Assembly: GCA_021324185.1 (NCBI GenBank)
Contig: JAJPJN010000180.1
Span: 1 to 64,000, forward strand
Direction: 5' to 3'
Length of the DNA stretch: 64,000 bases
Source: Terriglobia bacterium
GTDB taxonomy: Bacteria > Acidobacteriota > Terriglobia > Bryobacterales > Bryobacteraceae
In this document: positions 1 through 64,000 of the stretch, one piece after another
Numbering within the stretch: position 1 is the stretch's first letter
Layout of the letters: each line of letters begins with the position of its first letter
Program-made: the position numbers and the translations under genes
The notes under the pieces: generated by a model
What the model saw: only the letters and a program-made list of their open reading frames with translations
Database searches by the model: none
What the model was told of the DNA's origin: nothing

Positions 1-280
1 CCTGGCAGCGGAGGGCGCGCTCGGCGAGCCAGGTGTGGCGGGCCATTTTGCCGACCAGCTCGCGTTCGACTTCGTCGGCGGGCTGTTCGGCGCGCATAAA
101 GCTTTCGAAGAGAGCCTCGTATTCGGCCTGACTTTCCGAGGGCAGGACCTGAAATCTGCCACAGAGGCCGTGCTTGAAGGCGTTCCGGGAGATTTTTTCG
201 AGGCCCGCGGTGGTGGTGGGGCCGGTGCTCTTTTGAGCATTGGCGCGATTGGCTTCAAGTTTGGATTCGGAGATAGACAT
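1..280 (-). CDS. Partial hypothetical protein, 'SKLEANRANAQKSTGP' family
   Basis: Translating the minus strand from an ATG at 278-280 gives an open frame that runs off the left edge (93 codons seen). It begins MSISESKLEANRANAQKSTG and continues with KISRNAFKHGL. This N-terminal pattern (residues 7-40) is recognisable from a large family of uncharacterised proteins common in Acidobacteria and Planctomycetes. The rest is charged and helical (AEYEALFESFMRAEQPADEVERELVGKMARHTW). No function is known to me. No clear Shine-Dalgarno sequence precedes the ATG. The recognition rests on the motif, and the C-terminus is outside the window. Confidence 0.75.
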   Translation of the reverse strand, partial: MSISESKLEANRANAQKSTGPTTTAGLEKISRNAFKHGLCGRFQVLPSESQAEYEALFESFMRAEQPADEVERELVGKMARHTWLAERALRCQ

Positions 281-451
281 ATAAAGTGAGTTCCTTTGGG
301 TTACGGGCCGCTTGCTGGTGCGTGCGGCTCCGCTGATTACTCTGAGGGATGGGTAGTGCGGAGGAGGCTTTATGGCCCGCGTAATCTATTGGCAGAAAGA
401 TAGATACAAAATTTTGACAAATTGAACTGATTCAGAAACGGCTCGCGCAAA

Positions 452-1738
452 TCAGATCAAGCGGCCGCCGCTGCGATCGATGCGTTCAGCGCCCAGATAC
501 GGCTGGAGAGCCACCGGGACGCGCACGCTACCATCCGCTTCCTGGTAGTTTTCGACAATCGCGACCCAGGTGCGCCCAACCGCCAACCCGCTGCCGTTGA
601 GCGTGTGGACGAATTCCGGTTTGCCTTTGCCGGCTCGATAGCGGATCTGCGCGCGGCGCGCCTGAAAGGCTTCGAAATTGGAGCAGGAGGAAATCTCTTT
701 ATAGGCATTCTGGCCGGGGAGCCAGACCTCAAGATCATAGGTCTTGGCCGAACTGAAGCCCAAGTCGCCCGTGCAGAGAGCGACGCGGCGGTAGGGGAGT
801 TCCAGTTTCTCCAGAATTGTTTCCGCATTGCGCGTCAGCTTCTCGAGTTCTGCGGCGCTTTGTTCGGGCCGGGTGAACTTAACCAACTCGACTTTTTGAA
901 ACTGATGCTGGCGAATAATGCCGCGCACGTCACGCCCGTAAGAGCCGGCTTCGCTGCGAAAACAAGGCGTGTAGGCACACAATGAAATGGGCAGCACATC
1001 GCCGTTCAGCGTCTCGTCACGAAATAAGTTCGTAACCGGAACTTCCGCTGTCGGGGCCAGCCACAGATCGTATTTTTCGCACTTGAACAGATCCTCGGCA
1101 AATTTCGGCAACTGGCCGGTTCCAAACAGGCTGTCGGAATTCACCAAAAAAGGCGGCAGCACTTCCTGGTAACCGTGCTCGCGAATGTGGATGTCGAGCA
1201 TGAAGTTGATCAGAGCCCGCTCCAGACGCGCGCCGAGCCCCCAATAGACGGCAAAGCGCGCTCCCGCGATTTTCGCAGCGCGTTCCAGATCGAGAATGCC
1301 GAGTTCAGGACCGAGATCCCAGTGAGCTTTGGGGACGAAGGAGAATTCGCGCGGCGCTCCCCAGCGATGTATCTCCTGGTTTGCGTGTTCGTCCCGGCCA
1401 ACAGGCACGCTCTCATTGGGAAGATTCGGCACGCGAGCGAGGAAGTCGCGAAACTCCGTATCAAGCTCTTCCACCTGATGATCGAGCTCGGCGATCCGTT
1501 CGCCGATTGCGCGAACCTGCTGCTGGCGCCCGGAAGTATCGACGCCTTCCCTGCGCAATTTTCCAATCTCCGCGGTGGCCTGGTTGCGCTCTGCTTTCAA
1601 CCGCTCGCTTTCGGTGACATACTGCCGCCGCCGCGCATCGAGGTCGCGGAACGCATCCACGTCGAGCGCGTAACCGCGTCCAAGTAATCGTTCGCGAATG
1701 GTGTCAATGTGGGAGCGGAAGAACTGTAGATCGTGCAT
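452..1738 (-). CDS. serS: Seryl-tRNA synthetase
   Basis: Cytoplasmic class II aminoacyl-tRNA synthetase that charges tRNA-Ser (and tRNA-Sec) with serine using ATP. The 428 residues match the usual bacterial length. Residues about 25-105 form the charged coiled-coil arm that grips the long variable arm of tRNA-Ser. Motif 2 is visible as [20 protein letters not shown] and motif 3 as [18 protein letters not shown] near residue 382. The ATG at 1738 begins [18 protein letters not shown], a normal SerRS N-terminus. It lies 23 bp downstream of the citrate synthase gene on the same strand, so the two may be co-transcribed. Identification is secure. Confidence 0.97.
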
Positions 1739-1761
1739 TCTTGGGAGATTCGCGCGGCGCT

Positions 1762-2889
1762 CTAGTGCCGTTGTTCCAGCGGTATCCAGGGCTGGCCGTC
1801 GGGCTTGCCAGTGTAGTCGGCGCGCGGCCGGATCAGGCGGTTATTTCTATATTGTTCGAGGACGTGGGCTGTCCATCCCGACATGCGGCTCACGGCAAAG
1901 ATGGGTGTGAACAGATCGATGGGTATGCCGAGCGAATAATAAGTTGACGCCGAATAGAAATCGACATTCGCGTTCAAACCTTTCATATCGCGCACGGTCT
2001 GCTCGACGCGCGATGATTTTTCGTACAGCTCGGTATGGCCGGTGCGCTTGCCCAGCTCTTCGCTCATCTTCTTCAGGTGGATTGCGCGAGGATCGAGCAC
2101 CTTGTAAACGCGGTGGCCGAAGCCGGCGATTTTTTTCCTGTTATTGAGATCGTCCTTCACCTTTTGGACTGCGTCATCGGGTGATTTGGTCGCGAGCAAC
2201 ATGCGAATGACGTCTTCATTGGCGCCGCCGTGGAGCGGACCTTTCAGCGCTCCGATGGCTGAAGTAACGGCGGAGTAGATATCCGACAGCGTGGCGGCGG
2301 TGACGCGGGCGGCGAACGTAGAGGCGTTCAATTCGTGATCGGCGTGCAAAATCAAAGCGACATCGAAGACGCGCTCCAGGACATCATCGGGCTTTTTCCC
2401 GGTCAGCGTGTATAGGAAGTTCGCGGCGTAGCCGAGATTTGGATCGCCGGGAATTGGCTCCCTGCCATTGCGGAAATTATCGTAGCTGGTGACAATGGTG
2501 CCCACGCGCGCCATCAACTCTACGGCTTTTTCAGTGCTGGCCTCAATCGAGTTGTCCCGTTCGGCCGGATCATAGAGACTCAACATGGAGACGGCGGTGC
2601 GGAGCACGTCCATGGGCAAGACTTTGGCGGGCGCTGATTTCAGAAACGCGTTGACGTGTTGCGGTAACTCACGCTGCGCTCGCAGGGATTGCTTTAACTG
2701 GTCGAGTTCTTTGGCAGTTGGCAAGCGCCCGTTCCAGAGAAGATAGATTACCTCTTCAAAGGTCGCGTTTTCCGCCAGTGTGTGGATGTTGTAACCACAG
2801 TAGCTCAGCACCCCCTGGTTGCCATCGATGTAGCAAATTCTGGATGAGGTTGCGACTACACCTTCAAGCCCTGCCCCCGCGCTTGCCAT
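1762..2889 (-). CDS. gltA: Citrate synthase (or 2-methylcitrate synthase)
   Basis: Condenses acetyl-CoA and oxaloacetate to citrate at the entry of the TCA cycle. The 375-residue protein is the short, Gram-positive/archaeal-type form. Active-site features are visible: HADHE at 182-186, GPLHGGAN around His220, GFGHRVY with His259, and Asp310 in ANVDFYSA. These supply the His/His/Asp catalytic set of the family. The short form cannot be separated from 2-methylcitrate synthase by motif alone. No prp genes are nearby and the neighbour is serS, so citrate synthase is the simpler call. Confidence 0.93.
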
Positions 2890-2945
2890 TGAAATGTCGG
2901 ATCTCCCGCTATGATTCTATAACTCGGGTGTTTGTTGGGCCGAAG

Positions 2946-3941
2946 TCATTTACAGGGCCGGTCTTCTTCGCCGGTGATTTCGCGCCAGCGATTGATCAAA
3001 TCCTGGCAGGCGCCGCGCCAATTCGGGAAATGAAATTCAAAGCCGGCATCGAGCAGGCGTTTGGGGATAACTCTGCGGCTCTTCAGAATCAGCTCTGTTT
3101 CGGTAGCCATAAAAAGCGCGCCGATCCGGAGCGCCCAACTGGGAGCGGGCAAGCCGATGTAACTGGTGCAATAGGTTCGCCGGAGAATGCACATGAATTC
3201 GCGGTTTCTCTCCGGGCAGGGCGAGGCCAGGTTCACGATGCCTTCCATATCCTCTCTTTGGATGAGGAACTCGATGGCACGCACGAAATCGACGTCGTGA
3301 ATCCAGGAGATGTATTGCGTACCGGGGCCGGATGGGCCGCCTAAGCCCCAACGGACCAGGCGTAACAGATGATCGAAGATGCCGCCGGGATCGGGGCTCA
3401 TAGTCATCGCGCTGCGGAGGGCCACCTTTCTGGTACCCGGCGTCTGCGCGGCGAAGAACGCCTTCTCCCAACTCGTGGCCACATCGATGCTAAAACGCCA
3501 TCGGGGCGGCGCGCCAGGCTCGTCGCCCCCGATTTCGCCGCTGAACTCGTCCATCGGCCTATCAATCGCGTGGCGGTAGATGGTGGCAGTACTTGCGTTC
3601 ATCCAAAGCCGGGGTGGTTTTTTCGCAACCGAGATGGCGTCGCCGACCAGGCGGGTTGTGAATATGCGGGAATTCTTGATTTCCCGCCGGTTGGCGGCGT
3701 TATAGCGGCAATTGACGCTGCGGCCTGCCAGATTGATGACGACATCCGCGCCGTCAACTTCTTTTATCCAGGGACCTAAATTCTCCCCATCCCACAGAAC
3801 GACGGGCCATTCGGCCTCTACCGGATGGCGGGCGATGGCGGTAACCGAGTGGCCCTGCTCGCGGAAATGCCGCGCCAGGATGTTACCCACCTGCCCTGTA
3901 CCTCCGGGGATGACGATGCGCAGGGGACGTGCAACGGGCAT
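2946..3941 (-). CDS. TIGR01777-type SDR epimerase
   Basis: Predicted NAD(P)-dependent extended SDR of the YfcH/TIGR01777 family, whose substrate is generally unknown. The Rossmann motif GGTGQVG lies at the N-terminus (RIVIPGGTGQVGNILARHF). The C-terminal segment LKSRRVIPKRLLDAGFEFHFP is the typical DUF1731 ending, where the protein trails off into a 'G-F-x-F-x-x-P' motif. I place the start at the ATG at 3939-3941, because the glycine motif normally sits within the first 20 residues; an upstream ATG at 3974 would add 11 residues. Neither has a convincing ribosome site. It follows the outer-membrane protein gene, separated by a terminator. Confidence 0.88.
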   Translation of the reverse strand: MPVARPLRIVIPGGTGQVGNILARHFREQGHSVTAIARHPVEAEWPVVLWDGENLGPWIKEVDGADVVINLAGRSVNCRYNAANRREIKNSRIFTTRLVGDAISVAKKPPRLWMNASTATIYRHAIDRPMDEFSGEIGGDEPGAPPRWRFSIDVATSWEKAFFAAQTPGTRKVALRSAMTMSPDPGGIFDHLLRLVRWGLGGPSGPGTQYISWIHDVDFVRAIEFLIQREDMEGIVNLASPCPERNREFMCILRRTYCTSYIGLPAPSWALRIGALFMATETELILKSRRVIPKRLLDAGFEFHFPNWRGACQDLINRWREITGEEDRPCK

Positions 3942-4002
3942 GAGACGACGTCTTTGCACGATTGTCCCATGCACTCACGAAACGGGAGCAGCGTCCGGTA
4001 CT

Positions 4003-4035
4003 AAAACAAAAGCCCCGGAGCAGGGACTCCGAGGC
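4003..4035 (-). terminator. Rho-independent terminator after the 4.1-4.7 kb outer-membrane protein gene
   Basis: Read on the minus strand, this is GCCTCGGAG, a 6-nt loop TCCCTG, then CTCCGGGGC, followed at once by TTTTGTTTT. The 9-bp stem has one G-T pairing and is GC-rich with a U-run, a textbook intrinsic terminator. It lies about 30 bp past the stop codon of the outer-membrane protein gene and would insulate it from the SDR gene downstream. Confidence 0.9.
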
Positions 4036-4064
4036 GTAAGAAGTTCCGTTGCGATTTGCCTTAA

Positions 4065-4697
4065 CTAACGCTCACCGAAGCTCCAGCCCACGGAAGCGCT
4101 GTATTCAGGCACCCAGTTGCTGCCAAACTGGAAGAAATTGTTCACGTAATGCGCATCCACTTTGGGCTCGATGAACAGGTGGGGTGTCGCATAGAACCGC
4201 AGCCCGGCCGCGAGATGTGTCTGAAAATGGTTTGAGCTGGCAACAGTGGCGCTGTTGCTGGAGCATCCTGAAAACACATTGCAATACGTGGAGCTCTCAT
4301 AAAAAGAAAGCTTCGTCCCGCCGATCCCAGCCTGCAATTCCGGCACGACGTATTTGAACTTGCGGCCCGTGGGCATGAGGATCGCGTTGAAGTCATAGAA
4401 AAACGGGCGATAGGTCAACCCGGCATACGCCCCCTGGGCGAAACGGAAATCCGTTTCAGCGCCGAAACCAATCCACGGCTTGAACATCACATCGGCGCCG
4501 AATTTGCCGAATACACCCGCCATACTGGGCGTGGTAAAGACACCGGTTCCAAACGTGTTGATCTGCTGGCCACTCGAGCTGACGCTGGCGGTACCAACGC
4601 CGGCAAAAACATCCAGTCCTGATTGTGCGCTCGCAAACGTGGCGGCCACACACAACCCCAAAGCTAAAGGTAATGTACTGCGTAACAGCTTAGACAT
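4065..4697 (-). CDS. Outer-membrane beta-barrel protein
   Basis: Predicted exported porin-like or OmpA-like eight-stranded barrel. From the ATG at 4695-4697 the product begins MSKLLRSTLPLALGLCVAATFASAQ, a clean signal peptide with AxA-type cleavage, then GLDVFAGVGTASVSSS. Alternating hydrophobic/polar strands rich in Gly, Tyr and Phe follow, such as FVGIG-like turns and GLRFYATPHLFIEPKVDAHYV. It ends YSASVGWSFGER. No OmpA peptidoglycan domain is present. An upstream ATG at 4709 would add MRRK before the signal. The gene stands alone with its own terminator. The ligand or role cannot be read from the sequence. Confidence 0.82.
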   Translation of the reverse strand: MSKLLRSTLPLALGLCVAATFASAQSGLDVFAGVGTASVSSSGQQINTFGTGVFTTPSMAGVFGKFGADVMFKPWIGFGAETDFRFAQGAYAGLTYRPFFYDFNAILMPTGRKFKYVVPELQAGIGGTKLSFYESSTYCNVFSGCSSNSATVASSNHFQTHLAAGLRFYATPHLFIEPKVDAHYVNNFFQFGSNWVPEYSASVGWSFGER

Positions 4698-4895
4698 TTT
4701 TCTCCTCACTAACTTAATTGGCGGTGCAGAATTGAAAGCGCACAGGGCAAAATGAGCGCCCGTTGTGCGCGACGATCTATAAGCTTCTATGGTTAGCGCC
4801 CCTGTTGCACTAACCTCTGCACTCAGAGCTTCCGACGTGAGGAGATACGGCCGAGTTTCACGAAGTAATTACTACGGAAATACTAAGTAGACAGA

Positions 4896-7574
4896 CTAGG
4901 CAATAGAAGGATCGATCGTTTCCGAATTGAGCCCCAGTTCCTGTATGGCCTGTCTTGCCCGCTGCGGGTCGAAGCGCTTCCAGGACGCAAGGCGGGAAAG
5001 CGCGGCTGCCGCAATGCTTTGAGCATCTACTTCGAAAAATCGCCGCAAATGCTCGCGATTCTCACTGCGGCCGAATCCGTCTGTGCCGAGCGCGGTCAGC
5101 CTGCCTGGAAGCCAGGGAGAAACCTGATCGGCAACAATTTTCATATAGTCTGTAGCCGCAATGATAGGCATGTCGATGTTGCCGAGCGCCTGTAGCAGAT
5201 ACGGCGTGCGAGCCGGTTCGCCCGGATGCAATCTGTTCCAGCGATCGGTGAGGAGTGCGTCACGGCGTAACTCGGTATAACTCGTCACGCTCCAAACGTC
5301 TGCACTAACACCATACTTTTCGGTCAGGATACTTTGCGCTTTTAGAGCTTCATTCAGAATCGGGCCGCTGCCGAACAGAGTCACTTGCGCGGGCGCCTGC
5401 CCGGAGCGCTTGTATAAGTAGAGGCCACGAAGAATTCCTTCGCGAATCTGGCCGCCTTCCGGCATGGGAGGCTGCACGTAATTTTCGTTGTAGACGGTCA
5501 GATAGTAGAAATGATCTTCATTGTTTTCGTACATCCGGCGAATGCCGTCTTGCACGATAACGGCAATTTCGTATCCATAAGCCGGGTCGTAGCTCTTGCA
5601 CGATGGAAGGACACTGAAGAGCACGTGACTGTGCCCGTCGTCGTGCTGCAATCCTTCGCCTAACAACGTGGTGCGGCCGGCCGTTCCGCCGACCAGAAAA
5701 CCTTTCCCGCGGGAATCGCCGAAGGCCCAGATCAGGTCGCCGATGCGCTGGAAGCCAAACATCGAATAGTAGATAAAGAACGGAATGGTGGGCGCGCCGA
5801 TATTGGCGTAAGCCGTTCCGGCAGCGGTAAAAGAAGCCATAGCTCCGGCTTCCGTGATTCCTTCTTCCAGAATCTGCCCGTTTTGCGCTTCCTTGTAGTA
5901 CATCAGGACGTCGCTATCGACCGGTTTGTAGAGCTGCCCGCCGGCTGCATAGATGCCGCGCTCGCGGAACATCGATTCCATGCCGAAGGTGCGGGCTTCG
6001 TCGGGAATGATCGGAACGACGTATTTGCCGATTTCGGGAACTTTCAACAGCGCCTTCAATACGGAAACAAAAGCGCTGGTGGTGGAGGCCTCACGGCCGC
6101 GCGATCCGCCGAGGGGCTCATGAAAGGTCTCAAGCGGCGGCGCTTTGAGATCGATCTTGTTCGGGGCCCGTTTGGGCAGATATCCGCCCAGCGCTTCTCT
6201 GCGCTGCCTCAGATAGCGCATTTCAGGGCTATCTTCCGGCGGGCGCATGAAGGAAATCGAGTGGATCTCTTCTTTCGTCAGATTTACTTCGAAGCGGTTG
6301 GCAAGATAGAAAAGCTCCTCCTCGTTCAGCTTTTTTTGCTGATGGGTAATGTTCTTGCCTTCGCCGGCCTCACCCAAGCCGTAGCCTTTGACGGTCTTGA
6401 ATAACAAAACGGTGGGCTGGCCTTTGTGCTCCACTGCCTTTTTGAAGGCGTTGTAAACTTTCACCGGATCATGGCCGCCGCGGCGGAAGCGGGCAATCTG
6501 CTCGTCCGTGTAGTTTTCCACCAGCTTGAGCAACTCCGGGTACTTTCCGAAAAATTCCTTGCGAGTATAAGCGCCGCCGCGCGCTTTGAAGTTCTGATAT
6601 TCGCCATCTACGCACTCTTCCATCCGCTTGAGCAATAAGCCGGATGTATCGCGGGCGAGCAATTCATCCCAATCGCCGCCCCAAATCACCTTGATGACGT
6701 TCCAGCCTGCGCCGCGGAAGATGCGCTCGAGTTCCTGAATGACGCTGCTGTTGCCGCGCACCGGCCCGTCGAGCCGCTGCAGGTTGCAGTTGATGATGAA
6801 AATGAGGTTGTCGAGTTTCTCGCGCGAGGCGACGTGTAGCGCTCCGGTTGATTCCGGTTCATCCATCTCGCCATCGCCGCAAAACGTGAAGATCTTGCGG
6901 TCCGTTTTGGGAATGATGCCGCGGTTTTCGAGGTAGCGCAGAAAGCGCGCATTGTAAATCGAGTTGATGGGGCCAAGGCCCATGGATACGGTGGGAAACT
7001 GCCAGAAATCGGGCATCAGCCAGGGATGCGGGTAGGAAGAGAGCCCGGGCTGATCGCGCAGCTCATGGCGGAAATTCAGCAGATGCGCTTCCGTCAGCCT
7101 GCCTTCGAGGAAGGCGCGGGCGTAGACGCCGGGGGAGGCATGGCCCTGGTAGTACACGAGGTCGCCCGGCTGGCCATCGATGCTGGCGCGGAAGAAGTGA
7201 TTGAAACCTACCTCGCTGACCGTGGCGAGCGAAGCATAGGTGGAGATGTGGCCGCCGATGTTTGGATCGTACTTGTTGGCGCGCACCACCATGGCAGCGG
7301 CGTTCCAACGAATCAGGCTTTTGATGGAGCGTTCCAGCTTGCGGTCGCCGGGATACGGCACTTCGTCGTGAACTGGAATCGTGTTCACATAAGGCGTATT
7401 GAGGGTCCCGGTGGTGGGGACGCCGGCGGAGGAGGCGCGCTCGAGCAGTTTTCCGATCAGGTAAGAGACCCGGTCAGGTCCTTCTTCATCCAGTACTTGT
7501 TCTAGCGCTTCCAGCCATTCGGAGGTTTCCTGGGGATTCAGGTCCGGCTGGCGTTCTTCTTTAGTCTTAAGCAT
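4896..7574 (-). CDS. aceE: Pyruvate dehydrogenase E1 component, homodimeric (AceE type)
   Basis: Thiamine-diphosphate-dependent decarboxylase that starts conversion of pyruvate to acetyl-CoA in the pyruvate dehydrogenase complex. At 892 residues it is full length for the single-chain AceE family, as distinct from the alpha/beta form. The TPP/Mg motif starts GDGEMDEPES at residue 233 and ends about 30 residues later at NCNLQRLDG. The N-terminal region with HPWLMPDFWQFPTVSMG and the C-terminal transketolase-like domain (DGFGRSENREHLRRFFEVD) are also characteristic. The E2 and E3 genes are not adjacent. The start codon sits inside a 17-bp tandem duplication (see the repeat at 7556-7591). Identification is secure. 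Confidence 0.97.
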   Translation of the reverse strand: MLKTKEERQPDLNPQETSEWLEALEQVLDEEGPDRVSYLIGKLLERASSAGVPTTGTLNTPYVNTIPVHDEVPYPGDRKLERSIKSLIRWNAAAMVVRANKYDPNIGGHISTYASLATVSEVGFNHFFRASIDGQPGDLVYYQGHASPGVYARAFLEGRLTEAHLLNFRHELRDQPGLSSYPHPWLMPDFWQFPTVSMGLGPINSIYNARFLRYLENRGIIPKTDRKIFTFCGDGEMDEPESTGALHVASREKLDNLIFIINCNLQRLDGPVRGNSSVIQELERIFRGAGWNVIKVIWGGDWDELLARDTSGLLLKRMEECVDGEYQNFKARGGAYTRKEFFGKYPELLKLVENYTDEQIARFRRGGHDPVKVYNAFKKAVEHKGQPTVLLFKTVKGYGLGEAGEGKNITHQQKKLNEEELFYLANRFEVNLTKEEIHSISFMRPPEDSPEMRYLRQRREALGGYLPKRAPNKIDLKAPPLETFHEPLGGSRGREASTTSAFVSVLKALLKVPEIGKYVVPIIPDEARTFGMESMFRERGIYAAGGQLYKPVDSDVLMYYKEAQNGQILEEGITEAGAMASFTAAGTAYANIGAPTIPFFIYYSMFGFQRIGDLIWAFGDSRGKGFLVGGTAGRTTLLGEGLQHDDGHSHVLFSVLPSCKSYDPAYGYEIAVIVQDGIRRMYENNEDHFYYLTVYNENYVQPPMPEGGQIREGILRGLYLYKRSGQAPAQVTLFGSGPILNEALKAQSILTEKYGVSADVWSVTSYTELRRDALLTDRWNRLHPGEPARTPYLLQALGNIDMPIIAATDYMKIVADQVSPWLPGRLTALGTDGFGRSENREHLRRFFEVDAQSIAAAALSRLASWKRFDPQRARQAIQELGLNSETIDPSIA

Positions 7575-7591
7575 CTTCTTTAGTCTTAAGC
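7556..7591. repeat. Tandem 17-bp direct repeat spanning the aceE start codon
   Basis: CTTCTTTAGTCTTAAGC occurs at 7556-7572 and again at 7575-7591, a 19-bp period. The first copy encodes residues 2-7 of AceE (LKTKEE) and the second lies just upstream, so the translation start is exactly at the junction. The purine-rich AAAGAAG of the outer copy sits immediately before the ATG and may serve as the ribosome site. Confidence 0.9.
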
Positions 7592-7791
7592 TTATTGGGC
7601 AGGGGCAATTTCAAAGATACGTCTTCCGCGTGCAGGCGCGCAAACGTGGCGGCGCAACGCAGGTGAGCAGCAGCCCGGGTGGGTGCTGAAGCAAATAAAC
7701 CAGGGGCTTACTAAATAATTATCGCTTATGGCTTGCATTTCCTCGCCACGTCAGGCAATCTAAAAGGTTTTCGGAGAACAAACGTTTATAG

Positions 7792-8745
7792 ATGAAGGTG
7801 CGGGTCCTCTACCATGACCACTGCTTCGACGGAGCGGCATCTGCGGCTTTCGTGACGCGATTTTTGGGCGCGAAGTTTTATCCGCAGGCCGAATTTCACT
7901 ACACGGGGCTGGCGCATCGGGCGGACCAGTTGTTTGAAGATGGTCTTTTTGACGGCGACGTCAATGTGATTGTCGATTTCAAGTACGCGACGCACCCAAA
8001 TCTGACGTGGTGGTTTGATCATCATCAGAGCGCCTTCCTGAGCGCGGAAGACGCGGAGCATTTCCGGCGCGACACATCCGGCCGCAAGCTGCTGGACCCG
8101 AGCTACCGTTCCTGCACGAAGTTCATCGCAATGGTGGTTCGGCGCGATTACGGCTTCGAAGCTCCCGACCTGGAAGAGCTTGTGACCTGGGCCGATATTG
8201 TGGACGGCGCGCTTTATGAAAGCGCGGAGGCGGCTGTCGAAATGAAGGAGCCGGCCATGAAGCTGACGCTTGTGATTGAGGGCAGCAAAGGCCCGCACCT
8301 GGTCCAGAAAATCATTCATCTGATGCAAACTCAGTGCCTGCAACAGATCATCTGCGACCCCGAGATCCTGGCCGAATACAATCGCCTGCACGAGATCCAT
8401 CTGCGCAACATCGAGATCATCCGCCAGGCGGGTTCCTGCGAGCGGGGCGTAATCTATTTCGATCTGGTGGATTACGGCATTGAAGGCTACAACAAGTTCA
8501 TCCCGTACTATCTATTTCCGGATTCCGCCTATACGGTGTCGGTATCGACCTCCAGTTTCCGCACGAAAGTTTCGGTAGGCTCGAATCCCTGGGTGCGCGA
8601 GCCGTTGCAGCACAATTTGGCATCGATCTGCGAGAGATATGGCGGCGGCGGGCATCCGAAGGTGGGGGCCATCAGTTTTCCGATCGGCGCGGTCGAAGAG
8701 GCGCGCAGAGTGGCGGCTGAGATTCGGGAAGAGCTGAAGCGGTGA
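7792..8745 (+). CDS. DHH-family phosphoesterase
   Basis: Predicted metal-dependent phosphodiesterase or oligonucleotide-degrading enzyme of the DHH/DHHA1 superfamily. The N-terminal motif YHDHCFDGAAS (Asp9, His10, Asp13) corresponds to motif I, DFKYATHP supplies the next Asp, and WWFDHHQSAF is the DHH signature. The C-terminal DHHA1 glycine-rich motif GGGGHPKVGAISFP lies near residue 284. Family members include NrnA (nanoRNase/pAp phosphatase) and c-di-AMP phosphodiesterases, but the substrate here cannot be fixed. It is a soluble protein of normal length (317). The gene is followed by two small same-strand genes of unrelated type. Confidence 0.9.
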   Translation: MKVRVLYHDHCFDGAASAAFVTRFLGAKFYPQAEFHYTGLAHRADQLFEDGLFDGDVNVIVDFKYATHPNLTWWFDHHQSAFLSAEDAEHFRRDTSGRKLLDPSYRSCTKFIAMVVRRDYGFEAPDLEELVTWADIVDGALYESAEAAVEMKEPAMKLTLVIEGSKGPHLVQKIIHLMQTQCLQQIICDPEILAEYNRLHEIHLRNIEIIRQAGSCERGVIYFDLVDYGIEGYNKFIPYYLFPDSAYTVSVSTSSFRTKVSVGSNPWVREPLQHNLASICERYGGGGHPKVGAISFPIGAVEEARRVAAEIREELKR

Positions 8746-8800
8746 AGAGCGCTTCGCAGTACAAATGAAGCCAAGCGCGCGGCTCTAGTAATCTCTTTGC

Positions 8801-9112
8801 ATGACATTTAGCAAGCGGCTCCGGGAGGGAGTTCGCCGAGGCGAAATCACCTGTAGCGTTCGTATCTGGACTCGCCCGCATGTCACCGTGGGCAAGCGGT
8901 ATCGCATGGAAGAAGGTGAGATCGAGGTGGATTCCATCACGCCGATTGGCTTGCCGGATATTACGCCGGAGCTGGCGCGCGAATCGGGTTTTCTGGGCGT
9001 TGTCGACCTGCTGAAGGTGGGGAAACACGGGAAGGGCACGAATATCTATCTGATCCGGTTTCACTATGTAGCGGCGGGCAGAAAAGGCAGGCAGAAAAGA
9101 TCTATCGCTTGA
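8801..9112 (+). CDS. Small ASCH/PUA-like domain protein
   Basis: A 103-residue basic protein. The pattern GKRYRMEEGEIEVDSITPIGLPDITPELARESGF followed by a beta-rich end (NIYLIRFHYV) resembles an ASCH (PUA-like) fold, proposed to bind RNA or modified nucleotides. Similarity is judged by eye only. It sits 55 bp after the DHH gene and 42 bp before a DUF1801-like gene. No functional claim beyond fold is justified. Confidence 0.6.
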   Translation: MTFSKRLREGVRRGEITCSVRIWTRPHVTVGKRYRMEEGEIEVDSITPIGLPDITPELARESGFLGVVDLLKVGKHGKGTNIYLIRFHYVAAGRKGRQKRSIA

Positions 9113-9154
9113 CAGGCTCGTAGGCTTGATAGGCTCGTTGGGAAGGTAGGGACG

Positions 9155-9628
9155 ATGAAACCTGCAAAGAAGAATGCGCAGACGTCGGACAAGAGCAGCG
9201 CCCCGGCGCGGAAGCCCGCGGGATTCACCGACGAGGAACGAGCCGCCGTGAAAGAGCGGGTTCAAGAGTTGACTGCTGACAAGCGCGGCGGCAAGGCAGA
9301 CGGGGAAAGCGAATTGCTCGCGAAGATCGCCGAGATGCGCCAGCCGGACCGCGGGATGGCCGAACGGCTGCATGCCATCGTCAAAGCCAATGCGCCGGTT
9401 CTGTCGTCGAAAACCTGGTACGGTATGCCCGCGTATGCAAAAGACGGCCAGGTCGTCTGTTTTTTCCAAAGCTCACAGAAATTCAAAACCCGATATGCGA
9501 CGCTCGGCTTCAGCGACAAGGCGAATCTCGACGAAGGCCACATGTGGCCTACCGTTTTTGCCCTGAAGGAGCTGACTGGGGCAGAAGAAGCAAAGATTGT
9601 GGCGCTGCTGAAGAAAGCCGTAAGCTAG
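9155..9628 (+). CDS. DUF1801/YdhG-like protein
   Basis: A 157-residue soluble protein. After a Lys/Ala-rich N-terminus, the core reads [20 protein letters not shown], then the pattern [22 protein letters not shown]. The W-Y-G-M-P-x-Y segment and later LKELT...IVALLKKAV helix are typical of the DUF1801/YdhG family, sometimes described as frataxin-like iron-binding. The ATG at 9155 follows GGAAGGTAGGG, a plausible ribosome site. It converges with the FKBP gene, whose stop lies 5 bp away. Biochemical role unknown. Confidence 0.8.
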
Positions 9629-9633
9629 CTGTC

Positions 9634-10377
9634 TTATTTTGGCGGCGCGGCGGGAGCGCTGGAAATTCCCAGCAGCTCGATGTTGAAAACGAGCACTGAA
9701 CCGGGCGGTATCCCCGGCCGGCCTTGATCGCCATAGGCAATAGCGGCCGGGCAAACGAGTTCCGCCTTGCCGCCGACTTTCATGCGCTGAACGCCCTCGG
9801 TCCAGCACGGGATGACGCGGTTCAAGACGAATTCAGCCGGCTGATTTCGTTTGTAGGAGCTATCGAATTCGGCGCCGTCGATGAATGTGCCGCGATAATT
9901 TACCTTCACCGTATCCGCCGGCGTGGGGGATGGGCCGGTGCCGGGAGTGATATCGCGATAGATCAATCCGGAGGGTGTCTTGATGGCGCCCGGCTGATTC
10001 GCGGCTCTGGCCAGAAAGCCGGCTGATTCTTTAGCGGTGCGCGCCTGAGCCCAGGCTTGGATCTTTGGGCCCCATTCGTCCAGGTCGATAGCGGGCTTAT
10101 GGGCGGCAGCATCGGACAGCGCACGTTCCACAATCGCCATTTCAGCCGGGGAGAGATCGAACGAGCCGATGTAGCGGTACAACGAGAGCCCGAGGGCATA
10201 GATTGTTTTCTGCTCGTCGGTCATGGGGGCCGCCTTGGGCGCAGCGGGTTTGGCGGAAGTCCTGCCGGCAGCCTGAGTTTTGGCGGCTGGCTTCGGCTTC
10301 GCAGCCTGCGGCACACTCTGCGGCGGCGCGGTTTGAGCGAAGGCGACGCTCGCGACAAGGATCAGTAAAAAGCGCAC
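9634..10377 (-). CDS. FKBP-type peptidyl-prolyl cis-trans isomerase, exported
   Basis: Proline isomerase and folding factor expected in the periplasm. A signal peptide (MRFLLILVASVAFAQT) is followed by an Ala/Pro/Lys-rich linker and a helical region (residues about 55-125) like the dimerisation domain of FkpA/Mip proteins. The catalytic FKBP domain is at the C-terminus: VKVNYRGTFIDGAEFDSSY, WTEGVQRMKVGGKAELVCPA, then AYGDQGRPGIPPGSVLVFNIEL. The last 16 nt of ribE overlap its start, so it is the terminal gene of the ftsY-ribD-ribE run. Function is secure; the reason for the operon link is not apparent. Confidence 0.92.
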   Translation of the reverse strand: MRFLLILVASVAFAQTAPPQSVPQAAKPKPAAKTQAAGRTSAKPAAPKAAPMTDEQKTIYALGLSLYRYIGSFDLSPAEMAIVERALSDAAAHKPAIDLDEWGPKIQAWAQARTAKESAGFLARAANQPGAIKTPSGLIYRDITPGTGPSPTPADTVKVNYRGTFIDGAEFDSSYKRNQPAEFVLNRVIPCWTEGVQRMKVGGKAELVCPAAIAYGDQGRPGIPPGSVLVFNIELLGISSAPAAPPK

Positions 10378-10988
10378 CTGCTCAGGCTAGCATTCCGAGA
10401 TTGAGGCAGCAATTTCTCTACGTGCTTTGCCAGAATATCGGCCTCCACGTTCACGCGAGCGCCAGCCCCATAGCCGCGCAAATTCGTGTGCTCATAGGTA
10501 TGGGGAATAATTGTGAAAGCGATTTCTGCGCCTTGCAAGGCGGCAACGGTCAGGCTGATGCCGTCCACGGCGAGCGAGCCTTTTTCGACGACATAGCGCG
10601 CCAGCTTTTCGGGAACGCGGATTCGCAGCCACCAGTTGCCGTTGCCCAGCGCTTCGAGCGATAGAATTTCCGCCGTGCCGTCTACGTGTCCTAAAACGAA
10701 GTGGCCGTCGAGCCGGCTGTTTGCCCGTAAGGGGCGTTCAAGGTTCACGAGCGAGCCGCTATGAAGCGCGCCGAGATTGGTGCGATGAAGGGTCTCAGGC
10801 GAAAGATCAGCCGCAAAATGTTGCTGGCCCAGTTCCACGGCGGTGACGCAGGCGCCATTTACAGCGATGCTGGCGCCCACTGTGGCACCGGCGAGAATGC
10901 GCGAGCAGGCGATTGTCAGGCGCGCACCCGTTTCTTTATGATCCAGCTTTTCGACTACGCCGAGTTCTTCGACGATTCCGGTAAACAT
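10362..10988 (-). CDS. ribE: Riboflavin synthase, alpha chain
   Basis: Dismutates two 6,7-dimethyl-8-ribityllumazine molecules into riboflavin. The MFTGIVEELGVV N-terminus is diagnostic. The 208 residues hold two lumazine-binding repeats, the second starting near DGHFVLGHVDGTAEI. The usual Ser-Leu-x-Val-Ala segment appears as GISLTVAALQGAEI. Its start abuts the ribD stop (10988/10989) and its end overlaps the FKBP start, supporting tight co-translation. No FMN riboswitch was recognised upstream. Confidence 0.96.
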   Translation of the reverse strand: MFTGIVEELGVVEKLDHKETGARLTIACSRILAGATVGASIAVNGACVTAVELGQQHFAADLSPETLHRTNLGALHSGSLVNLERPLRANSRLDGHFVLGHVDGTAEILSLEALGNGNWWLRIRVPEKLARYVVEKGSLAVDGISLTVAALQGAEIAFTIIPHTYEHTNLRGYGAGARVNVEADILAKHVEKLLPQSRNASLSRCAFY

Positions 10989-12089
10989 TCAGCTCTTCAC
11001 CACGTAAGCTTCGACGGCAAATTCGTTCGTGGATACGGGATGAACCGTCAGGCGGTCGAGCAGAATGGCATCGGCGCGCCGCATTCTTCCTTGTCCTCCC
11101 GCGACCGGCAGGCTTTTGAGACCGCCTAGAATTTTAGGCGCGTAGTAAAAGAAGATCTTGTCTGCCAGATGCAGATCGAGCATGGTCCAGTTCACCTTGC
11201 TGCCGGCTTCCACCATGAGCGAGAGATATTTTTTCTGCGCCAGATATTCCAGAACCTTGCGAACATCGGTGCGGCCGCCTTGGCCATCGGCAATGAGAAC
11301 CTGAATGCCCGCTTCCTCGAGCGCCTTTTTGCGCCGCTCCGGCGCTGCCGATGTACCCACGACCAGAACGTCGCCTTCCGCGCTGCGAACCATTTTGGAA
11401 TCGAGACGAATTCGCAATTGGGAATCGAGCACGATGCGCAGTAGCGGGCGGCTGCGTTCGCGCCCGGAGCGGTCAGTCAACAGGCAGTCGTCTTCGAGCA
11501 CGGTGCCGATGCCGGTCAGGATCGCGTCGGAATAATGGCGGACCTGCTGCACGTGGGCGCGCGCGGTTTCGCTGGTAATCCAGCCGAGGTTGTCCTGCGG
11601 AGCAGCGATCTTGCCGTCCAGTGTCAGCGCCGCCTTTACCGTCACCAGCGGAAGCCCGGTTCTCATGAAATGAATGAATGGCTCGTTCAGGCGCTCAGCA
11701 GCGGCGGCAGAGTCGTGATCGATGACCACGTCGATACCTGCTTCGCGCAGCCGCTCAAATCCTTTTCCACTCACCAGCGGATTGGGGTCGGGCATGGGCG
11801 CAACGACGCGCGCCACGCCTGCCCGAATGATTGCATCCACACAGGGCGCAGTGCGGCCTTGGTGCGAGCACGGCTCTAACGTTACATAAAGAGTGGAGCC
11901 GCGCGCCGCTTCACCGGCTTCCCGCAGCGCCACAATCTCGGCGTGATCCACCCCCGCCCAGGTGTGCGCGCCACGCCCCACAACTTGCGAATCCTTCAGC
12001 ACTACAGCACCTACCGTGGGATTGGGACTCGTTAAGCCGCGCGCTGCCCCGGCAAGGCGCAGCGCCTCGTCCATATAGGAATCACTCAC
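10989..12089 (-). CDS. ribD: Bifunctional riboflavin biosynthesis deaminase/reductase
   Basis: Carries out the second and third steps of riboflavin synthesis on the pyrimidine intermediate. The deaminase domain has the zinc site HAE (His49-Glu51) and PCSHQGRTAPC (Cys74, Cys83). The C-terminal reductase domain is visible from LPLVTVKAALTLDGKIA through ILTGIGTVLEDDCLLTDR to VEAGSKVNWTMLDLHLAD. Length 366 is normal. It lies 9 bp after ftsY and directly before ribE, so a short riboflavin operon is embedded behind the SRP receptor gene. Confidence 0.97.
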   Translation of the reverse strand: MSDSYMDEALRLAGAARGLTSPNPTVGAVVLKDSQVVGRGAHTWAGVDHAEIVALREAGEAARGSTLYVTLEPCSHQGRTAPCVDAIIRAGVARVVAPMPDPNPLVSGKGFERLREAGIDVVIDHDSAAAAERLNEPFIHFMRTGLPLVTVKAALTLDGKIAAPQDNLGWITSETARAHVQQVRHYSDAILTGIGTVLEDDCLLTDRSGRERSRPLLRIVLDSQLRIRLDSKMVRSAEGDVLVVGTSAAPERRKKALEEAGIQVLIADGQGGRTDVRKVLEYLAQKKYLSLMVEAGSKVNWTMLDLHLADKIFFYYAPKILGGLKSLPVAGGQGRMRRADAILLDRLTVHPVSTNEFAVEAYVVKS

Positions 12090-12098
12090 AATAGTTCG

Positions 12099-13049
12099 CT
12101 ATCCAAAAAGCGAGTCGACAAAGTTTTCGGGCTCAAAGGGCAGTAAGTCATCGATCTTCTCACCTACACCGACGTAACGGATCGGCAGGTTGAGCTCGCG
12201 CGCAATTGCCACCACGATCCCACCTTTTGCGGTGCCGTCCAACTTGGTGAGAATGATTCCGGTAACGCCCGCTGACTGGGTAAATTTTCGCGCCTGTTCT
12301 AATCCGTTTTGACCGGTGGTGGCATCCATCACCAGCCAAACTTCGTGAGGCGATCCGGGAACGACGCGCCCGCAAGTGCGGCGCATCTTTTCGAGCTCGG
12401 CCATCAGGTTTTCCTTCGTGTGCAGGCGCCCGGCCGTATCGATAATGACGTAATCCATAGCGCGCGCTTTGGCTGCTTGCAAGCCATCGAAGACGACGGC
12501 GCTTGGGTCCGCGCCCGCCTTTTGGCGGATCATGTCCACGTTGGCTCGCTGGGCCCAAACTTCAAGCTGCTCAATGGCAGCAGCGCGAAACGTGTCTGCC
12601 GCGCACAACAGGACCTTTCGGCCTTCGCCCAAAAAGCGATGCGCCAGCTTGCCGATTGTGGTTGTCTTGCCCGCGCCGTTTACGCCGACCACCATGACCA
12701 CCGCGGGCGGAGTCGTTACCAGGTGTATGGGAGTTTCGGAGGCGCGTAAGACCTCTAACAGTTGCTCCCGAATGAGATTCTTGACCTCAACGGCGTCACT
12801 TGCGGACTTGCGGTCTACCTGCTGGCGGATTCGCTCCAGAATATCTTCGACAGTTCGCACGCCGAGATCTGCCGTTATCAGCGTGTATTCCAGTTCTTCG
12901 AGCAGATCCGCATCGATCTCTTTCCGCCCTGCCAGCACATCTTCGATGCGATCCACCAATCCGGAGCGGGTCTTTTGAATACCGGCTTTGAGCCGGTCAA
13001 GCAGGTTTGGTTCGGAAGGTACGGACCCGAAAAGTGTCTGAATCGCCAT
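12099..13049 (-). CDS. ftsY: Signal recognition particle receptor FtsY
   Basis: Membrane-associated SRP GTPase that docks ribosome-nascent chains to the translocon. The helical N domain occupies about residues 15-95. The G domain has [15 protein letters not shown] (P-loop), [32 protein letters not shown] and the specificity motif [10 protein letters not shown]. At 316 residues it lacks the long acidic A domain of the E. coli protein, which is common outside Enterobacteria. It is the first gene of a run with ribD, ribE and the FKBP gene. Confidence 0.97.
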
Positions 13050-13194
13050 GTTGAGGTGAACTGCGAGGCGGGGGTGTACGCCCTGCTATGGTTCAGTTTA
13101 GCTTTTGAAAGAAAGCAATAACCCGTAAGGCAGGTAATGACAACGGTACGTGCGGGACTGTTGCGAAGCGCGTGCTTGCGCCCATACTGCCAGC

Positions 13195-14217
13195 ATGAGC
13201 GGCACGCCCGGCGCTATCTTTTCCGCCCACCCTGCTGTCGCGCTATTGGCCGCATTCGTAATGTCGGTTGTGCTACATGAGCTGGGACATTTGCTACCGT
13301 CCTTGTGGTTCGGATTTTATGTGCCGCGAGTGTCGCTGGGCCCGCTCAGCCTGACACGCGCTCAGGGCCCTTGGAGATTGCGGTATTCGCGAAATTGGTT
13401 TAGCGCGTCCGTAGCGGCGATCCCGCGCGATGAAACCGCCTGGCGGGCACGAATGCTGATCGTTGTCGCGGGAGGGCCACTTGCAAGCCTGCTTACATTT
13501 GTATCGGCAGCGTACCTGTTGGAGAAATTCGGCGCCGCGGCTTCCTTTGTGTCCCTCACGGCGCAACTCAACCTGCTGATATTTCTTTTCGGCCTTGTGC
13601 CGAATTCGCGCCATGCTTCGGTTCGGAATGATGCACGCCTTTTTCTAACCCTGCTCGAAAACGGTTGTGAAGCGGAGCAGATCAAGCTGTATCACCTGAT
13701 TACGCAATTGCAGATCGCAGGTGTGCGGCCGAGAGATTATCCGCGCGATCTGATCCATCGTGTGGCGGCGTCAACGGGCAACTACGATTTGATGTTGTTC
13801 GCAGCGCTGGCGGTGTTTCTTTGGGCGCTTGACTCGGGCGATGCTGGTCTGGCGGCGGTTTGGGACAGCCGCGCTAACGAGCTGCTGGAAGATCATGCGC
13901 TTCGCCTTCGCGATACGGTCCTTTGTGAATCGGCTTGCTTTGACATTGTGCACCGCGGCGCTCTCGATTCTGCGGCGAGAAAGTTACGCGGCATTCGCTT
14001 CGCAAATCTTCCTCCGTGGCTGCAACAACGCGCCAAGGCAGCGTTGTACATAGCTGAAGGATCACGGGCCTCTGCGCTCTCCATGCTCCAGCAGGCCAGA
14101 GCGTCGCTGCCCAAGGGCCGCCCATATTATGAATTCGAAGCAGGAATGCTCGAGCAACTCGATCAGCGCGTGATCATGGCAGGCTTACAGGCCCGTGCGG
14201 CGCAGGCCGCCGCATAG
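13195..14217 (+). CDS. M50-like site-2 metalloprotease
   Basis: Predicted intramembrane zinc protease. From the ATG at 13195 the protein opens with a membrane segment ending in VVLHELGHLLPSLWFGF; HELGH is the HExxH zinc motif. More hydrophobic segments follow (MLIVVAGGPLASLLTFVSAAYLL, containing a Gly-Gly-Pro resembling the second M50 motif, and LNLLIFLFGLVPNSRH in place of the usual N-x-x-P-x-x-P-L-D-G). The C-terminal ~150 residues are helical and soluble, TPR-like in appearance. The third-site aspartate motif is weak, so activity is uncertain. A GTG at 13150 would extend the product by 15 residues with no hydrophobic character. Confidence 0.75.
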   Translation: MSGTPGAIFSAHPAVALLAAFVMSVVLHELGHLLPSLWFGFYVPRVSLGPLSLTRAQGPWRLRYSRNWFSASVAAIPRDETAWRARMLIVVAGGPLASLLTFVSAAYLLEKFGAAASFVSLTAQLNLLIFLFGLVPNSRHASVRNDARLFLTLLENGCEAEQIKLYHLITQLQIAGVRPRDYPRDLIHRVAASTGNYDLMLFAALAVFLWALDSGDAGLAAVWDSRANELLEDHALRLRDTVLCESACFDIVHRGALDSAARKLRGIRFANLPPWLQQRAKAALYIAEGSRASALSMLQQARASLPKGRPYYEFEAGMLEQLDQRVIMAGLQARAAQAAA

Positions 14218-14320
14218 GTGCTTTGCCGGCTCTGTGCTAGCCTTGCTGAAACGATTGCCCTAAGCGCGCTGTCCAAGTTAATGAGCGCGTTGGCGCGACC
14301 ATTTCGCCCTCTTCAGAACG

Positions 14321-15769
14321 ATGCCTACGGTCCGCCCAGTCAACGCTTTTACTCGCCGCTGGCTGGGCGTGTTGTTTTCACTGCCGCTAGCGTTTAGCCT
14401 GTTGGTTTTTTCGCTTACACTCGCGAGCGAGCACACCGACGTCAGCCTGCTGAGGACGCAGAATCTGACTTCTTGCGCCGAACAGCTCAACGCGCTGGCG
14501 AACGATGCGCAAGCGGGCGAACGCGGCTTCCTGATCACCGGCGACGAGCGTTATCTGTTTCCGTTCCAGCAGGCGAACGCCATATTGCCCGCACAAATAG
14601 ATTCCTGCAACCATGTTGCGGAGGAGCGGCCAGCCGCTGTACGGAAACAAATTGCGGCTGCCACGGCCCTGGTTCAACAGAGATTCAGGCAGGTCAACGA
14701 TGTGCTGGCCGTTCAAAACGCGAAAGGTTTTGCGGCCGGCGTCGAGGCCATGAAAGCACAGAACTCGCAGTCGACGATGAATCAGCTTCATCGGATTATT
14801 GGCGAACTCGAACGGCAATTTGCGGCCGATCAATCGCGGTATCTGGAGAAGCAGCGGGGGCTCGAGCGCAACGCTTTTATAATTTTTGTGGTCGGAACGC
14901 TGGTGCTGCTTCTTGTGATGTTCTGGCTGTACAGCGCCCTGCTTTCGTATCTCCATGCGCGCGATGCGGCCACAGCCGAGTTGCAGCGGATGAATGCGGA
15001 GTTAGAGAGCCGTATTGAGGAACGCACTCGCGACTTAACGCGGGCGAACGAGGAGTTGCAGCAGTTTGCCTATGTGGCCAGCCACGACCTTCAGGAACCC
15101 CTTAGAACCATCATCAGTTTTACGCAGTTATTGGAAAGCAAGTACAAGGGGCAGTTGGATGAAGACGCGGATGAGTTCATTGGATACATCGTGAGCTCGG
15201 CGCGGCGGATGACCGATCTCATCAACGGCCTGCTGGCATTAGGCCGTCTGCGTAAGGCAGGGTACGCAACGGCGCCCGTTTCTTTCGACGATTTGCTGCG
15301 TGAAGCCGAGATCGGGTTGCAAGCGAGTATTCGCGAAAGCGGCGCAGAAGTGAAGGCCGATCCTCTTCCGGCGCTGGTGGTCGACCGCGTGCAATTCGCG
15401 CAGGTCTTTCAGAACCTGATCTCTAATGCGATTAAATACCGCCGCGATGAACCGCCCAGGATTGTGATTCGCGCGCGGCGCGATGCCACGAGCTGGATCT
15501 TTTCCGTGTCCGATAACGGCCGCGGTTTCAACCAACAATTCGCCGAGCGTATTTTCGGACTTTTCCAACGTTTGCATCCTCGCGATGTACAAGGTACGGG
15601 CATGGGGCTGGCGATCGCGCGGCGCATCCTCGAGCGGCACGGCGGGCGCATTTGGGCCGAGTCCAAGGAGGGCGTTGGATCTACTTTCTACTTCACGCTT
15701 CCGCTGAGTCTGGAAACGACCCACACGCCGCAACCGGAGGCGGTCGGCGCGGGCGCGAAGAGCTCGTGA
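14321..15769 (+). CDS. CHASE3-domain sensor histidine kinase
   Basis: Membrane sensor kinase. TM1 covers about residues 14-36. A periplasmic helical CHASE3 domain (residues 37-180) contains the family signature ANDAQAGERGFLITGDERYL. TM2 is at about 185-210, followed by a coiled coil. The HisKA domain has the phospho-acceptor His255 in YVASHDLQEPLRTIISF, and the HATPase domain has NLISNAIKYRR, DNGRGFN and GTGMGLAIARRILERHGG. The layout matches bacteriophytochrome-related and cyanobacterial CHASE3 kinases. No response regulator gene is adjacent, so this is an orphan kinase. The ligand is unknown. Confidence 0.93.
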   Translation: MPTVRPVNAFTRRWLGVLFSLPLAFSLLVFSLTLASEHTDVSLLRTQNLTSCAEQLNALANDAQAGERGFLITGDERYLFPFQQANAILPAQIDSCNHVAEERPAAVRKQIAAATALVQQRFRQVNDVLAVQNAKGFAAGVEAMKAQNSQSTMNQLHRIIGELERQFAADQSRYLEKQRGLERNAFIIFVVGTLVLLLVMFWLYSALLSYLHARDAATAELQRMNAELESRIEERTRDLTRANEELQQFAYVASHDLQEPLRTIISFTQLLESKYKGQLDEDADEFIGYIVSSARRMTDLINGLLALGRLRKAGYATAPVSFDDLLREAEIGLQASIRESGAEVKADPLPALVVDRVQFAQVFQNLISNAIKYRRDEPPRIVIRARRDATSWIFSVSDNGRGFNQQFAERIFGLFQRLHPRDVQGTGMGLAIARRILERHGGRIWAESKEGVGSTFYFTLPLSLETTHTPQPEAVGAGAKSS

Positions 15770-15795
15770 GCACAGCTCCAGCCGGGCCACTCGAA

Positions 15796-17406
15796 TCAGT
15801 GAGCGGCGACGGGCCGGCCGGGCTTCTGCTTCCGTATGACGAAGATGAGCGGGATCATGCAGGCGAACGTTATTCCCAAAAGCCAGAAGCAGTCCAAATA
15901 GGAAAGCGTCTCCGCCTGACGCCGCACCATCTGCATGATGAGTGCATACGGGCCGTTCCCGCCGGAGCCGTTGCCGTGCTGCGTGAATACGTTTTGTGCC
16001 GAGTTCACGGCTTGATTGAATCGGGGATTCAACGGTGTTATGTGGTCTGACAATCGCACCTGGTGGAATTGAGCCCGCCGGTCGAGAATGGTTGTGACGA
16101 GCGAGATACCGAGACTCCCGCCCACATTCCGGGCCAGATTGATCAACCCCGAAGCCGCATTATTCTTGTTCGGAGGCACGAAAGCGTACGCCGCGGTGTT
16201 GATAGGAACGAACAAAAACGCCAGCCCTGCCGCTTGAACACAACGCGCGATCGCAACATATTTGAAATCCACATAGATGTTGAAGGTGGTCATGTGAATC
16301 AACGCGAGCGAAGTAATAGCCAAGCCCACGCCGATAAGCCAGCGAGCCTCCACTTTGCTCAGCAGCATGCCCACGAACGGGAGCATGCCCATCACCAACA
16401 GACCTCCCGGCGAGATCGCCATGCCCGCTTCAGTAGCTGAGTAGCCCATTACGAGCTGCAGATATTGCGGGATCAATACCGTACTGCCGAGCAGGACCAC
16501 GCCCACCATAAACATCAGGAACGCAGATGTTCCGAAGCTGCGGTTTTTCAACAGGCTGAGATCGACCACGGGATCTTTCTGCCGGAGCTCCCAGTAGATG
16601 GCAAGAATTAACCCGGCTGCGGAAATCAGAGCGCAGGTGCGGATGAAGCTCGAGGCCAGCCAGTCGTCGCGTTCGCCTTTATCGAGCAGGATCTGCAGGA
16701 AGCCGAGGCCGAAAGCGATGAAGATGATGCCCCAGTAATCCACCCGCAGGCTTGTCTTTTTCCGCTCGGCCCGTTCCTTCTCGAAATAGGGAGGGTCGTC
16801 AACCATAAAGCTGGTGAGCAACAGCGAAACGACTCCAACTGGAATGTTGATGAAAAAGATCCAGCGCCAGGAAAAGTTGTCTGTGATCCATCCGCCCAAG
16901 GTGGGACCGATTGCGGGGGCTGTGACCACCGCGACGCCGTAAATCGCGAACGCCATGCCGCGCTGTCTGGGCGGAAATGTATCGGCCAGAATCGCCTGTT
17001 CGCTCGGCTGTAAGCCGCCGCCGCCGATTCCTTGCAGCACGCGAAAGAAGACCAGCAGGCCGAGAGTAGGCGAAATGCCGCAGAAAAACGAGCTCAGCGT
17101 GAATACGGCGACGCACACCATGTAGAAGTTCTTGCGGCCGATCAGAAGAGAAAACCAACTGCTGAGCGGCAGAATGATGGCATTCGATACCAGGTACGAG
17201 GTAAGAACCCAGGTTGCTTCATCTTCAGTGGCTGAAACACTGCCGGCGATGTGCGGCAGGGAGACGTTGGCGATGCTCACATCGAGCACCTCCATGAAGC
17301 TGGCTAAGGTGACCGTAAGGGCGATCAGCCAGGGATTGAATCGGGGGCGCCATTGCGGCTCAGGTCCCGCGGGCACACTCGGACGACCGGCGGAGGCGCT
17401 TGCCAT
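15796..17406 (-). CDS. emrB: MFS drug efflux transporter, EmrB/QacA (DHA2) family
   Basis: Inner-membrane proton-driven exporter with about 14 hydrophobic segments in 536 residues. Typical motifs include MEVLDVSIANVSLPHIAGS in TM1 and the motif-A-like loop LSSWFSLLIGRKNFYMVCV. Family-specific segments are GIGGGGLQPSEQAIL and PAIGPTLGGWITDNFSWRW. It follows the HlyD-family gene by 7 bp, the standard EmrA-EmrB arrangement, and should pump small toxic compounds through a TolC-type outer-membrane channel not encoded here. The exact substrate cannot be read. Confidence 0.94.
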   Translation of the reverse strand: MASASAGRPSVPAGPEPQWRPRFNPWLIALTVTLASFMEVLDVSIANVSLPHIAGSVSATEDEATWVLTSYLVSNAIILPLSSWFSLLIGRKNFYMVCVAVFTLSSFFCGISPTLGLLVFFRVLQGIGGGGLQPSEQAILADTFPPRQRGMAFAIYGVAVVTAPAIGPTLGGWITDNFSWRWIFFINIPVGVVSLLLTSFMVDDPPYFEKERAERKKTSLRVDYWGIIFIAFGLGFLQILLDKGERDDWLASSFIRTCALISAAGLILAIYWELRQKDPVVDLSLLKNRSFGTSAFLMFMVGVVLLGSTVLIPQYLQLVMGYSATEAGMAISPGGLLVMGMLPFVGMLLSKVEARWLIGVGLAITSLALIHMTTFNIYVDFKYVAIARCVQAAGLAFLFVPINTAAYAFVPPNKNNAASGLINLARNVGGSLGISLVTTILDRRAQFHQVRLSDHITPLNPRFNQAVNSAQNVFTQHGNGSGGNGPYALIMQMVRRQAETLSYLDCFWLLGITFACMIPLIFVIRKQKPGRPVAAH

Positions 17407-17413
17407 AGGGCTG

Positions 17414-18760
17414 TTATTGGGCGTTATTGGTGCCGGAATTCAATAGCACCGTCGGCGTAACCGACATGCCTGGACGCAACGAATGGTCGCGGTCCTGACC
17501 CGGCTCAAGAATAATTTTCACCGGCACCCGCTGCACGACTTTGACATAGTTTCCGGTGGCGTTCTCCGGCGGCAAGAGACTGAATTTGGCTCCGGAAGCT
17601 GCGGCAATGCTGTCGATATGCCCATGATAGGTGCGGCTGCTGCCGTAGGTATCCACCTCGATATCAACCTTCTGGCCGACTCTCATTTTCTTCAGTTGCG
17701 TCTCTTTGAAGTTCGCCGTGACCCAGACATCGTCGAGCGGAACTAAGGACATGATTTGCTGTCCGGGCGATACTTGCATCCCTGGCTCGGCATTCTTGCG
17801 GCTGACTACTCCATCGACCGGGGCTTTGATGACCGTGTAGCGAAGGTTCAGTTGGGCTTGTTCCACGTCTGCTTGCCTTTGGCGCACCTGCGCTTGCGCC
17901 TGTTTGTAGCGCGCCTCCGACACGGCTTGCTGGCGCGCGCGCACCTGTTCGCTCTGGCGTTGCTGTACTTGTGCGGTAGCCAGCCGCGCGCGAGCCTGCC
18001 CCAGTTGCGCAACCGTCTGATCATAATTCCGTTGCGCGGTCACAATATCGGCCTTCGCCGAAGACACCTGCGCCGCAGCCGCATCGGCATTCGCTACTGC
18101 CGCATCGAAATCCTGCTTCGATATCTCGTCTTTCTGCACCAGGTCCTGAAGGCGGGCCAGGTCTTTTTGCGTCTTCACGTAATTCGCCTGCCGCTGCTCC
18201 AGTTCGGCATTCGCTGCACTAACTTTTGCCTGCGCCGCATGCACAGCCTGTTCAGCCGAAGCTACGCCGGCTTGTGCCTCTTGCACTTGCGTGGTGGAAC
18301 TGCTTATCTGGCTGGTTGTGGTGATGGTGGTAATCGGAACGTTTTCCTGCGATTCCAGCGTATTGGCCTGGGAGGTGGCCAATTGCGCCTGCGCCTGATC
18401 ATAGGCGACCTGATAATCGGCGGGATCGAGTTTCACAAGTTCCTGCCCGGCCTGAACCTCCTGGTTATCGTTCACCAGCACCTCGAGAATGGTGCCCGCA
18501 ATACGCGAACTCACCGGCACGAGATGGCCGTCCACCTGTGCGTCATCCGTCGATTCACGGACCGAATAGTACGCATAGATCGGGATGCCGATCACGATCG
18601 CGAGGATTAGAACCGCCAGTAAAACGAAGCGAATCGTGCGCTTGCGCCGGCGGCCGGCTGATTTGGGCCGCTCAGTGTCCTGGGACTGATTTTGCGCGTT
18701 CTGCGGCGCTTGTTCCTGCCCTTCCGATTGATTTTGGTTCTGCTTCTGATCGTCTGCCAT
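17414..18760 (-). CDS. emrA: EmrA-like membrane fusion protein (HlyD family)
   Basis: Periplasmic adaptor linking the EmrB-type pump to an outer-membrane channel. A Gln/Asn-rich cytoplasmic tail (residues 1-35) precedes one transmembrane helix (RFVLLAVLILAIVIGIPIYA). The first lipoyl half-motif follows (RIAGTILEVLVNDNQEVQAG), then a long Ala/Gln-rich coiled-coil hairpin of about 200 residues. The second half-motif (LRYTVIKAPVDGVVSRKNAEPG) and beta-barrel end the protein. I use the ATG at 18760; the ATG at 18781 adds MRTIRHF. The hairpin is longer than in many EmrA proteins. It is transcribed ahead of emrB. Confidence 0.92.
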   Translation of the reverse strand: MADDQKQNQNQSEGQEQAPQNAQNQSQDTERPKSAGRRRKRTIRFVLLAVLILAIVIGIPIYAYYSVRESTDDAQVDGHLVPVSSRIAGTILEVLVNDNQEVQAGQELVKLDPADYQVAYDQAQAQLATSQANTLESQENVPITTITTTSQISSSTTQVQEAQAGVASAEQAVHAAQAKVSAANAELEQRQANYVKTQKDLARLQDLVQKDEISKQDFDAAVANADAAAAQVSSAKADIVTAQRNYDQTVAQLGQARARLATAQVQQRQSEQVRARQQAVSEARYKQAQAQVRQRQADVEQAQLNLRYTVIKAPVDGVVSRKNAEPGMQVSPGQQIMSLVPLDDVWVTANFKETQLKKMRVGQKVDIEVDTYGSSRTYHGHIDSIAAASGAKFSLLPPENATGNYVKVVQRVPVKIILEPGQDRDHSLRPGMSVTPTVLLNSGTNNAQ

Positions 18761-18938
18761 GAAGTGTCGTATCGTCCTCACTCAGGTGGGGCATTGATTC
18801 GCTCGCGGCAACGTAGGCCGCCGCCGCTTTCCGGCACAATCCTTGGATTCGGACGATAAAGCAAAGTTCCTAACTATTTTGCCACTCAGGCCCTTGCTCC
18901 CAGCGTCTTAAGAGGCGAATACTTACGAGATCAACATC

Positions 18939-19289
18939 ATGTACCGACTGTTCTCCACAGCCTCACTGGTCCTGGTTTTCACCGGGCTCTGCTGCGCCGC
19001 CGAACTGCAGGGAGTGATCACGGACTGGAACTGTACCGAAGATATGGTCCGCAACGGGCGTGCGAAGGTGCTGAAGCAGCGGCGCAGTTGTTCGCTGGCT
19101 CACGATTACCGCCGTTCCGCTTACGGGCTGATCACCGACGACAAAAAGTTTTATCAAATCGACCCGCAGGACAACGGCCGCGTGCTGGAGATTCTGTCGA
19201 ATTCACCCAACAAAGACAATCTGAAAGTGATCATTTCGGGAGAGCTGCAGGGGAATAAGATCCACATCGACACGATCAGTTTGTTGTGA
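18939..19289 (+). CDS. Small exported hypothetical protein
   Basis: A 116-residue protein with a signal peptide (MYRLFSTASLVLVFTGLCCAAE). The mature part begins LQGVITDWNCTEDMVRNGRA, with a Cys-containing region (CTEDM, RRSCSLAHDYRRSAYGL), then beta-strands ending SGELQGNKIHIDTISLL. The pattern recalls small secreted proteins frequent in acidobacterial genomes, where a short Cys motif precedes an OB-like fold. No function is assigned. It is divergent from emrA, sharing a 178-bp intergenic region. Confidence 0.7.
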   Translation: MYRLFSTASLVLVFTGLCCAAELQGVITDWNCTEDMVRNGRAKVLKQRRSCSLAHDYRRSAYGLITDDKKFYQIDPQDNGRVLEILSNSPNKDNLKVIISGELQGNKIHIDTISLL

Positions 19290-19331
19290 GAAACCGAGCC
19301 GCGTGCGCTCGCGCTCTAAAGCCCGGCGCGC

Positions 19332-20246
19332 TCAGTCGCCGCGTAGAGACAGCGGCGTCTGTGGGTATGGCTCTTCCATGCCATAACGCGAGGAACGCCC
19401 GCGCCGGTCGCGGTTGCTGCCGGGCCATTCGAGACGCAGATCCTGGCAAACTTCGTTTAGCATCTCAATGGTCGTGGTGCGCTGCTCCATAGCGAATGCG
19501 GTGACGAGCAGGTTATCGCACAGCAGGTTGATCAGCCGCGGGATACCGCGCGAGCGCTTGTAGATTTCTTCCAGAACTTCCGGCCCAAAGACGGTCTGTT
19601 TCGTCATGCCGGCGCGCGCCAAGCGCGTTTCGATGTAGGCCGCGGATTCGTCCGGCGTGAGCGGATTTAAGGTACAGCGCAAGACGATGCGTTGTTTCAA
19701 CTGCCGGAGATCGGGCGCGTCCAGCTTGCGGTCGAGTTCCGGTTGGCCGGCCAGAATGATTTGCAACAGCTTACCCTGCCGGTTTTCCAGATTTCCCAGC
19801 AGCCGGATCTCTTCGAGCACTTCCCATTCGAGGTTGTGCGCTTCATCGACAATCAGCACGCAGGTACGGCCGCGCTCGGCCTGCTGGATCAGCAGCGCGT
19901 TCAGTGCAAACAGGACATCTGTTTTCGATTTTCGATCGCACTGCAGCTCGAAATCGAAGGCCATCATCTCGAAGAATTGATCCGGGGTGAGGCGCGAATT
20001 AAATATGAATGCAAACTCGGTACGCTGCGAATCCAGATAATCGCGCAGGCATTCGAGCATTGTCGTCTTGCCGGTGCCTACTTCGCCCGTCAGCACAATA
20101 AACCCTTTGCGGCTGCGTACACCGTAGATCAGGTTGGCTAATGCCTCCTCGTGTTGAGGGCTACGGTACAGGAATTCAGGGTCCGGGCTTATGTTGAACG
20201 GGTTCTCGACAAATCCGAAGTACGCATTGTAGATCGCGTTTTGCAT
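19332..20246 (-). CDS. ExeA/GspA-like AAA ATPase
   Basis: Predicted P-loop ATPase of the ExeA/MshM family, which in other bacteria helps assemble type II secretion or polysaccharide export machinery. The N-terminal YFGFVENPFNISPDPEFLY is the family hallmark. Walker A is GEVGTGKTT (54-62), Walker B is VLIVDEAHNL, and the sensor region reads ILAGQPELDRKLDAPDLRQLKQRI. It ends soon after the AAA lid (304 residues), so the C-terminal peptidoglycan-binding domain of ExeA is absent. No secretin or exosortase genes are adjacent. Its neighbour on the same strand is csm5, 140 bp upstream; a functional link is unproven. Confidence 0.87.
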   Translation of the reverse strand: MQNAIYNAYFGFVENPFNISPDPEFLYRSPQHEEALANLIYGVRSRKGFIVLTGEVGTGKTTMLECLRDYLDSQRTEFAFIFNSRLTPDQFFEMMAFDFELQCDRKSKTDVLFALNALLIQQAERGRTCVLIVDEAHNLEWEVLEEIRLLGNLENRQGKLLQIILAGQPELDRKLDAPDLRQLKQRIVLRCTLNPLTPDESAAYIETRLARAGMTKQTVFGPEVLEEIYKRSRGIPRLINLLCDNLLVTAFAMEQRTTTIEMLNEVCQDLRLEWPGSNRDRRGRSSRYGMEEPYPQTPLSLRGD

Positions 20247-20386
20247 GTCTATATGTGGGACTTCAGATTGTTCAGATACGTTCTAAAATTGCGCCTACAA
20301 CCAGCATAGTCCAGCTTTCGCGCGCAGCCAAATGCCCGGCCGCGTTGCGATTATTTATTGATTCTGTTTTAACGTGTTCGCTGGTA

Positions 20387-21532
20387 CTAGAAGTTCTCAA
20401 ACTGTAACGCTGCCCAGCCGGGGAGAAACGCCGGCTGGCCGCCAGCGAAAACGACACGGCGCGTCTTTGGGAACGGCGCGCCTTCCCGGAGGCTTTTCGA
20501 GATCGACGGCACGGCGCGCAGGATTTTACGGTAGGATTCGTTGCCGGTTTCCGGAAATGCGGATTTCGAAACAAAGCCGCTGCCCCAGCCCAGACAAATG
20601 AGGCACGTGCGCGGCGCATTCCGAGCCTCTTCCAAACGATCCTGCAACTGTTTCAATGTTTGCTGGACCGCGCCGAGCCCGGCCGCCTCGGCATATTGCA
20701 TGTGCATCTGAAGCTGGGCGGCCGCGTATCGGTTGGCGGCATCCAGCAGCATTTCCGGAGTTGGAACGGAACGCCAGCCGAGCGCGCGCGCGATCTCTTC
20801 GTTTTCAAAGAACCGCTCCAGTTTCCATTCGCCTTCAAACGACGTGCCGGGAGCGGCCATTTCAGCGAACACAGGCGTGGAGTCGTTTATACGCTGATGG
20901 GGTACGCTGCCGCGCCCGGCGATCTTCCATGCCAGTTGCGGTTTGCCGGGTTGGCGCGTATCGAGCGAGGCGACGCGCGTCAGATAGATCTTGAAGACCG
21001 AGGAAGAGACCGGGTTGCTGTCAGCGGCGGATATGATCCGGGTTTGGGAAGCGCCGGCTTGCGATTCAGCAGCCTCGGCAGCGCGGCGCGGAACGCGATC
21101 TCCCTCAAGCGACGCGGCAATGCGCTCCAGCGTAGAAGGCGACCAGCGCGAGAATACGAAACCGGTGCGCAGCGCGCCTTTCAGCGCGGAAGCAGGAAGA
21201 TAGGCGCCGCGATGATTGGCTGCGAAGGTCGGAATGAAAAGCGTTTCTGACGGCGCGGCATTCCAGATGGCTGTGGAAGCGGCATTCTCAAACGGAATGC
21301 GGCGCTGGGAAAAATTCTGCGCAAATCCTCCCCAGGATGCGAAGTCCAGCTTGGTGGCTTTGCGCAATTGCGTGAGGTAGCCTTCCAGCCGTGGACCGCG
21401 AGAGAGCAGTTTAAAAATGCGCGCCTGATCGAGAACGTTGACCTGATCCTTCCAGACCATGTAATCGATGGGCGATAACGTGCGGCCATCGCCGACCAGC
21501 AGTGGAGTGAGAGCGATGAGCTTATAGTTCAT
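20387..21532 (-). CDS. csm5: Type III-A CRISPR RAMP protein Csm5
   Basis: Predicted cap subunit of the Csm effector complex, where it binds the 3' end of crRNA and helps recruit maturation nucleases. The N-terminal RAMP segment begins MNYKLIALTPLLVGDGRTLSP. The family motif LPASALKGALRTGFVFS (Ser-x-x-Lys-Gly-x-x-Arg-Thr) is present. The C-terminus has LICLGWGSGFVSKSAFPETG and the closing pattern PKTRRVVFAGGQPAFLPGWA, both typical of Csm5. Length 381 is normal. The start overlaps csm4 by 11 nt. It is the last gene of the operon; no cas6 or csm6 follows. Confidence 0.9.
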   Translation of the reverse strand: MNYKLIALTPLLVGDGRTLSPIDYMVWKDQVNVLDQARIFKLLSRGPRLEGYLTQLRKATKLDFASWGGFAQNFSQRRIPFENAASTAIWNAAPSETLFIPTFAANHRGAYLPASALKGALRTGFVFSRWSPSTLERIAASLEGDRVPRRAAEAAESQAGASQTRIISAADSNPVSSSVFKIYLTRVASLDTRQPGKPQLAWKIAGRGSVPHQRINDSTPVFAEMAAPGTSFEGEWKLERFFENEEIARALGWRSVPTPEMLLDAANRYAAAQLQMHMQYAEAAGLGAVQQTLKQLQDRLEEARNAPRTCLICLGWGSGFVSKSAFPETGNESYRKILRAVPSISKSLREGAPFPKTRRVVFAGGQPAFLPGWAALQFENF

Positions 21533-22658
21533 CGGGTTTCGGTATATCCGCGGGGGGCGGAGGTTCGGGACAGGGCTTTGGCTCCGGAGCCTCTACATCC
21601 GTGGGTTCTTCGACAGGCTTGATATCTTCTTCCGGCATTTCCGGCACGCGCAACGCCAGCGCGAATCCGGCACGATAGACCGGATGCGCATGGCCGTCCG
21701 GTGAAACATCGACGGCTCTGCCGGATGGCTCTTGCGGCGCGCTCACGACAGAACCTTCAGCCACCATACGAACAGTTTTCCTGGCATGGCCGCCGCGCAG
21801 CAATAATTGGTAATCGCCGCCGGTCCAATCGGGTGATTCGGTTGGGGCGGGCGAATAAAGCGAGAGCAGCCAATAGGCCGCGCTCCCGCCATTGCTGCCG
21901 TTGGTTGCGCGAGTTCTGGCGGTTTGCGGCAGCAGCAGATTCGGCCAGGCGCCATCCTGAAAATCGGGCTCGGCTGTCTGGCCCCAGCCGATGCTGCGGC
22001 CGCCGCCAAAACCGGTATCGGCCAGCAGGCGGAATGCGGCTTTCACCCGGCTGCTCCATTCGCTTTCCGCATTCGGGTCGCGAAAGCGCGCGAGACACCA
22101 CAATCCCGACGCCGGCTCGAATTCGATGCAGGCAAATGAATCGCAGCGGGCACTGGTGTGCGAAAGGCGGTCGACGGCGGCGCGCGTCCGCGTCACAATG
22201 CGGAACGGCGTGGCGCTGGTTCGATCCCGGCGCAGCAGGCAACCGCTTTCGGCGTCGGGTATCCATTGCTCGGCAAGAATGGGCCGGCCCAAAAGCATGG
22301 AATCAATGACCGTTGTGGGCACGAATTCCGCAGCATGCCAGCGGATTTTCGATAGAAACACCGGGCTGGGCGAGGTAACCAGATTGGGAGCGGGAGGCCA
22401 GACCGTGCGCGGTGGAACGGCGAAGAGCGTTTCGCCTTGGTAAGGAAAAAGCGAGCTGAAGGTCACTTGCGCCGCGCCGGCACGAGCAGTCGAATCCAGC
22501 CATTGTTCGAGGAGTCCAAGTTGCCGCATCGCAGTGGTGACGGCGGAATAGAGCCGGTCGCTGCGGAAGATCTTATCGCCACGATCCGTTCCGCCCTCAC
22601 CATCGCCCATGCGCCACGGCCCCAGAGGACGAAGTCGAATTAAAACCGCGGGTGACAT
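21522..22658 (-). CDS. csm4: Type III-A CRISPR RAMP protein Csm4
   Basis: Predicted Cas5-like subunit that anchors the 5' tag of crRNA and contacts Cas10. The N-terminus (MSPAVLIRLRPLGPWRMGDG, then FRSDRLYSAVTTAMRQLGLLE) has the classic 'SDTLFSAI'-type Csm4 motif, and TGFGGGRSIGWGQ is the C-terminal glycine-rich RAMP loop. The last ~35 residues are an unusual acidic, proline-rich tail (EEPTDVEAPEPKPCPEPPPP) that is not part of the fold. The start lies 3 bp after csm3. Identification is by motif and operon position. Confidence 0.88.
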   Translation of the reverse strand: MSPAVLIRLRPLGPWRMGDGEGGTDRGDKIFRSDRLYSAVTTAMRQLGLLEQWLDSTARAGAAQVTFSSLFPYQGETLFAVPPRTVWPPAPNLVTSPSPVFLSKIRWHAAEFVPTTVIDSMLLGRPILAEQWIPDAESGCLLRRDRTSATPFRIVTRTRAAVDRLSHTSARCDSFACIEFEPASGLWCLARFRDPNAESEWSSRVKAAFRLLADTGFGGGRSIGWGQTAEPDFQDGAWPNLLLPQTARTRATNGSNGGSAAYWLLSLYSPAPTESPDWTGGDYQLLLRGGHARKTVRMVAEGSVVSAPQEPSGRAVDVSPDGHAHPVYRAGFALALRVPEMPEEDIKPVEEPTDVEAPEPKPCPEPPPPADIPKPDEL

Positions 22659-22661
22659 GTG

Positions 22662-23495
22662 CTAGGCGAGCTTTTCGGCAAAATCGCCGCCGGCAGCGAG
22701 CTGTTGCAGCGCGGCGAGAGTGGCGCCCGAGAGCAGATTTCGTTCTTCCCCGCCCTTGGCATAGTAGTCTTTGCTGCGCCACGCAAGGGTGAGATTATCG
22801 AACGCTACACGGCCGTTGCCACGGCTGCCGCCGCCGCCAAGCGCGTCATCTTCGAGCAGACGTAACGCTTCCGCGACTCGGCCCAGCAGGGGCTTATCCT
22901 CTTCACAGAGCACATCGAGCACCATGCGAAAGCGGAACCGCGCGCCAGAGGGGACACGCTCGAGCGTGCGCGGATTAGCTTGCGAAGTGATGCGGTCGAC
23001 CGCGTTTTCGCTTTTTACTTCGGTCAATTCGTCATCCAGATTTTCACGCATTTGCGGCGTGATGCTGTCGACAATCAAAGGAGCATCGTAGACGGTGAGG
23101 CGCGCCGGAGTTGCGGTGGCGGTTTGGATGGCTTCGCCCGTCACTCGCTCCACATATCCGGGATTGCGGCCGAAAAGGATACAGACTTCATCATCCGGCC
23201 GGTCGCTGTGGTGAATGCGAACTTCCTGTCCTTTGCGTCTCGACAAATAGACTAATTCGCTTGGAACGGCCAGCGCCATTGTTTGTTCAAGCAGCGAGCG
23301 CAGGCGGCCGCGCAATGAGCTGCCGGGAATATAAGGAATGCCGAAAGCATCTTTGACCACCGGATTATCAGCGCCGCCGATTTCGAGCGAGCCTTTTCCG
23401 GCGCCGATGTGCAAGCCCGTCCGGCATTGGATCTCTCCTTCCAGAATCAGCTTGCCGAGAAATGTCAGTTCGGTGGATGCGGTATGAGAACTCAT
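22662..23495 (-). CDS. csm3: Type III-A CRISPR backbone RNase Csm3
   Basis: Predicted Cas7-like backbone subunit that cleaves target RNA every 6 nt. The N-terminal RAMP strand (FLGKLILEGEIQCRTGLHIG) leads to GGADNPVVKDAFGIPYIPGS. Asp43 in this loop corresponds to the catalytic aspartate of known Csm3 proteins, so RNA cleavage is probably intact. The second signature SSLRGRLRSLLE and the glycine loop DDALGGGGSRGNGRV are also clear. The ATG follows AGGA at an 8-nt spacing. Length 277 is slightly above the usual ~220-250. Located between csm2 and csm4. Confidence 0.94.
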   Translation of the reverse strand: MSSHTASTELTFLGKLILEGEIQCRTGLHIGAGKGSLEIGGADNPVVKDAFGIPYIPGSSLRGRLRSLLEQTMALAVPSELVYLSRRKGQEVRIHHSDRPDDEVCILFGRNPGYVERVTGEAIQTATATPARLTVYDAPLIVDSITPQMRENLDDELTEVKSENAVDRITSQANPRTLERVPSGARFRFRMVLDVLCEEDKPLLGRVAEALRLLEDDALGGGGSRGNGRVAFDNLTLAWRSKDYYAKGGEERNLLSGATLAALQQLAAGGDFAEKLA

Positions 23496-23513
23496 GATTG
23501 ATTCCTGTATGGG

Positions 23514-24110
23514 CTATTCGTTGTACGCGATGATGGCCTCAAAGAGATCGCGAAAACGTTCATAGCCGCGTGTATCATTCTTACGCGTGACTTGCAGCAG
23601 TAGGCGTTCGAGCGCGTCCAGGCTGCGAAGCCCGTGACGCGCGATGGTGTAAGCCAGGCGCGCGCGAACCATGACGAATTCGTGCTGGCGCTCGCTTTCG
23701 GGTGCGCGGGTGGCGCGGCGAACCGCATTATAAAGGCGGCGCAGTTGACTCTTGGTTCCCGAATCCATGTCGCGCATCCGGCTGACGATGACATGAGCCT
23801 GGTTATCGAGATACAAACTATCGGCGATCAGTTTTTCGAGTTCGATCTCGGGCGGGCCTTCGGGGCGGCGGTCACCGGGACCACGCCCGCCGGGGCCGCC
23901 ACGTTGTTCGCGGCCACGATCGCCGCCGCGTGCTTCACCGCCACGATCACCCCGATTCTCCCCGCGCGGGCCGCCGCCGGGACGGTTCTCGCGCGCGGGA
24001 CGATTCTCACCGCTACGCACGTCGTTACTGCGTTCCGGACGCGCCTCGCCGGCGCGGCGATCATCTGTTTTCTTTTCTTCGCTAACTTTCGTTTCTTCCG
24101 TTTCAGGCAT
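23514..24110 (-). CDS. csm2: Csm2 small subunit with an Arg/Gly-rich N-terminal extension
   Basis: Predicted small helical subunit of the Csm complex. The Csm2 core is the C-terminal ~100 residues: ELEKLIADSLYLDNQAHVIV, then helices through RNDTRGYERFRDLFEAIIAY-like sequence. Residues 1-96 are disordered and repeat Arg, Gly, Glu, Asn and Pro (GENRPARENRPGGGPRGENR, GGDRGREQRGGPGGRGPGDR), an RGG-type composition known for RNA binding. Ordinary Csm2 is about 110-160 residues, so this half is extra. The ATG at 24110 has AGGA nine nt upstream and no better internal start exists. Between cas10 (31-nt gap) and csm3 (18-nt gap). Confidence 0.85.
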   Translation of the reverse strand: MPETEETKVSEEKKTDDRRAGEARPERSNDVRSGENRPARENRPGGGPRGENRGDRGGEARGGDRGREQRGGPGGRGPGDRRPEGPPEIELEKLIADSLYLDNQAHVIVSRMRDMDSGTKSQLRRLYNAVRRATRAPESERQHEFVMVRARLAYTIARHGLRSLDALERLLLQVTRKNDTRGYERFRDLFEAIIAYNE

Positions 24111-24141
24111 TGAAATTTCCTGTCCTTACTTGCGTATGTCC

Positions 24142-25662
24142 TTACGCCTGATCTTCATTTCCACTGGCGGCCAGCCGGGCCCATTCCAGGCCGACTCGCG
24201 CCGAGGGGCGCAGTTTGAGTCCTGCAGCACGCTTCCCAATCAGACCCGCAATGGCAGCGCTGCGCAGATGAGTTACTTCTTTACTACGGGCCTGCGGTAT
24301 GACGCGCGATAGCCGCATATAAATGCGCCAGGGCTTATCGATACGCACGGCCTTCCGGCGGCCCGGCCGGCTTCCGGAAAAAGCTTCCCGGTAGACAGCG
24401 GCTAAATCGTGAATGTAACCGGCCGGAAAGTGAAACTCATGCACCAGGCGCAGCAGACTGGTCTTCACTTCTTCGGCATCGGAGAGGCGCTTCCATTCGA
24501 TGGGCCGGCCGAAGACATACAACGTGCCGGGTTCTGTCGATTTCGCTTTTTCGAGTTGCGAAAGCGCGTCGTGCAGGACCGTAGATGCGGGCGTATGCAA
24601 GGACGGGGCAACCTGCAGCGACATGCTGATGGTTCTTCCTTCGAGCGCGGGGAAGGCCTGCGTATTCTGCTCTACGAAGCGTTCGAACAACCGCTGCAAT
24701 TCGCGCGCCAGCAGAAGTAAAGCGTCCCAGCTTCCCCAAACGGCAAAATCATCGCCGCCGCGATACAAGATGCTAACTTTCTGCCAGAACTCCGCAACGG
24801 TGCAGAGGAGAGAAAGCTCGCCCGCGAAGAACTCTTTGAAAAGCACCGATAGATGAATGCGATCTTCAACCGTCGGCACGGATTTCAGTACGGCTGAAAA
24901 CTGATCGACATCGCCGCAGAGGATGGCCCAGCGTGGCGCCCCTTCAGCGCGTTCCGCCATTTCAGCCAGCGAAGCAGGCGTACCGCTATCGTTCGGAGCA
25001 AAACGGCGTGGGAATAGAATGCGTTCGTCATCTACGCCCGATTGCTCTCTAAGCGGCCAGGTGTACTGACCGCTGTCCCATTCGAGATGTGCAGGACGGC
25101 CGCTCGACCAGCCGACTTTTGTGGCCGCCGGTAGCTGCGCGGCGAACTTCGAGAAGTAATCTCCGGCGGCAGAATCCTTGGCTGGCGACACAGGAGCGAA
25201 TAGTTCGGCCGCATTCGGATGGCCGGCCAGCGGCGCCGCGGTTTTAGCTTGCAAGCCGTCGTCGAGACGTTTGCGCACGACCGGCCAGGCCCCCAGATTT
25301 TCGGTAGTGGCCCAGATGAGCTGCAGCAGGCCCCCGGAGAGTTCGTCGAGCGATTGCGAGACGCGAGTTAACAGCTCATTCGCTCTGGGGATCTCTTCTT
25401 CGGCGAGCACCAGCAGAAACTGCTCTGCGCTGCTCGAGCCCAACAGCATACGGGAGAGCCGCAATTCGGTGAGCAGCGCGCGCGGTAAGACTTCGCAAAA
25501 CAGATTGAGCCAGGCGCAGCGGCCCGCGAGGTTAGCTTCAGATTCCCGTTCCTGGTTGCCGCCGCTCGATTCTCGCCTGCCGTCTTCCTGCGCATATTGT
25601 CCGGCGGTGAGGAACTTCGCCGCGCCGAGCAGTTGAGCTTGCAAAAAGACTTGTAACGACAT
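24142..25662 (-). CDS. cas10: Compact Cas10/Csm1 without HD nuclease, GGDD intact
   Basis: Large subunit of the Csm complex. It carries a cyclase-type Palm domain: Palm motif AILCGDVDQFSAVL (residues 246-259) and ILYRGGDDFAVWG with GGDD at 302-305, which in active homologues makes cyclic oligoadenylate after target RNA binding. The helical D4 domain occupies about 395-500. The protein is 506 residues; Csm1 is commonly 700-850. The N-terminus (FLQAQLLGAAKFLTAG) resembles the 'ALLHDIGKF' HD-domain start but lacks His-Asp, and the rest of the HD domain is missing. No CxxC pairs of the zinc region are seen. First gene of the operon, divergent from the glucanase gene. Confidence 0.9.
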   Translation of the reverse strand: MSLQVFLQAQLLGAAKFLTAGQYAQEDGRRESSGGNQERESEANLAGRCAWLNLFCEVLPRALLTELRLSRMLLGSSSAEQFLLVLAEEEIPRANELLTRVSQSLDELSGGLLQLIWATTENLGAWPVVRKRLDDGLQAKTAAPLAGHPNAAELFAPVSPAKDSAAGDYFSKFAAQLPAATKVGWSSGRPAHLEWDSGQYTWPLREQSGVDDERILFPRRFAPNDSGTPASLAEMAERAEGAPRWAILCGDVDQFSAVLKSVPTVEDRIHLSVLFKEFFAGELSLLCTVAEFWQKVSILYRGGDDFAVWGSWDALLLLARELQRLFERFVEQNTQAFPALEGRTISMSLQVAPSLHTPASTVLHDALSQLEKAKSTEPGTLYVFGRPIEWKRLSDAEEVKTSLLRLVHEFHFPAGYIHDLAAVYREAFSGSRPGRRKAVRIDKPWRIYMRLSRVIPQARSKEVTHLRSAAIAGLIGKRAAGLKLRPSARVGLEWARLAASGNEDQA

Positions 25663-25772
25663 CGAAAATGGTCAAGCGACCCGTACCGCAACGGGTGTAC
25701 CGTGTTCAAGCGAGAACGCTTTTCAGACTAGCATAGGCGGTTTTTTTTCGTGGGCTTGACAAAATTACAATA

Positions 25773-27071
25773 GTGGAACTGAATGCAGAGTTGACAAGAC
25801 GCGAACTACTGCTCGGTTCGGCGGTGGCGGCGCTAGCGGCCGGCGCGACGAAGTTCAAGCTGCCCAGACAGGACCAAGAATTACTCGAAGATCTGGCGCA
25901 TCGTTGTTTTCTCTATTTTTGGGAACAGACGGACCCGGGCACAGGAATCGCGCGCGACCGGGCGCACGCGGATGCGAGCGAATATCCCGAGAATGGACGC
26001 TACGTTGGCAGCACGGGCGCGACCGGTTTCGCACTCACCGGCTTTTGTATCGGCGCGCAACGAGGCTGGGTCCCGCAGGCACAAGCGCGGGAGCGCGTGC
26101 GAGCAACGCTGCGCTCTTACGCGAATGGCCCGGTGGTCAACGAGCACGGCTGGTTCTATCACTTCATCGATGTACGCGATGGGCAGCGCCATACCAACAG
26201 TGAAGTTTCGACAAGCGACTCCACGTGGCTGGTGGCAGGCGCGCTGACCTGCCGGCAGTACTTTCACGAAGATGCAGAGATCCGGCGGCTTGCGAGCAAC
26301 ATCTACGAGCGCGTCGATTACCGCTGGATGCTAAACGGCGACCCTTATCTGCTGTCGCACGGATGGCGGCCGGAAACCGGTTTCATCAAGTTTCGCTACG
26401 CCAAATACTGCCAGCTTGCGTGTATGTATCTGCTCGGAATTGGTTCACGGACACACGCCTTAAGCCCGGAATCGTGGTATGCCTGGGATCGCGATCCTTA
26501 TGAATACGATGGCTTTCATTACTATGGCCGATCTTTGTTGTGGACTTATCAATATCCGTTTGCATGGTGGGATTTTCGCAACCGGCGCGAAACGCGCGGC
26601 CTGAAGGTGGATTGGTTTCAGAATTCGTGTACGGCGACGCGCGCGCATCGCGAGTTCTGCATCGATCTTTCAAAGCAGTTTCCGGGATACTCGGCCAACA
26701 TTTGGGGCATCACGAGTTCGGCAGGCCCCGGCGGTTATAAAACCTGGGGCGGGCCGCCTCCGACTAAGAACCTGGACGGCACCGTGGTGCCTTGCGCTTC
26801 CGCCGGTTCGTTGATGTTTGTACCCGATATCTGCATGCCGGCGGTGAGGGCGATCAAAGAAAAGTTCGGCGCCAAAATTTATCAGCGCTATGGCTTTGTG
26901 GATGCATTCAACCCGAATACCGGTTGGCAAGCAGCCGATGTGATCGGAATTGATATCGGAATTACGCTCCTTAGTATTGAGAACTTACTAACTGAAAACG
27001 TGTGGAAATGGTTCATGGCTGGAGCGGATGGCCGCCGCGCGTTTGACTTGGCGGGGATTGAAGAAATATAA
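25773..27071 (+). CDS. Tat-exported glucoamylase-family (GH144-like) glycoside hydrolase
   Basis: Predicted exported glycan hydrolase of the PF10091 'glucoamylase' family, which includes GH144 endo-beta-1,2-glucanases. The N-terminus LTRRELLLGSAVAALAAG is a twin-arginine signal. The (alpha/alpha)6 fold is recognised by AHRCFLYFWEQTDPGTGIARD, VGSTGATGFALTGFCIGAQRG and HGWFYHFIDVRDGQRH. Conserved acidic segments follow (NSEVSTSDSTWLVAGALTCR, WGITSSAGPGGYKTWGGPP). The frame begins at a GTG (25773); a TTG at 25791 is an alternative. It is 2 bp from the next gene, forming a two-gene unit. The exact linkage cleaved is inferred from family. Confidence 0.85.
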   Translation: MELNAELTRRELLLGSAVAALAAGATKFKLPRQDQELLEDLAHRCFLYFWEQTDPGTGIARDRAHADASEYPENGRYVGSTGATGFALTGFCIGAQRGWVPQAQARERVRATLRSYANGPVVNEHGWFYHFIDVRDGQRHTNSEVSTSDSTWLVAGALTCRQYFHEDAEIRRLASNIYERVDYRWMLNGDPYLLSHGWRPETGFIKFRYAKYCQLACMYLLGIGSRTHALSPESWYAWDRDPYEYDGFHYYGRSLLWTYQYPFAWWDFRNRRETRGLKVDWFQNSCTATRAHREFCIDLSKQFPGYSANIWGITSSAGPGGYKTWGGPPPTKNLDGTVVPCASAGSLMFVPDICMPAVRAIKEKFGAKIYQRYGFVDAFNPNTGWQAADVIGIDIGITLLSIENLLTENVWKWFMAGADGRRAFDLAGIEEI

Positions 27072-27073
27072 CG

Positions 27074-28093
27074 ATGAAACCATTGACCATTGCTCTTTTC
27101 CTTGCGGCCACTGCTTTGTCTCTTCGGGCACAGAAGAACGATCTGAACTTTCTGAATGGCAACCGGCCCGTACCGGACGCCCATAACTGTTATCCGTACG
27201 ACGGGCAGTGGGCAAACCGAATAGAGCGCGCGCTGAGTGTAGGTTTCCCGGTTGCGATTGAGCAGGACCTGGCGTGGTTTGTCGATCCGGCTTCGGGCAA
27301 AGGCCGTGTCGTGGTCGATCATTCCGCCAAGACGAATGCCTCCGATCCCGCCGAGCGCCAGTATTTTTTTGAACGGGTGCGTCCAATTATCGAAGACCAA
27401 TTAGCGCATGGCGATCCGTCTAAGTGGCCCGTCATTGTTCTCCATTTTGATTTCAAGGACGTGCAAGCCCCGCTTCTGCATGCGGTATGGAATCTTTTAG
27501 GCGAGTACGAGCCCTGGATAACAACAGCCGTGAAATCACCCGATTCGCATGAACTGACTAAGTTCGACCGCAAGCCAATCTTAGTCCTGACGGAAGATGC
27601 AGACGCGCAGGAAAAAGTATTCTACGATGACGTTCCCGTTGGTGCGCGGCTTCGTGTATTTGGATCGGCCCATACGCACCTGCCCGCGACCCAGAATAAG
27701 CAGGAATCGGAGCACTTACTGGCTACGCTGACTCCCGATCAGTTACTCACCGACAAACCAACCACGTACCGCCGCTGGTGGAATAATTCCTGGCACGAAG
27801 TAGAAGAAGGCGGACAACAGAAAGCGGGTCCCTGGACACGATCGAAGATGGCTCGGCTGAAGGCGCTGGTCGATCACGCGCACGATCTCGGCTATTGGAT
27901 TCGTTTCTATACGCTGGACGGATTCACTCCCGAAGTAGGGAAGCAGAACGGCTGGTTCGACACTTACAATTTCGGCAGCCGGCAGGCTGTGGAACAACGC
28001 TGGCAAGCAGCAATCGATGCCGGTGTGAATCTGATTGCTTCCGATCAGTATGAGGCGCTGGCGGCATTTATGAAAGCGCACGGGGCTCGTTAA
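27074..28093 (+). CDS. Exported PLC-like phosphodiesterase-fold protein
   Basis: A signal peptide (MKPLTIALFLAATALSLRAQ) precedes a 320-residue domain that looks like the PI-PLC/GDPD TIM barrel. DAHNCYPYDGQWANRIERAL supplies the first catalytic-type His, VAIEQDLAWFVD an E-x-D metal pair, WPVIVLHFDFKD an inner strand, and LIASDQYEALAAFM the last strand. Substrate unknown; Ca-dependent phospholipase-like or glycerophosphodiester activity is possible. The ATG is 2 bp after the glucanase stop, so the two are co-translated. Its 3' end overlaps the convergent ligD fragment by 26 bp. Confidence 0.75.
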   Translation: MKPLTIALFLAATALSLRAQKNDLNFLNGNRPVPDAHNCYPYDGQWANRIERALSVGFPVAIEQDLAWFVDPASGKGRVVVDHSAKTNASDPAERQYFFERVRPIIEDQLAHGDPSKWPVIVLHFDFKDVQAPLLHAVWNLLGEYEPWITTAVKSPDSHELTKFDRKPILVLTEDADAQEKVFYDDVPVGARLRVFGSAHTHLPATQNKQESEHLLATLTPDQLLTDKPTTYRRWWNNSWHEVEEGGQQKAGPWTRSKMARLKALVDHAHDLGYWIRFYTLDGFTPEVGKQNGWFDTYNFGSRQAVEQRWQAAIDAGVNLIASDQYEALAAFMKAHGAR

Positions 28094-29011
28094 GCTGTGG
28101 AATATTTTGCTTGACGGCCAGCACGGGCGCAAAAAGATCTCCGGTTTTTTCCAGCCGCTTGAGCGCGGCCTCTGATTCGAAAAACAGCCGGCCGGCTTTC
28201 CGGCTGCGCATAACGCGCTTCAGTTCATCCCATTCCACGGGCAGAGAGACAAAGGGTCGCTCGCGTTTGGCCCGGAGGGAATAGACGCCCACGGTTGTTT
28301 TAAAATCTGCGTTCTGGCTCCAATCAATAAAGACCTTGTTCGGACGCTTGTTCTTGGCCATTTCGGCAGTTATTTGCTGCGGGTGCTCTCTTGCCAGCAG
28401 GTCCGCGATGGCTTTGGCAAATGGCCGAGTTACGGAATAACTAACTCCGCTGTTCAATGGCACATATACCTGAAGGCCTTTTGATCCCGAGACCTTGGGC
28501 CAGGATTGAAGGCCCAGACCGTCCAGCACGTCCTTCAATACGAAGGCGATTTTCGCGCAGGTGATAATATCCGCACCTTCGCCGGGGTCCAGATCGAAAA
28601 CAAGCGAGGTCGGTCAATTGCGGGAACGCAGTGTAGAAACGGATGTAGTTCCAGGCTGGCCGCATTCGCGCACCAGACCAGGGTCGCCAAATCATTGATT
28701 AGGATGTAACAAATGTCAGGGCCGCCGGCGCGCCGCGGAACAGGAAACGTCTCGATCCAATCCGGCGCGAAACCGGGTTCGTCCTTTTCATAGAAGAATT
28801 GGCCGTGGATGCCGGAAGGATATCGCTTCAGCGTGACCGGGCGATCTTTAAAATGGGGCAGCAGATATTGGGAAACCCGGATATAGTAATCAATGACCTG
28901 CGCCTTAGTAAAACCAACTTCCGGGTAGAGAACCTTATCGAGGTTTGTGACCGGCATCTCGCGGCCGTCGATTGTCAGGTGCTGTTGCGCTTTTTTGGAC
29001 TTCGCCGCCAC
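28068..29011 (-). pseudogene. ligD: LigD-type NHEJ polymerase domain, frameshifted
   Basis: Stand-alone primase-polymerase domain of the bacterial non-homologous end-joining system, broken by one missing base. The first frame (from a GTG at 29011) reads MPVTNLDKVLYPEVGFTKAQ, GIHGQFFYEKDEPGFAPDWI, SLELHPFLHCVPAIDRP. The family's next motif, SLVFDLDPGEGADI, which holds the catalytic Asp pair, appears only in the second frame, and the shift falls near 28608-28612. The second frame continues correctly to the stop (SGSKGLQVYVPLN, KVFIDWSQNADFKT, VEWDEL). Either a recent mutation or a base-calling error. No ku gene is near. The GTG overlaps the M20 stop as TAGTG. Confidence 0.88.
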
Positions 29012-30660
29012 TACTGAGGGCCCGGCGTTGCAGGCGTCGTCCTCACGGTCGGATACTTGATGCCGAGTTGCTGTAAGTAGGTGTCGTACTTGGAAGCATC
29101 GTAATAAAAGGGTTTCATCAGCGGCCGGTATTTTTCCATCGTCTTCTGATTCAGCCAGATTGCGGGCTTGTCTTCCGGACGCAGAAAGCTGATGTATTTC
29201 GTATTCTTTGTCTGCACGTTAGTGAAGTAATCGCGCGCGTTCTTGATGAGCTCGGGGTTTGTCATCAGATCCAATAACGTGAGCGCCTGCACTTTTGCTC
29301 CCGCGATGATGCCTTTGTGCGCAATAGGCGTCGCCATGGAAACGCCGTTCGCCCAATTGTGGCCGGGGCCGCCGGGGATGTTCGACGGGTACATCAGAAC
29401 CACCGTAGGCACGTTCCACGAAATGTCGCCGATATCGTCGGAGCCGCCGCCCATCGGCTGCTGCTGCCCGAAGCCGCCGGTCTGTTCCGCATCTGGGGAT
29501 TGCTCCCGGGGGGCGCGTAATTCAGGAATCTTTTTTGCCAGACCGCGCTCCGGCTGCTTCAGCTCATGCTGCAAGCCTTTGGCGAGCGCCTCATCTTCCG
29601 GCGACCATTGCGGCAGGCCGACCTTCTTGATGTTTGCGTACATATCTTCGGCAATCGGTTTATTGAAGAAGCCAGGCCAGGCTTCGCCCAACAGGCGCTC
29701 GGTGAACGTGGTATCGGTCATAAGCGAAGCGCCTTTGGCCATGTTGTCGCCGATGTGCCAGAGGTTCATGATGTGGTCGTAATCAGCTTCGCGGAAGTAA
29801 TACCAAACGGCTGCCGTCGGCGGGACAACATTCGGCTGATCACCGCCATCGGTAATGACGTAATGCACACGGGTCGCAAGCCGCAGGTGCTCGCGCCGGA
29901 AGTTATAACCCACATCCATCAACTCGACGGCGTCTAACGCGCTGCGTCCTCGCCATGGCGCTCCCGCCGCGTGCGCGCTCTCCCCTTTGAACATGTATTC
30001 AATCGAAACCAGGCCATTTTGCCCGTTAGGGCCGTACGAAACACTTAGATTCGAGCCCACGTGGCAGAACAGCACAGCATCCACATCCTTGAATTCGCCG
30101 GCGCGAACGTAATAGGCCTTCGAACCCAACAACTCCTCGGCTACACCCGGCCAAAGCTTGATCGTGCCCGGCAGATGTTCGCGTTCCATAATTTTCTTCA
30201 CCGCAATTGCCGCGATGATGTTCAACGGCACTCCGGAGTTGTGCCCTTCCCCGTGACCGGGCGCGCCCTCCACAATGGGATCGTGATAGGCCACGCCGGG
30301 TTTTTGCGAAGCCTGCGGGATATCGTCAATATCGGAGCCAAGTGCGATGACCGGCTTGCCATGACCCCAAGTCGCCATGAAGGATGTTGGAATGCCGGCG
30401 ATGCCGCGTTGTACGGTAAAGCCTTCCTTTTCGAGAATGCCCGACAGATACTTGGAAGTTTCGAACTCCTGAAATCCCAGTTCACCGAAGCTGAAGACGG
30501 TGTCATTCATGACCTGGGCCTGTTTCTTCATGCCGTCGATCTGGCCGAGCATGTCGGCTTTGATCGCCGCGAGTTTATCGGCAGGAACTTCAGCCTGCTG
30601 CGCGGATGCGTAACCGGCTACGAGCAGAACTGGAAGGCAGACGAGTTTGACGTGATTCAT
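29011..30660 (-). CDS. Exported M20-family amidohydrolase (AbgB-like)
   Basis: Predicted periplasmic metallo-amidohydrolase. A signal peptide (MNHVKLVCLPVLLVAGYASAQ) precedes the M20 catalytic domain with GSDIDDIPQASQKPG, HNSGVPLNIIAAIAVKKIM and WPGVAEELLGSKAYYV. The dimerisation insert begins GESAHAAGAPWRGRSALDAV. The closest known type is the p-aminobenzoyl-glutamate hydrolase subunit B (AbgB) and relatives. At 549 residues it is longer than AbgB, with a C-terminal extension after NPELIKNARDYF. The ATG has AAAGGA 6 nt upstream. It precedes ligD with a one-base overlap. Substrate unknown. Confidence 0.87.
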   Translation of the reverse strand: MNHVKLVCLPVLLVAGYASAQQAEVPADKLAAIKADMLGQIDGMKKQAQVMNDTVFSFGELGFQEFETSKYLSGILEKEGFTVQRGIAGIPTSFMATWGHGKPVIALGSDIDDIPQASQKPGVAYHDPIVEGAPGHGEGHNSGVPLNIIAAIAVKKIMEREHLPGTIKLWPGVAEELLGSKAYYVRAGEFKDVDAVLFCHVGSNLSVSYGPNGQNGLVSIEYMFKGESAHAAGAPWRGRSALDAVELMDVGYNFRREHLRLATRVHYVITDGGDQPNVVPPTAAVWYYFREADYDHIMNLWHIGDNMAKGASLMTDTTFTERLLGEAWPGFFNKPIAEDMYANIKKVGLPQWSPEDEALAKGLQHELKQPERGLAKKIPELRAPREQSPDAEQTGGFGQQQPMGGGSDDIGDISWNVPTVVLMYPSNIPGGPGHNWANGVSMATPIAHKGIIAGAKVQALTLLDLMTNPELIKNARDYFTNVQTKNTKYISFLRPEDKPAIWLNQKTMEKYRPLMKPFYYDASKYDTYLQQLGIKYPTVRTTPATPGPQ

Positions 30661-30761
30661 TGGATTCCTTTATAAATACCGTATTTCGGTCCACGGCACT
30701 GCCCGATTTTTATATAATTTTTTTCCCGGACTGTTTTCGATTGCTTTGGAGGGCAAGGCCC

Positions 30762-33700
30762 ATGTCCAGCAGAAGCGTTTGCACTCACCTGGTGTTGCTC
30801 TTTCTGTTTTTCACGGCTTCCGTTCTCGCGCAGGAATTTCGCGGCGCCGTTACGGGCACGGTTACGGATCAGGCGGGCGCAGTCGTGGCCGGCGCCACCG
30901 TAACCGCCACCAACATTGAGACCAACGTCGCAACCACCGCTAAAACGAACGATAGCGGCGTCTATACATTTCCTTTTCTTTCGCTGGGTCATTACAACGT
31001 GACAGCATCCGCGCCCGGCTTTAAACAGGAACTTCGCAGTAATATCGATTTGCGCGTGGGCGACCGGCTGAAGATCGATTTCAGAATGGAGTTGGGCGCG
31101 GTCAACGAGTCCATCACCGTGACTTCGGAGGCTGAGCTACTGGAAACCTCGAGCGCGACGCACGGCCAGGTGATCGATCAGGCAAGCGTTCGCGATCTGC
31201 CGCTGCTCGGCCGCAATCCTTTCATGCTGACGCTGCTTTCGACTGGCGTGACCTGGCCAAATATCGAGCCGGCGAACTCCGAACGGCCTTGGGATAACAA
31301 CGGCATGGATAGTTTTCAGATCAATGGCAGCCAGGGCCTGGTGAATAACTATCTGTTAGATGGACTTCCGAACACCAATGTGGAGAACACCGGTCCCGCT
31401 AACATCACCGTTGCGCCCAGCCCCGACGCCACATCGGAATTTAAGGTTCAGACGAACAGCTATGACGCGGAATACGGACGCACCGGCGGGGGCACCGTCA
31501 ACGTCACTCTCAAGAGCGGCACCAACAAGCTGCACGGCGCGCTTTACGATTACGAGCGGAACACGATTTTCAACGCTAATCTCTTCCAGAACAATGCCGC
31601 GCATATTCCCCGCCCCGCTTTTCGCTGGCATCAGCCCGGAGCAGAGTTTGATGGCCCTATTTACATACCGAAGGTTTACGACGGCCGGAATCACACGTTC
31701 TTTATGGCCGATTGGGAAGGCGTCAGCCTGATCCAGCCAGGCACGAACATTGATACCGTTCCGACTCCGGCGGAGCGGCAGGGTAACTTCTCCGGGCTAG
31801 TTCAAAGTAACGGTCAACCAATAACGATCTATGACCCGACCAGCACCCATTTAGTGAACGGCCAGAATATACGTAACGCATTCCCTGGTAACGTCATTCC
31901 GGCCAATCTGTTGAATCCAACGGCACTGGCGATCCAGAACTTTATTCCACTGCCCAATGCCCCCGGCACATCGACCGGGCTGAATAATCTCATTGTTCCT
32001 ACTTACAACAAGGTCGGTTACACCCAAATTATTGCACGTATCGACCAATATATAAGTGAAAGAGAACGATTGTCCGCGCGCTTCGAGCGCAATGGCGATA
32101 CCGCACCAGGCGGTCCGACCGGCTATTTAGGGCCGCTTGCCACCGGCGCCGGGTATGCGCGCAAAAATCGCGGCGGCGGCTTCGATCTGACGAGCACTCT
32201 TTCGCCTACGTTGATTCTCGTTTCCCGCGCCGGTTATGAGCGGCATATGTGGGAATACATGAACCCCGGCGTGCCGTTTCCGCTTGCCGCTTTGGGGATC
32301 TCTCCCGGGTTGATCGCCCAGTTGCCCGCACAGACTTTTCCATCCATCAGCATGACCAATTACACCAGCTTCGGGCCGGGGCGAAACATCGGGGACGAGT
32401 TCAATTACAGCGGCACATGGTCCTGGAGCGAAACGTTCAGCAAAGTAACCGGTCCGCATTCAATGAAATTTGGCTCGGAGTTCTGGGTCATGTTGAACAA
32501 TCAGCAGGAACCGACGTCCACTTTCGGAACTGCCTCATTCACGAACGCCTGGACGCAGCAGAACGCTTTAACCGCGAGCGCCAGTTCCGGCAACGCCTAT
32601 GCATCCTTTCTACTTGGTTATCCGGCCAGCGGAACAGAACAATACAACCAGGCCATGGCGTACTCCAGCCATTACTACGCGCTGTTTTTCCAGGATGATT
32701 GGCGGGTAAACAGCAAGCTTTCACTGAATTTAGGGATTCGCTGGGATTATGAATCTCCTATTACGGAACGTCATAACCGGCTCGATGCGGGCTTCGATCC
32801 AAACGCCACTTACACAATCACTGGCGTGACTTACAAGGGCGGGCTACAGTTCGTAAACGCCACCAATCGACTTCCCTTCGTACGCGATTTAAGTAACTGG
32901 CAGCCCCGCCTCGGCTTTGCTTATCAAATGTTTCATAACACCGTGCTGCGTGGCGGTTACGGCATCAGTTACCTGCCAACTTTTGATCTACCTGGATTAA
33001 ATGGCTTCGACGTGGCCACCAGCATGACGTCTTCCATCAATGGCGGCCTGACTCCCGCGCCCCGGTTTAGCCTTTCCAACCCATATCCAAATGGGATCGT
33101 GCAGCCCACCGGCAGTTCCTTGGGACCCGCCACGTTGGTAGGTCAAGGATTTACTGTGGGCGATCATCAACGGGTTATCCCCTACGTCCATCAATTCTCA
33201 TTCGGCCTCCAGCAGTTACTTCCACTGAAAGCAGTCGCGGGCATTTCTTATGTGGGAAGCCGTACCAGGGAACTGCAGGCTACGCGCAGCATCAATGCGA
33301 TCAGCGCACAACAACTGCAGCTCGGCAACGCATTGAATAGCACCGTACCGAACCAGTTTCCGACATTGCCGCAGACGCTTCAACAGAGTCTCTTGCCTTA
33401 TCCGCAGTTCGGGACGATTAACGAATCGGTCATTCCGATCGGCTACACCAGCTTCGATTCCCTGCAGGCGAAAATAGAAAAGCGCTTTTCACATGGTCTC
33501 CACGCGTTGTTGAGTTACACCTGGCAGAAGACACTTACAGGGACCAGCTACTTGAATGCGCAAGATCCGTTCTATGATCTGGCCCGGTCCTTTGCCAGGT
33601 ACGACCAGCCTTTTCGCACGGTTTTAAGCGGCGGCTACGAATTTCCGGGCAGCACTAGCGGCAACTGGTTTATGCGGAATGTGGTTGCCGGCTGGCAGGT

Positions 33701-34157
33701 GAACTTGATCGCGACCTGGCAAGGGGGCGAACCGATCGCGATGCCCGACGGCTACACAACGGGCGTCAATCCGGCGCTCCCGGCCAGCCAGCAAAGCCTG
33801 AACGAATTTTTCAATACGTGCACGCTTTCCACTACAGGCGTGAGGGAAAACTGCATCAGCGCGGATCAGCCGGTTGCCTGGATTGTGCGGCCTGCATTCA
33901 CGCTGCGCGTTACTGATCTTTATTTTCCAAACATTCGAACCAACCGGCCGTTCGTGATGGATTCATCTTTGTTCCGCGCATTTCGTCTTACCGAGCGCGC
34001 GCAACTGCAATTCCGGCTGGAAGCATTCAACACATTCAATACGGTTTGGTTCAACGGGCCGAGTACGGGCATTGCAACATCGTCATTTGGCGTCGTCAGC
34101 CCCAGCCAGGCAAACGATCCGCGCTTCATGCAGCTGGGCGCCCGCATCATGTTCTGA
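30762..34157 (+). CDS. TonB-dependent outer-membrane receptor with carboxypeptidase-regulatory N-domain (Oar-like)
   Basis: Large outer-membrane protein for uptake of polymers or export-linked adhesion, a family greatly expanded in Acidobacteria. I use the ATG at 30762: GGAGG lies 10 nt upstream and the product starts with a signal peptide (MSSRSVCTHLVLLFLFFTAS...AQ). The open frame extends 34 codons further up without a ribosome site. Residues about 25-110 form a carboxypeptidase-regulatory beta-sandwich (GAVTGTVTDQAGAVVAGATV). The plug domain follows (VRDLPLLGRNPFMLTLLS, NNYLLDGLPNTNV, YDAEYGRTGGGTVNVTLKSG). A long barrel ends LQFRLEAFNTFNTVWFNG and FMQLGARIMF. Ligand unknown. Confidence 0.93.
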   Translation: MSSRSVCTHLVLLFLFFTASVLAQEFRGAVTGTVTDQAGAVVAGATVTATNIETNVATTAKTNDSGVYTFPFLSLGHYNVTASAPGFKQELRSNIDLRVGDRLKIDFRMELGAVNESITVTSEAELLETSSATHGQVIDQASVRDLPLLGRNPFMLTLLSTGVTWPNIEPANSERPWDNNGMDSFQINGSQGLVNNYLLDGLPNTNVENTGPANITVAPSPDATSEFKVQTNSYDAEYGRTGGGTVNVTLKSGTNKLHGALYDYERNTIFNANLFQNNAAHIPRPAFRWHQPGAEFDGPIYIPKVYDGRNHTFFMADWEGVSLIQPGTNIDTVPTPAERQGNFSGLVQSNGQPITIYDPTSTHLVNGQNIRNAFPGNVIPANLLNPTALAIQNFIPLPNAPGTSTGLNNLIVPTYNKVGYTQIIARIDQYISERERLSARFERNGDTAPGGPTGYLGPLATGAGYARKNRGGGFDLTSTLSPTLILVSRAGYERHMWEYMNPGVPFPLAALGISPGLIAQLPAQTFPSISMTNYTSFGPGRNIGDEFNYSGTWSWSETFSKVTGPHSMKFGSEFWVMLNNQQEPTSTFGTASFTNAWTQQNALTASASSGNAYASFLLGYPASGTEQYNQAMAYSSHYYALFFQDDWRVNSKLSLNLGIRWDYESPITERHNRLDAGFDPNATYTITGVTYKGGLQFVNATNRLPFVRDLSNWQPRLGFAYQMFHNTVLRGGYGISYLPTFDLPGLNGFDVATSMTSSINGGLTPAPRFSLSNPYPNGIVQPTGSSLGPATLVGQGFTVGDHQRVIPYVHQFSFGLQQLLPLKAVAGISYVGSRTRELQATRSINAISAQQLQLGNALNSTVPNQFPTLPQTLQQSLLPYPQFGTINESVIPIGYTSFDSLQAKIEKRFSHGLHALLSYTWQKTLTGTSYLNAQDPFYDLARSFARYDQPFRTVLSGGYEFPGSTSGNWFMRNVVAGWQVNLIATWQGGEPIAMPDGYTTGVNPALPASQQSLNEFFNTCTLSTTGVRENCISADQPVAWIVRPAFTLRVTDLYFPNIRTNRPFVMDSSLFRAFRLTERAQLQFRLEAFNTFNTVWFNGPSTGIATSSFGVVSPSQANDPRFMQLGARIMF

Positions 34158-34183
34158 GAGCGTCAGACCAACTGAACGGGTTC

Positions 34184-34338
34184 CGGATCGCGCGATCAGA
34201 TTTGAACCCGCAGATACCAGCCACGAACACCTAGGTATCCCCTTTCGGCCCCTAGGTAAATCCTGATATTGCGCCGCGCGAGGAAGTTCCTCGTTGAGCT
34301 CTCTTGCCAGATTTGCAAGCGGAATACGAACTTCAATC
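34184..34338 (-). pseudogene. Remnant of a PIN toxin-antitoxin pair, fused by internal deletion
   Basis: Two stretches match the intact antitoxin/toxin pair at 44.6-45.6 kb. Positions 34239-34338 correspond to 45211-45310 with six differences in 100 bases (antitoxin segment PIEVRIPLANLARELNEELP). Positions 34184-34237 correspond to the start of the toxin (GFKSDR-type segment) with about 85% identity. The ~170 bases between them in the intact locus, covering the antitoxin C-terminus and toxin N-terminus, are absent, joining the halves in conflicting frames. Neither product can be made. It lies between the TonB receptor stop and an ABC permease stop. Confidence 0.85.
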
Positions 34339-34427
34339 GGTGGATTGCCGTCGCGGCGGCGTAGTGACGGCAGAAGAGGTCGGGGCGACGGTAAGCGCAC
34401 TCTGACCAAGACGTATATCCAAGAGTG

Positions 34428-35657
34428 TCATTCAAAGTGAAGTGCCTGCATAGGGTCGAGCCGCGCGGCTGCCCTGGCCGGTAATGCTGAGAAGATGGTG
34501 TTAATCGCGATCGAGAGGGCACAGGCGATAATTGCGACTTGCTCGTCAAAAACTCGCGGTTGCGCAGCGATGTTCGCAAGCACATCAACCGCATGCCTTG
34601 CGACCACAACTCCCGACGTCGTTCCGAAACCCGCGGGCAGCATCGCCTCGAAGGCGATTTGCACAAATACGTCGAATCGAGTTGCACCCAAGGCTCGCCG
34701 GGTTCCGATTTCGTTGGTGCGCTCACGAACCGCGATCCATGAGATGGAAAGTGCGCCTAGGCCCCCAACGAGTAGCGCGCAGAATCCAATCCATCTGGCG
34801 AATGAGTACATTTTTGAGGAGACCGCCATCTGGGTATCTATTAGCCGGCGCTGATTCTGAACGTCGAAATCCTCCGGCAGCTTCGCGAATTGCCGATGCC
34901 TCTTATGCAAGATCGACCGAATCTGTTGTCCGGTGTTCACTAAATCGTCCGGACGCGCCAATTCGAAAAGAACGCTGCTGAAGTAATCCGCATTCGCAAG
35001 GCGTTGCATAGCGGTCCTCAAAGGCACATACACCTGCGTGTCCTCGTTCGATGCATCGAGCCCTTGGCCGCGTTCGGCAAGCACACCGATGATGTCAAAA
35101 GGAACCCGATTGACCAGAACCCGCATACCTACCGGGGATCTATTGAATAACTCACGCGCGATCGTGCTTCCGAGCAGGGCGACGCGCGCACCCCGGCGCT
35201 CCTGTTCGGCGGTGAACAGCTCGCCGTCCATGACGCCCCAATGCTTAATCGCGAAGAACGCCGGCTCGACGCCGATCACGGGGGTGTTGTTCTTCGCAAG
35301 ATCACCGGCCTTGATCAGAAATGCGCGCGAAAACGTCGCCGATGCCCTGACAATAGGAAGATTGGCGATTTGAATCGCGCGGACGTCCGCGGGAACGAGC
35401 GTCTGCACGATAGTGCCTGTCCGCGCACGTCCCGCAATCGGACGACTCTGCTGCGGAGTCACGATCAGCACGTTTGCCCCAAGTTTTTCGAACTGGTCCA
35501 GCAGTTTCTCTCGTCCGCCCAATGCATAGTTCACAGAACACAGGGCACCCGCCACGCCGAGCATCGCCGATAGCATGACAAGCAGCGTTCGAAGGGGGAA
35601 TCGAATCAAAACAACAACAGATCGTGAGCAGATACGAACTGCCCGCACGACGCTCAT
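34428..35657 (-). CDS. MacB-type ABC transporter permease (second)
   Basis: Inner-membrane permease of the MacB_PCD/FtsX type. An N-terminal TM (RFPLRTLLVMLSAMLGVAGALCSVNYAL) is followed by a ~230-residue periplasmic domain (VGMRVLVNRVPFDIIGVLAE) and three C-terminal TMs. The FtsX coupling motif is RTNEIGTRRALGATRFDVFVQI. The end (PARAAARLDPMQALHFE) is the family signature. The ATG at 35657 overlaps the upstream stop as ATGA; the frame extends 55 codons further but without a proper start. Last gene of the five-gene efflux operon. Being a separate second permease, it probably makes a heterodimer with the gene before it. Confidence 0.9.
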   Translation of the reverse strand: MSVVRAVRICSRSVVVLIRFPLRTLLVMLSAMLGVAGALCSVNYALGGREKLLDQFEKLGANVLIVTPQQSRPIAGRARTGTIVQTLVPADVRAIQIANLPIVRASATFSRAFLIKAGDLAKNNTPVIGVEPAFFAIKHWGVMDGELFTAEQERRGARVALLGSTIARELFNRSPVGMRVLVNRVPFDIIGVLAERGQGLDASNEDTQVYVPLRTAMQRLANADYFSSVLFELARPDDLVNTGQQIRSILHKRHRQFAKLPEDFDVQNQRRLIDTQMAVSSKMYSFARWIGFCALLVGGLGALSISWIAVRERTNEIGTRRALGATRFDVFVQIAFEAMLPAGFGTTSGVVVARHAVDVLANIAAQPRVFDEQVAIIACALSIAINTIFSALPARAAARLDPMQALHFE

Positions 35658-36874
35658 GATCGCAACGCCGCCACCGGATCTACGCGGGAGGCTTTCCATG
35701 CCGGGTAGCTCCCGAACACCACTCCAATGACGGCGGCCAGCGCGATCGAGGCAAAAAGCGATTCCTGGTCGAATACAGCCGGTAACTTCTGATATGCCGC
35801 TACTGCCTCGACCCCGCCCCAACTCGCGGCTGCACCGAAGAATCCACCCAAAGACGCAACGATAAACGCTTCAAACAGAAATTGAAACAAAATGTCGCCA
35901 CGATTCGCGCCGACCGATCGACGCAATCCGATTTCGCGCCGCCGCTCTGAAACGCCGAGTGTCATCAGGGCCATGATCACCACGCCGCCGCCGAACATCG
36001 CCAGAAAAGCAACTCCGCGCAGGGTCATCGTGAGCGTGGAATTCACCTTTGTGAGTTGAGCGAGCACCGCCTTAGGGTCAGTAATATTGAAATCGTCAAG
36101 CATGCCGGCCGCGAGCTGATGGCGCTCGCGAAGCAATTGGGAAATTGCCGCAGCGACTCTCGTCGAATCGCCGGGATCCTTCACCTGCGCGATGATCATC
36201 GTCAGAAAGTCACGATTGAACAATCTCCGCGAAGCAGTGGAGACTGGAATGATAACGATGTTGTCGAGGCTCGCTCCCGCCGGGCCCGCGCCGCGCGAAG
36301 CGAGCACTCCTTTGACTTCAAACGGAACGCCTCCGATGCGGATGGTCTTGCCGATCGGCGATTCTTGCGGAAACAGATTCTTGCAGACATCCGAACCGAT
36401 CACCGCGACTCGCACCATCTTCCGATCGTCTTCGGCCGAAATAAACGAGCCTTGCTCCACTTCGTCTCCGCGCAACGCCAGCCAATTGTCGGAGACGCCG
36501 AAGACAGCAGGTGAAATCTGTTGATCGCGGTATGTTACGTCAACGTCGAACGCGTTCTGGAGCCGCGCGACTTGCTTCACTCCTGCAATCTCGCGCGCGA
36601 TTGCTGCTGCATCTTCGAACCTCAATGATGGATCGACGTTTGAAAGCGACACCATCCCGCGCGTCTTCCCTCCGGGTCGAACCATTACGGTATCGAAAGT
36701 GCCCAGCATGTTCTTCACGCGTTTCACCGTGTCGCGGCGGGTATTCTCCCCAATCGAATTAAGCACACTCAGCGTCGCGACCCCGATTACTACTCCTGCC
36801 ATCATGAAAACAGAGCGCCGCCGGAAGCGCACGACCGCCCGCAGGCCTTGTTTGCACTGCTCGACGCTCTTCAT
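35654..36874 (-). CDS. MacB-type ABC transporter permease (first)
   Basis: FtsX-type permease paired with the next gene. It has an N-terminal TM ([21 protein letters not shown]), a periplasmic MacB core domain ([20 protein letters not shown]) and C-terminal TMs. The coupling loop [20 protein letters not shown] and the terminal motif [17 protein letters not shown] are clear. The ATG at 36874 overlaps the ATPase stop by 4 nt (ATGA), which decides the start; an ATG at 36895 would add MRRGAAA. No N-terminal ATPase is fused, unlike E. coli MacB. Confidence 0.9.
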
Positions 36875-37563
36875 TGCTGCTGCGCCTCGGCGCAAATAGC
36901 AGCATCCTGAATGACCGCGCCGTCGCTCAGCACGATCTGTCGCCCCGCATGTGCGGCGATCGATTCATCATGAGTCACCATGACAATCGTGCGGCCATCG
37001 GTGTGTAGTTCTTTGAAAATCCGCATGATTTCCGTGCTCGCTGCAAAATCCAGGTTCCCGGTTGGCTCGTCAGCGAGAATTAACGCGGGATCGTTAATCA
37101 GAGCGCGGGCGATGGCGACACGCTGTTGCTCGCCTCCGGAGAGTTCCGCCGCAAAGTGCCGTGCCCGGGCGCCCAGTCCAACTCTTTCAAGCGCCTGCAG
37201 CGCACGCCGGCGGTCAACTCGACCGCCGCTATAGACCATTGGAATCTCTACGTTTTCAACCGCAGTGGTTCTCGGGAGCAGTTGGAACGTCTGGAATACG
37301 AATCCGATCTTTTTGTTGCGAATGCGCGCGAGGCTACGGTCGGAATACGACGAGACGTCCTCACCTGCAAGGCGGTAGGAGCCCACCGTTGGCCGATCCA
37401 GGCAACCGAGTATGTTCAATAGTGACGATTTCCCTGATCCCGAAGCTCCGCGAATCGCCACGAATTCTCCTGCCGAAATCGAAATACTTACGTTGCGCAA
37501 TGCATGGACCGGGGCTCCATCGTTGCGCCGATGTGTTTTCGAAATGCCTTCAGCCAGAATCAC
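36871..37563 (-). CDS. ABC transporter ATPase, MacB/LolD type
   Basis: Cytoplasmic ATPase energising the two adjacent permeases. Visible motifs: Walker [17 protein letters not shown]-loop [21 protein letters not shown], signature [15 protein letters not shown], Walker [13 protein letters not shown] and switch His in [17 protein letters not shown] choose the GTG at 37563: it overlaps the upstream stop as GTGA and has GGAG 8 nt before it. A longer frame from 37632 would run 23 residues of basic non-conserved sequence inside the adaptor gene. Product of about 231 residues, normal for LolD/MacB-type ATPases. Confidence 0.92.
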
Positions 37564-38621
37564 TTTTGCTCCTTTAGTGGATCGGCGACGATGCGATCGT
37601 CGAGCGACAGGCCGCTCTTGATTTCGTACCATCCGGCGTCACGCGAACCGACGACAACCGCTCTTCTGGTGCCATCAGCGAGAGTCACATAGGTACTTTC
37701 GCCATCGCGGCGGACAGCCCGATCCGGAATTAGGACCGCCTGGCGATCCGATGTTCGTATCGCCACGTTCGCGGTCATATCCGGCTTTAGCAGCGACATT
37801 GGTCCGGCGATGCGGATGGCGACCTCATAGTTGACGACGCCCGCGAGGATGGTGGCCTTTGGCGCGATTCGGTCAACGGCGCCGCTAAACTCCCGTGACG
37901 CATAGGTCTGCAGGGTGAATGAGACCGGCTGGTTCGGACGCACTTCGCCGATGTCGGTCTCGTCTACCATCGCGATTAGTTCCAGCGCGTTATCCGCCAT
38001 AATCGAAACAAAGGTCGGCGCAGCGAACGAAGCGGCGACCGTTTCTCCTTGGAGCGTCGATACCGATGAGACCGTTCCGGCAATAGGTGCACGAATTTCG
38101 AGGTACGGCAGGTCGCTTTCAATCACCCCCAGATCGCGACGCGATTTGGCGAGTTTCGCCTGAGCATTGTCCAAGTCTTCTTGAAGGTCCTCTGTCTGCT
38201 GCCGCGGCACGAGTCCGTATTCGAGCAGAGCGCGGCTCCGCTGCAACTCACGATTGATCTTGTGCACCGCGGTGTTGTCGATCTCGATTTGCGCATTGGC
38301 GGCGGCGATGCGCTCGTCGAGTCCTTTCGACGTGATCACCGCGATCAGATCGCCTTCATTCACGTGCGACCCTACATTGACATTTAGCTTCGTGACGACG
38401 CCAGAGATTTGAGAGCCGACCTTCACCTCTGCGCCCGTTCGCAGTCTCAAGATTCCCGTGGCCGTAACCGTCGTCTGTATCCGCCGCTTTTCGGGCGATA
38501 CAATGTGGGGAAGCGCCGGGCTTTTAGCCACCGCTTGCGAAATCTGCCATCGACGATAGTACAGCGCTCCTCCCGAAAGCACGGCCAGCAGGGCGATGGC
38601 AGCGGTTGGCCGCGATCGCAT
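37560..38621 (-). CDS. MacA-like periplasmic adaptor (HlyD/RND-type membrane fusion protein)
   Basis: Predicted adaptor of a MacAB-TolC-like efflux pump. An N-terminal membrane anchor ([20 protein letters not shown]) precedes the lipoyl half-motif ([20 protein letters not shown]), a short helical hairpin (residues about 110-165), the second half-motif ([20 protein letters not shown]) and beta-barrel/membrane-proximal domains ([20 protein letters not shown]). Length 353 is typical of MacA. The GTGA overlap with the ATPase gene supports one transcript. No TolC gene is present. Confidence 0.91.
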
Positions 38622-38623
38622 CC

Positions 38624-39076
38624 CTATTTCCGTTCGTAGACCATGACCATGGGTGCGCTCTTTCCGCGCGCCGACTCCACGATCATCGTGCGCTTGTCGG
38701 GTGAAAGCGATCGGGTCTCCGTGCGGATCGTTTGCGTTCCGGCGACCGCGCCGGGGCTAGTCCACGTTGTAACGAGCTTGTCACCATCCCATTTCGTCAC
38801 GGTTTCCGCTTTGTCGCCCATCGGTGTTTCATTCTTCACCGGCACGCCGGAAAGGTCGAAACGGGTCTCGGAACCCTGAGGCTGACCGGCGTTGTTATTC
38901 CTGATGGTAATCTCAGTGGGACTCTGCTGGATGATCGCGGTCAGTTTCATCTCCGCCATCATTCCGATGTTCTTACTCTTGGCGGGAACGAACTGCCAAG
39001 TACCCGAAAAATCCGGATGATCCGCGGCCGCCAGACTGAACGCGAGAATCGCTGCACAAATAGCGAGGTTTGTCAT
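38624..39076 (-). CDS. Small exported hypothetical protein of the efflux operon
   Basis: A 150-residue protein with a signal peptide (MTNLAICAAILAFSLAAADH) and a beta-rich lipocalin-like body: HPDFSGTWQFVPAKSKNIGM, EITIRNNNAGQPQGSETRF, KWDGDKLVTTWTSPG, then SLSPDKRTMIVESARG. This 'F-S-G-T-W' family is common in acidobacterial secretomes and of unknown function. The ATG at 39076 sits 6 nt from the -10 of a MerR-type promoter, which decides the start. The frame extends 29 codons upstream through the promoter. It is 2 bp from the MacA-like gene and is probably the first gene of the MerR-controlled operon. Confidence 0.8.
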   Translation of the reverse strand: MTNLAICAAILAFSLAAADHPDFSGTWQFVPAKSKNIGMMAEMKLTAIIQQSPTEITIRNNNAGQPQGSETRFDLSGVPVKNETPMGDKAETVTKWDGDKLVTTWTSPGAVAGTQTIRTETRSLSPDKRTMIVESARGKSAPMVMVYERK

Positions 39077-39082
39077 GCAGTG

Positions 39083-39114
39083 ATTCTGCACCCGGTACCC
39101 GGGTATAGAGTCAA
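39083..39114 (-). promoter_or_regulatory. MerR-type promoter of the efflux operon
   Basis: On the minus strand: -35 TTGACT, a 20-bp spacer with the dyad TACCCGGGTA, and -10 CAGAAT. The overlong spacer containing a palindrome is the hallmark of MerR-activated promoters. The -35 overlaps the merR-type gene's stop codon and the ATG of the exported protein lies 6 nt past the -10, so the transcript should be leaderless or nearly so. Confidence 0.75.
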
Positions 39115-39524
39115 GAATTTTGTTCGCTTTTCCTGAAAGGACAAACCGGATCGGGCTCGCCATCGGTTTCGTTCAGCAATCCGACGAGCTGCGATCGCAT
39201 TCCGCGCAGAGTTTCGATCTGCTCATCGATAATTCGTAGTCGCTCGCGCGCTATCGTTTGGATTCCTCGCCGAGCCTGCGCGCTCCTGCGCCCTTGCGGA
39301 CCGCACTCTTCCGAGTGCAGTTCCGCCAACTGACGGATCTCCTTCAACCTGAATCCGATCAATTGACACCGCCGCACGAACAGAACACTGCTCAAATCGG
39401 ATTCCGAATAGGCGCGATATCCAGAGGTGGTTCGCGGCGGCTGCCGGAGAATCCCCTTGCGTTCGTAGAACCTGAGAGTCTGAATGTTCACGCCAGCTCG
39501 TGCGGCTAGATCGCCAATCCGCAT
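39111..39524 (-). CDS. MerR-family metal/drug-responsive regulator
   Basis: Predicted dimeric activator that untwists long-spacer promoters. The N-terminal winged HTH reads MRIGDLAARAGVNIQTLRFY, then ERKGILRQPPRTTSGYRAY; a long dimerisation helix follows. Cys74 (HSEEC) and Cys128 (DPVCPF) occupy places where mercury- or zinc-type MerR proteins hold metal-binding cysteines, but the middle cysteine is missing, so metal sensing is only possible. Length 137 is standard. The ATG at 39524 is 7 nt from its promoter's -10. It probably regulates itself and the MacAB-like operon that follows. Confidence 0.87.
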   Translation of the reverse strand: MRIGDLAARAGVNIQTLRFYERKGILRQPPRTTSGYRAYSESDLSSVLFVRRCQLIGFRLKEIRQLAELHSEECGPQGRRSAQARRGIQTIARERLRIIDEQIETLRGMRSQLVGLLNETDGEPDPVCPFRKSEQNS

Positions 39525-39531
39525 GCTGAAT

Positions 39532-39563
39532 ATTCTCAACCCTATACCATGGTATCGGGTCAA
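39532..39563 (-). promoter_or_regulatory. MerR-type autoregulatory promoter
   Basis: On the minus strand: -35 TTGACC, a 20-bp spacer with the perfect dyad ATACCATGGTAT, and -10 GAGAAT, followed 7 nt later by the regulator's ATG. Element order, spacer length and dyad position match the second promoter at 39083-39114. Confidence 0.78.
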
Positions 39564-39663
39564 TCGAAGCTGCCTGAATCTCGCGTTTCCCCACACGTCT
39601 CGCCCACCCGCATCCCGTCCGTCATTAAGTTAGCGATCTGGCACAATGAGTTTCTCCAGGCCG

Positions 39664-40176
39664 CTATTTTCTTTGCACGTCTTCTGACGTGTGGATTCCT
39701 GCTGGACTCGCTTCCATCCCGCGTCGAACAATGATCCGCCCGCCGACCTTTTTGTCCCGAATCATGAATTTGGTGTTATAGGACTGGTTATTATCAAGTT
39801 CAGTCCACATCATGAGCTTCCCGGATTGATCTGAAAACGCGAGATTGGGCACACCGCTATCAAAAAGGTTTAGCGCCGCGCGAGCTTTTTCCGCATCGTC
39901 GTAGAGGTATAGATCCGGCGTGCCATTGGGTTCCAAAAACAGTGCGCATCGGACATGGTTCTTACGATCGAACAGCTTCAAAGCGGGCTGGGATTGTTCC
40001 CAAGAAAGTTCTGCGCCCTTATGGCCGGTCTGATCCACAAGGATCAGTTGCTGTGCTGTAAGAGCATTCCTGTTCATCGCCGATCTGATGGTCAACCTTG
40101 CAGAAAAATAGCCACTCAGGGCGCCTATGAGGAGACACAGCACCGACATTTTCAGAGCACGGAGTAAGGTTCGCAT
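39664..40176 (-). CDS. Membrane-anchored hypothetical protein
   Basis: A 170-residue protein with one N-terminal hydrophobic helix (MSVLCLLIGALSGYFSARLT) and a beta-rich soluble remainder. It shows three strand repeats of the kind 'G-x-P-x-L-x-L-x-D': KGAELSWEQSQPALKLFD, LEPNGTPDLYLYDD, GVPNLAFSDQSGKLMMW. The repeats suggest a small beta-sandwich or propeller-like module. I recognise no named family. It lies alone between the MerR regulator and the McrC gene. Probably a genuine gene. Confidence 0.6.
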   Translation of the reverse strand: MRTLLRALKMSVLCLLIGALSGYFSARLTIRSAMNRNALTAQQLILVDQTGHKGAELSWEQSQPALKLFDRKNHVRCALFLEPNGTPDLYLYDDAEKARAALNLFDSGVPNLAFSDQSGKLMMWTELDNNQSYNTKFMIRDKKVGGRIIVRRGMEASPAGIHTSEDVQRK

Positions 40177-40306
40177 CTCAGTCGATTGTAGTCACGATTC
40201 AGAAAGATGACGGAGGTTAGTTCAGCGAATCACCGGATTCTTCAGTCAACAGAGTTTTGGACCAGAATCGAATCCTCAGCAAGTCGAGTTTCCTCGCGCA
40301 TCATTA

Positions 40307-41788
40307 CTAATAGGGCGTTCCGGCAATCGTCTTCCGCACCTCATCGGCAAGTGGAACAGCAACACGCTCTGCCGGCGTAGCCATCGGGACTGCAGTCAAC
40401 CAGATATGCAATGCCCTGGACCCTACCGCGAGCTGGGCGCGATGAATTAGACGCCCTCGCTCGCGTAAAGAATCCCAATTCTCGGCCGAGCAGGGATAAA
40501 CCAGGCACACAATGACGGTTGAAGTCCGCGCCAGGTTCGCATACGCGAGCACCTGGAGTAAATCATTCCGGTGTTGCTCCCGCAGATCCTCCTCGAGCCG
40601 CAACCATGAGTGCTGCTGGAGTTCTTCCCAATGCCGCTTGTATTTTGCATCTACAATTAGCGTCGCGGAATCCCATTCAAGCCAGATATCAGGCACGAGT
40701 GATTTCTGGGAGCCCAGATAGGATGGACTCCAGTTGATAGGGCGGGTCGTTTCTCGCTTGCGGCCAACTTTCATCTGGCCCCCGGTCCACTGAGCAACAA
40801 CCCGAACCACAGTCTCAACCCAAGCTTCGAAAAATTTATCCATTGGCATCGTCCACGGTATGCCTTCAAGATCGCTCACTCCGGCCAGCCCTCTTTCCTC
40901 AGCCGTCCATTCGATCGCCTGCAGACCGTTAATGAACTGCTCGGCCCGTAGCGGGCGCCGGAACCATTGTGCGAGTGTCGTCGGGGATGGCACATACGCC
41001 GGAACCATTTGGACTCGCCATAGTAACTGTTGTGCAAACTCAATTAAGCGGTGGACAAAGGCGCCGTGCTCTTTCTGCGTCTCCAGGGCGCGTAGCTGGC
41101 GTTCGACGCTATGCCGAACCGCGCCTTTGAGGAGCCGGTCATCACGAAGATCTGGAAACGTGCAGGGTAGCGATAAGAAGCCTGCGCGTGGCAGGTTTCT
41201 CGTCGCGTATTCAGGCCAATGTACTCTGCCGCGCGGAGCACTCCGGATCTCACTTGCAAGTTCAAATCTTCGATCAAGAGAGTCGAGCAGGGCTTTCAAC
41301 CTTGCGAGAATCATGAAACACAGCACCCAGATTGGCACTCGACGCTCGGAGCGGCGCAACAAGGGTAACCGCAGCGGTGTCGGACTGACTCGCCATCCCA
41401 TTTCGGCAAGCATAGGACCAATTCCTGCCCAAGGGAAGCGGGGTTGAACCACGAGGCCAAAATCGGGGCGCGCGCTCGTGGGAGAGATCAGCGGAATGGC
41501 TCCAATTGCGGCCCCGGCTTGAATCATAAGCCGGACATCGTTGCCGTCATAATCTCGTTCCATGCGAACGTCTAACAGCGACATCAGCGCGCGGTTCTGC
41601 TTGATGAATTGTTCTGCCAGTCGAGCAGCTTGTGCGTCCGGATCGCGCAAGCCGCGAAGTCTGAAGAAATGGATAGCCGACCTTTCGGTAGTCGAGTTAT
41701 CTGTCAATTCCAGGCAGACTTCCTCGGCCGGCTCCACTTGCCTCAGCGGTACAGCTTTTGAACGAGGCCAAGCGCGTCGAGTCTTCAC
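40307..41788 (-). CDS. mcrC: McrC-like nuclease subunit of a McrBC restriction system
   Basis: Predicted PD-(D/E)XK nuclease partner of the AAA+ protein encoded just upstream; together they cut DNA carrying modified cytosine in the family prototype. The nuclease core is near the C-terminus: PDIWLEWDSATLIVDAKYKR with Asp367 and the Asp380-x-Lys382 pair. The N-terminal 200 residues resemble the McrC/DUF2357 region that binds McrB. The GTG start at 41788 overlaps the mcrB stop as GTGA. Length 493 is longer than E. coli McrC (~350). No DNA methylase is directly attached. Confidence 0.88.
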   Translation of the reverse strand: MKTRRAWPRSKAVPLRQVEPAEEVCLELTDNSTTERSAIHFFRLRGLRDPDAQAARLAEQFIKQNRALMSLLDVRMERDYDGNDVRLMIQAGAAIGAIPLISPTSARPDFGLVVQPRFPWAGIGPMLAEMGWRVSPTPLRLPLLRRSERRVPIWVLCFMILARLKALLDSLDRRFELASEIRSAPRGRVHWPEYATRNLPRAGFLSLPCTFPDLRDDRLLKGAVRHSVERQLRALETQKEHGAFVHRLIEFAQQLLWRVQMVPAYVPSPTTLAQWFRRPLRAEQFINGLQAIEWTAEERGLAGVSDLEGIPWTMPMDKFFEAWVETVVRVVAQWTGGQMKVGRKRETTRPINWSPSYLGSQKSLVPDIWLEWDSATLIVDAKYKRHWEELQQHSWLRLEEDLREQHRNDLLQVLAYANLARTSTVIVCLVYPCSAENWDSLRERGRLIHRAQLAVGSRALHIWLTAVPMATPAERVAVPLADEVRKTIAGTPY

Positions 41789-43254
41789 AAGCTTCGCAGT
41801 TCCTGTAAGTACCCGCGGATCGGCTCAGCAAAACCGCCGACATAACCTTGCGCCAAATACTCCTCCAGCAGTGGTGCCAGGTTAACCCGGAGACTCCGTT
41901 TAGCACGGTCCTCATCCAGTTCCAGAAAATACGCATGGCCGGGCACTAGCGGGAACGCATCTTCAGCAGCATGTTCAACGAATAGAGAGACCAAATTTCT
42001 AAAGGCCTTTTGCATAGTGGCGCATCCGAACTCCTCGACTACACTCATGCGCGGCCAGAGCGAGACGAAGGCAAATCGCCGCCGCACAGCGACATCGACG
42101 ATAGCGATGCTACGATCCGCATTGTTCATAGTCCCGAGAATGTGCAGATTGCTAGGCAGGAAAAAGGTCCGATGAAACGGTTCGCCGAAGTCATAAGGGA
42201 GCTCAATCTTGCGCCCCGAAGCCAAGGGTTCCAGAAGGAATATCGCTTCACCGAGAATCTTCCCCAAGTCAGCGCGGTTGATCTCGTCGATATGCAAAAG
42301 GTATTTGCTGGATGGATCTTGGAGAGCCTGTGCCGCTGCCTCCATCAAAAAGCCGCGTGTAGGAGCAAATCGGAAACCAAGATCATTATTAGTGCTCTTT
42401 GGAGCCAGGCCACCAATGAAGTTCTCGTACGTGGTATTCGGGTGGAATTGTATCGTTCGCCCCCGCCCGCCATAACTCGTCCGAAGCAGCTCAGTCGCCA
42501 GCATCGTTTTGCCAGTACCAGGTGGGCCTTGAATAATGACATATCTTCTCGAATCAAGCAAGTCCACTAGCTGGGTGTTTTCAATTGTTGGCATGAGATT
42601 GTTAAACCACTCGGCACGAATAGATTGATAGCTCGCCTGCGCGCCCGCAATAGGTTGATAACCGCGTTCTTCCAACAGAAGATCCAGAAACGCTGATAAT
42701 GCCGCCTCTGTTCCGGTGCGATCATCGGTTGGGCTATATAGGGCATAGATTTCCTTGCCGTATCTGTCAAAAACGCTTTTGTACTCCGGCCATTGTTTCG
42801 CGACGTTGTCGGGAAGAGGCAGATCCGTCCGAGTTGGATCTTGTTTCGCCCAGGCGACAAGAGTTCCGCGGCCGTACTTCTGATTCAGCCAGGAACAGAT
42901 CCCCTGGGTCTTCCGGGCGTGACCCGGTCGCCCGAGAATTGCCTCGTCGGGCGCAAGGCCTTGTGTCCCGACGACCATCCCGATCAGGCAGGGTCGATCA
43001 GGCACAGGAAACATGACGAACGACAGCCCGCTATAAGGTCCCGAAGCCGGATTCTGCGGGTGAATGTAGGCAGCAAAAGGAACGCCCGAATCGCCACTCA
43101 TCTCTGGCGCACGGAGCGTCAAAGCCCTCATGGCTTGCTTCGGATACCGCCCACCCGGGCTGCCAAACAGGGCTTCAAATGCCGCCTTGTTTCGTTCGGC
43201 CCATGCCTCCTGCTTTAGAAAATGTGCAATCTGAACCAGCGATGCAATGCTCAT
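41785..43254 (-). CDS. mcrB: McrB-like AAA+ GTPase of a McrBC restriction system
   Basis: Motor/recognition subunit of the modification-dependent restriction pair. The C-terminal AAA+ domain has Walker A GPPGTGKTMLATELL (about residue 243 from the chosen start), Walker B LLHIDEINRADLGKI and the McrB-specific GTMNNADRSIAIVDVAVRRR, close to the MNxxDRS GTPase consensus. The N-terminal ~220 residues, expected to read the modified base, match no domain I know (AFEALFGSPGGRYPKQAMRA). The ATG at 43254 begins MSIASLVQIAHFLKQ; an ATG at 43320 adds 22 residues. Neither has a clear ribosome site. Confidence 0.88.
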   Translation of the reverse strand: MSIASLVQIAHFLKQEAWAERNKAAFEALFGSPGGRYPKQAMRALTLRAPEMSGDSGVPFAAYIHPQNPASGPYSGLSFVMFPVPDRPCLIGMVVGTQGLAPDEAILGRPGHARKTQGICSWLNQKYGRGTLVAWAKQDPTRTDLPLPDNVAKQWPEYKSVFDRYGKEIYALYSPTDDRTGTEAALSAFLDLLLEERGYQPIAGAQASYQSIRAEWFNNLMPTIENTQLVDLLDSRRYVIIQGPPGTGKTMLATELLRTSYGGRGRTIQFHPNTTYENFIGGLAPKSTNNDLGFRFAPTRGFLMEAAAQALQDPSSKYLLHIDEINRADLGKILGEAIFLLEPLASGRKIELPYDFGEPFHRTFFLPSNLHILGTMNNADRSIAIVDVAVRRRFAFVSLWPRMSVVEEFGCATMQKAFRNLVSLFVEHAAEDAFPLVPGHAYFLELDEDRAKRSLRVNLAPLLEEYLAQGYVGGFAEPIRGYLQELRSL

Positions 43255-43432
43255 ATTTGGAACTTCAAATGAGACTTTAGCAGCGCTGGCCCGATTAATC
43301 CGGATACCCGGCATGCGCACGTTGATCGGCTTGACAGATCACTCAATCTGATTTGGCTTGCAACGGATACGGTTTGCGTGGCTCGCTAAAGGGGTCGTGA
43401 CGGGCATGAAAAACACGACGAGCTTCCACAAT

Positions 43433-43520
43433 CGGTGAGGGTGGGATTCGAACGCTCGGGACGTGCTTAGAATCTGTAAGTTATAGATTCTTCGTTGCAG
43501 CGAGTGCAACTTTTGCAGGT
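43433..43520 (-). other. tRNA 3'-end-like attachment-site remnant, copy A, in a gene-free stretch
   Basis: The 386-base gene-free stretch 43255-43640 contains GGTGAGGGTGGGATTCGAAC (from 43434), which on the minus strand reads as a T-arm plus acceptor 3' strand (GTTCGAATCCCACCCTCACC). It is followed by an inverted repeat AGAATCT...AGATTCT near 43470-43495. A second copy lies at 44.5 kb. No complete tRNA can be folded. Such sequence is left where an integrase has used a tRNA end. Apart from this, nothing else is seen in the stretch except the ribosome site of the next gene. Confidence 0.55.
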
Positions 43521-43640
43521 TCTGCCGTCGCGCATTGCCCACCATTTGCCCACGGCGACCTACGCGGCAATTCAACAAGCGATTCAAACGGCTGGATACA
43601 ACCATCGGAAAAGGTGTACAATATCCGAAGGATTTATCCA

Positions 43641-44255
43641 ATGCCTGCCCGATCACAACCACTCGCGAAAGCGCGCCGCGTCTTCCAAGAGCACGAGGGC
43701 ATACTGCGTACTAGCGAGGCTCTTCGGCGCGGCATCCACCCGCGGACTCTCTATGAACTTCGGGACCGCGGAGAGATCGAGCGCGTTGGAAGGGGGCTGT
43801 ACCGGCTGGCCTCCGCGCCTCCCCTCACAAGCCCCGACCTGGTTACAGTTGCCCTTCGAGCGCCGCTTGGTGTAGTGTGCCTCATATCCGCGCTTTCCCA
43901 TCATGACCTGACAACTCAGATTCCACATGCAATTGATCTGGCGCTTCCGAGCCATGCTCAAGCCCCACGGATGGAAAGCATTCCGCTGCGCATTTTCTGG
44001 TATTCGGAAGCCCCGTATCGTGCCGGTATTGAGACATTCACGATTGATCGCGTGTCTGTCAAAATGTACTCTCCCGAAAAGACCATCGCCGATTGTTTCA
44101 AATACCGAAATAAAATCGGCCTTGATGTCGCAGTCGAAGCTCTCCGTGCTTACAAAGAGAAGAAGCGCAAGCCAGACCTGAAGGCACTCACAACGTTCGC
44201 GCAAATCGATCGTGTCATGCGAGTATTGCGGCCATATCTGGAGGCCATATTTTGA
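43641..44255 (+). CDS. AbiEi-type antitoxin/transcriptional regulator, toxin lost
   Basis: Antitoxin component of an AbiE (type IV) toxin-antitoxin system: an N-terminal winged HTH represses the operon and the C-terminal domain counters the nucleotidyltransferase toxin. The HTH reads EHEGILRTSEALRRGIHPRT, then YELRDRGEIERVGRGLYRLA; later VVCLISALSHHDLTTQIPHA and KMYSPEKTIADCFKYRNKIG are characteristic of the family. The ATG at 43641 has GAAGGA upstream, favouring it over a GTG at 43614. The stop overlaps the toxin's TTG start, but the toxin frame ends after 21 codons, so the antitoxin is now orphaned. Confidence 0.88.
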   Translation: MPARSQPLAKARRVFQEHEGILRTSEALRRGIHPRTLYELRDRGEIERVGRGLYRLASAPPLTSPDLVTVALRAPLGVVCLISALSHHDLTTQIPHAIDLALPSHAQAPRMESIPLRIFWYSEAPYRAGIETFTIDRVSVKMYSPEKTIADCFKYRNKIGLDVAVEALRAYKEKKRKPDLKALTTFAQIDRVMRVLRPYLEAIF

Positions 44256-44317
44256 GCGCTCGTGACCTCGGCGCTTCTGTTCGACAGCGGCTGCTCAATC
44301 TGTCGCGGGCGAGTTAG
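44252..44317 (+). pseudogene. Truncated AbiEii nucleotidyltransferase toxin, 21 codons
   Basis: A TTG start overlapping the antitoxin stop (TTGA) opens LSARDLGASVRQRLLNLSRA, the well-known first residues of AbiEii/AbiGii nucleotidyltransferase toxins, then a TAG stops it at 44315-44317. Where the family continues (GEDF...LTRYALERLLYRL) the DNA is unrelated (a copy of the local TTGCCCACCA motif). The toxin body is therefore deleted, not merely mutated. Confidence 0.8.
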
Positions 44318-44372
44318 CGCCCATTGCCCACCAAAATTGCTGATTTCTGCTAAGTTATTGATTGTCCGACCT

Positions 44373-44411
44373 GAGACATGGTAACAGAACGTTCCGGAGA
44401 CATGGGTAACA
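44373..44411. mobile_element. Possible insertion-sequence end (tandem GAGACATGG repeats)
   Basis: GAGACATGGTAACA at 44373-44386 recurs as GAGACATGGGTAACA at 44397-44411, a 24-bp period. This repeated motif is reminiscent of the ends of IS481/IS3-like elements from memory. No transposase frame is present nearby, so at most an end remains. Confidence 0.4.
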
Positions 44412-44474
44412 CTTTTGGCCTGAAACAGGCGAATGTAAAACATGCCCTGACAGAAATGTGCACAGATTCTCTTC

Positions 44475-44498
44475 TGGCGGTGAGGGTGGGATTCGAAC
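44475..44498 (-). other. tRNA 3'-end-like attachment-site remnant, copy B, with CCA
   Basis: Minus strand reads GTTCGAATCCCACCCTCACC followed by GCCA, a T-arm, acceptor 3' strand, discriminator and encoded CCA. The matching 5' acceptor strand (GGTGAGG) is not found within 100 bases upstream on that strand, so it is a fragment, not a gene. It shares 20 identical bases with copy A at 43434. The surrounding stretch 44318-44615 otherwise holds only the IS-like repeats. Confidence 0.55.
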
Positions 44499-44615
44499 CC
44501 AGACCCACCTCGACAGCTCTGCAACTTGCAGATTCTACGTTGCTCAGCGTGCCAAAGATGCCAACGATGACGTAGACCATTACACGCTATTACACCGCGC
44601 CGCTCGGTTAAAGGA

Positions 44616-45077
44616 TCAATGTTTGCCTTGCCCTCTGCGCCCTCTCCCAGTCGTTGGGATGGCATCGCCGGGCGCTATCACCCGTGAGGATAACTGCTTC
44701 TGGGGGAAGTCCTTTGGGTTTAAAGTCGCGATAAATGCCGCTCGTCCCTGCTCGGCACAAGCACAGAAGGGGTCATCACCTCGATCAGGCGAGATTTCGG
44801 CTGTCGAACGAAGCTCAATCATCTCGGCTTCTTCTCTGAGCAGATTGATGATGGCACCAATGAGATTGCGCCGGACTCCCAGCCGCCTGAGTACTTCTTT
44901 GTACTCGGCCAGAATCTCCTCGCTTACTAGCCACTTAAACGTCGCACTCTCCAGCCAGTTCCGGAGGAGCTTTGCACTGGCGTTCTGGATCGGGCGATCA
45001 GATTTGAACCCGGCGATTCCAGCAACGAGCACCGAGGTATCGATGACTCCTTTAGGACGATCTCGGGGAGCGGCCAA
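44616..45077 (-). CDS. PIN-domain toxin (COG1569 family)
   Basis: Predicted RNase toxin. The PIN acidic residues are visible: VIDTSVLVAG (first Asp), SEEILAEYKEVLRRL (Glu), GDDPFCACAEQGRAAFIATL with the Asp pair, then NPKDFP. The basic C-terminus (GRGRRGQGKH) is an extension. Its start overlaps the antitoxin gene by 26 nt, usual for translational coupling with the antitoxin first. Length 153 is normal for this family. A decayed second copy of this locus exists at 34.2 kb. Confidence 0.88.
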   Translation of the reverse strand: MAAPRDRPKGVIDTSVLVAGIAGFKSDRPIQNASAKLLRNWLESATFKWLVSEEILAEYKEVLRRLGVRRNLIGAIINLLREEAEMIELRSTAEISPDRGDDPFCACAEQGRAAFIATLNPKDFPQKQLSSRVIAPGDAIPTTGRGRRGQGKH

Positions 45078-45612
45078 CCGTTATCTCCGGCAGTCGTTTC
45101 TTTTCGGTGCGATATGAGCGGATCGCGTCGGCGATTTCGGATTCGGTAACACTCGAAAGGTCGCGCGCAGCAGCCTCCAGTTTGTGCGTGAATTCCCGCT
45201 TCCATTCAGGCCTCTTTCGGCCCCGAGGTAGATCCTGATATTGCGCCGCGCGAGGAAGTTGTTCGTTGAGCTCTCTTGCCAGATTTGCAAGCGGAATACG
45301 AACTTCAATTGGTTCGCGGCCTCGCATCGGGCGCGAGCGAAGCCAGACGTAACGAGGTGTATCGCGTTCGCTCTCTTTGAGATTGTTCAAAACAGCTTCT
45401 GTGAACCGGGCCAGGAGGTCGGTGGACGTGCCAAGAGACTCCTTTAAATAGAAGGCCACCTTTGCCGCAAGCAGGAGTCGCTTATCAAACCAATAAATAC
45501 TGTCTTCGCGGCGCGGTCGAACAACCCTGAACTGCACGAGATTCTGCAGATCCTTGGGGTCGACGCCAAGAACAGCGCTGGCTTGCTTAAGTTTCAACTC
45601 AACGGATGACAT
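45052..45612 (-). CDS. Antitoxin paired with the PIN toxin
   Basis: The first gene of the toxin-antitoxin pair, 186 residues. The N-terminus ASAVLGVDPKDLQNLVQFRV looks like a helix-turn-helix/SpoVT-unrelated DNA-binding segment, followed by YWFDKRLLLAAKVAFYLKES and a basic middle (PIEVRIPLANLARELNEQLP, QDLPRGRK). The C-terminal helix (ESEIADAIRSYRTEKKRLPE) probably wraps the toxin. The family is often annotated simply as a hypothetical next to COG1569 PIN proteins. The role is inferred from position and the matching remnant locus. Confidence 0.75.
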   Translation of the reverse strand: MSSVELKLKQASAVLGVDPKDLQNLVQFRVVRPRREDSIYWFDKRLLLAAKVAFYLKESLGTSTDLLARFTEAVLNNLKESERDTPRYVWLRSRPMRGREPIEVRIPLANLARELNEQLPRAAQYQDLPRGRKRPEWKREFTHKLEAAARDLSSVTESEIADAIRSYRTEKKRLPEITVGRSPRSS

Positions 45613-45886
45613 TATCGTCTAAAGTTTAGACTGTTTTTGGCCGAATCGTCAAGGAACGCCCGTTTCGAGTGCCTTTCTACTCCCGACGGTTAACGTGCGA
45701 TAGGCCCGCTTCACCAGATTCGAAGGGATACGCGCCATTTCCCTATTTCCCGAGCCTGAGACTCACCATGCCCAAGCCCAATCGTAAAAATCCGCCGCAC
45801 GCGCGAATAGTGGAGAGTATGTGTGCGCCATCCTCCGCGGCGACAATCGGCGGCAACTCGGTATTCAGTAGCGCTGATAACGTTTT

Positions 45887-47905
45887 TCAGCTAATTCTGA
45901 AACCCAGTCTCTGGGCTTCCTGAAGGATCTTTTCGCCTTGCTGGATCTGCTTCCTGCTCGGTGGCTTATTTTGCGCCGCCAGCCTGCCCAAACTATATGC
46001 CAGAGCACGCTGCCACGGTGCAAGATTGCCCGTCTCTTTTGCCCAGCCCGAGATGGCAAACCATTCGTCGGCCGGGATAACACGAATCCGGGCATATGCT
46101 TCCATGTCAGCCGAACCGTCCCTCCTCACCGTGCCACTGTCCGGCGAGAAGTCGCGTTGCGTGACGATCGGCCGGAGCAGGCCAGAGGGAATGCCGATCT
46201 CGCACGTCCTGAATTTTTCCCAGCACCGCTCTTTCTTAGCCCATTCCGTCACGTTGCCGCCCTGCGCTCCCTCAATAAGATGATCGTAGGCCGCTTTCGA
46301 GATAATCCTGATAGTCTCATCAAGCTCCTGGGACAGAGCTTGAGCTTTCCATATTCGTTCAAGATCGATCTTCTGTGCAGTATGGTGTGAAAGCCACGAG
46401 AGAGTATAGGTCACGATATTTGCCCGATAACCGCCGTAGTTCTGCGCCTGCACGAGTTTCTCGCCCCGTCGGAACAGGATGGCCTTTGCAATGAGGTGAC
46501 GGAAATAAGCATCATCCGGCACCGGAGGCTTTTTGTCCGCAAGTTCGGCCATGAACTCAACGAAATTCTTCTCAGCGCCGCGGCTGACCATATGGGGTTT
46601 CTGGTCCCATGTGTATTCGAACTTGGCGAGATCGGTTTTTGTGAACTTCTGCGAGACCGGGTGTTGGATTTTCCAACGTTTGCGCTCGCCGGGGCTTCCC
46701 GCTCGCGCCAAAGCGTCGTTGTAGCTCCCCCGCGCCCGTTCATAGTACCAGCGTGTCTCGATTTGCGTTCCAGCCAGCGCAGGCGCCCAGATTGTGCGTG
46801 AGAGTTCCTCGACACACAAATGAAACGGATGATTCGCAGAAAAATCCGCGGTGTTGACTTTGTTTTGGCTGTTGGCGTACAGGGAAATTCGCGGCGCGAG
46901 TTGATCGATAGATGCTGGGTCTTTCGGAACGGTGAGCTTCACCTGAACCGAAATGTTGCTGACATCCGCTCTGTCCTTTTTGACAGCCGTGTAGAGTGAT
47001 GCCGTCGTCTGTCCGCCGTTGACGATCTGGAAACTTTCGGCACGGGTCAGGAGAATAGCATTCCCGTGATTTTCGAATTCGACGCGCTCTGCCGTGGCCG
47101 AAATTCCGTTGTTGTATGCCAGAAAGCGCTGCGGCTCTTCGAGAATGGTATCGCGGATTCCGCGATTGATTTTGCCGCGTGCTTGAAGAAACGAGCGGAC
47201 GTTGCGTTCGAGAAGCCGGGCGCCATATCTTTCGTAAATCCTGACCAGCAGGGAAGCGGGGAAATAGCCCACATATGTTGTGTACTCATAAGCCGGGTCG
47301 GCGGAGCGGATGCAGACCACACGCCCCCCGAACTCCTGAAATTTTACGTCAATGGCTTCGCGCTTTGCACCGGAGGTCTCCATCCGGAAAATACGCTCGA
47401 TATCCCAGACGTGGTGAGTAAAGTTCACGCCTTCGATGACAACGTCTTTGTATTCCCGCGCCGATGTCAGGCCATCTGTCAAAAGGAACAGCCGACCTCG
47501 TGTGACATCACCTCTCGCCGAGTGGATTGAATCGGCAGCATCGAACTCCGGTGAACTTTCTTCCAGGCCTGCGCGAAAGTTGTCAGTCAGCGCGCGCTGA
47601 AAAAACCCGCGCAGCCGGCTGAAATGCCGATCTATATCCGCGGCCGGTACACGCTGCGGCGAGACATGTTTCGTGTAGATGGTTACAAAAAGGTCGATGC
47701 AGTCGTTATCGGAGGATACATTGTAGGCGTTGATTTTGTATCCGCGGCCATCGCAGTTACAGAGAATGAAGCCATCGGCCTCGCCTGCATCGGTCATGGC
47801 CTCAATGACATCCTCCGTGAAAACATCAACTTCGTAGTTTGAGCTGTCGGAGCCCCGGACAAGCACATCCTGCCGGAGGTTTTCGGCAAACTCCTCAAGT
47901 GTCAT
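45887..47905 (-). CDS. AIPR-family abortive-infection phage-resistance protein
   Basis: A 672-residue cytoplasmic protein of the AIPR (PF10592) family, first noted in lactococcal abortive infection. The diagnostic motif is FLAYNNGISATAERVEFEN, then SFQIVNGGQTTASLYTA, followed by ISVQVKLTVPKDPASIDQLA and ANSQNKVNTADFSANHPFH. Aspartate/glutamate residues in the N-terminal half may form a nuclease-like fold, but no catalytic site is certain. The start overlaps the preceding PD-(D/E)XK gene by 11 nt, so AIPR is the last gene of the six-gene operon. Its role with the operon is inferred. Confidence 0.9.
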   Translation of the reverse strand: MTLEEFAENLRQDVLVRGSDSSNYEVDVFTEDVIEAMTDAGEADGFILCNCDGRGYKINAYNVSSDNDCIDLFVTIYTKHVSPQRVPAADIDRHFSRLRGFFQRALTDNFRAGLEESSPEFDAADSIHSARGDVTRGRLFLLTDGLTSAREYKDVVIEGVNFTHHVWDIERIFRMETSGAKREAIDVKFQEFGGRVVCIRSADPAYEYTTYVGYFPASLLVRIYERYGARLLERNVRSFLQARGKINRGIRDTILEEPQRFLAYNNGISATAERVEFENHGNAILLTRAESFQIVNGGQTTASLYTAVKKDRADVSNISVQVKLTVPKDPASIDQLAPRISLYANSQNKVNTADFSANHPFHLCVEELSRTIWAPALAGTQIETRWYYERARGSYNDALARAGSPGERKRWKIQHPVSQKFTKTDLAKFEYTWDQKPHMVSRGAEKNFVEFMAELADKKPPVPDDAYFRHLIAKAILFRRGEKLVQAQNYGGYRANIVTYTLSWLSHHTAQKIDLERIWKAQALSQELDETIRIISKAAYDHLIEGAQGGNVTEWAKKERCWEKFRTCEIGIPSGLLRPIVTQRDFSPDSGTVRRDGSADMEAYARIRVIPADEWFAISGWAKETGNLAPWQRALAYSLGRLAAQNKPPSRKQIQQGEKILQEAQRLGFRIS

Positions 47906-48911
47906 GCGATCGGCTCTCCCTGATCAGAGTACGAATCCTTGCAGGTTCAACCTCGAAAGCGGCGCACGCTGCCAGCGCCACCATGTAGCTCAGATCTCCT
48001 ACGCCGTCGGGCAGAACGGCGGGCACCCTCGGAAACCCCTTCCCGACTCTGAAAGCTCTTATCCTCTGAAGAACGTAGCGCCTTTCGTAACGCGGGAAGT
48101 GAACATCGAGACAACCATAAGCAACAAGCTTCTCGTCGAAAACATTGCGAGCCGCGCTGTGGCACAGCAACTCGCGAACCGATTGAACAGTCTCCGGGAG
48201 ACTGAACCCGCCCGTCACCACTTTTTCGAGGAGAATCGCAACGAGGTAAAGAGATGCAAAACCGGTGTCGTCAAGCTGGCGCTCCCCGGAAATATGTACT
48301 TTCGTATGCTCCCGTGAGGTGCTGCATTTCACCTCGACTGCGCCGCACGCATACTGAAAATCCTTGCTAAGCGGCTCGGGCATAGCCCAGGAGGAAACCG
48401 CAGCCTGAGGGCTCTCGCATTCCGGAATCACGAAATCACGCAAAAAGAGGAGTTCAGCAAGCAAGCCCTGCACCGCAATTTCGGACAGGCCCTCGCCTCC
48501 GCTCGATTCAAAAAAGCGCTTCCACCGATCGAGCCGGCCGAGAAAGGCGGGAAGCGCCTGCATGGCAACGGGACGCTGGAAGACATGTTCCGCCACGTCA
48601 CTGGCGACATAGCTGAAAACCTCATTGAAAGAAGGCGCTGCCGATTCTATAAAGAGATGCAGGTGACCAGTATCTCCGGAGAATCGCTTCACGGCTGTGA
48701 TGAATCCGCGACTCTGGATCAGCGGGCCGTCCGAAGCGCGTGGAGGCGAGGCAGTCTGAAGTAGCAACATGCGCGTACCACTGGGATGACGGGTACCCAC
48801 AAACAAGCCATCACGGGATCGCGGATCTATCCGGCGCACTGTGACACCGGCCTCGGGATTGTGACCGCAGGCGCCGGTCTCCAGGCCCTCCCAGAGGTCG
48901 CCCAGATTCAT
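47895..48911 (-). CDS. PD-(D/E)XK motif protein (DUF4420-like)
   Basis: Predicted nuclease-fold protein, 338 residues. The core motif occurs mid-protein: VQGLLAELLFLRDFVI (alpha-helix with Glu), then SKDFQYACGAVEVKCSTSRE, where Asp and Glu-x-Lys complete a PD-(D/E)XK site. The N-terminus WEGLETGACGHNPEAGVTVR resembles DUF4420 proteins found beside Z1 ATPases. It overlaps the Z1 gene by 4 nt and AIPR by 11 nt. Cleavage activity is inferred from the motif. Confidence 0.85.
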   Translation of the reverse strand: MNLGDLWEGLETGACGHNPEAGVTVRRIDPRSRDGLFVGTRHPSGTRMLLLQTASPPRASDGPLIQSRGFITAVKRFSGDTGHLHLFIESAAPSFNEVFSYVASDVAEHVFQRPVAMQALPAFLGRLDRWKRFFESSGGEGLSEIAVQGLLAELLFLRDFVIPECESPQAAVSSWAMPEPLSKDFQYACGAVEVKCSTSREHTKVHISGERQLDDTGFASLYLVAILLEKVVTGGFSLPETVQSVRELLCHSAARNVFDEKLVAYGCLDVHFPRYERRYVLQRIRAFRVGKGFPRVPAVLPDGVGDLSYMVALAACAAFEVEPARIRTLIRESRSHDT

Positions 48912-51718
48912 TGCAGCTCGAACTCCTGCTGCCAGTAGATATTGTTGACACGGTAGATGATTCCGTCATCGCCCGATACAGATGGGAAGCTCAGTGCTAT
49001 TCCAAAAACCGGTCGTTCTGTAGGGACTGGAATATCCGGGTCTTCTTCGGGCGTCCTTCTTTCATAAAACTGGACCGGATAGATGAGAAGAAGGCCACGA
49101 CTTGCCGGGCGCACGTCGCGTATAAACGGACCGCTCGCGTCAGTGGGTCTGTTCTCGCTCCGCTTCTCAGGATCTTTCTTCTCCCAGGCATTGACAGTTC
49201 GCTGCAGGGCATCAGCCCGCTCGTCGTGGGAGAGATCAAGCTGCTCGTCGGATCTGCTGACGATCCGTCGTACGCACTGCTTCGAGTCATCTGAGAACAC
49301 TCTTTCGCGGCGCGTCAGCCTGACTCTTCCGATTGGCGGAATGTCGCATTCCATCTCGGCCGTGCCGCCCTTGAGTAAAACAACGGACCACTCGGTCAGG
49401 CCGCCCTCGCCGGTTTTTTTGCCGATGAACCTCGCCATGCTGTCGCTGTTCACTTTGAGAGCCTCCGGATGCGTGCGGTAATCCTGGAGGAACCTGATGA
49501 CTTCCTCCGCCGGCACTCCGGACCATATACTCCGTGACCGGTCATCCTTTCGCGCCACCACGGCCTCTGCGCGCGCGAGAAATGCCTCGACAGCTTCCGC
49601 ATTCTGCCGAAGGATGTCGGGGTCCTTGAAGAGGACAATAGTTTCCGCGATAGTTCCGGAGAAGGAAACCTTCATTTCGGTCCCGGTCCGCAGCTTGCTC
49701 GCACCGGTTATCTGCAGTCCGTTGGGATGCGTGCGGACACGAAGACCGTAATCCCGCGGCGTACCGCCGATCGCCGCCATGTGCTCAAATTCTCTCTTGA
49801 GCTCCGCCGAAGCCAAGGCGATATGTCGGTACCAGGTAGTCAGATCCGCCGTTGTATAGAGGCGACAGAGATCCAGATACCCCGGCCGATACCCGAACCA
49901 CCGTCCCATCTGCATGAGAGTGTCATACATTCGCGAACTACGCAGGAAATAACTTACCGAGAGCCCTTCCAACGTCAGTCCTCGCGAGAGCTTGTCACCG
50001 CCGATGGCGATAACGCTCACGCCGTTAGGGTTGTTTCTATAGTCCAGAACATCGGCTACGGTTCCGTTGATGACACGAACCGTAATCGCAGTTGCGGCCT
50101 CGACCAGATGCGGTTCCACATCTTGCCAGGCGAGCCGAACAATCTCCGCATCATTAATGCCCCGGTCAAGAATTGTTCCCGTGGTCGCTTCGAAATCACT
50201 CTCCCATTGTTCCTGAAGCTGATCGCGAAGCGGCGGTGTGTAGTTGCCATCCCCATACCGAAGGCGGTTAACCAACGAATGAAGCTCGGTCCGCACAGCC
50301 TCGGCCACCGCCTGCTGCACGGAAGTGAATCGTGTCACGTGAACCAACATGGAATTGTGTTCCAGCTTCTGCCCGCGCGCGCGGCGTGCGGCACAGGTGA
50401 GCATGAAGGCGCGTATCGCCTCGCGAAGCGATTCGGGGAGGCCCTGTACCAGATAGCCGTTCCTGTGTCCGCTCGGCAGCCACGGCTCGGAATCCCGAAC
50501 TGTTCTGATGACTGGCAACCCGTCCTGCTCAGTCAGTATGCCCGCTTCGGGGTCGCGGTCCAGACCGAAGACCTGCTCCGGTCCTATGTAGTTGGAGGGA
50601 GTCGGAAGTGCGACGATGAAGCTGCGCGGGAACAGGCCCTCGCCGTGCGCTGCCGTTTCGTCGGATGGATCGATGAAGATGTTGGCGAAGGGTGTTGCGG
50701 TGTAGCCCACGTACGCGCTTTTCTGAAAGGTATCCAGCAATTGCCGGATCATTCCGTTGATGGCCGTCACATCATAATCAGTCAGTGAGTTGCCGTTCTC
50801 ATCAACCGGGATCGGTTTGGTATTGACAGAAGCGTTATCAGCCTCATCGTCGATCACCAGCAGGGGCACTCCAGAGATCCGCTGGCGTCCGCCTGTGCCG
50901 TCATGCGCGCGCAAGCTAAGCCACTGCCGCAGGTTCTCGAGAATGCCTTTGTTCTTTTTGACGACGACCACGACCGGATCATTACCTCCCGGAATAACAC
51001 CGATCTGGTTCGCAACAGTCCGGTTGAAGTCGCCGTCTTCGGCACTGCCCGTCAGAGAATGGGCGACCGGCTCGTCCTGCTCGGAGCGTCGGAGCCCGAC
51101 ACCCAGTCTCTGATTGTTCTGGTTATAAGCTGTCGCCCGGTGGGTATTGAATCCCAGAAAACTTTCGTCCATGCGAAACTGTGTTTGACTTCGCAGGCTG
51201 TTCAGCATCCCCGCAAGAATCACGATCACGCGATAGCCCGCATCCGCCGCCTTGCAGACTAGACCAGCGTAATTAGCGGTCTTTCCGGACTGGACTTGGC
51301 CCACAACCATGCCCCTGCTGTCCCAAGCCCCCTCGCGTCTCGGATTCTCCACTAGACCTAGGATTCGGTCGGTAAGATCATCGAGACGGTTTACAACTGC
51401 CGTGCTCCATTTCAGATCTTCCAGCAGATAGTCCCTGTAACGGTTCCAAAACCGCCAGTTAATGCCGGCTTTGCTGTTCGGCAGCCAAGGCTGATGGTCC
51501 TTGCGGTCCTCCAGCACCATTTCATGTCCGATTGCGACATTGCAAAGATTCTCGACTTGGCGGATAAGCCGGTCGCGCTCGCGGGTCAGTTCAGGATGAT
51601 CAACGGTGAGGACCGCGAGCACCGTGTCAACACGACGCCGGATCTCCTCCTCTGTTGGTGCTGCTGTCGGCCGAAGCAACATCAGAACCATCTTGAGGGC
51701 TTCATCGAAAGCGGTCAT
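48908..51718 (-). CDS. Z1-domain superfamily II ATPase
   Basis: A 936-residue ATPase related to superfamily II helicases. Walker A is GQVQSGKTANYAG (140-152), Walker B is PLLVIDDEADNAS, and motif III is YVGYTATPFANIFID. The Z1-specific C-terminal half has IAIGGDKLSRGLTLEGLSVS and LMQMGRWFGYRPGYLDLCRL, with arginine-finger-like residues. Z1 proteins accompany MORC-like ATPases and methylases in predicted restriction systems. It starts in a 4-nt overlap with the GHKL gene and ends in a 4-nt overlap with the PD-(D/E)XK gene, implying fixed stoichiometry. Confidence 0.94.
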   Translation of the reverse strand: MTAFDEALKMVLMLLRPTAAPTEEEIRRRVDTVLAVLTVDHPELTRERDRLIRQVENLCNVAIGHEMVLEDRKDHQPWLPNSKAGINWRFWNRYRDYLLEDLKWSTAVVNRLDDLTDRILGLVENPRREGAWDSRGMVVGQVQSGKTANYAGLVCKAADAGYRVIVILAGMLNSLRSQTQFRMDESFLGFNTHRATAYNQNNQRLGVGLRRSEQDEPVAHSLTGSAEDGDFNRTVANQIGVIPGGNDPVVVVVKKNKGILENLRQWLSLRAHDGTGGRQRISGVPLLVIDDEADNASVNTKPIPVDENGNSLTDYDVTAINGMIRQLLDTFQKSAYVGYTATPFANIFIDPSDETAAHGEGLFPRSFIVALPTPSNYIGPEQVFGLDRDPEAGILTEQDGLPVIRTVRDSEPWLPSGHRNGYLVQGLPESLREAIRAFMLTCAARRARGQKLEHNSMLVHVTRFTSVQQAVAEAVRTELHSLVNRLRYGDGNYTPPLRDQLQEQWESDFEATTGTILDRGINDAEIVRLAWQDVEPHLVEAATAITVRVINGTVADVLDYRNNPNGVSVIAIGGDKLSRGLTLEGLSVSYFLRSSRMYDTLMQMGRWFGYRPGYLDLCRLYTTADLTTWYRHIALASAELKREFEHMAAIGGTPRDYGLRVRTHPNGLQITGASKLRTGTEMKVSFSGTIAETIVLFKDPDILRQNAEAVEAFLARAEAVVARKDDRSRSIWSGVPAEEVIRFLQDYRTHPEALKVNSDSMARFIGKKTGEGGLTEWSVVLLKGGTAEMECDIPPIGRVRLTRRERVFSDDSKQCVRRIVSRSDEQLDLSHDERADALQRTVNAWEKKDPEKRSENRPTDASGPFIRDVRPASRGLLLIYPVQFYERRTPEEDPDIPVPTERPVFGIALSFPSVSGDDGIIYRVNNIYWQQEFELQ

Positions 51719-53217
51719 CGGATTCCCCTCTTATCAAGAATTGCCGGTAGGTTGGCGATGAATTCGGACAGCCGGTTGAACGGTTCCATCCGGTAAAGGC
51801 GCGCAATGGCATCCTCACGTGAGACTCCGGTATGGACCAACGCCTGATAGAGTTGCACCGCCAGTTCGTAGACTTCGCCTGATGCGGCCTGTTCGAACGG
51901 CACCGCCTCGCTTTCTGGCTTTTGGGATTTGTTTAGGATAATCAACGGGACTGGGACCGATTCCTCGATCAGTCGCAGCGCCGATTTGAGGATGTCAGCA
52001 TCGGGGGGCGCATCACTCAGGATTCTGCGGATGAGCGGATGTTCTCGATTAATCCGATAGAAGATTTTTCCGTGACTCACCTTCTGCTGCCATACGAACA
52101 AGCTTTCCTCGGCATGAGCCCGGCCGAGCACACTACCGCGATGCCGATATATATCGACGGCTTTTTCCCTGGTCGCCCTCCCGATTCGTGCCAGAGACTC
52201 CTTCAGTTCGACCGGAACGCGGGCTGTGCTCTTCTTAATGTCTAAGCCCCAGAGAGCATCAAGCGTGTTCGGCAGGTCGATTCTGATCCGTGCCAGCTTG
52301 TAATGCTCTTCCTTCTTGATACCCAGCCCGAGCCAGTCGCCCGGAACCAGTAACCGGCCGTTACGGTAGATAAAGAAGCCCTGATGCGCCACCCACCCGT
52401 GCGGGCCGCCAGCGTCCGCATATTCCTGCGGCGTTAGTTTGGAGTGATGCGGAAGAATATAGGCATCCACGGCGACCGTTTCGCCCTTCATCATGAGAAT
52501 CTCGGGCTCGGGATGCTGTGTTGATGGATGCGTGGAGAGGAACGGGTCCCAAGGCTTTACCGGATTTCCGTTGATCCGCAAAGTCACGCCGCGCGGTCGT
52601 TGGAGAAAACGGTGAAAAACCATCGCCAAGTGTTTCTCTACCGCTTCGATCCGGTCGTTAAACACGTCACGGTCATACGCGCTCTCGGCCAAGGTCCCGC
52701 TTACCAGTCGGTCGAGATTCTCCCAGACGACGGCAGTTCCGGATTTGCCAATGCGCGCTGAATATTCCGCGGCCTTCGGGGACCCTCTGCGAAGAACGCG
52801 CCACTGGCATGTGGCGCGAACGTAATCGAGATCCCAGCACCGCGTCCAAAGACTCGATACCTCGGTCCTCGTACTGACGATCACCCGGCGGCATTGAGAG
52901 AATGAGGCCGTCTTCAGCCCCAGCCCAAAGCGCCCCAGATCTTCCCGGTGCCGCGGCTGTGTCGGATCGGCACCGATCCGCATCGCCGCGATCAACTCCT
53001 GTTCCGACATCCCCGAACCGTTATCGATTACAGCAATACTGGACGCCTCGCCGTTCCAGAAAAAAACTATATCGATCTCTGTCGCATCGGCAGTCAGACT
53101 GTTATCTACCACGTCAGCTATGGCAGTGAAGAGATCGTACCCGACCGCTCTCAGCGACTCGATCATCGCCGGTGCATACGGCTCGACGATATCGTAGGAA
53201 TCCTTGGCTGTAGGCAT
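51715..53217 (-). CDS. GHKL (MORC/HSP90-like) ATPase
   Basis: Predicted ATP-dependent clamp-like protein. The GHKL site is complete: AIADVVDNSLTADA (N-box with Asp38/Asn39), VIDNGSGMS (65-71) and GRFGLGLKTAS (95-105). The region after residue 250 (PEEYADAGGPHGWVAH-like, YRNGRLLVPGDWLGLG) resembles the S5-type transducer of MutL/MORC, and the C-terminus is helical. No kinase His domain is present. It sits 2 bp after the methyltransferase and overlaps Z1 by 4 nt. It probably couples ATP-driven DNA capture to cleavage in the operon. Confidence 0.91.
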   Translation of the reverse strand: MPTAKDSYDIVEPYAPAMIESLRAVGYDLFTAIADVVDNSLTADATEIDIVFFWNGEASSIAVIDNGSGMSEQELIAAMRIGADPTQPRHREDLGRFGLGLKTASFSQCRRVIVSTRTEVSSLWTRCWDLDYVRATCQWRVLRRGSPKAAEYSARIGKSGTAVVWENLDRLVSGTLAESAYDRDVFNDRIEAVEKHLAMVFHRFLQRPRGVTLRINGNPVKPWDPFLSTHPSTQHPEPEILMMKGETVAVDAYILPHHSKLTPQEYADAGGPHGWVAHQGFFIYRNGRLLVPGDWLGLGIKKEEHYKLARIRIDLPNTLDALWGLDIKKSTARVPVELKESLARIGRATREKAVDIYRHRGSVLGRAHAEESLFVWQQKVSHGKIFYRINREHPLIRRILSDAPPDADILKSALRLIEESVPVPLIILNKSQKPESEAVPFEQAASGEVYELAVQLYQALVHTGVSREDAIARLYRMEPFNRLSEFIANLPAILDKRGIR

Positions 53218-53219
53218 GT

Positions 53220-54812
53220 TCAGACCGCGGCACCTCCCGTGTACCGGGCGGAGGCACCCTCGCTACGACCTTTGAGGATCTCCAGGACTATAGCGGCAAT
53301 CTGGCGTGCGAGCAGGGGTGGAACGGCATTGCCGACCTGGCGATATTGATGGGTTCTGGGACCACAGAAATAGTAGTTATCGGGAAACGTCTGAATTCTC
53401 GCCGCTTCCCGGACGGTCAGACTCCGGCACTGCGTCTCGTCATAGTGAATGAAATAGTGACCGTCTTTCGCGATGTGGCTCGTTATGGTCGTAGCCGGGC
53501 GAAAGGCTATCTGAACCCGGAACCGGTCGTCAAAATAGCCCTTGCTCAATGCATCGCCGAGGCTTCGGTGCCTAGGATGAAGCTCGGGTGGGAAATCGTT
53601 CAATTCCGGGGAGCGAAAATGAACCCGCGCAAAACAGGCCGCGAAGAGGTATCTATGGAGATCAGCTGCCATGTGCGGGCGGCTTGCGTGGTTGCACGCG
53701 CCGCCGATTAATGGATCGAGAAACCATCCCGGCTCGTATTCACAGGTGGTGTTGTGAGCGACAAATTCGCTCCCGCGATTAGCCTGCATATCGCGCAAGT
53801 TATGCACAGTCCGGACGATACACTCCCGCAACTCCCCTTCCGCTCCGTTTCGTCGCGATTTCATGAATCCGGTATCCAGTATTGATGCGAGCGCCGCGCG
53901 CCACTCTTCCCTTCCGTCATTGGCACGTGTCAGCCCACTGCGCAGGCGTGGAAGACCCCTCAGCACTTTGCTTGCGGGTATCGGCTGGTTGTGGGGCCGC
54001 AACGCCACGAACCCGTCGAAAGATAGGTCCTCGCGTATTCCGAGAATAATTACGCGATGGCGCGCTTGTGGAATCCCGTACTCCTCGCATTTGATGACAA
54101 AATCGCCCGGCTTGTAGTGGGGATGGCCGTCAAGGGAATGAGTGGGATATTTCAGGCAAAGCGAACGCAGGGTATATTTTGCACCTCCGCGTTGCGCGCC
54201 TCGGATCACTTTCGCCGGATGATGGAGATCATCCAGCATCTGGTCGAAGATTTCGTTGCCTTTGACTTCGGATGACAACAGCCCCTTTACGTTCTCCATG
54301 ATGAAGACGGGCGGCTCGTGAACGGAAAGAATTCTCAGATATTGTTTGTAGAGATAGACGCGATCATCATCTTCAGCAATGCCGCCGTTTCGCGACCTTC
54401 CAACGACAGAAAACGCTTGACAGGGCGGACCACCACATAGGACCCATGAGTCCGCACGTCCAAGTGCATTCCGAATCCTGCGGTCAACTTCGCTTGCCTG
54501 AACCACCCCAAGCTCAGCCTTCCAAGCCTCATCTCCGGCGGCCTTCGCCTCAGCGGGATATCGGGCGAAGAGTTCGAGGCGTCCAAGCTGCCCGCGCAAA
54601 TGATCGTAGTAGTCGTGGGGAACTTTTCCCACCGGAAACTGCCGGAAGAAACTCCTGAGTTCGAGCGTCCGATGTGCCCATTCCTCCATCTCGATGGATA
54701 GAGCGATCCGGAACTGGCGAGAGCCGCGCGCAGAAGCAAGCGCGGAGAAGCCCTCCCCAAGCCCTCCGGGACCGGCGAACAGGTCGACGACGGGAATAGA
54801 TTCAGCGGGCAT
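53220..54812 (-). CDS. DNA (cytosine-5) methyltransferase
   Basis: Modification enzyme that transfers a methyl group from SAM to C5 of cytosine in a specific site. Motif I VDLFAGPGGLGEGF (9-22), catalytic motif IV GGPPCQAFSVVGRSR with Cys131, motif VI FIMENVKGLLSSEVKG, motif VIII RHRVIILGI and motif X RQVGNAVPPLLARQIA are all visible. The target-recognition region lies between about residues 290 and 430. Length 530 is long for the class, owing to insertions after motif II. It overlaps the vsr-like gene by 11 nt and precedes the GHKL gene. The site recognised is unknown. Confidence 0.95.
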   Translation of the reverse strand: MPAESIPVVDLFAGPGGLGEGFSALASARGSRQFRIALSIEMEEWAHRTLELRSFFRQFPVGKVPHDYYDHLRGQLGRLELFARYPAEAKAAGDEAWKAELGVVQASEVDRRIRNALGRADSWVLCGGPPCQAFSVVGRSRNGGIAEDDDRVYLYKQYLRILSVHEPPVFIMENVKGLLSSEVKGNEIFDQMLDDLHHPAKVIRGAQRGGAKYTLRSLCLKYPTHSLDGHPHYKPGDFVIKCEEYGIPQARHRVIILGIREDLSFDGFVALRPHNQPIPASKVLRGLPRLRSGLTRANDGREEWRAALASILDTGFMKSRRNGAEGELRECIVRTVHNLRDMQANRGSEFVAHNTTCEYEPGWFLDPLIGGACNHASRPHMAADLHRYLFAACFARVHFRSPELNDFPPELHPRHRSLGDALSKGYFDDRFRVQIAFRPATTITSHIAKDGHYFIHYDETQCRSLTVREAARIQTFPDNYYFCGPRTHQYRQVGNAVPPLLARQIAAIVLEILKGRSEGASARYTGGAAV

Positions 54813-55218
54813 TGTCCTCCAATGCGCTAACGAGGCGAGCCTGCAAACTGGCCTCGTCGCTGAGTTCGCATTCCCACACTATGATTACGTGCCAGCCTAG
54901 CGCCTCAAGCTCACGAGTATTTGCCGCGTCCCGCGCTACGTTTCCCTCAAATTTCCGCCGCCAGAACGTGGTCCTCGTCTTCGGCATAACGGCATTCTTA
55001 CAACCTGTATGGCGGTGCCAGAAACACCCGTGCACGAAGATTACGGTATGCCAGCGTGGGAGCACGATGTCAGGTTTGCCAGGCAGCCCACGACGACCTA
55101 GAGTGAAACGAAACCCTTGGCGATGCAGCAAGGACCGGACTCGTCGCTCCGGGACCGTATTGTGCCCGCGGATGCGGCTCATATTCCAGCTACGGTGGTG
55201 TGGCGTCAGGCGATCCAT
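54802..55218 (-). CDS. vsr: Very-short-patch-repair (Vsr-like) endonuclease
   Basis: Predicted nickase of T:G mismatches formed when 5-methylcytosine deaminates. The motifs MSRIRGHNTVPERRVRSLLH, LPGKPDIVLPRWHTVIFVHG and CFWHRHTGCKNAVMPKTR match the Vsr fold, including the catalytic Asp, the HGCFWH zinc/His segment and the NxxFW-like FWRRKFEGNVARD. I use the ATG at 55218; a TTG at 55233 is an alternative. Length about 138 is normal. As first gene of the six-gene operon, it precedes the matching methyltransferase, as in classical dcm-vsr loci. Confidence 0.93.
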   Translation of the reverse strand: MDRLTPHHRSWNMSRIRGHNTVPERRVRSLLHRQGFRFTLGRRGLPGKPDIVLPRWHTVIFVHGCFWHRHTGCKNAVMPKTRTTFWRRKFEGNVARDAANTRELEALGWHVIIVWECELSDEASLQARLVSALEDNAR

Positions 55219-55462
55219 TTTGCTTGAACACAAAAATTCCCTTGCTCGTTGGCCACGATTACATCTGGCCAGCGATCATACTGGTCCAATATCGGAAATT
55301 GTTATTTTACTTCCAGAGCGTTGATAGGAGACGACGGGTAGGCTTTATCTGAGGGAACGGAATTTCAACGCAGTTTGACCGTGGCCCAACACTGCAATCT
55401 GTAATCCAAGTTACAATCCCAAAGGGCTTGGTGGCGATTCAGCGCCCCTGGCCCGTTCCGCC

Positions 55463-55708
55463 CTAACACTTGTGCCCTCTCGCTTTCGCGCGAGCTAGCG
55501 TCATTACTCCGCATTGGCACCTCGGACCAGCAGAGCGAGGACGCCCTCCAGTGCGGCCTCCAGCCATAGTGCGCCGCATCGAGGAGTTAATAATTGCGTT
55601 CAGCCGGCGCACGCATTTCACACACTCAGGCGAAGAGCGAAAGTGCTCGGCGTCTGCGACAGCTCGACACCGCGGACACCTGGGTATCGCCGATCCTCTA
55701 ACGGGCAA
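55463..55708 (-). CDS. Small zinc-ribbon-like protein
   Basis: An 81-residue cysteine-rich protein. It carries IPRCPRCRAVADAEHFRSSP followed by ECVKCVRR, a four-Cys zinc ribbon, and ends CQCGVMTLARAKARGHKC, a second Cys group with the 'MTLxRAxARGHKC' ending I associate with plasmid-borne small proteins. Both patterns argue for a real gene rather than chance. Its start overlaps the next upstream small gene by 11 nt. Function unknown, perhaps DNA or RNA binding in the transfer module. Confidence 0.6.
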   Translation of the reverse strand: MPVRGSAIPRCPRCRAVADAEHFRSSPECVKCVRRLNAIINSSMRRTMAGGRTGGRPRSAGPRCQCGVMTLARAKARGHKC

Positions 55709-55940
55709 TTTCGTTGGTCAATAACGTGAGTGCGGCGTGCCGATCAACATCATTCCATTTCTCCAACCAAATTTCGGCTTGGCTCGGTTCCATCGGGTGC
55801 GCTGACCTATCAACTTCGTGCCAAGAATTTTCTTCGAAATTGTATTCGTGGAGTTCGCAAGTCTGCCGCCGCACAACAACTTTTATTCCCTCCAGAGAGG
55901 CGACGACTTCTTTGGCTGCACTTACCATATTGATTTCCAT
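55698..55940 (-). CDS. Small hypothetical protein
   Basis: An 80-residue, acidic protein: MEINMVSAAKEVVASLEGIK, then VVVRRQTCELHEYNFEENSW and AEIWLEKWNDVDRHAALTLL. Base and codon composition fit coding sequence on this strand, and its end overlaps the zinc-ribbon gene by 11 nt, suggesting a two-gene unit. An internal ATG at 55928 is also possible. No family recognised. Confidence 0.5.
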   Translation of the reverse strand: MEINMVSAAKEVVASLEGIKVVVRRQTCELHEYNFEENSWHEVDRSAHPMEPSQAEIWLEKWNDVDRHAALTLLTNEIAR

Positions 55941-55999
55941 GGTTTGACAATATCCAACTAGAAGGATTTTGTCAATCCTGATATTCAGGGCGACCTGAA

Positions 56000-56113
56000 C
56001 TATGAGCGAAGCAGTGAGTACAGCAGCAAACCGGCTCCGATTGCAAAGAAAAAGACGAAGCGTCGAAAGAAGCGTGGCCCCATCATGGCGGCCAGTAGAA
56101 ACCAGAACCTCAT
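56000..56113 (-). CDS. 37-residue single-pass membrane protein
   Basis: A short frame of 37 codons and a stop: MRFWFLLAAMMGPRFFRRFV followed by a second hydrophobic run FFFAIGAGLLLYSLLRS. The ATG (56111-56113) has GGAGAG nine nt upstream. It lies 55 bp after the traB-like gene on the same strand, so it is probably the last gene of the transfer operon. Too small to assign; small hydrophobic proteins of this kind occur in conjugation operons. Confidence 0.5.
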   Translation of the reverse strand: MRFWFLLAAMMGPRFFRRFVFFFAIGAGLLLYSLLRS

Positions 56114-56168
56114 CGCATAGCTCTCCGTAAATTTATCTCAACCATAATGAATGTACGCATTCGGCCGC

Positions 56169-57419
56169 TCACGTGTTTACAGCCAGAACGTACGGAATTC
56201 CGAATAGCCGCGCCCAGGACCTAACCGCTGAGCTTTGGAATCTCGGGATGGTGGTGTCGACTGCCCAGTAGTCGTTGGCCACTCCAATTAGGATTTCCGG
56301 GTGCCGCGACATCGAAGTCAGCACCGGCCAGGAGATGAGCTGCTCGTAGCAAATAAGAATGGCCGCTCGTTTTGCGGCAATCCGCATTACGCCGGGTCCA
56401 GCAAGATGGAGCGGTGCTGAGTCCGACCGGAGCGGATTCCACATCGCCACAGGAACGGGAATCCGCTGCTCAAATATTCGCGCCTGGCCGCCGCGGATGA
56501 CGAGACCATTAAAGTACGTTGGTGACCATTTCTCGGTCTCCGGTGAGCGGGTCGGTGTAGGTGTCGGCGCCCAGCGGAGTGTCGCCAATTCTGCCGAAAA
56601 GTCGTACAACGGGCGCTCCCCCCGCGCCTTCCTCGGAATCCGTGCGCCGATGAGAACCGTTTTTCCGCTCGCCTTTAGCTCGGCGAGCGTTTGTTGCCAA
56701 AACACATCCGTTGATGCGGTCCAGTACGGCACCACAGTTTCGGGGAACACGATCACAGATGCTCGCGCGGATACAGCCTCGCGCTGGATCTCCTCGGCCG
56801 TCTGATATTCGGCCAAAGGATCGGGTGCGCGGTGGGCAATGGAGCCGAAGTGTGTGCTGATCGCTTTCCAATCTGCGGGAGCTGACGGCTCCGTGGGGTG
56901 CATCAGATTGCCTACACCGCCTATGCAAACCGCCGCGACAGTGGCCCGTTTGGGCCAAATCGCGAGAGCGCCCGTCAGAATCGCACAGAATGACAAACCG
57001 CACCACCCCGTCGCTGGGAAAAGAAATCCCGCTGCTGTCAAGGGCGAGGCCCAGCCGATGATTCCCAGTGGCGGAATTACTGTGAGGGCCAGGCCAATTG
57101 GGGCGCGCCATACCGATTGCCGCGCATTTCGCGACCAGACAAGCGGCCATGGGAGTGCAAGCAATAGCGCCGCAACCGCCCAAAACCCGAAAGCCGCGAA
57201 CGGCGACACGCCTGGGCCGAAGAAATTCTTCGCGCCTGGAATTAGCGGCCAAAGCGCTCCGGCGTAATATGACAGCACCGATTGATATGCCGCTTGACGG
57301 GATTCTGCTCGGAGCGCAAGCGCTGGCATCAGCACCGACGCGGTGATGCCAACCGGATACCCAGTTGAAACGGCAAGCCCTACGAGTGTTCCCGCAGCAG
57401 AACGGTGAAACGCAGTCAT
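56169..57419 (-). CDS. traB: TraB-like conjugal transfer protein (Lnt-type carbon-nitrogen hydrolase)
   Basis: Integral membrane protein of 416 residues with several N-terminal TMs (LVGLAVSTGYPVGITASVL, FGFWAVAALLLALPWPLVW) and a C-terminal nitrilase-like domain. Candidate catalytic residues are Glu in VIVFPETVVPYW, Lys in KTVLIGARIPRKAR or nearby, and Cys in AILICYEQLISWPVL. This matches apolipoprotein N-acyltransferase-like TraB proteins of Ti/Sym-type plasmids, needed for efficient transfer but not for pilus assembly. The start overlaps the traF-like stop as ATGA. A housekeeping Lnt would be ~500 residues with longer TM region. Confidence 0.85.
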   Translation of the reverse strand: MTAFHRSAAGTLVGLAVSTGYPVGITASVLMPALALRAESRQAAYQSVLSYYAGALWPLIPGAKNFFGPGVSPFAAFGFWAVAALLLALPWPLVWSRNARQSVWRAPIGLALTVIPPLGIIGWASPLTAAGFLFPATGWCGLSFCAILTGALAIWPKRATVAAVCIGGVGNLMHPTEPSAPADWKAISTHFGSIAHRAPDPLAEYQTAEEIQREAVSARASVIVFPETVVPYWTASTDVFWQQTLAELKASGKTVLIGARIPRKARGERPLYDFSAELATLRWAPTPTPTRSPETEKWSPTYFNGLVIRGGQARIFEQRIPVPVAMWNPLRSDSAPLHLAGPGVMRIAAKRAAILICYEQLISWPVLTSMSRHPEILIGVANDYWAVDTTIPRFQSSAVRSWARLFGIPYVLAVNT

Positions 57420-57976
57420 CGGAGCGTCAACAATGGCTTCACGCGATCTCGAATGGAGTTGATCGCGACCGGTCCGAAATAGCGGCTATCGAAGCTGCGC
57501 GGGTTGTAGGAAGAGGCAACCCAAACGAAGCCCGGCTCGACCGTATATCGGCCCAGTTTCCACGACGTGAGGGTTCGGCCTTTTGTATCCCTGCGGAGCG
57601 CTGCGGTGTTTGGCAAAAGACGACCCTCAACCGAGATTCCTGCCGCAGATACCTCAACCAAATCGCCCGCATGCGCAACGACAGGTTTCAGCAGGGGTGC
57701 GCCGCCGTCCCTGCACGCTCCCCGATCACGATAACCGCGCGAAAGTGCGAGGCTGGCGAAAGGTTCGGGGGGACAAAACTCGACGAGATTCGCGCCGGGT
57801 TGCGAGCTTGTTACATACAAACCAAGCGGCAAGGAAGGCGATGTGTTGATTCGCAGCCCAACGATGTCCCAGAACTGGAAACCGATGAACAAGGGAATCA
57901 AGCATCTGAGCCCGATTATTCTGGCGATTGTGACGCGCCGCTCTCTGGGTTCACTGGACAGGCCAATCGCTGTCAT
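57416..57976 (-). CDS. traF: TraF-type S26 signal-peptidase-like protein
   Basis: Predicted membrane serine peptidase that processes the conjugative pilin or other exported transfer proteins. After a TM (ARIIGLRCLIPLFIGFQFWD), the motif RINTSPSLPLGLYVTS contains the nucleophilic Ser, and LLKPVVAHAGDLVEVSAAGI contains the Lys general base; SYNPRSFDSRYFGPV is the third S26C motif. AAGGAG lies 9 nt before the ATG at 57976, favouring it over a TTG at 57994. Length 186 is typical. It overlaps ssb by 26 nt and traB by 4 nt. Confidence 0.88.
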   Translation of the reverse strand: MTAIGLSSEPRERRVTIARIIGLRCLIPLFIGFQFWDIVGLRINTSPSLPLGLYVTSSQPGANLVEFCPPEPFASLALSRGYRDRGACRDGGAPLLKPVVAHAGDLVEVSAAGISVEGRLLPNTAALRRDTKGRTLTSWKLGRYTVEPGFVWVASSYNPRSFDSRYFGPVAINSIRDRVKPLLTLR

Positions 57977-58379
57977 ACACCGCCGCTCCTTCAAGGTCGG
58001 GGAGCGATTCCCGGTTTATGCACGCTTGCCCGGAACCGCTGGCCGCCGCTCCACGCGTCTGGGCAATGACATGGCAATAGCGCACGACGATTTCATTGAC
58101 AATGCGCTTTGAGCCGTCCTTTGGAACGAATTCACGCTGCTCGATTGTCCCCTCGACAAAAATGTTGTCGCCCTTTTCTAAAGCCGACGCCACCTTTGAG
58201 AGGTCTCCATAAAAAGAGAGGCTGTGCCAGTTCGTGCGCTCATGCCACTGCTGGCTGTTGTCTTGGAATCGGTAAGTCTGTCCGAGCCGCGCGTTGGCCA
58301 CGGGCATTCCCGACGGAAGATACCGGACTTCAGGCTTCTTTACCAAATATCCAGCTATCTCGACCCTGTTCATTTGCAT
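57951..58379 (-). CDS. ssb: Single-stranded DNA-binding protein of the transfer module
   Basis: OB-fold protein that coats transferred single-stranded DNA. It begins MQMNRVEIAGYLVKKPEVRY, then GMPVANARLGQTYRF, WHSLSFYGDLSKVASALEKG and NIFVEGTIEQREFV, the standard SSB pattern with aromatic base-stacking residues. The C-terminus ends in DLEGAAVYDSDWPVQ rather than the usual acidic DDDIPF tip, so recruitment of host partners may differ. AGGAG lies 10 nt before the ATG at 58379, which decides the start. Gene between virD4/traG and traF. Confidence 0.92.
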   Translation of the reverse strand: MQMNRVEIAGYLVKKPEVRYLPSGMPVANARLGQTYRFQDNSQQWHERTNWHSLSFYGDLSKVASALEKGDNIFVEGTIEQREFVPKDGSKRIVNEIVVRYCHVIAQTRGAAASGSGQACINRESLPDLEGAAVYDSDWPVQ

Positions 58380-58383
58380 GGTG

Positions 58384-60315
58384 TTACGCTCCTTTCGTCG
58401 TGTGATATTCCTCAAGGAATCCAAGCTCCGCCTGCGTCAGGCGCTCAGCCGGAGCCGTTTCAGGCTTGCTGATCTTATTGCGCGTGCGTCCAACGGGTTT
58501 CTGCGAGATCACTCGGCCATCCTCGACGGCTAGAAACTTAGTGGGCGGCCGTATGCTCGCGCGAGCTGTGAGCACCGGATCAAGGAAATAAAGCATTTGA
58601 GTGCCGAGGATGGGGTACGTGCCGCTTACAAAAATCAACATCTGACCCGGCGCGACGATCTTCTCTGTATTGCCGGCGGCCTCTTTTTCGGGTGGCTTGA
58701 GGCGCAGCACTTCATCAGGGGTCATGAGCGGACGTTCCACATAGTCAACGCTTGCGTTCATGTGGCCCATTACGGGCGAGAAGCGGGAACCGGAAAAGTT
58801 GTAGCTGGCCTTCTGAACCGTTTGCCTGCCGGTCATGCGGCTAAGCAACTCAGCAGTTTCCACCTGGTTCGGTGCGAACGCGATTCTTACATGGCAGTTC
58901 GAGACGATGCTCTCGTTATTTCCGTACGCATCCACAATCTGCCGGATATCCTGCGTGATCAGATATGCCTTCAGGCCGTATCCCGCCATGTACGATAGGG
59001 CGTCCGCAAAGACTTCCATGCGGTTGAGGGATGGGAATTCGTCAATGAGCAACAAAAGGCGATGCCGGTTGCGAATCTGCTGTGCTCCTTCAAAGATCAT
59101 CTTTTCGGTGAGTCTGTGAACGATCATTGTGAAGATCAAGCGGATCAGAGGCCGCAACCGGATCTTGTCCGATGGCGGGACAACCAGGTACAGTGAAATC
59201 GGCCGCTCGAAGTTGACGAGATCGGCGATTGTAAAGTCGCTCGCTGAAGTGTTCTGAGCTACGAGAGGATCGCTGTATAGAGTCAACGCCGTCTTAGCGG
59301 TGCTCAGCACGCCGCCGAAGTCGCGATCCTCTTTATCGAGCATTTCTTGAACTTTTTCTTTGACGACCGGATGCGTCACTGTCCTCTCGCCAGTCGGCAT
59401 CCGCCATCCACGACCGCCTTTCGGATCGTGCTCGGCGTTGAGCAATTCAGCGAGCGTATCCCTAAAGCTCGAACCAGGAGTTGTAAAGACATGCGCGAGA
59501 TCAGCAAGCGAAGCGACACGCCCCTCACGTGCCGCCGCATAACAGACATGCAGAATCATCCCGGTTGTGATGGAAGCTGCTGCATCCTGCCAGTAGCGTT
59601 CTTGCGGACTATCCTCGCCGGTTCGGACAATCATGTTTGCGATGTTCTGGGCATCTGAAACATCACGCGGCGTAAATAACCGGACTTCCGCGAGCGGGTT
59701 AAATCTGGAGCTGCTCGATTGCTCGACGGGAGAAAACTTGAAACAGAGATGTCCCTGCTGAGCGCGAAATCCCGCGGTCTTTGCCCAGTTCTCTCCCTTG
59801 ATGTCGTAGATCACTGCTGATTCGGACCAAGCCAGCAACGTCGGAATAACCAGGCCCACACCTTTGCCGGAGCGCGTTGGCGCGAATGCCAGAATGTGCT
59901 CCGGCCCGTTGTGGCGAAGGTAATGAAGGCGGTTCGAATTGTCAGCGCGCCAAGCGCCCACGTACGCGCCCTGCTGTGCATCCATTAAACCTGTCGCGCG
60001 GATGTCTTCTCGCGTTGCCCAGCGCGCGGAGCCGTGGAGGTCGTCGGCATTCTCCATAAGCTTGCGGGAGTGCCTGCTCGCCGCTACAAAGAAGAGACCT
60101 ACACAGGCGCAACTGCCGGCGAATACCAGCATCTCACCGAGAAAGAGCGGCTTCCGCACTCGCAGATCTTGTGATGTTGAGTTGTGCCATCCCCAAATCA
60201 TCCAGGCGAATGGTTCATAGATGCCGCCGCCCTTCGTGCGAATAAGAGGTCTGCCCAGAGCTGGCTGGTATTGAAAATTTGCCGCGATAAATTGAGTGGC
60301 GGCAAAATTCACCAC
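58384..60315 (-). CDS. traG: VirD4/TraG-family type IV coupling protein
   Basis: Membrane ATPase that delivers the relaxase-DNA complex to a mating channel. The N-terminal region has TM segments (PFAWMIWGWH and LFLGEMLVFAGSCACVGLFF). Walker A is FAPTRSGKGVGLVIP (Lys151), and Walker B is LLLLIDEFPSLNRMEVF. Other family motifs are VIYDIKGENWAKTAGFRAQQ and the later TQDIRQIVDAYG. Length 643 is normal. The GTG start shares one base with the relaxase stop (TAGTG). No type IV channel genes were found in the window to receive it. Confidence 0.94.
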   Translation of the reverse strand: MVNFAATQFIAANFQYQPALGRPLIRTKGGGIYEPFAWMIWGWHNSTSQDLRVRKPLFLGEMLVFAGSCACVGLFFVAASRHSRKLMENADDLHGSARWATREDIRATGLMDAQQGAYVGAWRADNSNRLHYLRHNGPEHILAFAPTRSGKGVGLVIPTLLAWSESAVIYDIKGENWAKTAGFRAQQGHLCFKFSPVEQSSSSRFNPLAEVRLFTPRDVSDAQNIANMIVRTGEDSPQERYWQDAAASITTGMILHVCYAAAREGRVASLADLAHVFTTPGSSFRDTLAELLNAEHDPKGGRGWRMPTGERTVTHPVVKEKVQEMLDKEDRDFGGVLSTAKTALTLYSDPLVAQNTSASDFTIADLVNFERPISLYLVVPPSDKIRLRPLIRLIFTMIVHRLTEKMIFEGAQQIRNRHRLLLLIDEFPSLNRMEVFADALSYMAGYGLKAYLITQDIRQIVDAYGNNESIVSNCHVRIAFAPNQVETAELLSRMTGRQTVQKASYNFSGSRFSPVMGHMNASVDYVERPLMTPDEVLRLKPPEKEAAGNTEKIVAPGQMLIFVSGTYPILGTQMLYFLDPVLTARASIRPPTKFLAVEDGRVISQKPVGRTRNKISKPETAPAERLTQAELGFLEEYHTTKGA

Positions 60316-61760
60316 TACCGGTCGCGCGTGCGATTACGGCCGCGCGCCTGCGACGGATCTTCAAGCTCGATGGCGGCTTGTTTCACCGCACGTTGATATT
60401 GTCCTAGCCACCCACCCCAGCCGTCCTCGTTCGGCAAAATTCCCTGCTTGAGCAGTTGCTGCGCCTGGCGTTGGAAATAGCGCCGGTTTTTCAGAAGGGC
60501 TTCTGAGTCCCCAAAACCTTCGATCTCAAGGGTCGATTGCTCATCACCCAGAATCCGGCGCAACCGCACAAAGCTATTCGTCCGCAGCTCTCCGCGTGCC
60601 AGCGTGTCTTCCATTTCCCGCGTGTACTCGATGTAGTGCACGCGCGCATCAACACCTTCCAGCATCAAGTAATGACGGCCGGATTGCTCATCTTCTCCAT
60701 GCATCAAAACTCTGCCTTCAACTGAGGTCATCTGCCGAAGATCAAGGGCTTCCATCGGAAGCCGTTCATCAGATAAGAGAACGCCGTGTGCGGCAAGCAA
60801 TTTCTGCCGGTCACCCGCACGTTGCATGGCTCGAAGCACGCCTGCAATATCCGACCGTAGACTCCAGACTCCTGGAGCTACGGATCGAGCAAGACCCATG
60901 TTTTCGAGAACCTCTAAGCGGCAGATCAAGTGCTGCCGCTGTATCCAGGCAAAATCGTTTTCACCCGATTTGCGACCGCCGGGCGGGATTTTCACATTCC
61001 ATGATGGTGCGCCCGGAATCAAGTCGGCTCTGCGCAGAATCATGCGATCAAGCGAGGTAAAGCGCTTTTCCCGAATTTCGCGCCGCTCGGCTTCGGCGGC
61101 ATCCAGGTCTGTGCGGTGCCCGAGCTGCCGTGTGCAAAGGTCCTCAGCCGCGCCGCGGATTCCGCTCTTGACATATTCTCGCGGCAACCGGACCTCCCGT
61201 TGATCCCGCCCTACGCCTCTCAAGGCGACGTGGACATGCGGGTGCTCGGTATTGAAGTGTGCAACGGCAACCCAATCCAGCGGAGTTTCCAAATCACTTT
61301 CCACCTGGGTCATTAATTCCCGTGTCAGCCGCACCAAATCGACGCGCTCTCCAAATTCCGGCGAGATGATCATTTTCCAGAGCCGGCGATCCCCCGCCGA
61401 TTGCCACAAGTCGAGCCGGCCGCCGATGTCGATCCCGTGCTTCTCCGCATCGAATCCGGCCGCCGCAGGAGCAGTAGCGGCGCTCTCCCGCGCAATGTAC
61501 CGGCCGTGTGCGCGCCACTGGCCGCGTACGGTGTTGCGCGAGTACGTGACGCGGACCGCACATCGCTGATTTCGCGGTATTGGCGCGCGTTTCGCCCCGC
61601 TCCGCCCCGAGTCTGTCCTGGCTTTTCGTCTACGGCTCGTGCGCGCATAATGCGCGATGGCCTTGAAAGCTAATGCACAAGCCGCGGACTCGTTTCGCTT
61701 CCGCGGGATCGGCGGTTTTCGCGGGCGGAGCCGGAATTCCCGCTCCTCACCTTTCGCCAT
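60315..61760 (-). CDS. Relaxase (VirD2-like, DUF3363 type)
   Basis: Predicted nicking and strand-transfer enzyme acting at oriT. The three-His metal site is HFNTEHPHVHV (His173, 175, 177). Upstream is VTYSRNTVRGQWRAHGRYIA with candidate nucleophile Tyr73 or Tyr88. The C-terminal domain (GRVLMHGEDEQSGRHYLMLE, EVLENMGLARSVAPGVW-like HTH) is the DUF3363 region typical of plasmid and ICE RlxS-type relaxases. At 481 residues it is shorter than the ~600-680 usual, and lacks a helicase. Overlaps the RHH gene by 14 nt. GGTGAG precedes the ATG. Confidence 0.91.
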   Translation of the reverse strand: MAKGEEREFRLRPRKPPIPRKRNESAACALAFKAIAHYARTSRRRKARTDSGRSGAKRAPIPRNQRCAVRVTYSRNTVRGQWRAHGRYIARESAATAPAAAGFDAEKHGIDIGGRLDLWQSAGDRRLWKMIISPEFGERVDLVRLTRELMTQVESDLETPLDWVAVAHFNTEHPHVHVALRGVGRDQREVRLPREYVKSGIRGAAEDLCTRQLGHRTDLDAAEAERREIREKRFTSLDRMILRRADLIPGAPSWNVKIPPGGRKSGENDFAWIQRQHLICRLEVLENMGLARSVAPGVWSLRSDIAGVLRAMQRAGDRQKLLAAHGVLLSDERLPMEALDLRQMTSVEGRVLMHGEDEQSGRHYLMLEGVDARVHYIEYTREMEDTLARGELRTNSFVRLRRILGDEQSTLEIEGFGDSEALLKNRRYFQRQAQQLLKQGILPNEDGWGGWLGQYQRAVKQAAIELEDPSQARGRNRTRDR

Positions 61761-62163
61761 TGCTCACCAGGTCATGCATCGCGAGCTTGGCATCCCCGAC
61801 CATGGCGCGTCCGGCACTCTTGAGAAGCCGGTCGTATCTTTCCTTTGCGCGCGCAACAGCCTGCGGCTTTGCATCTGCGGGTGGCTCCGGTATACGAGTC
61901 AGAATCGCCTTGGCTAACGTGTCCAGATATGCGAACAGGGCCTGCTGCACCCGCATGAGCCGATAGAGATCCTTTCGGACCTGCTCGATGCTCGCGGCCA
62001 AACGCTCTTCCGCGCCGGTGAGGCCGTCTTGACGCTCGGATAGTTCTTGGTCGACGGCGTACCGGATGAATGCCGTAGGTGAAGGGAAGTTACGCTCGCG
62101 TGAGACTCGGTCTATTTCCTTGGCAAGTTTTTCTGTGAACCCAATGGTCCGCTGGCGTCGCAT
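61747..62163 (-). CDS. Ribbon-helix-helix relaxosome accessory protein
   Basis: A 138-residue protein with an N-terminal RHH DNA-binding unit (RTIGFTEKLAKEIDRVSRER, then FPSPTAFIRYAVDQEL) and a coiled-coil middle (EERLAASIEQVRKDLYRLMR). Such proteins bind near oriT and help the relaxase nick. The gene is the first on the minus strand after the palindrome/repeat region, divergent from the + strand gene, which fits an oriT-binding autoregulator. It could also control plasmid-type partition, but no ParA is nearby. Confidence 0.8.
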   Translation of the reverse strand: MRRQRTIGFTEKLAKEIDRVSRERNFPSPTAFIRYAVDQELSERQDGLTGAEERLAASIEQVRKDLYRLMRVQQALFAYLDTLAKAILTRIPEPPADAKPQAVARAKERYDRLLKSAGRAMVGDAKLAMHDLVSNGER

Positions 62164-62228
62164 AGAAAGTGCAGCTTCTAAGTACTAAGAGACGCTCAGC
62201 GCCAGTAAGGGACGAACGGCGGCAAGGC

Positions 62229-62246
62229 GCATCCCAATTGGGATGC
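62229..62246. promoter_or_regulatory. 18-bp perfect palindrome in the divergent transfer-control region
   Basis: GCATCCCAATTGGGATGC is a perfect inverted repeat; its half GCATCCCAA recurs at 62318-62326. It lies 66 bp upstream of the RHH accessory gene. Likely an operator or relaxosome-protein site; the nic site itself was not identified. Confidence 0.7.
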
Positions 62247-62397
62247 ATGCTGCTGAAATTGCATCGCAGCCAACACACTGTAGAAAAGGAGATAACGGTC
62301 AAAAACAAGCAGCGCTGCATCCCAACTCCTTTATGTTCCACTACCCACTATCCCCGGCGCTGTCGCGCGGGGGATCGGCCATGCTCTGCCCCCAATC

Positions 62398-62461
62398 TGT
62401 TGGCTTTTGTTGTAAATTGTTATATCTGTTGTAAACTGTTGTAGTCTGTTGGGAGTTGTTA
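62398..62461 (+). repeat. Seven TGTT(G/A) repeats phased at about 10 bp before a start codon
   Basis: TGTTG or TGTTA begins at 62398, 62408, 62418, 62427, 62437, 62447 and 62457, nearly one helical turn apart, and the last touches the ATG of the next gene. Three (62426-62451) are in a strict 10-bp CTGTTG array. The stretch is AT-rich against a GC-rich surrounding. It may be an operator array, or an oriT/iteron-like site. Confidence 0.7.
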
Positions 62462-62899
62462 ATGGCCCAAAATTCACGGCGAGACCTCACTACTACGGCT
62501 CGTGCCCGCCTCGCGGCGTTGCGCGAGAAAAAGCCGCCTACCAAGGCTGCGCAGATCCGGGCGCTTTGGCCGGACATCAAAGCGGCTCTCGACGGCGGGC
62601 ACACTCTCCAGAGCGTATGCGAGTGCCTTGAAGCCGACGGCATAAACGTGGATACCCGCAGCCTGGCCGTTTACGTCAGCCGAATTCGCAGAGCGTCTGC
62701 CGGAAATACCGGTCTTCGCAGTTTGCCCTCCCCTAATGGTGAGCAATTCGAGCGAGAGGACACACAACCAGTTACCGAAGCATCCACTTCGAAGGCGAAG
62801 CAATCAGCCGATCCACTGGCGAACATTCGGGACCGGCAAGGGAAGCGGTCAGGGTTCGACTACCGACCGGAATTAGCCGATCCGAAGGAGTTGATCTAA
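62462..62899 (+). CDS. Putative transfer-associated DNA-binding protein
   Basis: A 145-residue basic protein divergent from the relaxase operon. The conserved part reads RIRALWPDIKAALDGGHTLQ-like sequence (IRALWPDIKAALDGGHTLQS), then CECLEADGINVDTRSLAVYV and SRIRR. This pattern, seen from memory beside relaxases and called TraK-like or unnamed, suggests a helical DNA-binding domain. The C-terminal tail is polar (EREDTQPVTEASTSKAKQSA). I use the ATG at 62462; the open frame begins two codons earlier. The right border of the transfer module follows it. Confidence 0.6.
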   Translation: MAQNSRRDLTTTARARLAALREKKPPTKAAQIRALWPDIKAALDGGHTLQSVCECLEADGINVDTRSLAVYVSRIRRASAGNTGLRSLPSPNGEQFEREDTQPVTEASTSKAKQSADPLANIRDRQGKRSGFDYRPELADPKELI

Positions 62900-63004
62900 G
62901 AAAAGTAAGCTCCAATCGAACGGGAATTGCTCCCGTTGTGCCCAAAGGGGAAGCGCGCGAATACCGTGTGGAAGTCACGGCCTCGGTAGTTTTGCGCTTG
63001 CTTG

Positions 63005-64000
63005 TCACTCATATCGCAGCGCTCGCGCCGGATCAATCCGAACCGCATGGCGGGCTGGGAGCACGCAGGCGCAAAGAGCCGTAGCGCCAAGCAATGCCAC
63101 GATTACGGTCAGGGTCAGCGGATCATTCGGCCGGACCCCAAAGAGCAAACTTTGCAAAAATCGCGCCGCAATCATCGAGCCGACAAGGCCGACAAAAACG
63201 CCGATAATAACCGGCCGGAAGCCTGCCGTCAGCAACAATCGGAGAATATGAGTCCGTGTAGCGCCTAAAGCTAAACGCACGGCGATTTCCGTTCGCCGCT
63301 GTGCGGCATAATACGCAACCACGCCATAAATTCCAATCAAAGCCAATAACAATGCAGCACAGGCGAAGACATCAGAAAGCTGTACTTGAAAATAGCGGCG
63401 GGATAGTGACTCGGAAACGAGCCGCTGCATCGTAATCGCTTCAGGAGCTGGAATGGAAGAATCTAACTCCCGAATGCGCTTGCGAATGGCGGGGATGATG
63501 CTGGCCGGATCGCTCGCAGTCCGAATCACAAGCGCGCCTGAGCCCAGGCCCCTATGCCAGTACGGCACATAGACGGTGAGAGTGGGCTCCCGGTCGAGCG
63601 TCGTGGCATGGACATCCTTGACAAGGCCGACTACGGTGGCTTTGCCAACCATCGCTCCTGTGCTGAAGCTCTTTCCCAATGGGTTCTGCCCTGGCCAGAC
63701 CTTCGCCGCCACGCGTGCCGAGATCACCGCGACGGCTCGGCCGTGATCGAACCGATCAAATACCCGTCCTTGGATTAGCGGAATTCCGAGCGTTTTGAAA
63801 TAATCCGGGCTTACGTACCGTACATTATTTCAATTAGCTTTTGTGTGGCTGGGTCAAGCATCTCCTGACTTGCGCCTTCCGGCGTAATGCCGTTGACCAT
63901 GGATTCGCCGGTCAACGGCAGCTTCGACGTGTAGGCGGCAGATTTCACGCCAGGAATTGGCCGGAGTGCTTCAAGTGACCGTTCCCAAAAGCGAATATCA
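63005..64000 (-). pseudogene. Acidobacterial orphan MacB-type ABC permease, frameshifted and partial
   Basis: The C-terminal 240 residues are intact: LGKSFSTGAMVGKATVVGLV, FACAALLLALIGIYGVVAYY, RRTEIAVRLALGATRTHILR and the ending RHAVRIDPARALRYE, typical of the permeases duplicated in Acidobacteria. Reading further upstream in the same frame gives VRYVSPDYFKTLGIPLIQGR, then a stop. The preceding family segment (RFWERSLEALRPIPGVKSAA, then PLTGESMVNGITPEG and DPATQKLIE) lies in another frame ending at a TAA. The frame break lies near 63820-63830. The N-terminus is beyond the window. Confidence 0.82.

Follow-up and report, generated by a model that had tools for sequence, protein, structure and literature searches.

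Does the six-gene operon at positions 45887-55218 of the window, the 64,000-nucleotide stretch of Terriglobia bacterium DNA analysed here, encode one restriction machine, and if so, what would tell that machine self from non-self? The six open reading frames are open and intact, and all lie on the minus strand. The operon is headed by a Vsr-type mismatch endonuclease gene (54802-55218; Pfam Vsr, 4.3e-26; TIGR00632) starting at the ATG at 55218, although the listed reading frame extends to an in-frame TTG at 55233. It is followed by genes for a C5-cytosine DNA methyltransferase (53220-54812; PF00145, DNA_methylase, 1.8e-45), a GHKL (MutL/MORC-like) ATPase (51715-53217; Pfam HATPase_c_3, 8.5e-30), a Z1-domain superfamily II ATPase (48908-51718; Pfam Z1, 3.6e-83), a DUF4420 PD-(D/E)XK nuclease (47895-48911; PF14390, 4.4e-60) and an AIPR protein (45887-47905; Pfam AIPR, 1e-101, and AIPR_N, 4e-42). 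From Vsr to AIPR, the junctions are an 11-nt overlap, a 2-nt gap, two 4-nt overlaps and a further 11-nt overlap. The coordinates and the Pfam matches thus bear out the six tightly joined same-strand genes proposed in an earlier note.

The last four products match MzaB (PADLOC, 1.4e-122), MzaC (5.2e-213), MzaD (7.1e-13) and MzaE (1.4e-100), in the same order and on one strand as in the MZA system, which Gao reportedly described in 2020 as mzaABCDE. The published B-C-D-E order was taken from locus L117 (titled Xanthomonas arboricola), and this near-canonical locus also adjoins Vsr and C5 methylase genes. The window locus differs from MZA in being headed by the methylase and Vsr genes and in the absence of MzaA (ankyrin and sigma-70); the MzaA profile gave six matches in the genome, none of them on contig C53, and two strong ones covered the sigma part only while a weak one covered positions 15-74. 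In addition, the bit scores were far under the NCBIfam equivalog cut-offs (465 vs 850, 810 vs 1500, 116 vs 420 and 430 vs 1050 for MzaB to MzaE), and the window AIPR, at 672 residues, exceeds the median of 596 for full-flank loci with MzaA, a comparison in which overlaps and lengths of relatives are inflated because reading-frame starts were set most upstream possible. The 21 loci with MzaA formed one clade inside the wider tree (midpoint-rooted FastTree, with L033 left out; the sister of this clade has weak support, 0.426), so that, judged from sequence, the sigma-factor MZA looks like a derived branch. By analogy with MZA, the window operon may have an anti-phage role.

Related loci have been described before. 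Excerpts of Iyer 2008 (PMC2292703) propose from genome context paraMORC restriction-modification neighbourhoods with a GHKL ATPase, a superfamily II helicase, a cytosine methylase, Vsr and AIPR, and the gene kinds of the window occur in such neighbourhoods; co-variation, exchange and AIPR structure, by contrast, were analysed in this work. Miller 2022 (PMC9523054), as far as excerpted, presents a type II candidate defence locus with a Z1 protein of 925 aa, a PD-(D/E)XK protein (printed DUF4220), a cytosine methylase and AIPR, in association with a MORC-type protein and with mzaA only in a few, as well as a type I associated with DNA repair endonucleases. The window operon has the same gene kinds as type II but, set against those excerpts, unites Vsr and AIPR in one operon. 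Therefore, the description of the system in the earlier note as incompletely described was partly outdated, since the core is MzaBCDE and Z1, DUF4420-type, cytosine methylase and AIPR loci are covered in those parts of Miller 2022 (PMC9523054); the link of Z1, AIPR, cytosine methylase and Vsr is already in Iyer 2008 (PMC2292703) and Miller 2022 (PMC9523054), so far as the excerpts go. What is new is the single core order, the methylase and Vsr frequencies, the nested position of the MzaA clade, the contrast in co-variation between core and methylase, and the AIPR domain prediction. Among full texts mentioning MZA, in a search that left most subscription journals outside, we found no article whose title or abstract opening concerned the MZA mechanism.

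We analyzed the relatives of the operon in 80 named loci, which are the best matches to the window Z1 among at least 586 and therefore lean to close relatives; 51 full-flank loci remained after 29 with short flanks were set aside. The profiles were built from loci later annotated with the same profiles, while viral loci were not used in building. Among 116 loci that matched Z1 well, the 95 that hold all four core genes (GHKL, Z1, DUF4420 and AIPR) all had them in a single order on one strand, which exceeds chance and agrees with the gene order of the window. Clustering of the remaining reading frames for other obligate genes gave only the MzaA sub-clade (15 and 6 loci), the rest being confined to at most six loci each. 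The GHKL residues D35, D38, N39, D65, G67, G69, G98, G100 and K102 were kept in 61 of 61 rows, as were GKT 145-147, DDE 290-292, TATP 340-343 and QMGRWFG 603-609 of Z1. In DUF4420, E153, D184, E193, K195 and Q212 were invariant (34/34 rows), and the model (pLDDT 91.2) placed residues 139-327 nearest NhoI (Z 7.7), followed by EcoRV (Z 5.9). Searched by sequence against solved structures, neither DUF4420 nor Z1 had a credible match. DUF4420 thus keeps its nuclease residues and probably cuts DNA, which fits its earlier assignment as the cutter.

The earlier note had also assigned AIPR the role of a second-line killer added to the system, and a related explanation is abortive infection, in which AIPR is a toxin released once restriction fails. 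The family name and a PADLOC AbiU match (1.7e-22) are in line with such a toxin. HEPN domains are all-helical, and AIPR is said to have been described as a HEPN-type toxin by Makarova in 2012; the AlphaFold2 model of the window AIPR (pLDDT 87.6) was predicted to be mixed alpha/beta at residues 1-180, which argues against a HEPN-type toxin. The fold of this domain resembles FokI and MspJI (Z 8.2-8.8). A conserved D...(D/E)xK set was not found in residues 1-183, where only F29, L72, F73, F101 and D168 were at least 90% conserved over 42 rows. Residues 203-355 resemble ParB-N (Z 6.4 and 6.1), 204-349 SspE (Z 4.4-4.7) and 212-572 DndI (Z 3.0). These structure matches are middling (Z 3-9) and unrelated folds reach Z 5 too; plain Foldseek gave nothing at E of 0.001 or less (best E 0.39), and no solved structure matched AIPR by sequence. 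In hhalign, AIPR against DndB scored 34.3 (P 0.0034, probability 9.5) compared to 15-23 for five controls, and a relation to DUF262 gave no profile match (score 18.2). The predicted AIPR is thus a nuclease-like N-terminal domain without a conserved catalytic set, a ParB/DndB-like middle domain and a helical C-terminus.

The predicted middle domain may resemble the ParB-like modification-sensing proteins SspE, DndI and DndB. In excerpts of the article describing them (PMC11662687), both SspE and DndI recognise phosphorothioate and bear an HNH nuclease. AIPR differs from the proteins in those excerpts (PMC11662687) in having a nuclease-like domain without the catalytic set and in lacking the motif arginine. 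The profile comparison sets AIPR NGGQTT over DndB NDGQHR, and NTP hydrolysis by AIPR is uncertain because the GQxR arginine is missing in that alignment.

AIPR was present in 50 of the 51 full-flank loci, and an optional addition among close relatives was rejected on this count. By profile, AIPR was missing from L038-L041 and L164, five remoter members of the window's class that have Z1 and DUF4420 and whose flanks reach far enough past DUF4420 to reveal AIPR; in five other loci without AIPR (L097, L100, L102, L138 and L147), a contig end or a short flank truncates the neighbourhood. The reading of AIPR as an addition thus fails for close relatives but is favoured by the five distant loci, which resemble the type I loci in the excerpts of Miller 2022 (PMC9523054) and in which the other genes exist without AIPR, as abortive infection would allow. 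Against abortive infection, AIPR co-varies with the motors (r=0.88 with Z1), and the model predicts neither an all-helical HEPN domain nor a conserved catalytic set. We consider this explanation improbable, and the second-line killer was not borne out.

Membership of the window Vsr in its family was supported by a TIGR00632 score of 129.9 bits (cut-off 97.85) and an alignment with the E. coli Vsr structure 1cw0 (1.7e-29). The equivalents of D51 and H69 are kept and the T63 position reads V, in what we take to be E. coli Vsr numbering; repair activity is putative. The methylase keeps PCQ, ENV, QxRxR and GN, presumably the C5 methylase motifs, in 61/61 rows including the window. Its best PADLOC score was DrmMII of DISARM (2.1e-85), yet the other five operon proteins matched no DISARM model at E 0.01, and drmA, drmB and drmC were not found among the operon proteins. 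With cut-offs and distance limits that determine the counts, a methylase (at least 200 bits) was near the core in 48 of the 51 full-flank loci and Vsr (at least 80 bits) in 37. A second set, taken without a flank filter, comprised 17 loci on viral contigs that hold the complete core, of which 15 had a methylase and 13 had Vsr. The background in 10 cassette-bearing genomes (about 53 Mb, cassettes included) was 28 methylase genes (about 0.53/Mb) and 19 Vsr placements (about 0.36/Mb). Both genes therefore adjoin the core far above background, as expected if they belong with it. Vsr is not a chance neighbour, but neither is it obligate, being missing by that cut-off in 14/51; as a part of the system it is a frequent, movable companion. 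The six-gene machine of the earlier note is thus supported in part, as to the association and the cutter, and not as to the killer.

The core may instead sense a phage-specific cue (a DNA end, replication fork, unusual structure or protein) regardless of methylation, with methylase and Vsr as separate neighbours, for example shielding from other restriction enzymes. The position and strand of the methylase differ among loci, as this explanation allows, and the MZA definitions in PADLOC and NCBIfam comprise MzaA-E and no methylase; if the published MZA works that way, its branch has no need of the methylase. The McrBC-like pair that adjoins the operon also fits. Over the 51 loci, co-variation was high within the core (r 0.78-0.93) and weak between methylase or Vsr and the core (r 0.27-0.43), with methylase-Vsr at 0.51; the methylase-core value was non-zero (0.001 in each Mantel test). 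The weak co-variation, with the variable position and strand, argues against a tight methylase-core interface and is in keeping with an independent cue. Without a functional need, it is hard to explain methylases near 48/51 loci spanning bacteria and archaea, and we regard this explanation as unlikely, if the strongest of the alternatives.

Among 16 pairs with Z1 identity of at least 85%, methylases were less than 50% identical in 10, which represent about four independent events since close pairs are not independent. Near-identical cores carried methylases 32-50% identical (identities shift by a few points between alignments), and the methylase seems exchanged while the four-gene core stays the same. 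A classical type II-like restriction-modification system, in which a sequence-specific DUF4420 is matched to the methylase and the other proteins assist, would agree with the nearby methylase gene, the intact PD-(D/E)XK residues and the NhoI/EcoRV-like model. A matched pair is expected to co-change, however, and in the same 10 pairs DUF4420 kept 76-93% identity and showed no particular dip, so that joint inheritance of nuclease and methylase was not borne out; this makes a type II-like system quite improbable. Comparison of 15 swapped with 23 kept pairs gave no clear excess of local divergence that would mark a recognition patch in the core proteins. The local GHKL dip was slightly larger in swapped pairs (30.0 vs 26.6; sd 7.0 and 11.8), and swapped and kept pairs both had mild hot spots, around Z1 690-715 and at the C-terminus of AIPR. 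Since different methylases adjoin near-identical cores and no variable patch matches them, the core is probably without sequence specificity, which would be encoded outside it. Low-identity methylases could have one common target, so the swaps need not mean changed specificity.

The operon looks mobile: a coupling protein gene and a relaxase-like gene adjoin it, 26 relatives lie in predicted viral contigs, and two same-genus genomes examined gave no Z1 match. An McrBC-like gene pair is also adjacent. Oar-like TonB and MacB genes are suggestive of an acidobacterial host, while one contig of the window's class (L163) was 99.9% identical to a metagenome-assembled genome titled Planctomycetota (L061).

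We propose, with about even confidence, that the window operon is a horizontally mobile restriction system of the MZA family, from a branch without MzaA, in which the methylase marks self and the core attacks unmarked DNA. The C5 methylase, with its intact motifs, would mark host DNA at its own site, and recognition would most likely be supplied by the methylase or its mark. The clamp-like GHKL ATPase and the Z1 motor would load onto DNA and move along it at the expense of ATP, as their families suggest, and DUF4420 would cut. The predicted AIPR fold points to a ParB/DndB-like switch that may tell the complex to engage or release, while Vsr would mend the T:G mismatches arising from 5-methylcytosine deamination.

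More tentatively, the MZA core may be a specificity-agnostic four-protein restriction engine that takes its self/non-self rule from a neighbouring C5 methylase, with AIPR as a ParB-fold switch reading the outcome and Vsr repairing the mutational cost of an interchangeable mark; the sigma-factor MZA would then be one derived branch of a wide bacterial and archaeal family. The comparative data recast MZA as a methylation-linked family and make the question of self versus non-self testable. If true, new specificity would evolve by one-gene exchange, unlike in type II systems, and a core that takes any methylase would be a natural modular restriction engine.

Open reading frames and coordinates confirmed six intact minus-strand genes, running from 55218 to 45887, with the junctions described in the earlier note. 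The assignments as Vsr, C5 methylase, GHKL ATPase, Z1 ATPase, DUF4420 and AIPR were backed by Pfam, NCBIfam and PADLOC, and the last four (the core) matched MzaB, MzaC, MzaD and MzaE of the anti-phage system MZA in PADLOC (E 1.4e-122, 5.2e-213, 7.1e-13 and 1.4e-100, respectively), but fell far under the NCBIfam equivalog cut-offs. MzaA, the ankyrin and sigma-70 protein of MZA, was absent from the locus; searching the genome with its profile gave six matches, all on other contigs, and the two strong ones corresponded to the sigma part of the profile.

Upstream of the operon, the minus strand at 57416-61760 encodes S26 signal-peptidase-like, TraG/VirD4-type coupling and DUF3363/MobL-like relaxase-like proteins, which are pieces of a conjugative or mobilisable element. 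Downstream, an AAA_5 protein adjoins a McrBC-family protein (40307-43320, minus strand), and we read the two as a McrB/McrC pair. The McrBC-family protein, by family a 5-methylcytosine-dependent restriction protein, might conflict with the C5-methylase operon that shares its island, except if it acts on a different target. The interval from McrBC to the operon holds an AbiEi_4 (AbiEi-like) regulator (43614-44255, plus strand) and a toxin-antitoxin-like PIN_3-domain frame with a small overlapping upstream frame that has no Pfam match (44616-45612, minus strand). MacB/FtsX-type permease genes flank the stretch on both sides, and we interpret the operon and its neighbours as a mobile defence island. 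A Z1 match was absent from both same-genus genomes examined; across the class, 22 of 299 genomes had some match, and in 10 of these, counting the window's own, it reached E 1e-70 or better. Elsewhere, ARAGORN called a tRNA-Ala (22153-22240, plus strand) within a long opposite-strand frame, which is probably false.

Scanning a collection described as 84,980 species genomes confirmed at least 586 Z1 relatives, and the best 80 of these (the named loci, L052-L131) came, by their titles, from archaea and several bacterial phyla. Among the 51 named loci with long flanks, family profiles found GHKL in 51, DUF4420 in 50, AIPR in 50, the C5 methylase in 48 and Vsr in 37. Pooling 9 own-class, 80 named, 22 viral and 5 further own-class loci gave 116 in which Z1 matched well. 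All four core genes were present in 95, and the core ran GHKL-Z1-DUF4420-AIPR on one strand in 95/95. The methylase and Vsr varied in position and direction (upstream, downstream, divergent or convergent); no more than 300 nt separated the two in 34 of the 50 loci with all six genes. Viral contigs with all four core genes had a methylase nearby in 15/17 and Vsr in 13/17. As background, ten cassette-bearing genomes (~53 Mb) held 19 Vsr placements and, by our own count, 28 methylase genes.

Five own-class loci carry Z1 and DUF4420 on sequence that reaches beyond DUF4420 and lack AIPR (L038 7816-13813, L039 7762-14978, L040 7606-11227, L041 2381-6063 and L164 6091-13475). L038-L041 form one clade of the Z1 tree, and in L040 and L041 a large frame of ~617 aa takes AIPR's place directly 3' of DUF4420. 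In four loci titled actinobacteria, a second, shorter GHKL gene lies between Vsr and the methylase (L076 4837-6141, L091 4798-6102, L106 4765-6075, L114 4835-6139). An in-frame TAA breaks the Z1 gene of a same-class genome (L035 8982-11693), and the GHKL protein has relatives, at 31-35% identity, in three human-faeces phage records (MT836521, MT836482, MT835895).

MzaA was found upstream of GHKL in 21 of 90 loci searched, with a shorter AIPR, and was confirmed by PADLOC (L117, L127) and Pfam (L085, L117, L127). Since these 21 loci make up a single clade of the Z1 tree (support 1.0) that lies within the MzaA-less loci, the sigma factor is most likely a later gain and the sigma branch derived. 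Two MzaA-type loci have two tandem AIPR genes behind one core (L077 13673-18174, L085 12586-17123). In L117, a near-canonical MZA locus (MzaE 919 bits, cut-off 1050), Vsr lies ~50 nt past MzaE and is itself followed by a convergent C5 methylase. In the full-flank named set, a methylase was nearby in 13/15 loci with MzaA and 35/36 without, and Vsr in 14/15 and 23/36, respectively. Because the methylase lies near the core both with and without MzaA, L117 included, linkage to a methylase characterises the family as sampled.

The methylase co-varied weakly with the core. Across 51 loci with all six genes, the window included, distance matrices correlated at 0.78-0.93 between core proteins (Z1-AIPR 0.88), at 0.27-0.43 between methylase or Vsr and the core, and at 0.51 between methylase and Vsr; p was 0.001 in every test, and therefore even the weak correlations exceed chance. 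Partial correlations were 0.45 for Vsr-methylase given Z1 and 0.25 for Vsr-Z1 given methylase. Methylases were less than 50% identical in 10 of the 16 pairs with Z1 identity of at least 85%, which represent about four independent replacements. L070 and L071 are 92-95% identical in the core and, varying with the alignment, 47-50% in the methylase, which flanks the core on one side in L070 and on the other in L071; L113, L115/L116 and L118/L127 have Z1 at 86-93% and methylases at 32-45% between groups, and L128/L129 have 87% and 40%. Vsr and the methylase are not always exchanged together, as Vsr is 60-73% identical between L115/L116 and L118/L127 despite the exchanged methylase. We measured local dips (overall identity minus the lowest 25-residue window) in 15 pairs with swapped methylases and 23 with kept ones. 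Core proteins of the swapped pairs had no clear dip beyond that of the kept pairs (swapped vs kept: AIPR 31.2 vs 31.9, DUF4420 21.6 vs 20.8, GHKL 30.0 vs 26.6, Z1 30.8 vs 41.3). Because methylases were exchanged without a clear extra dip in the core, the core probably does not encode sequence specificity; the exchanged methylases likely differ in target.

The earlier note had proposed a restriction machine with a PD-(D/E)XK cutter and AIPR as second-line killer, and its first part gained support. E153, D184, E193, K195 and Q212 of DUF4420 are kept in 34/34 rows, and residues 139-327 of its model (pLDDT 91.2) most resemble NhoI (Z 7.7), followed by EcoRV (Z 5.9), so DUF4420 is the likely cutter. 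NhoI was solved with methylated DNA, and the N-terminal domain of the DUF4420 model (~2-125) has a weak likeness to type III secretion chaperones (Z 3.8-5.0). ATP motifs are kept in GHKL and Z1 and catalytic motifs in the methylase, and Vsr can be aligned to the solved E. coli enzyme.

The killer role was not supported, as the AIPR model (pLDDT 87.6, pTM 0.59) is unlike a HEPN. Its N-terminal domain best matched AF1548 (Z 9.2; a nuclease-like fold), FokI (8.8), MspJI (8.2) and HamA (7.5), although the search tool cautions that top scores of Z 7-8 often arise where no true relative exists; alignment of this domain revealed no conserved catalytic set. Residues 203-355 matched ParB-N (Z 6.4, 6.1) and SspE (4.4-4.7). 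Unrelated proteins also matched (rhomboid domain 5.5, acetyl-CoA carboxylase 5.2), and we gave weight to the fact that several nucleases agree, as do ParB-N and SspE. In an independent profile comparison, AIPR columns 207-370 aligned to DndB, with NGGQTT over NDGQHR, at a probability of only 9.5 and a score of 34.3 vs 15-23 in five controls; AIPR lacks the motif arginine. DndB counts as ParB-like in a 2025 survey of the ParB-CTPase fold, whose main text does not use the term AIPR (PMC12704722). The ParB-like domain of DndI is described as sensing the host mark and releasing self DNA (PMC11662687); by analogy, AIPR might work as such a mark sensor, but its lack of the arginine argues against a straightforward equivalence.

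From genome context, Iyer (2008) linked GHKL ATPases and helicases with cytosine methylases, Vsr and AIPR, and Miller (2022) put forward candidate systems that combine Z1 with a PD-(D/E)XK protein and a cytosine methylase, to which type II adds AIPR; type II is ~20% identical to mzaBCDE, with mzaA in a few only. The AIPR-less own-class loci may be Miller's type I. Titles and abstract openings, from a literature set with few subscription journals, yielded no paper on MZA mechanism and none that states the methylase exchange. What is new here, and useful, is the inference on how specificity of an MZA-family operon would be organised.
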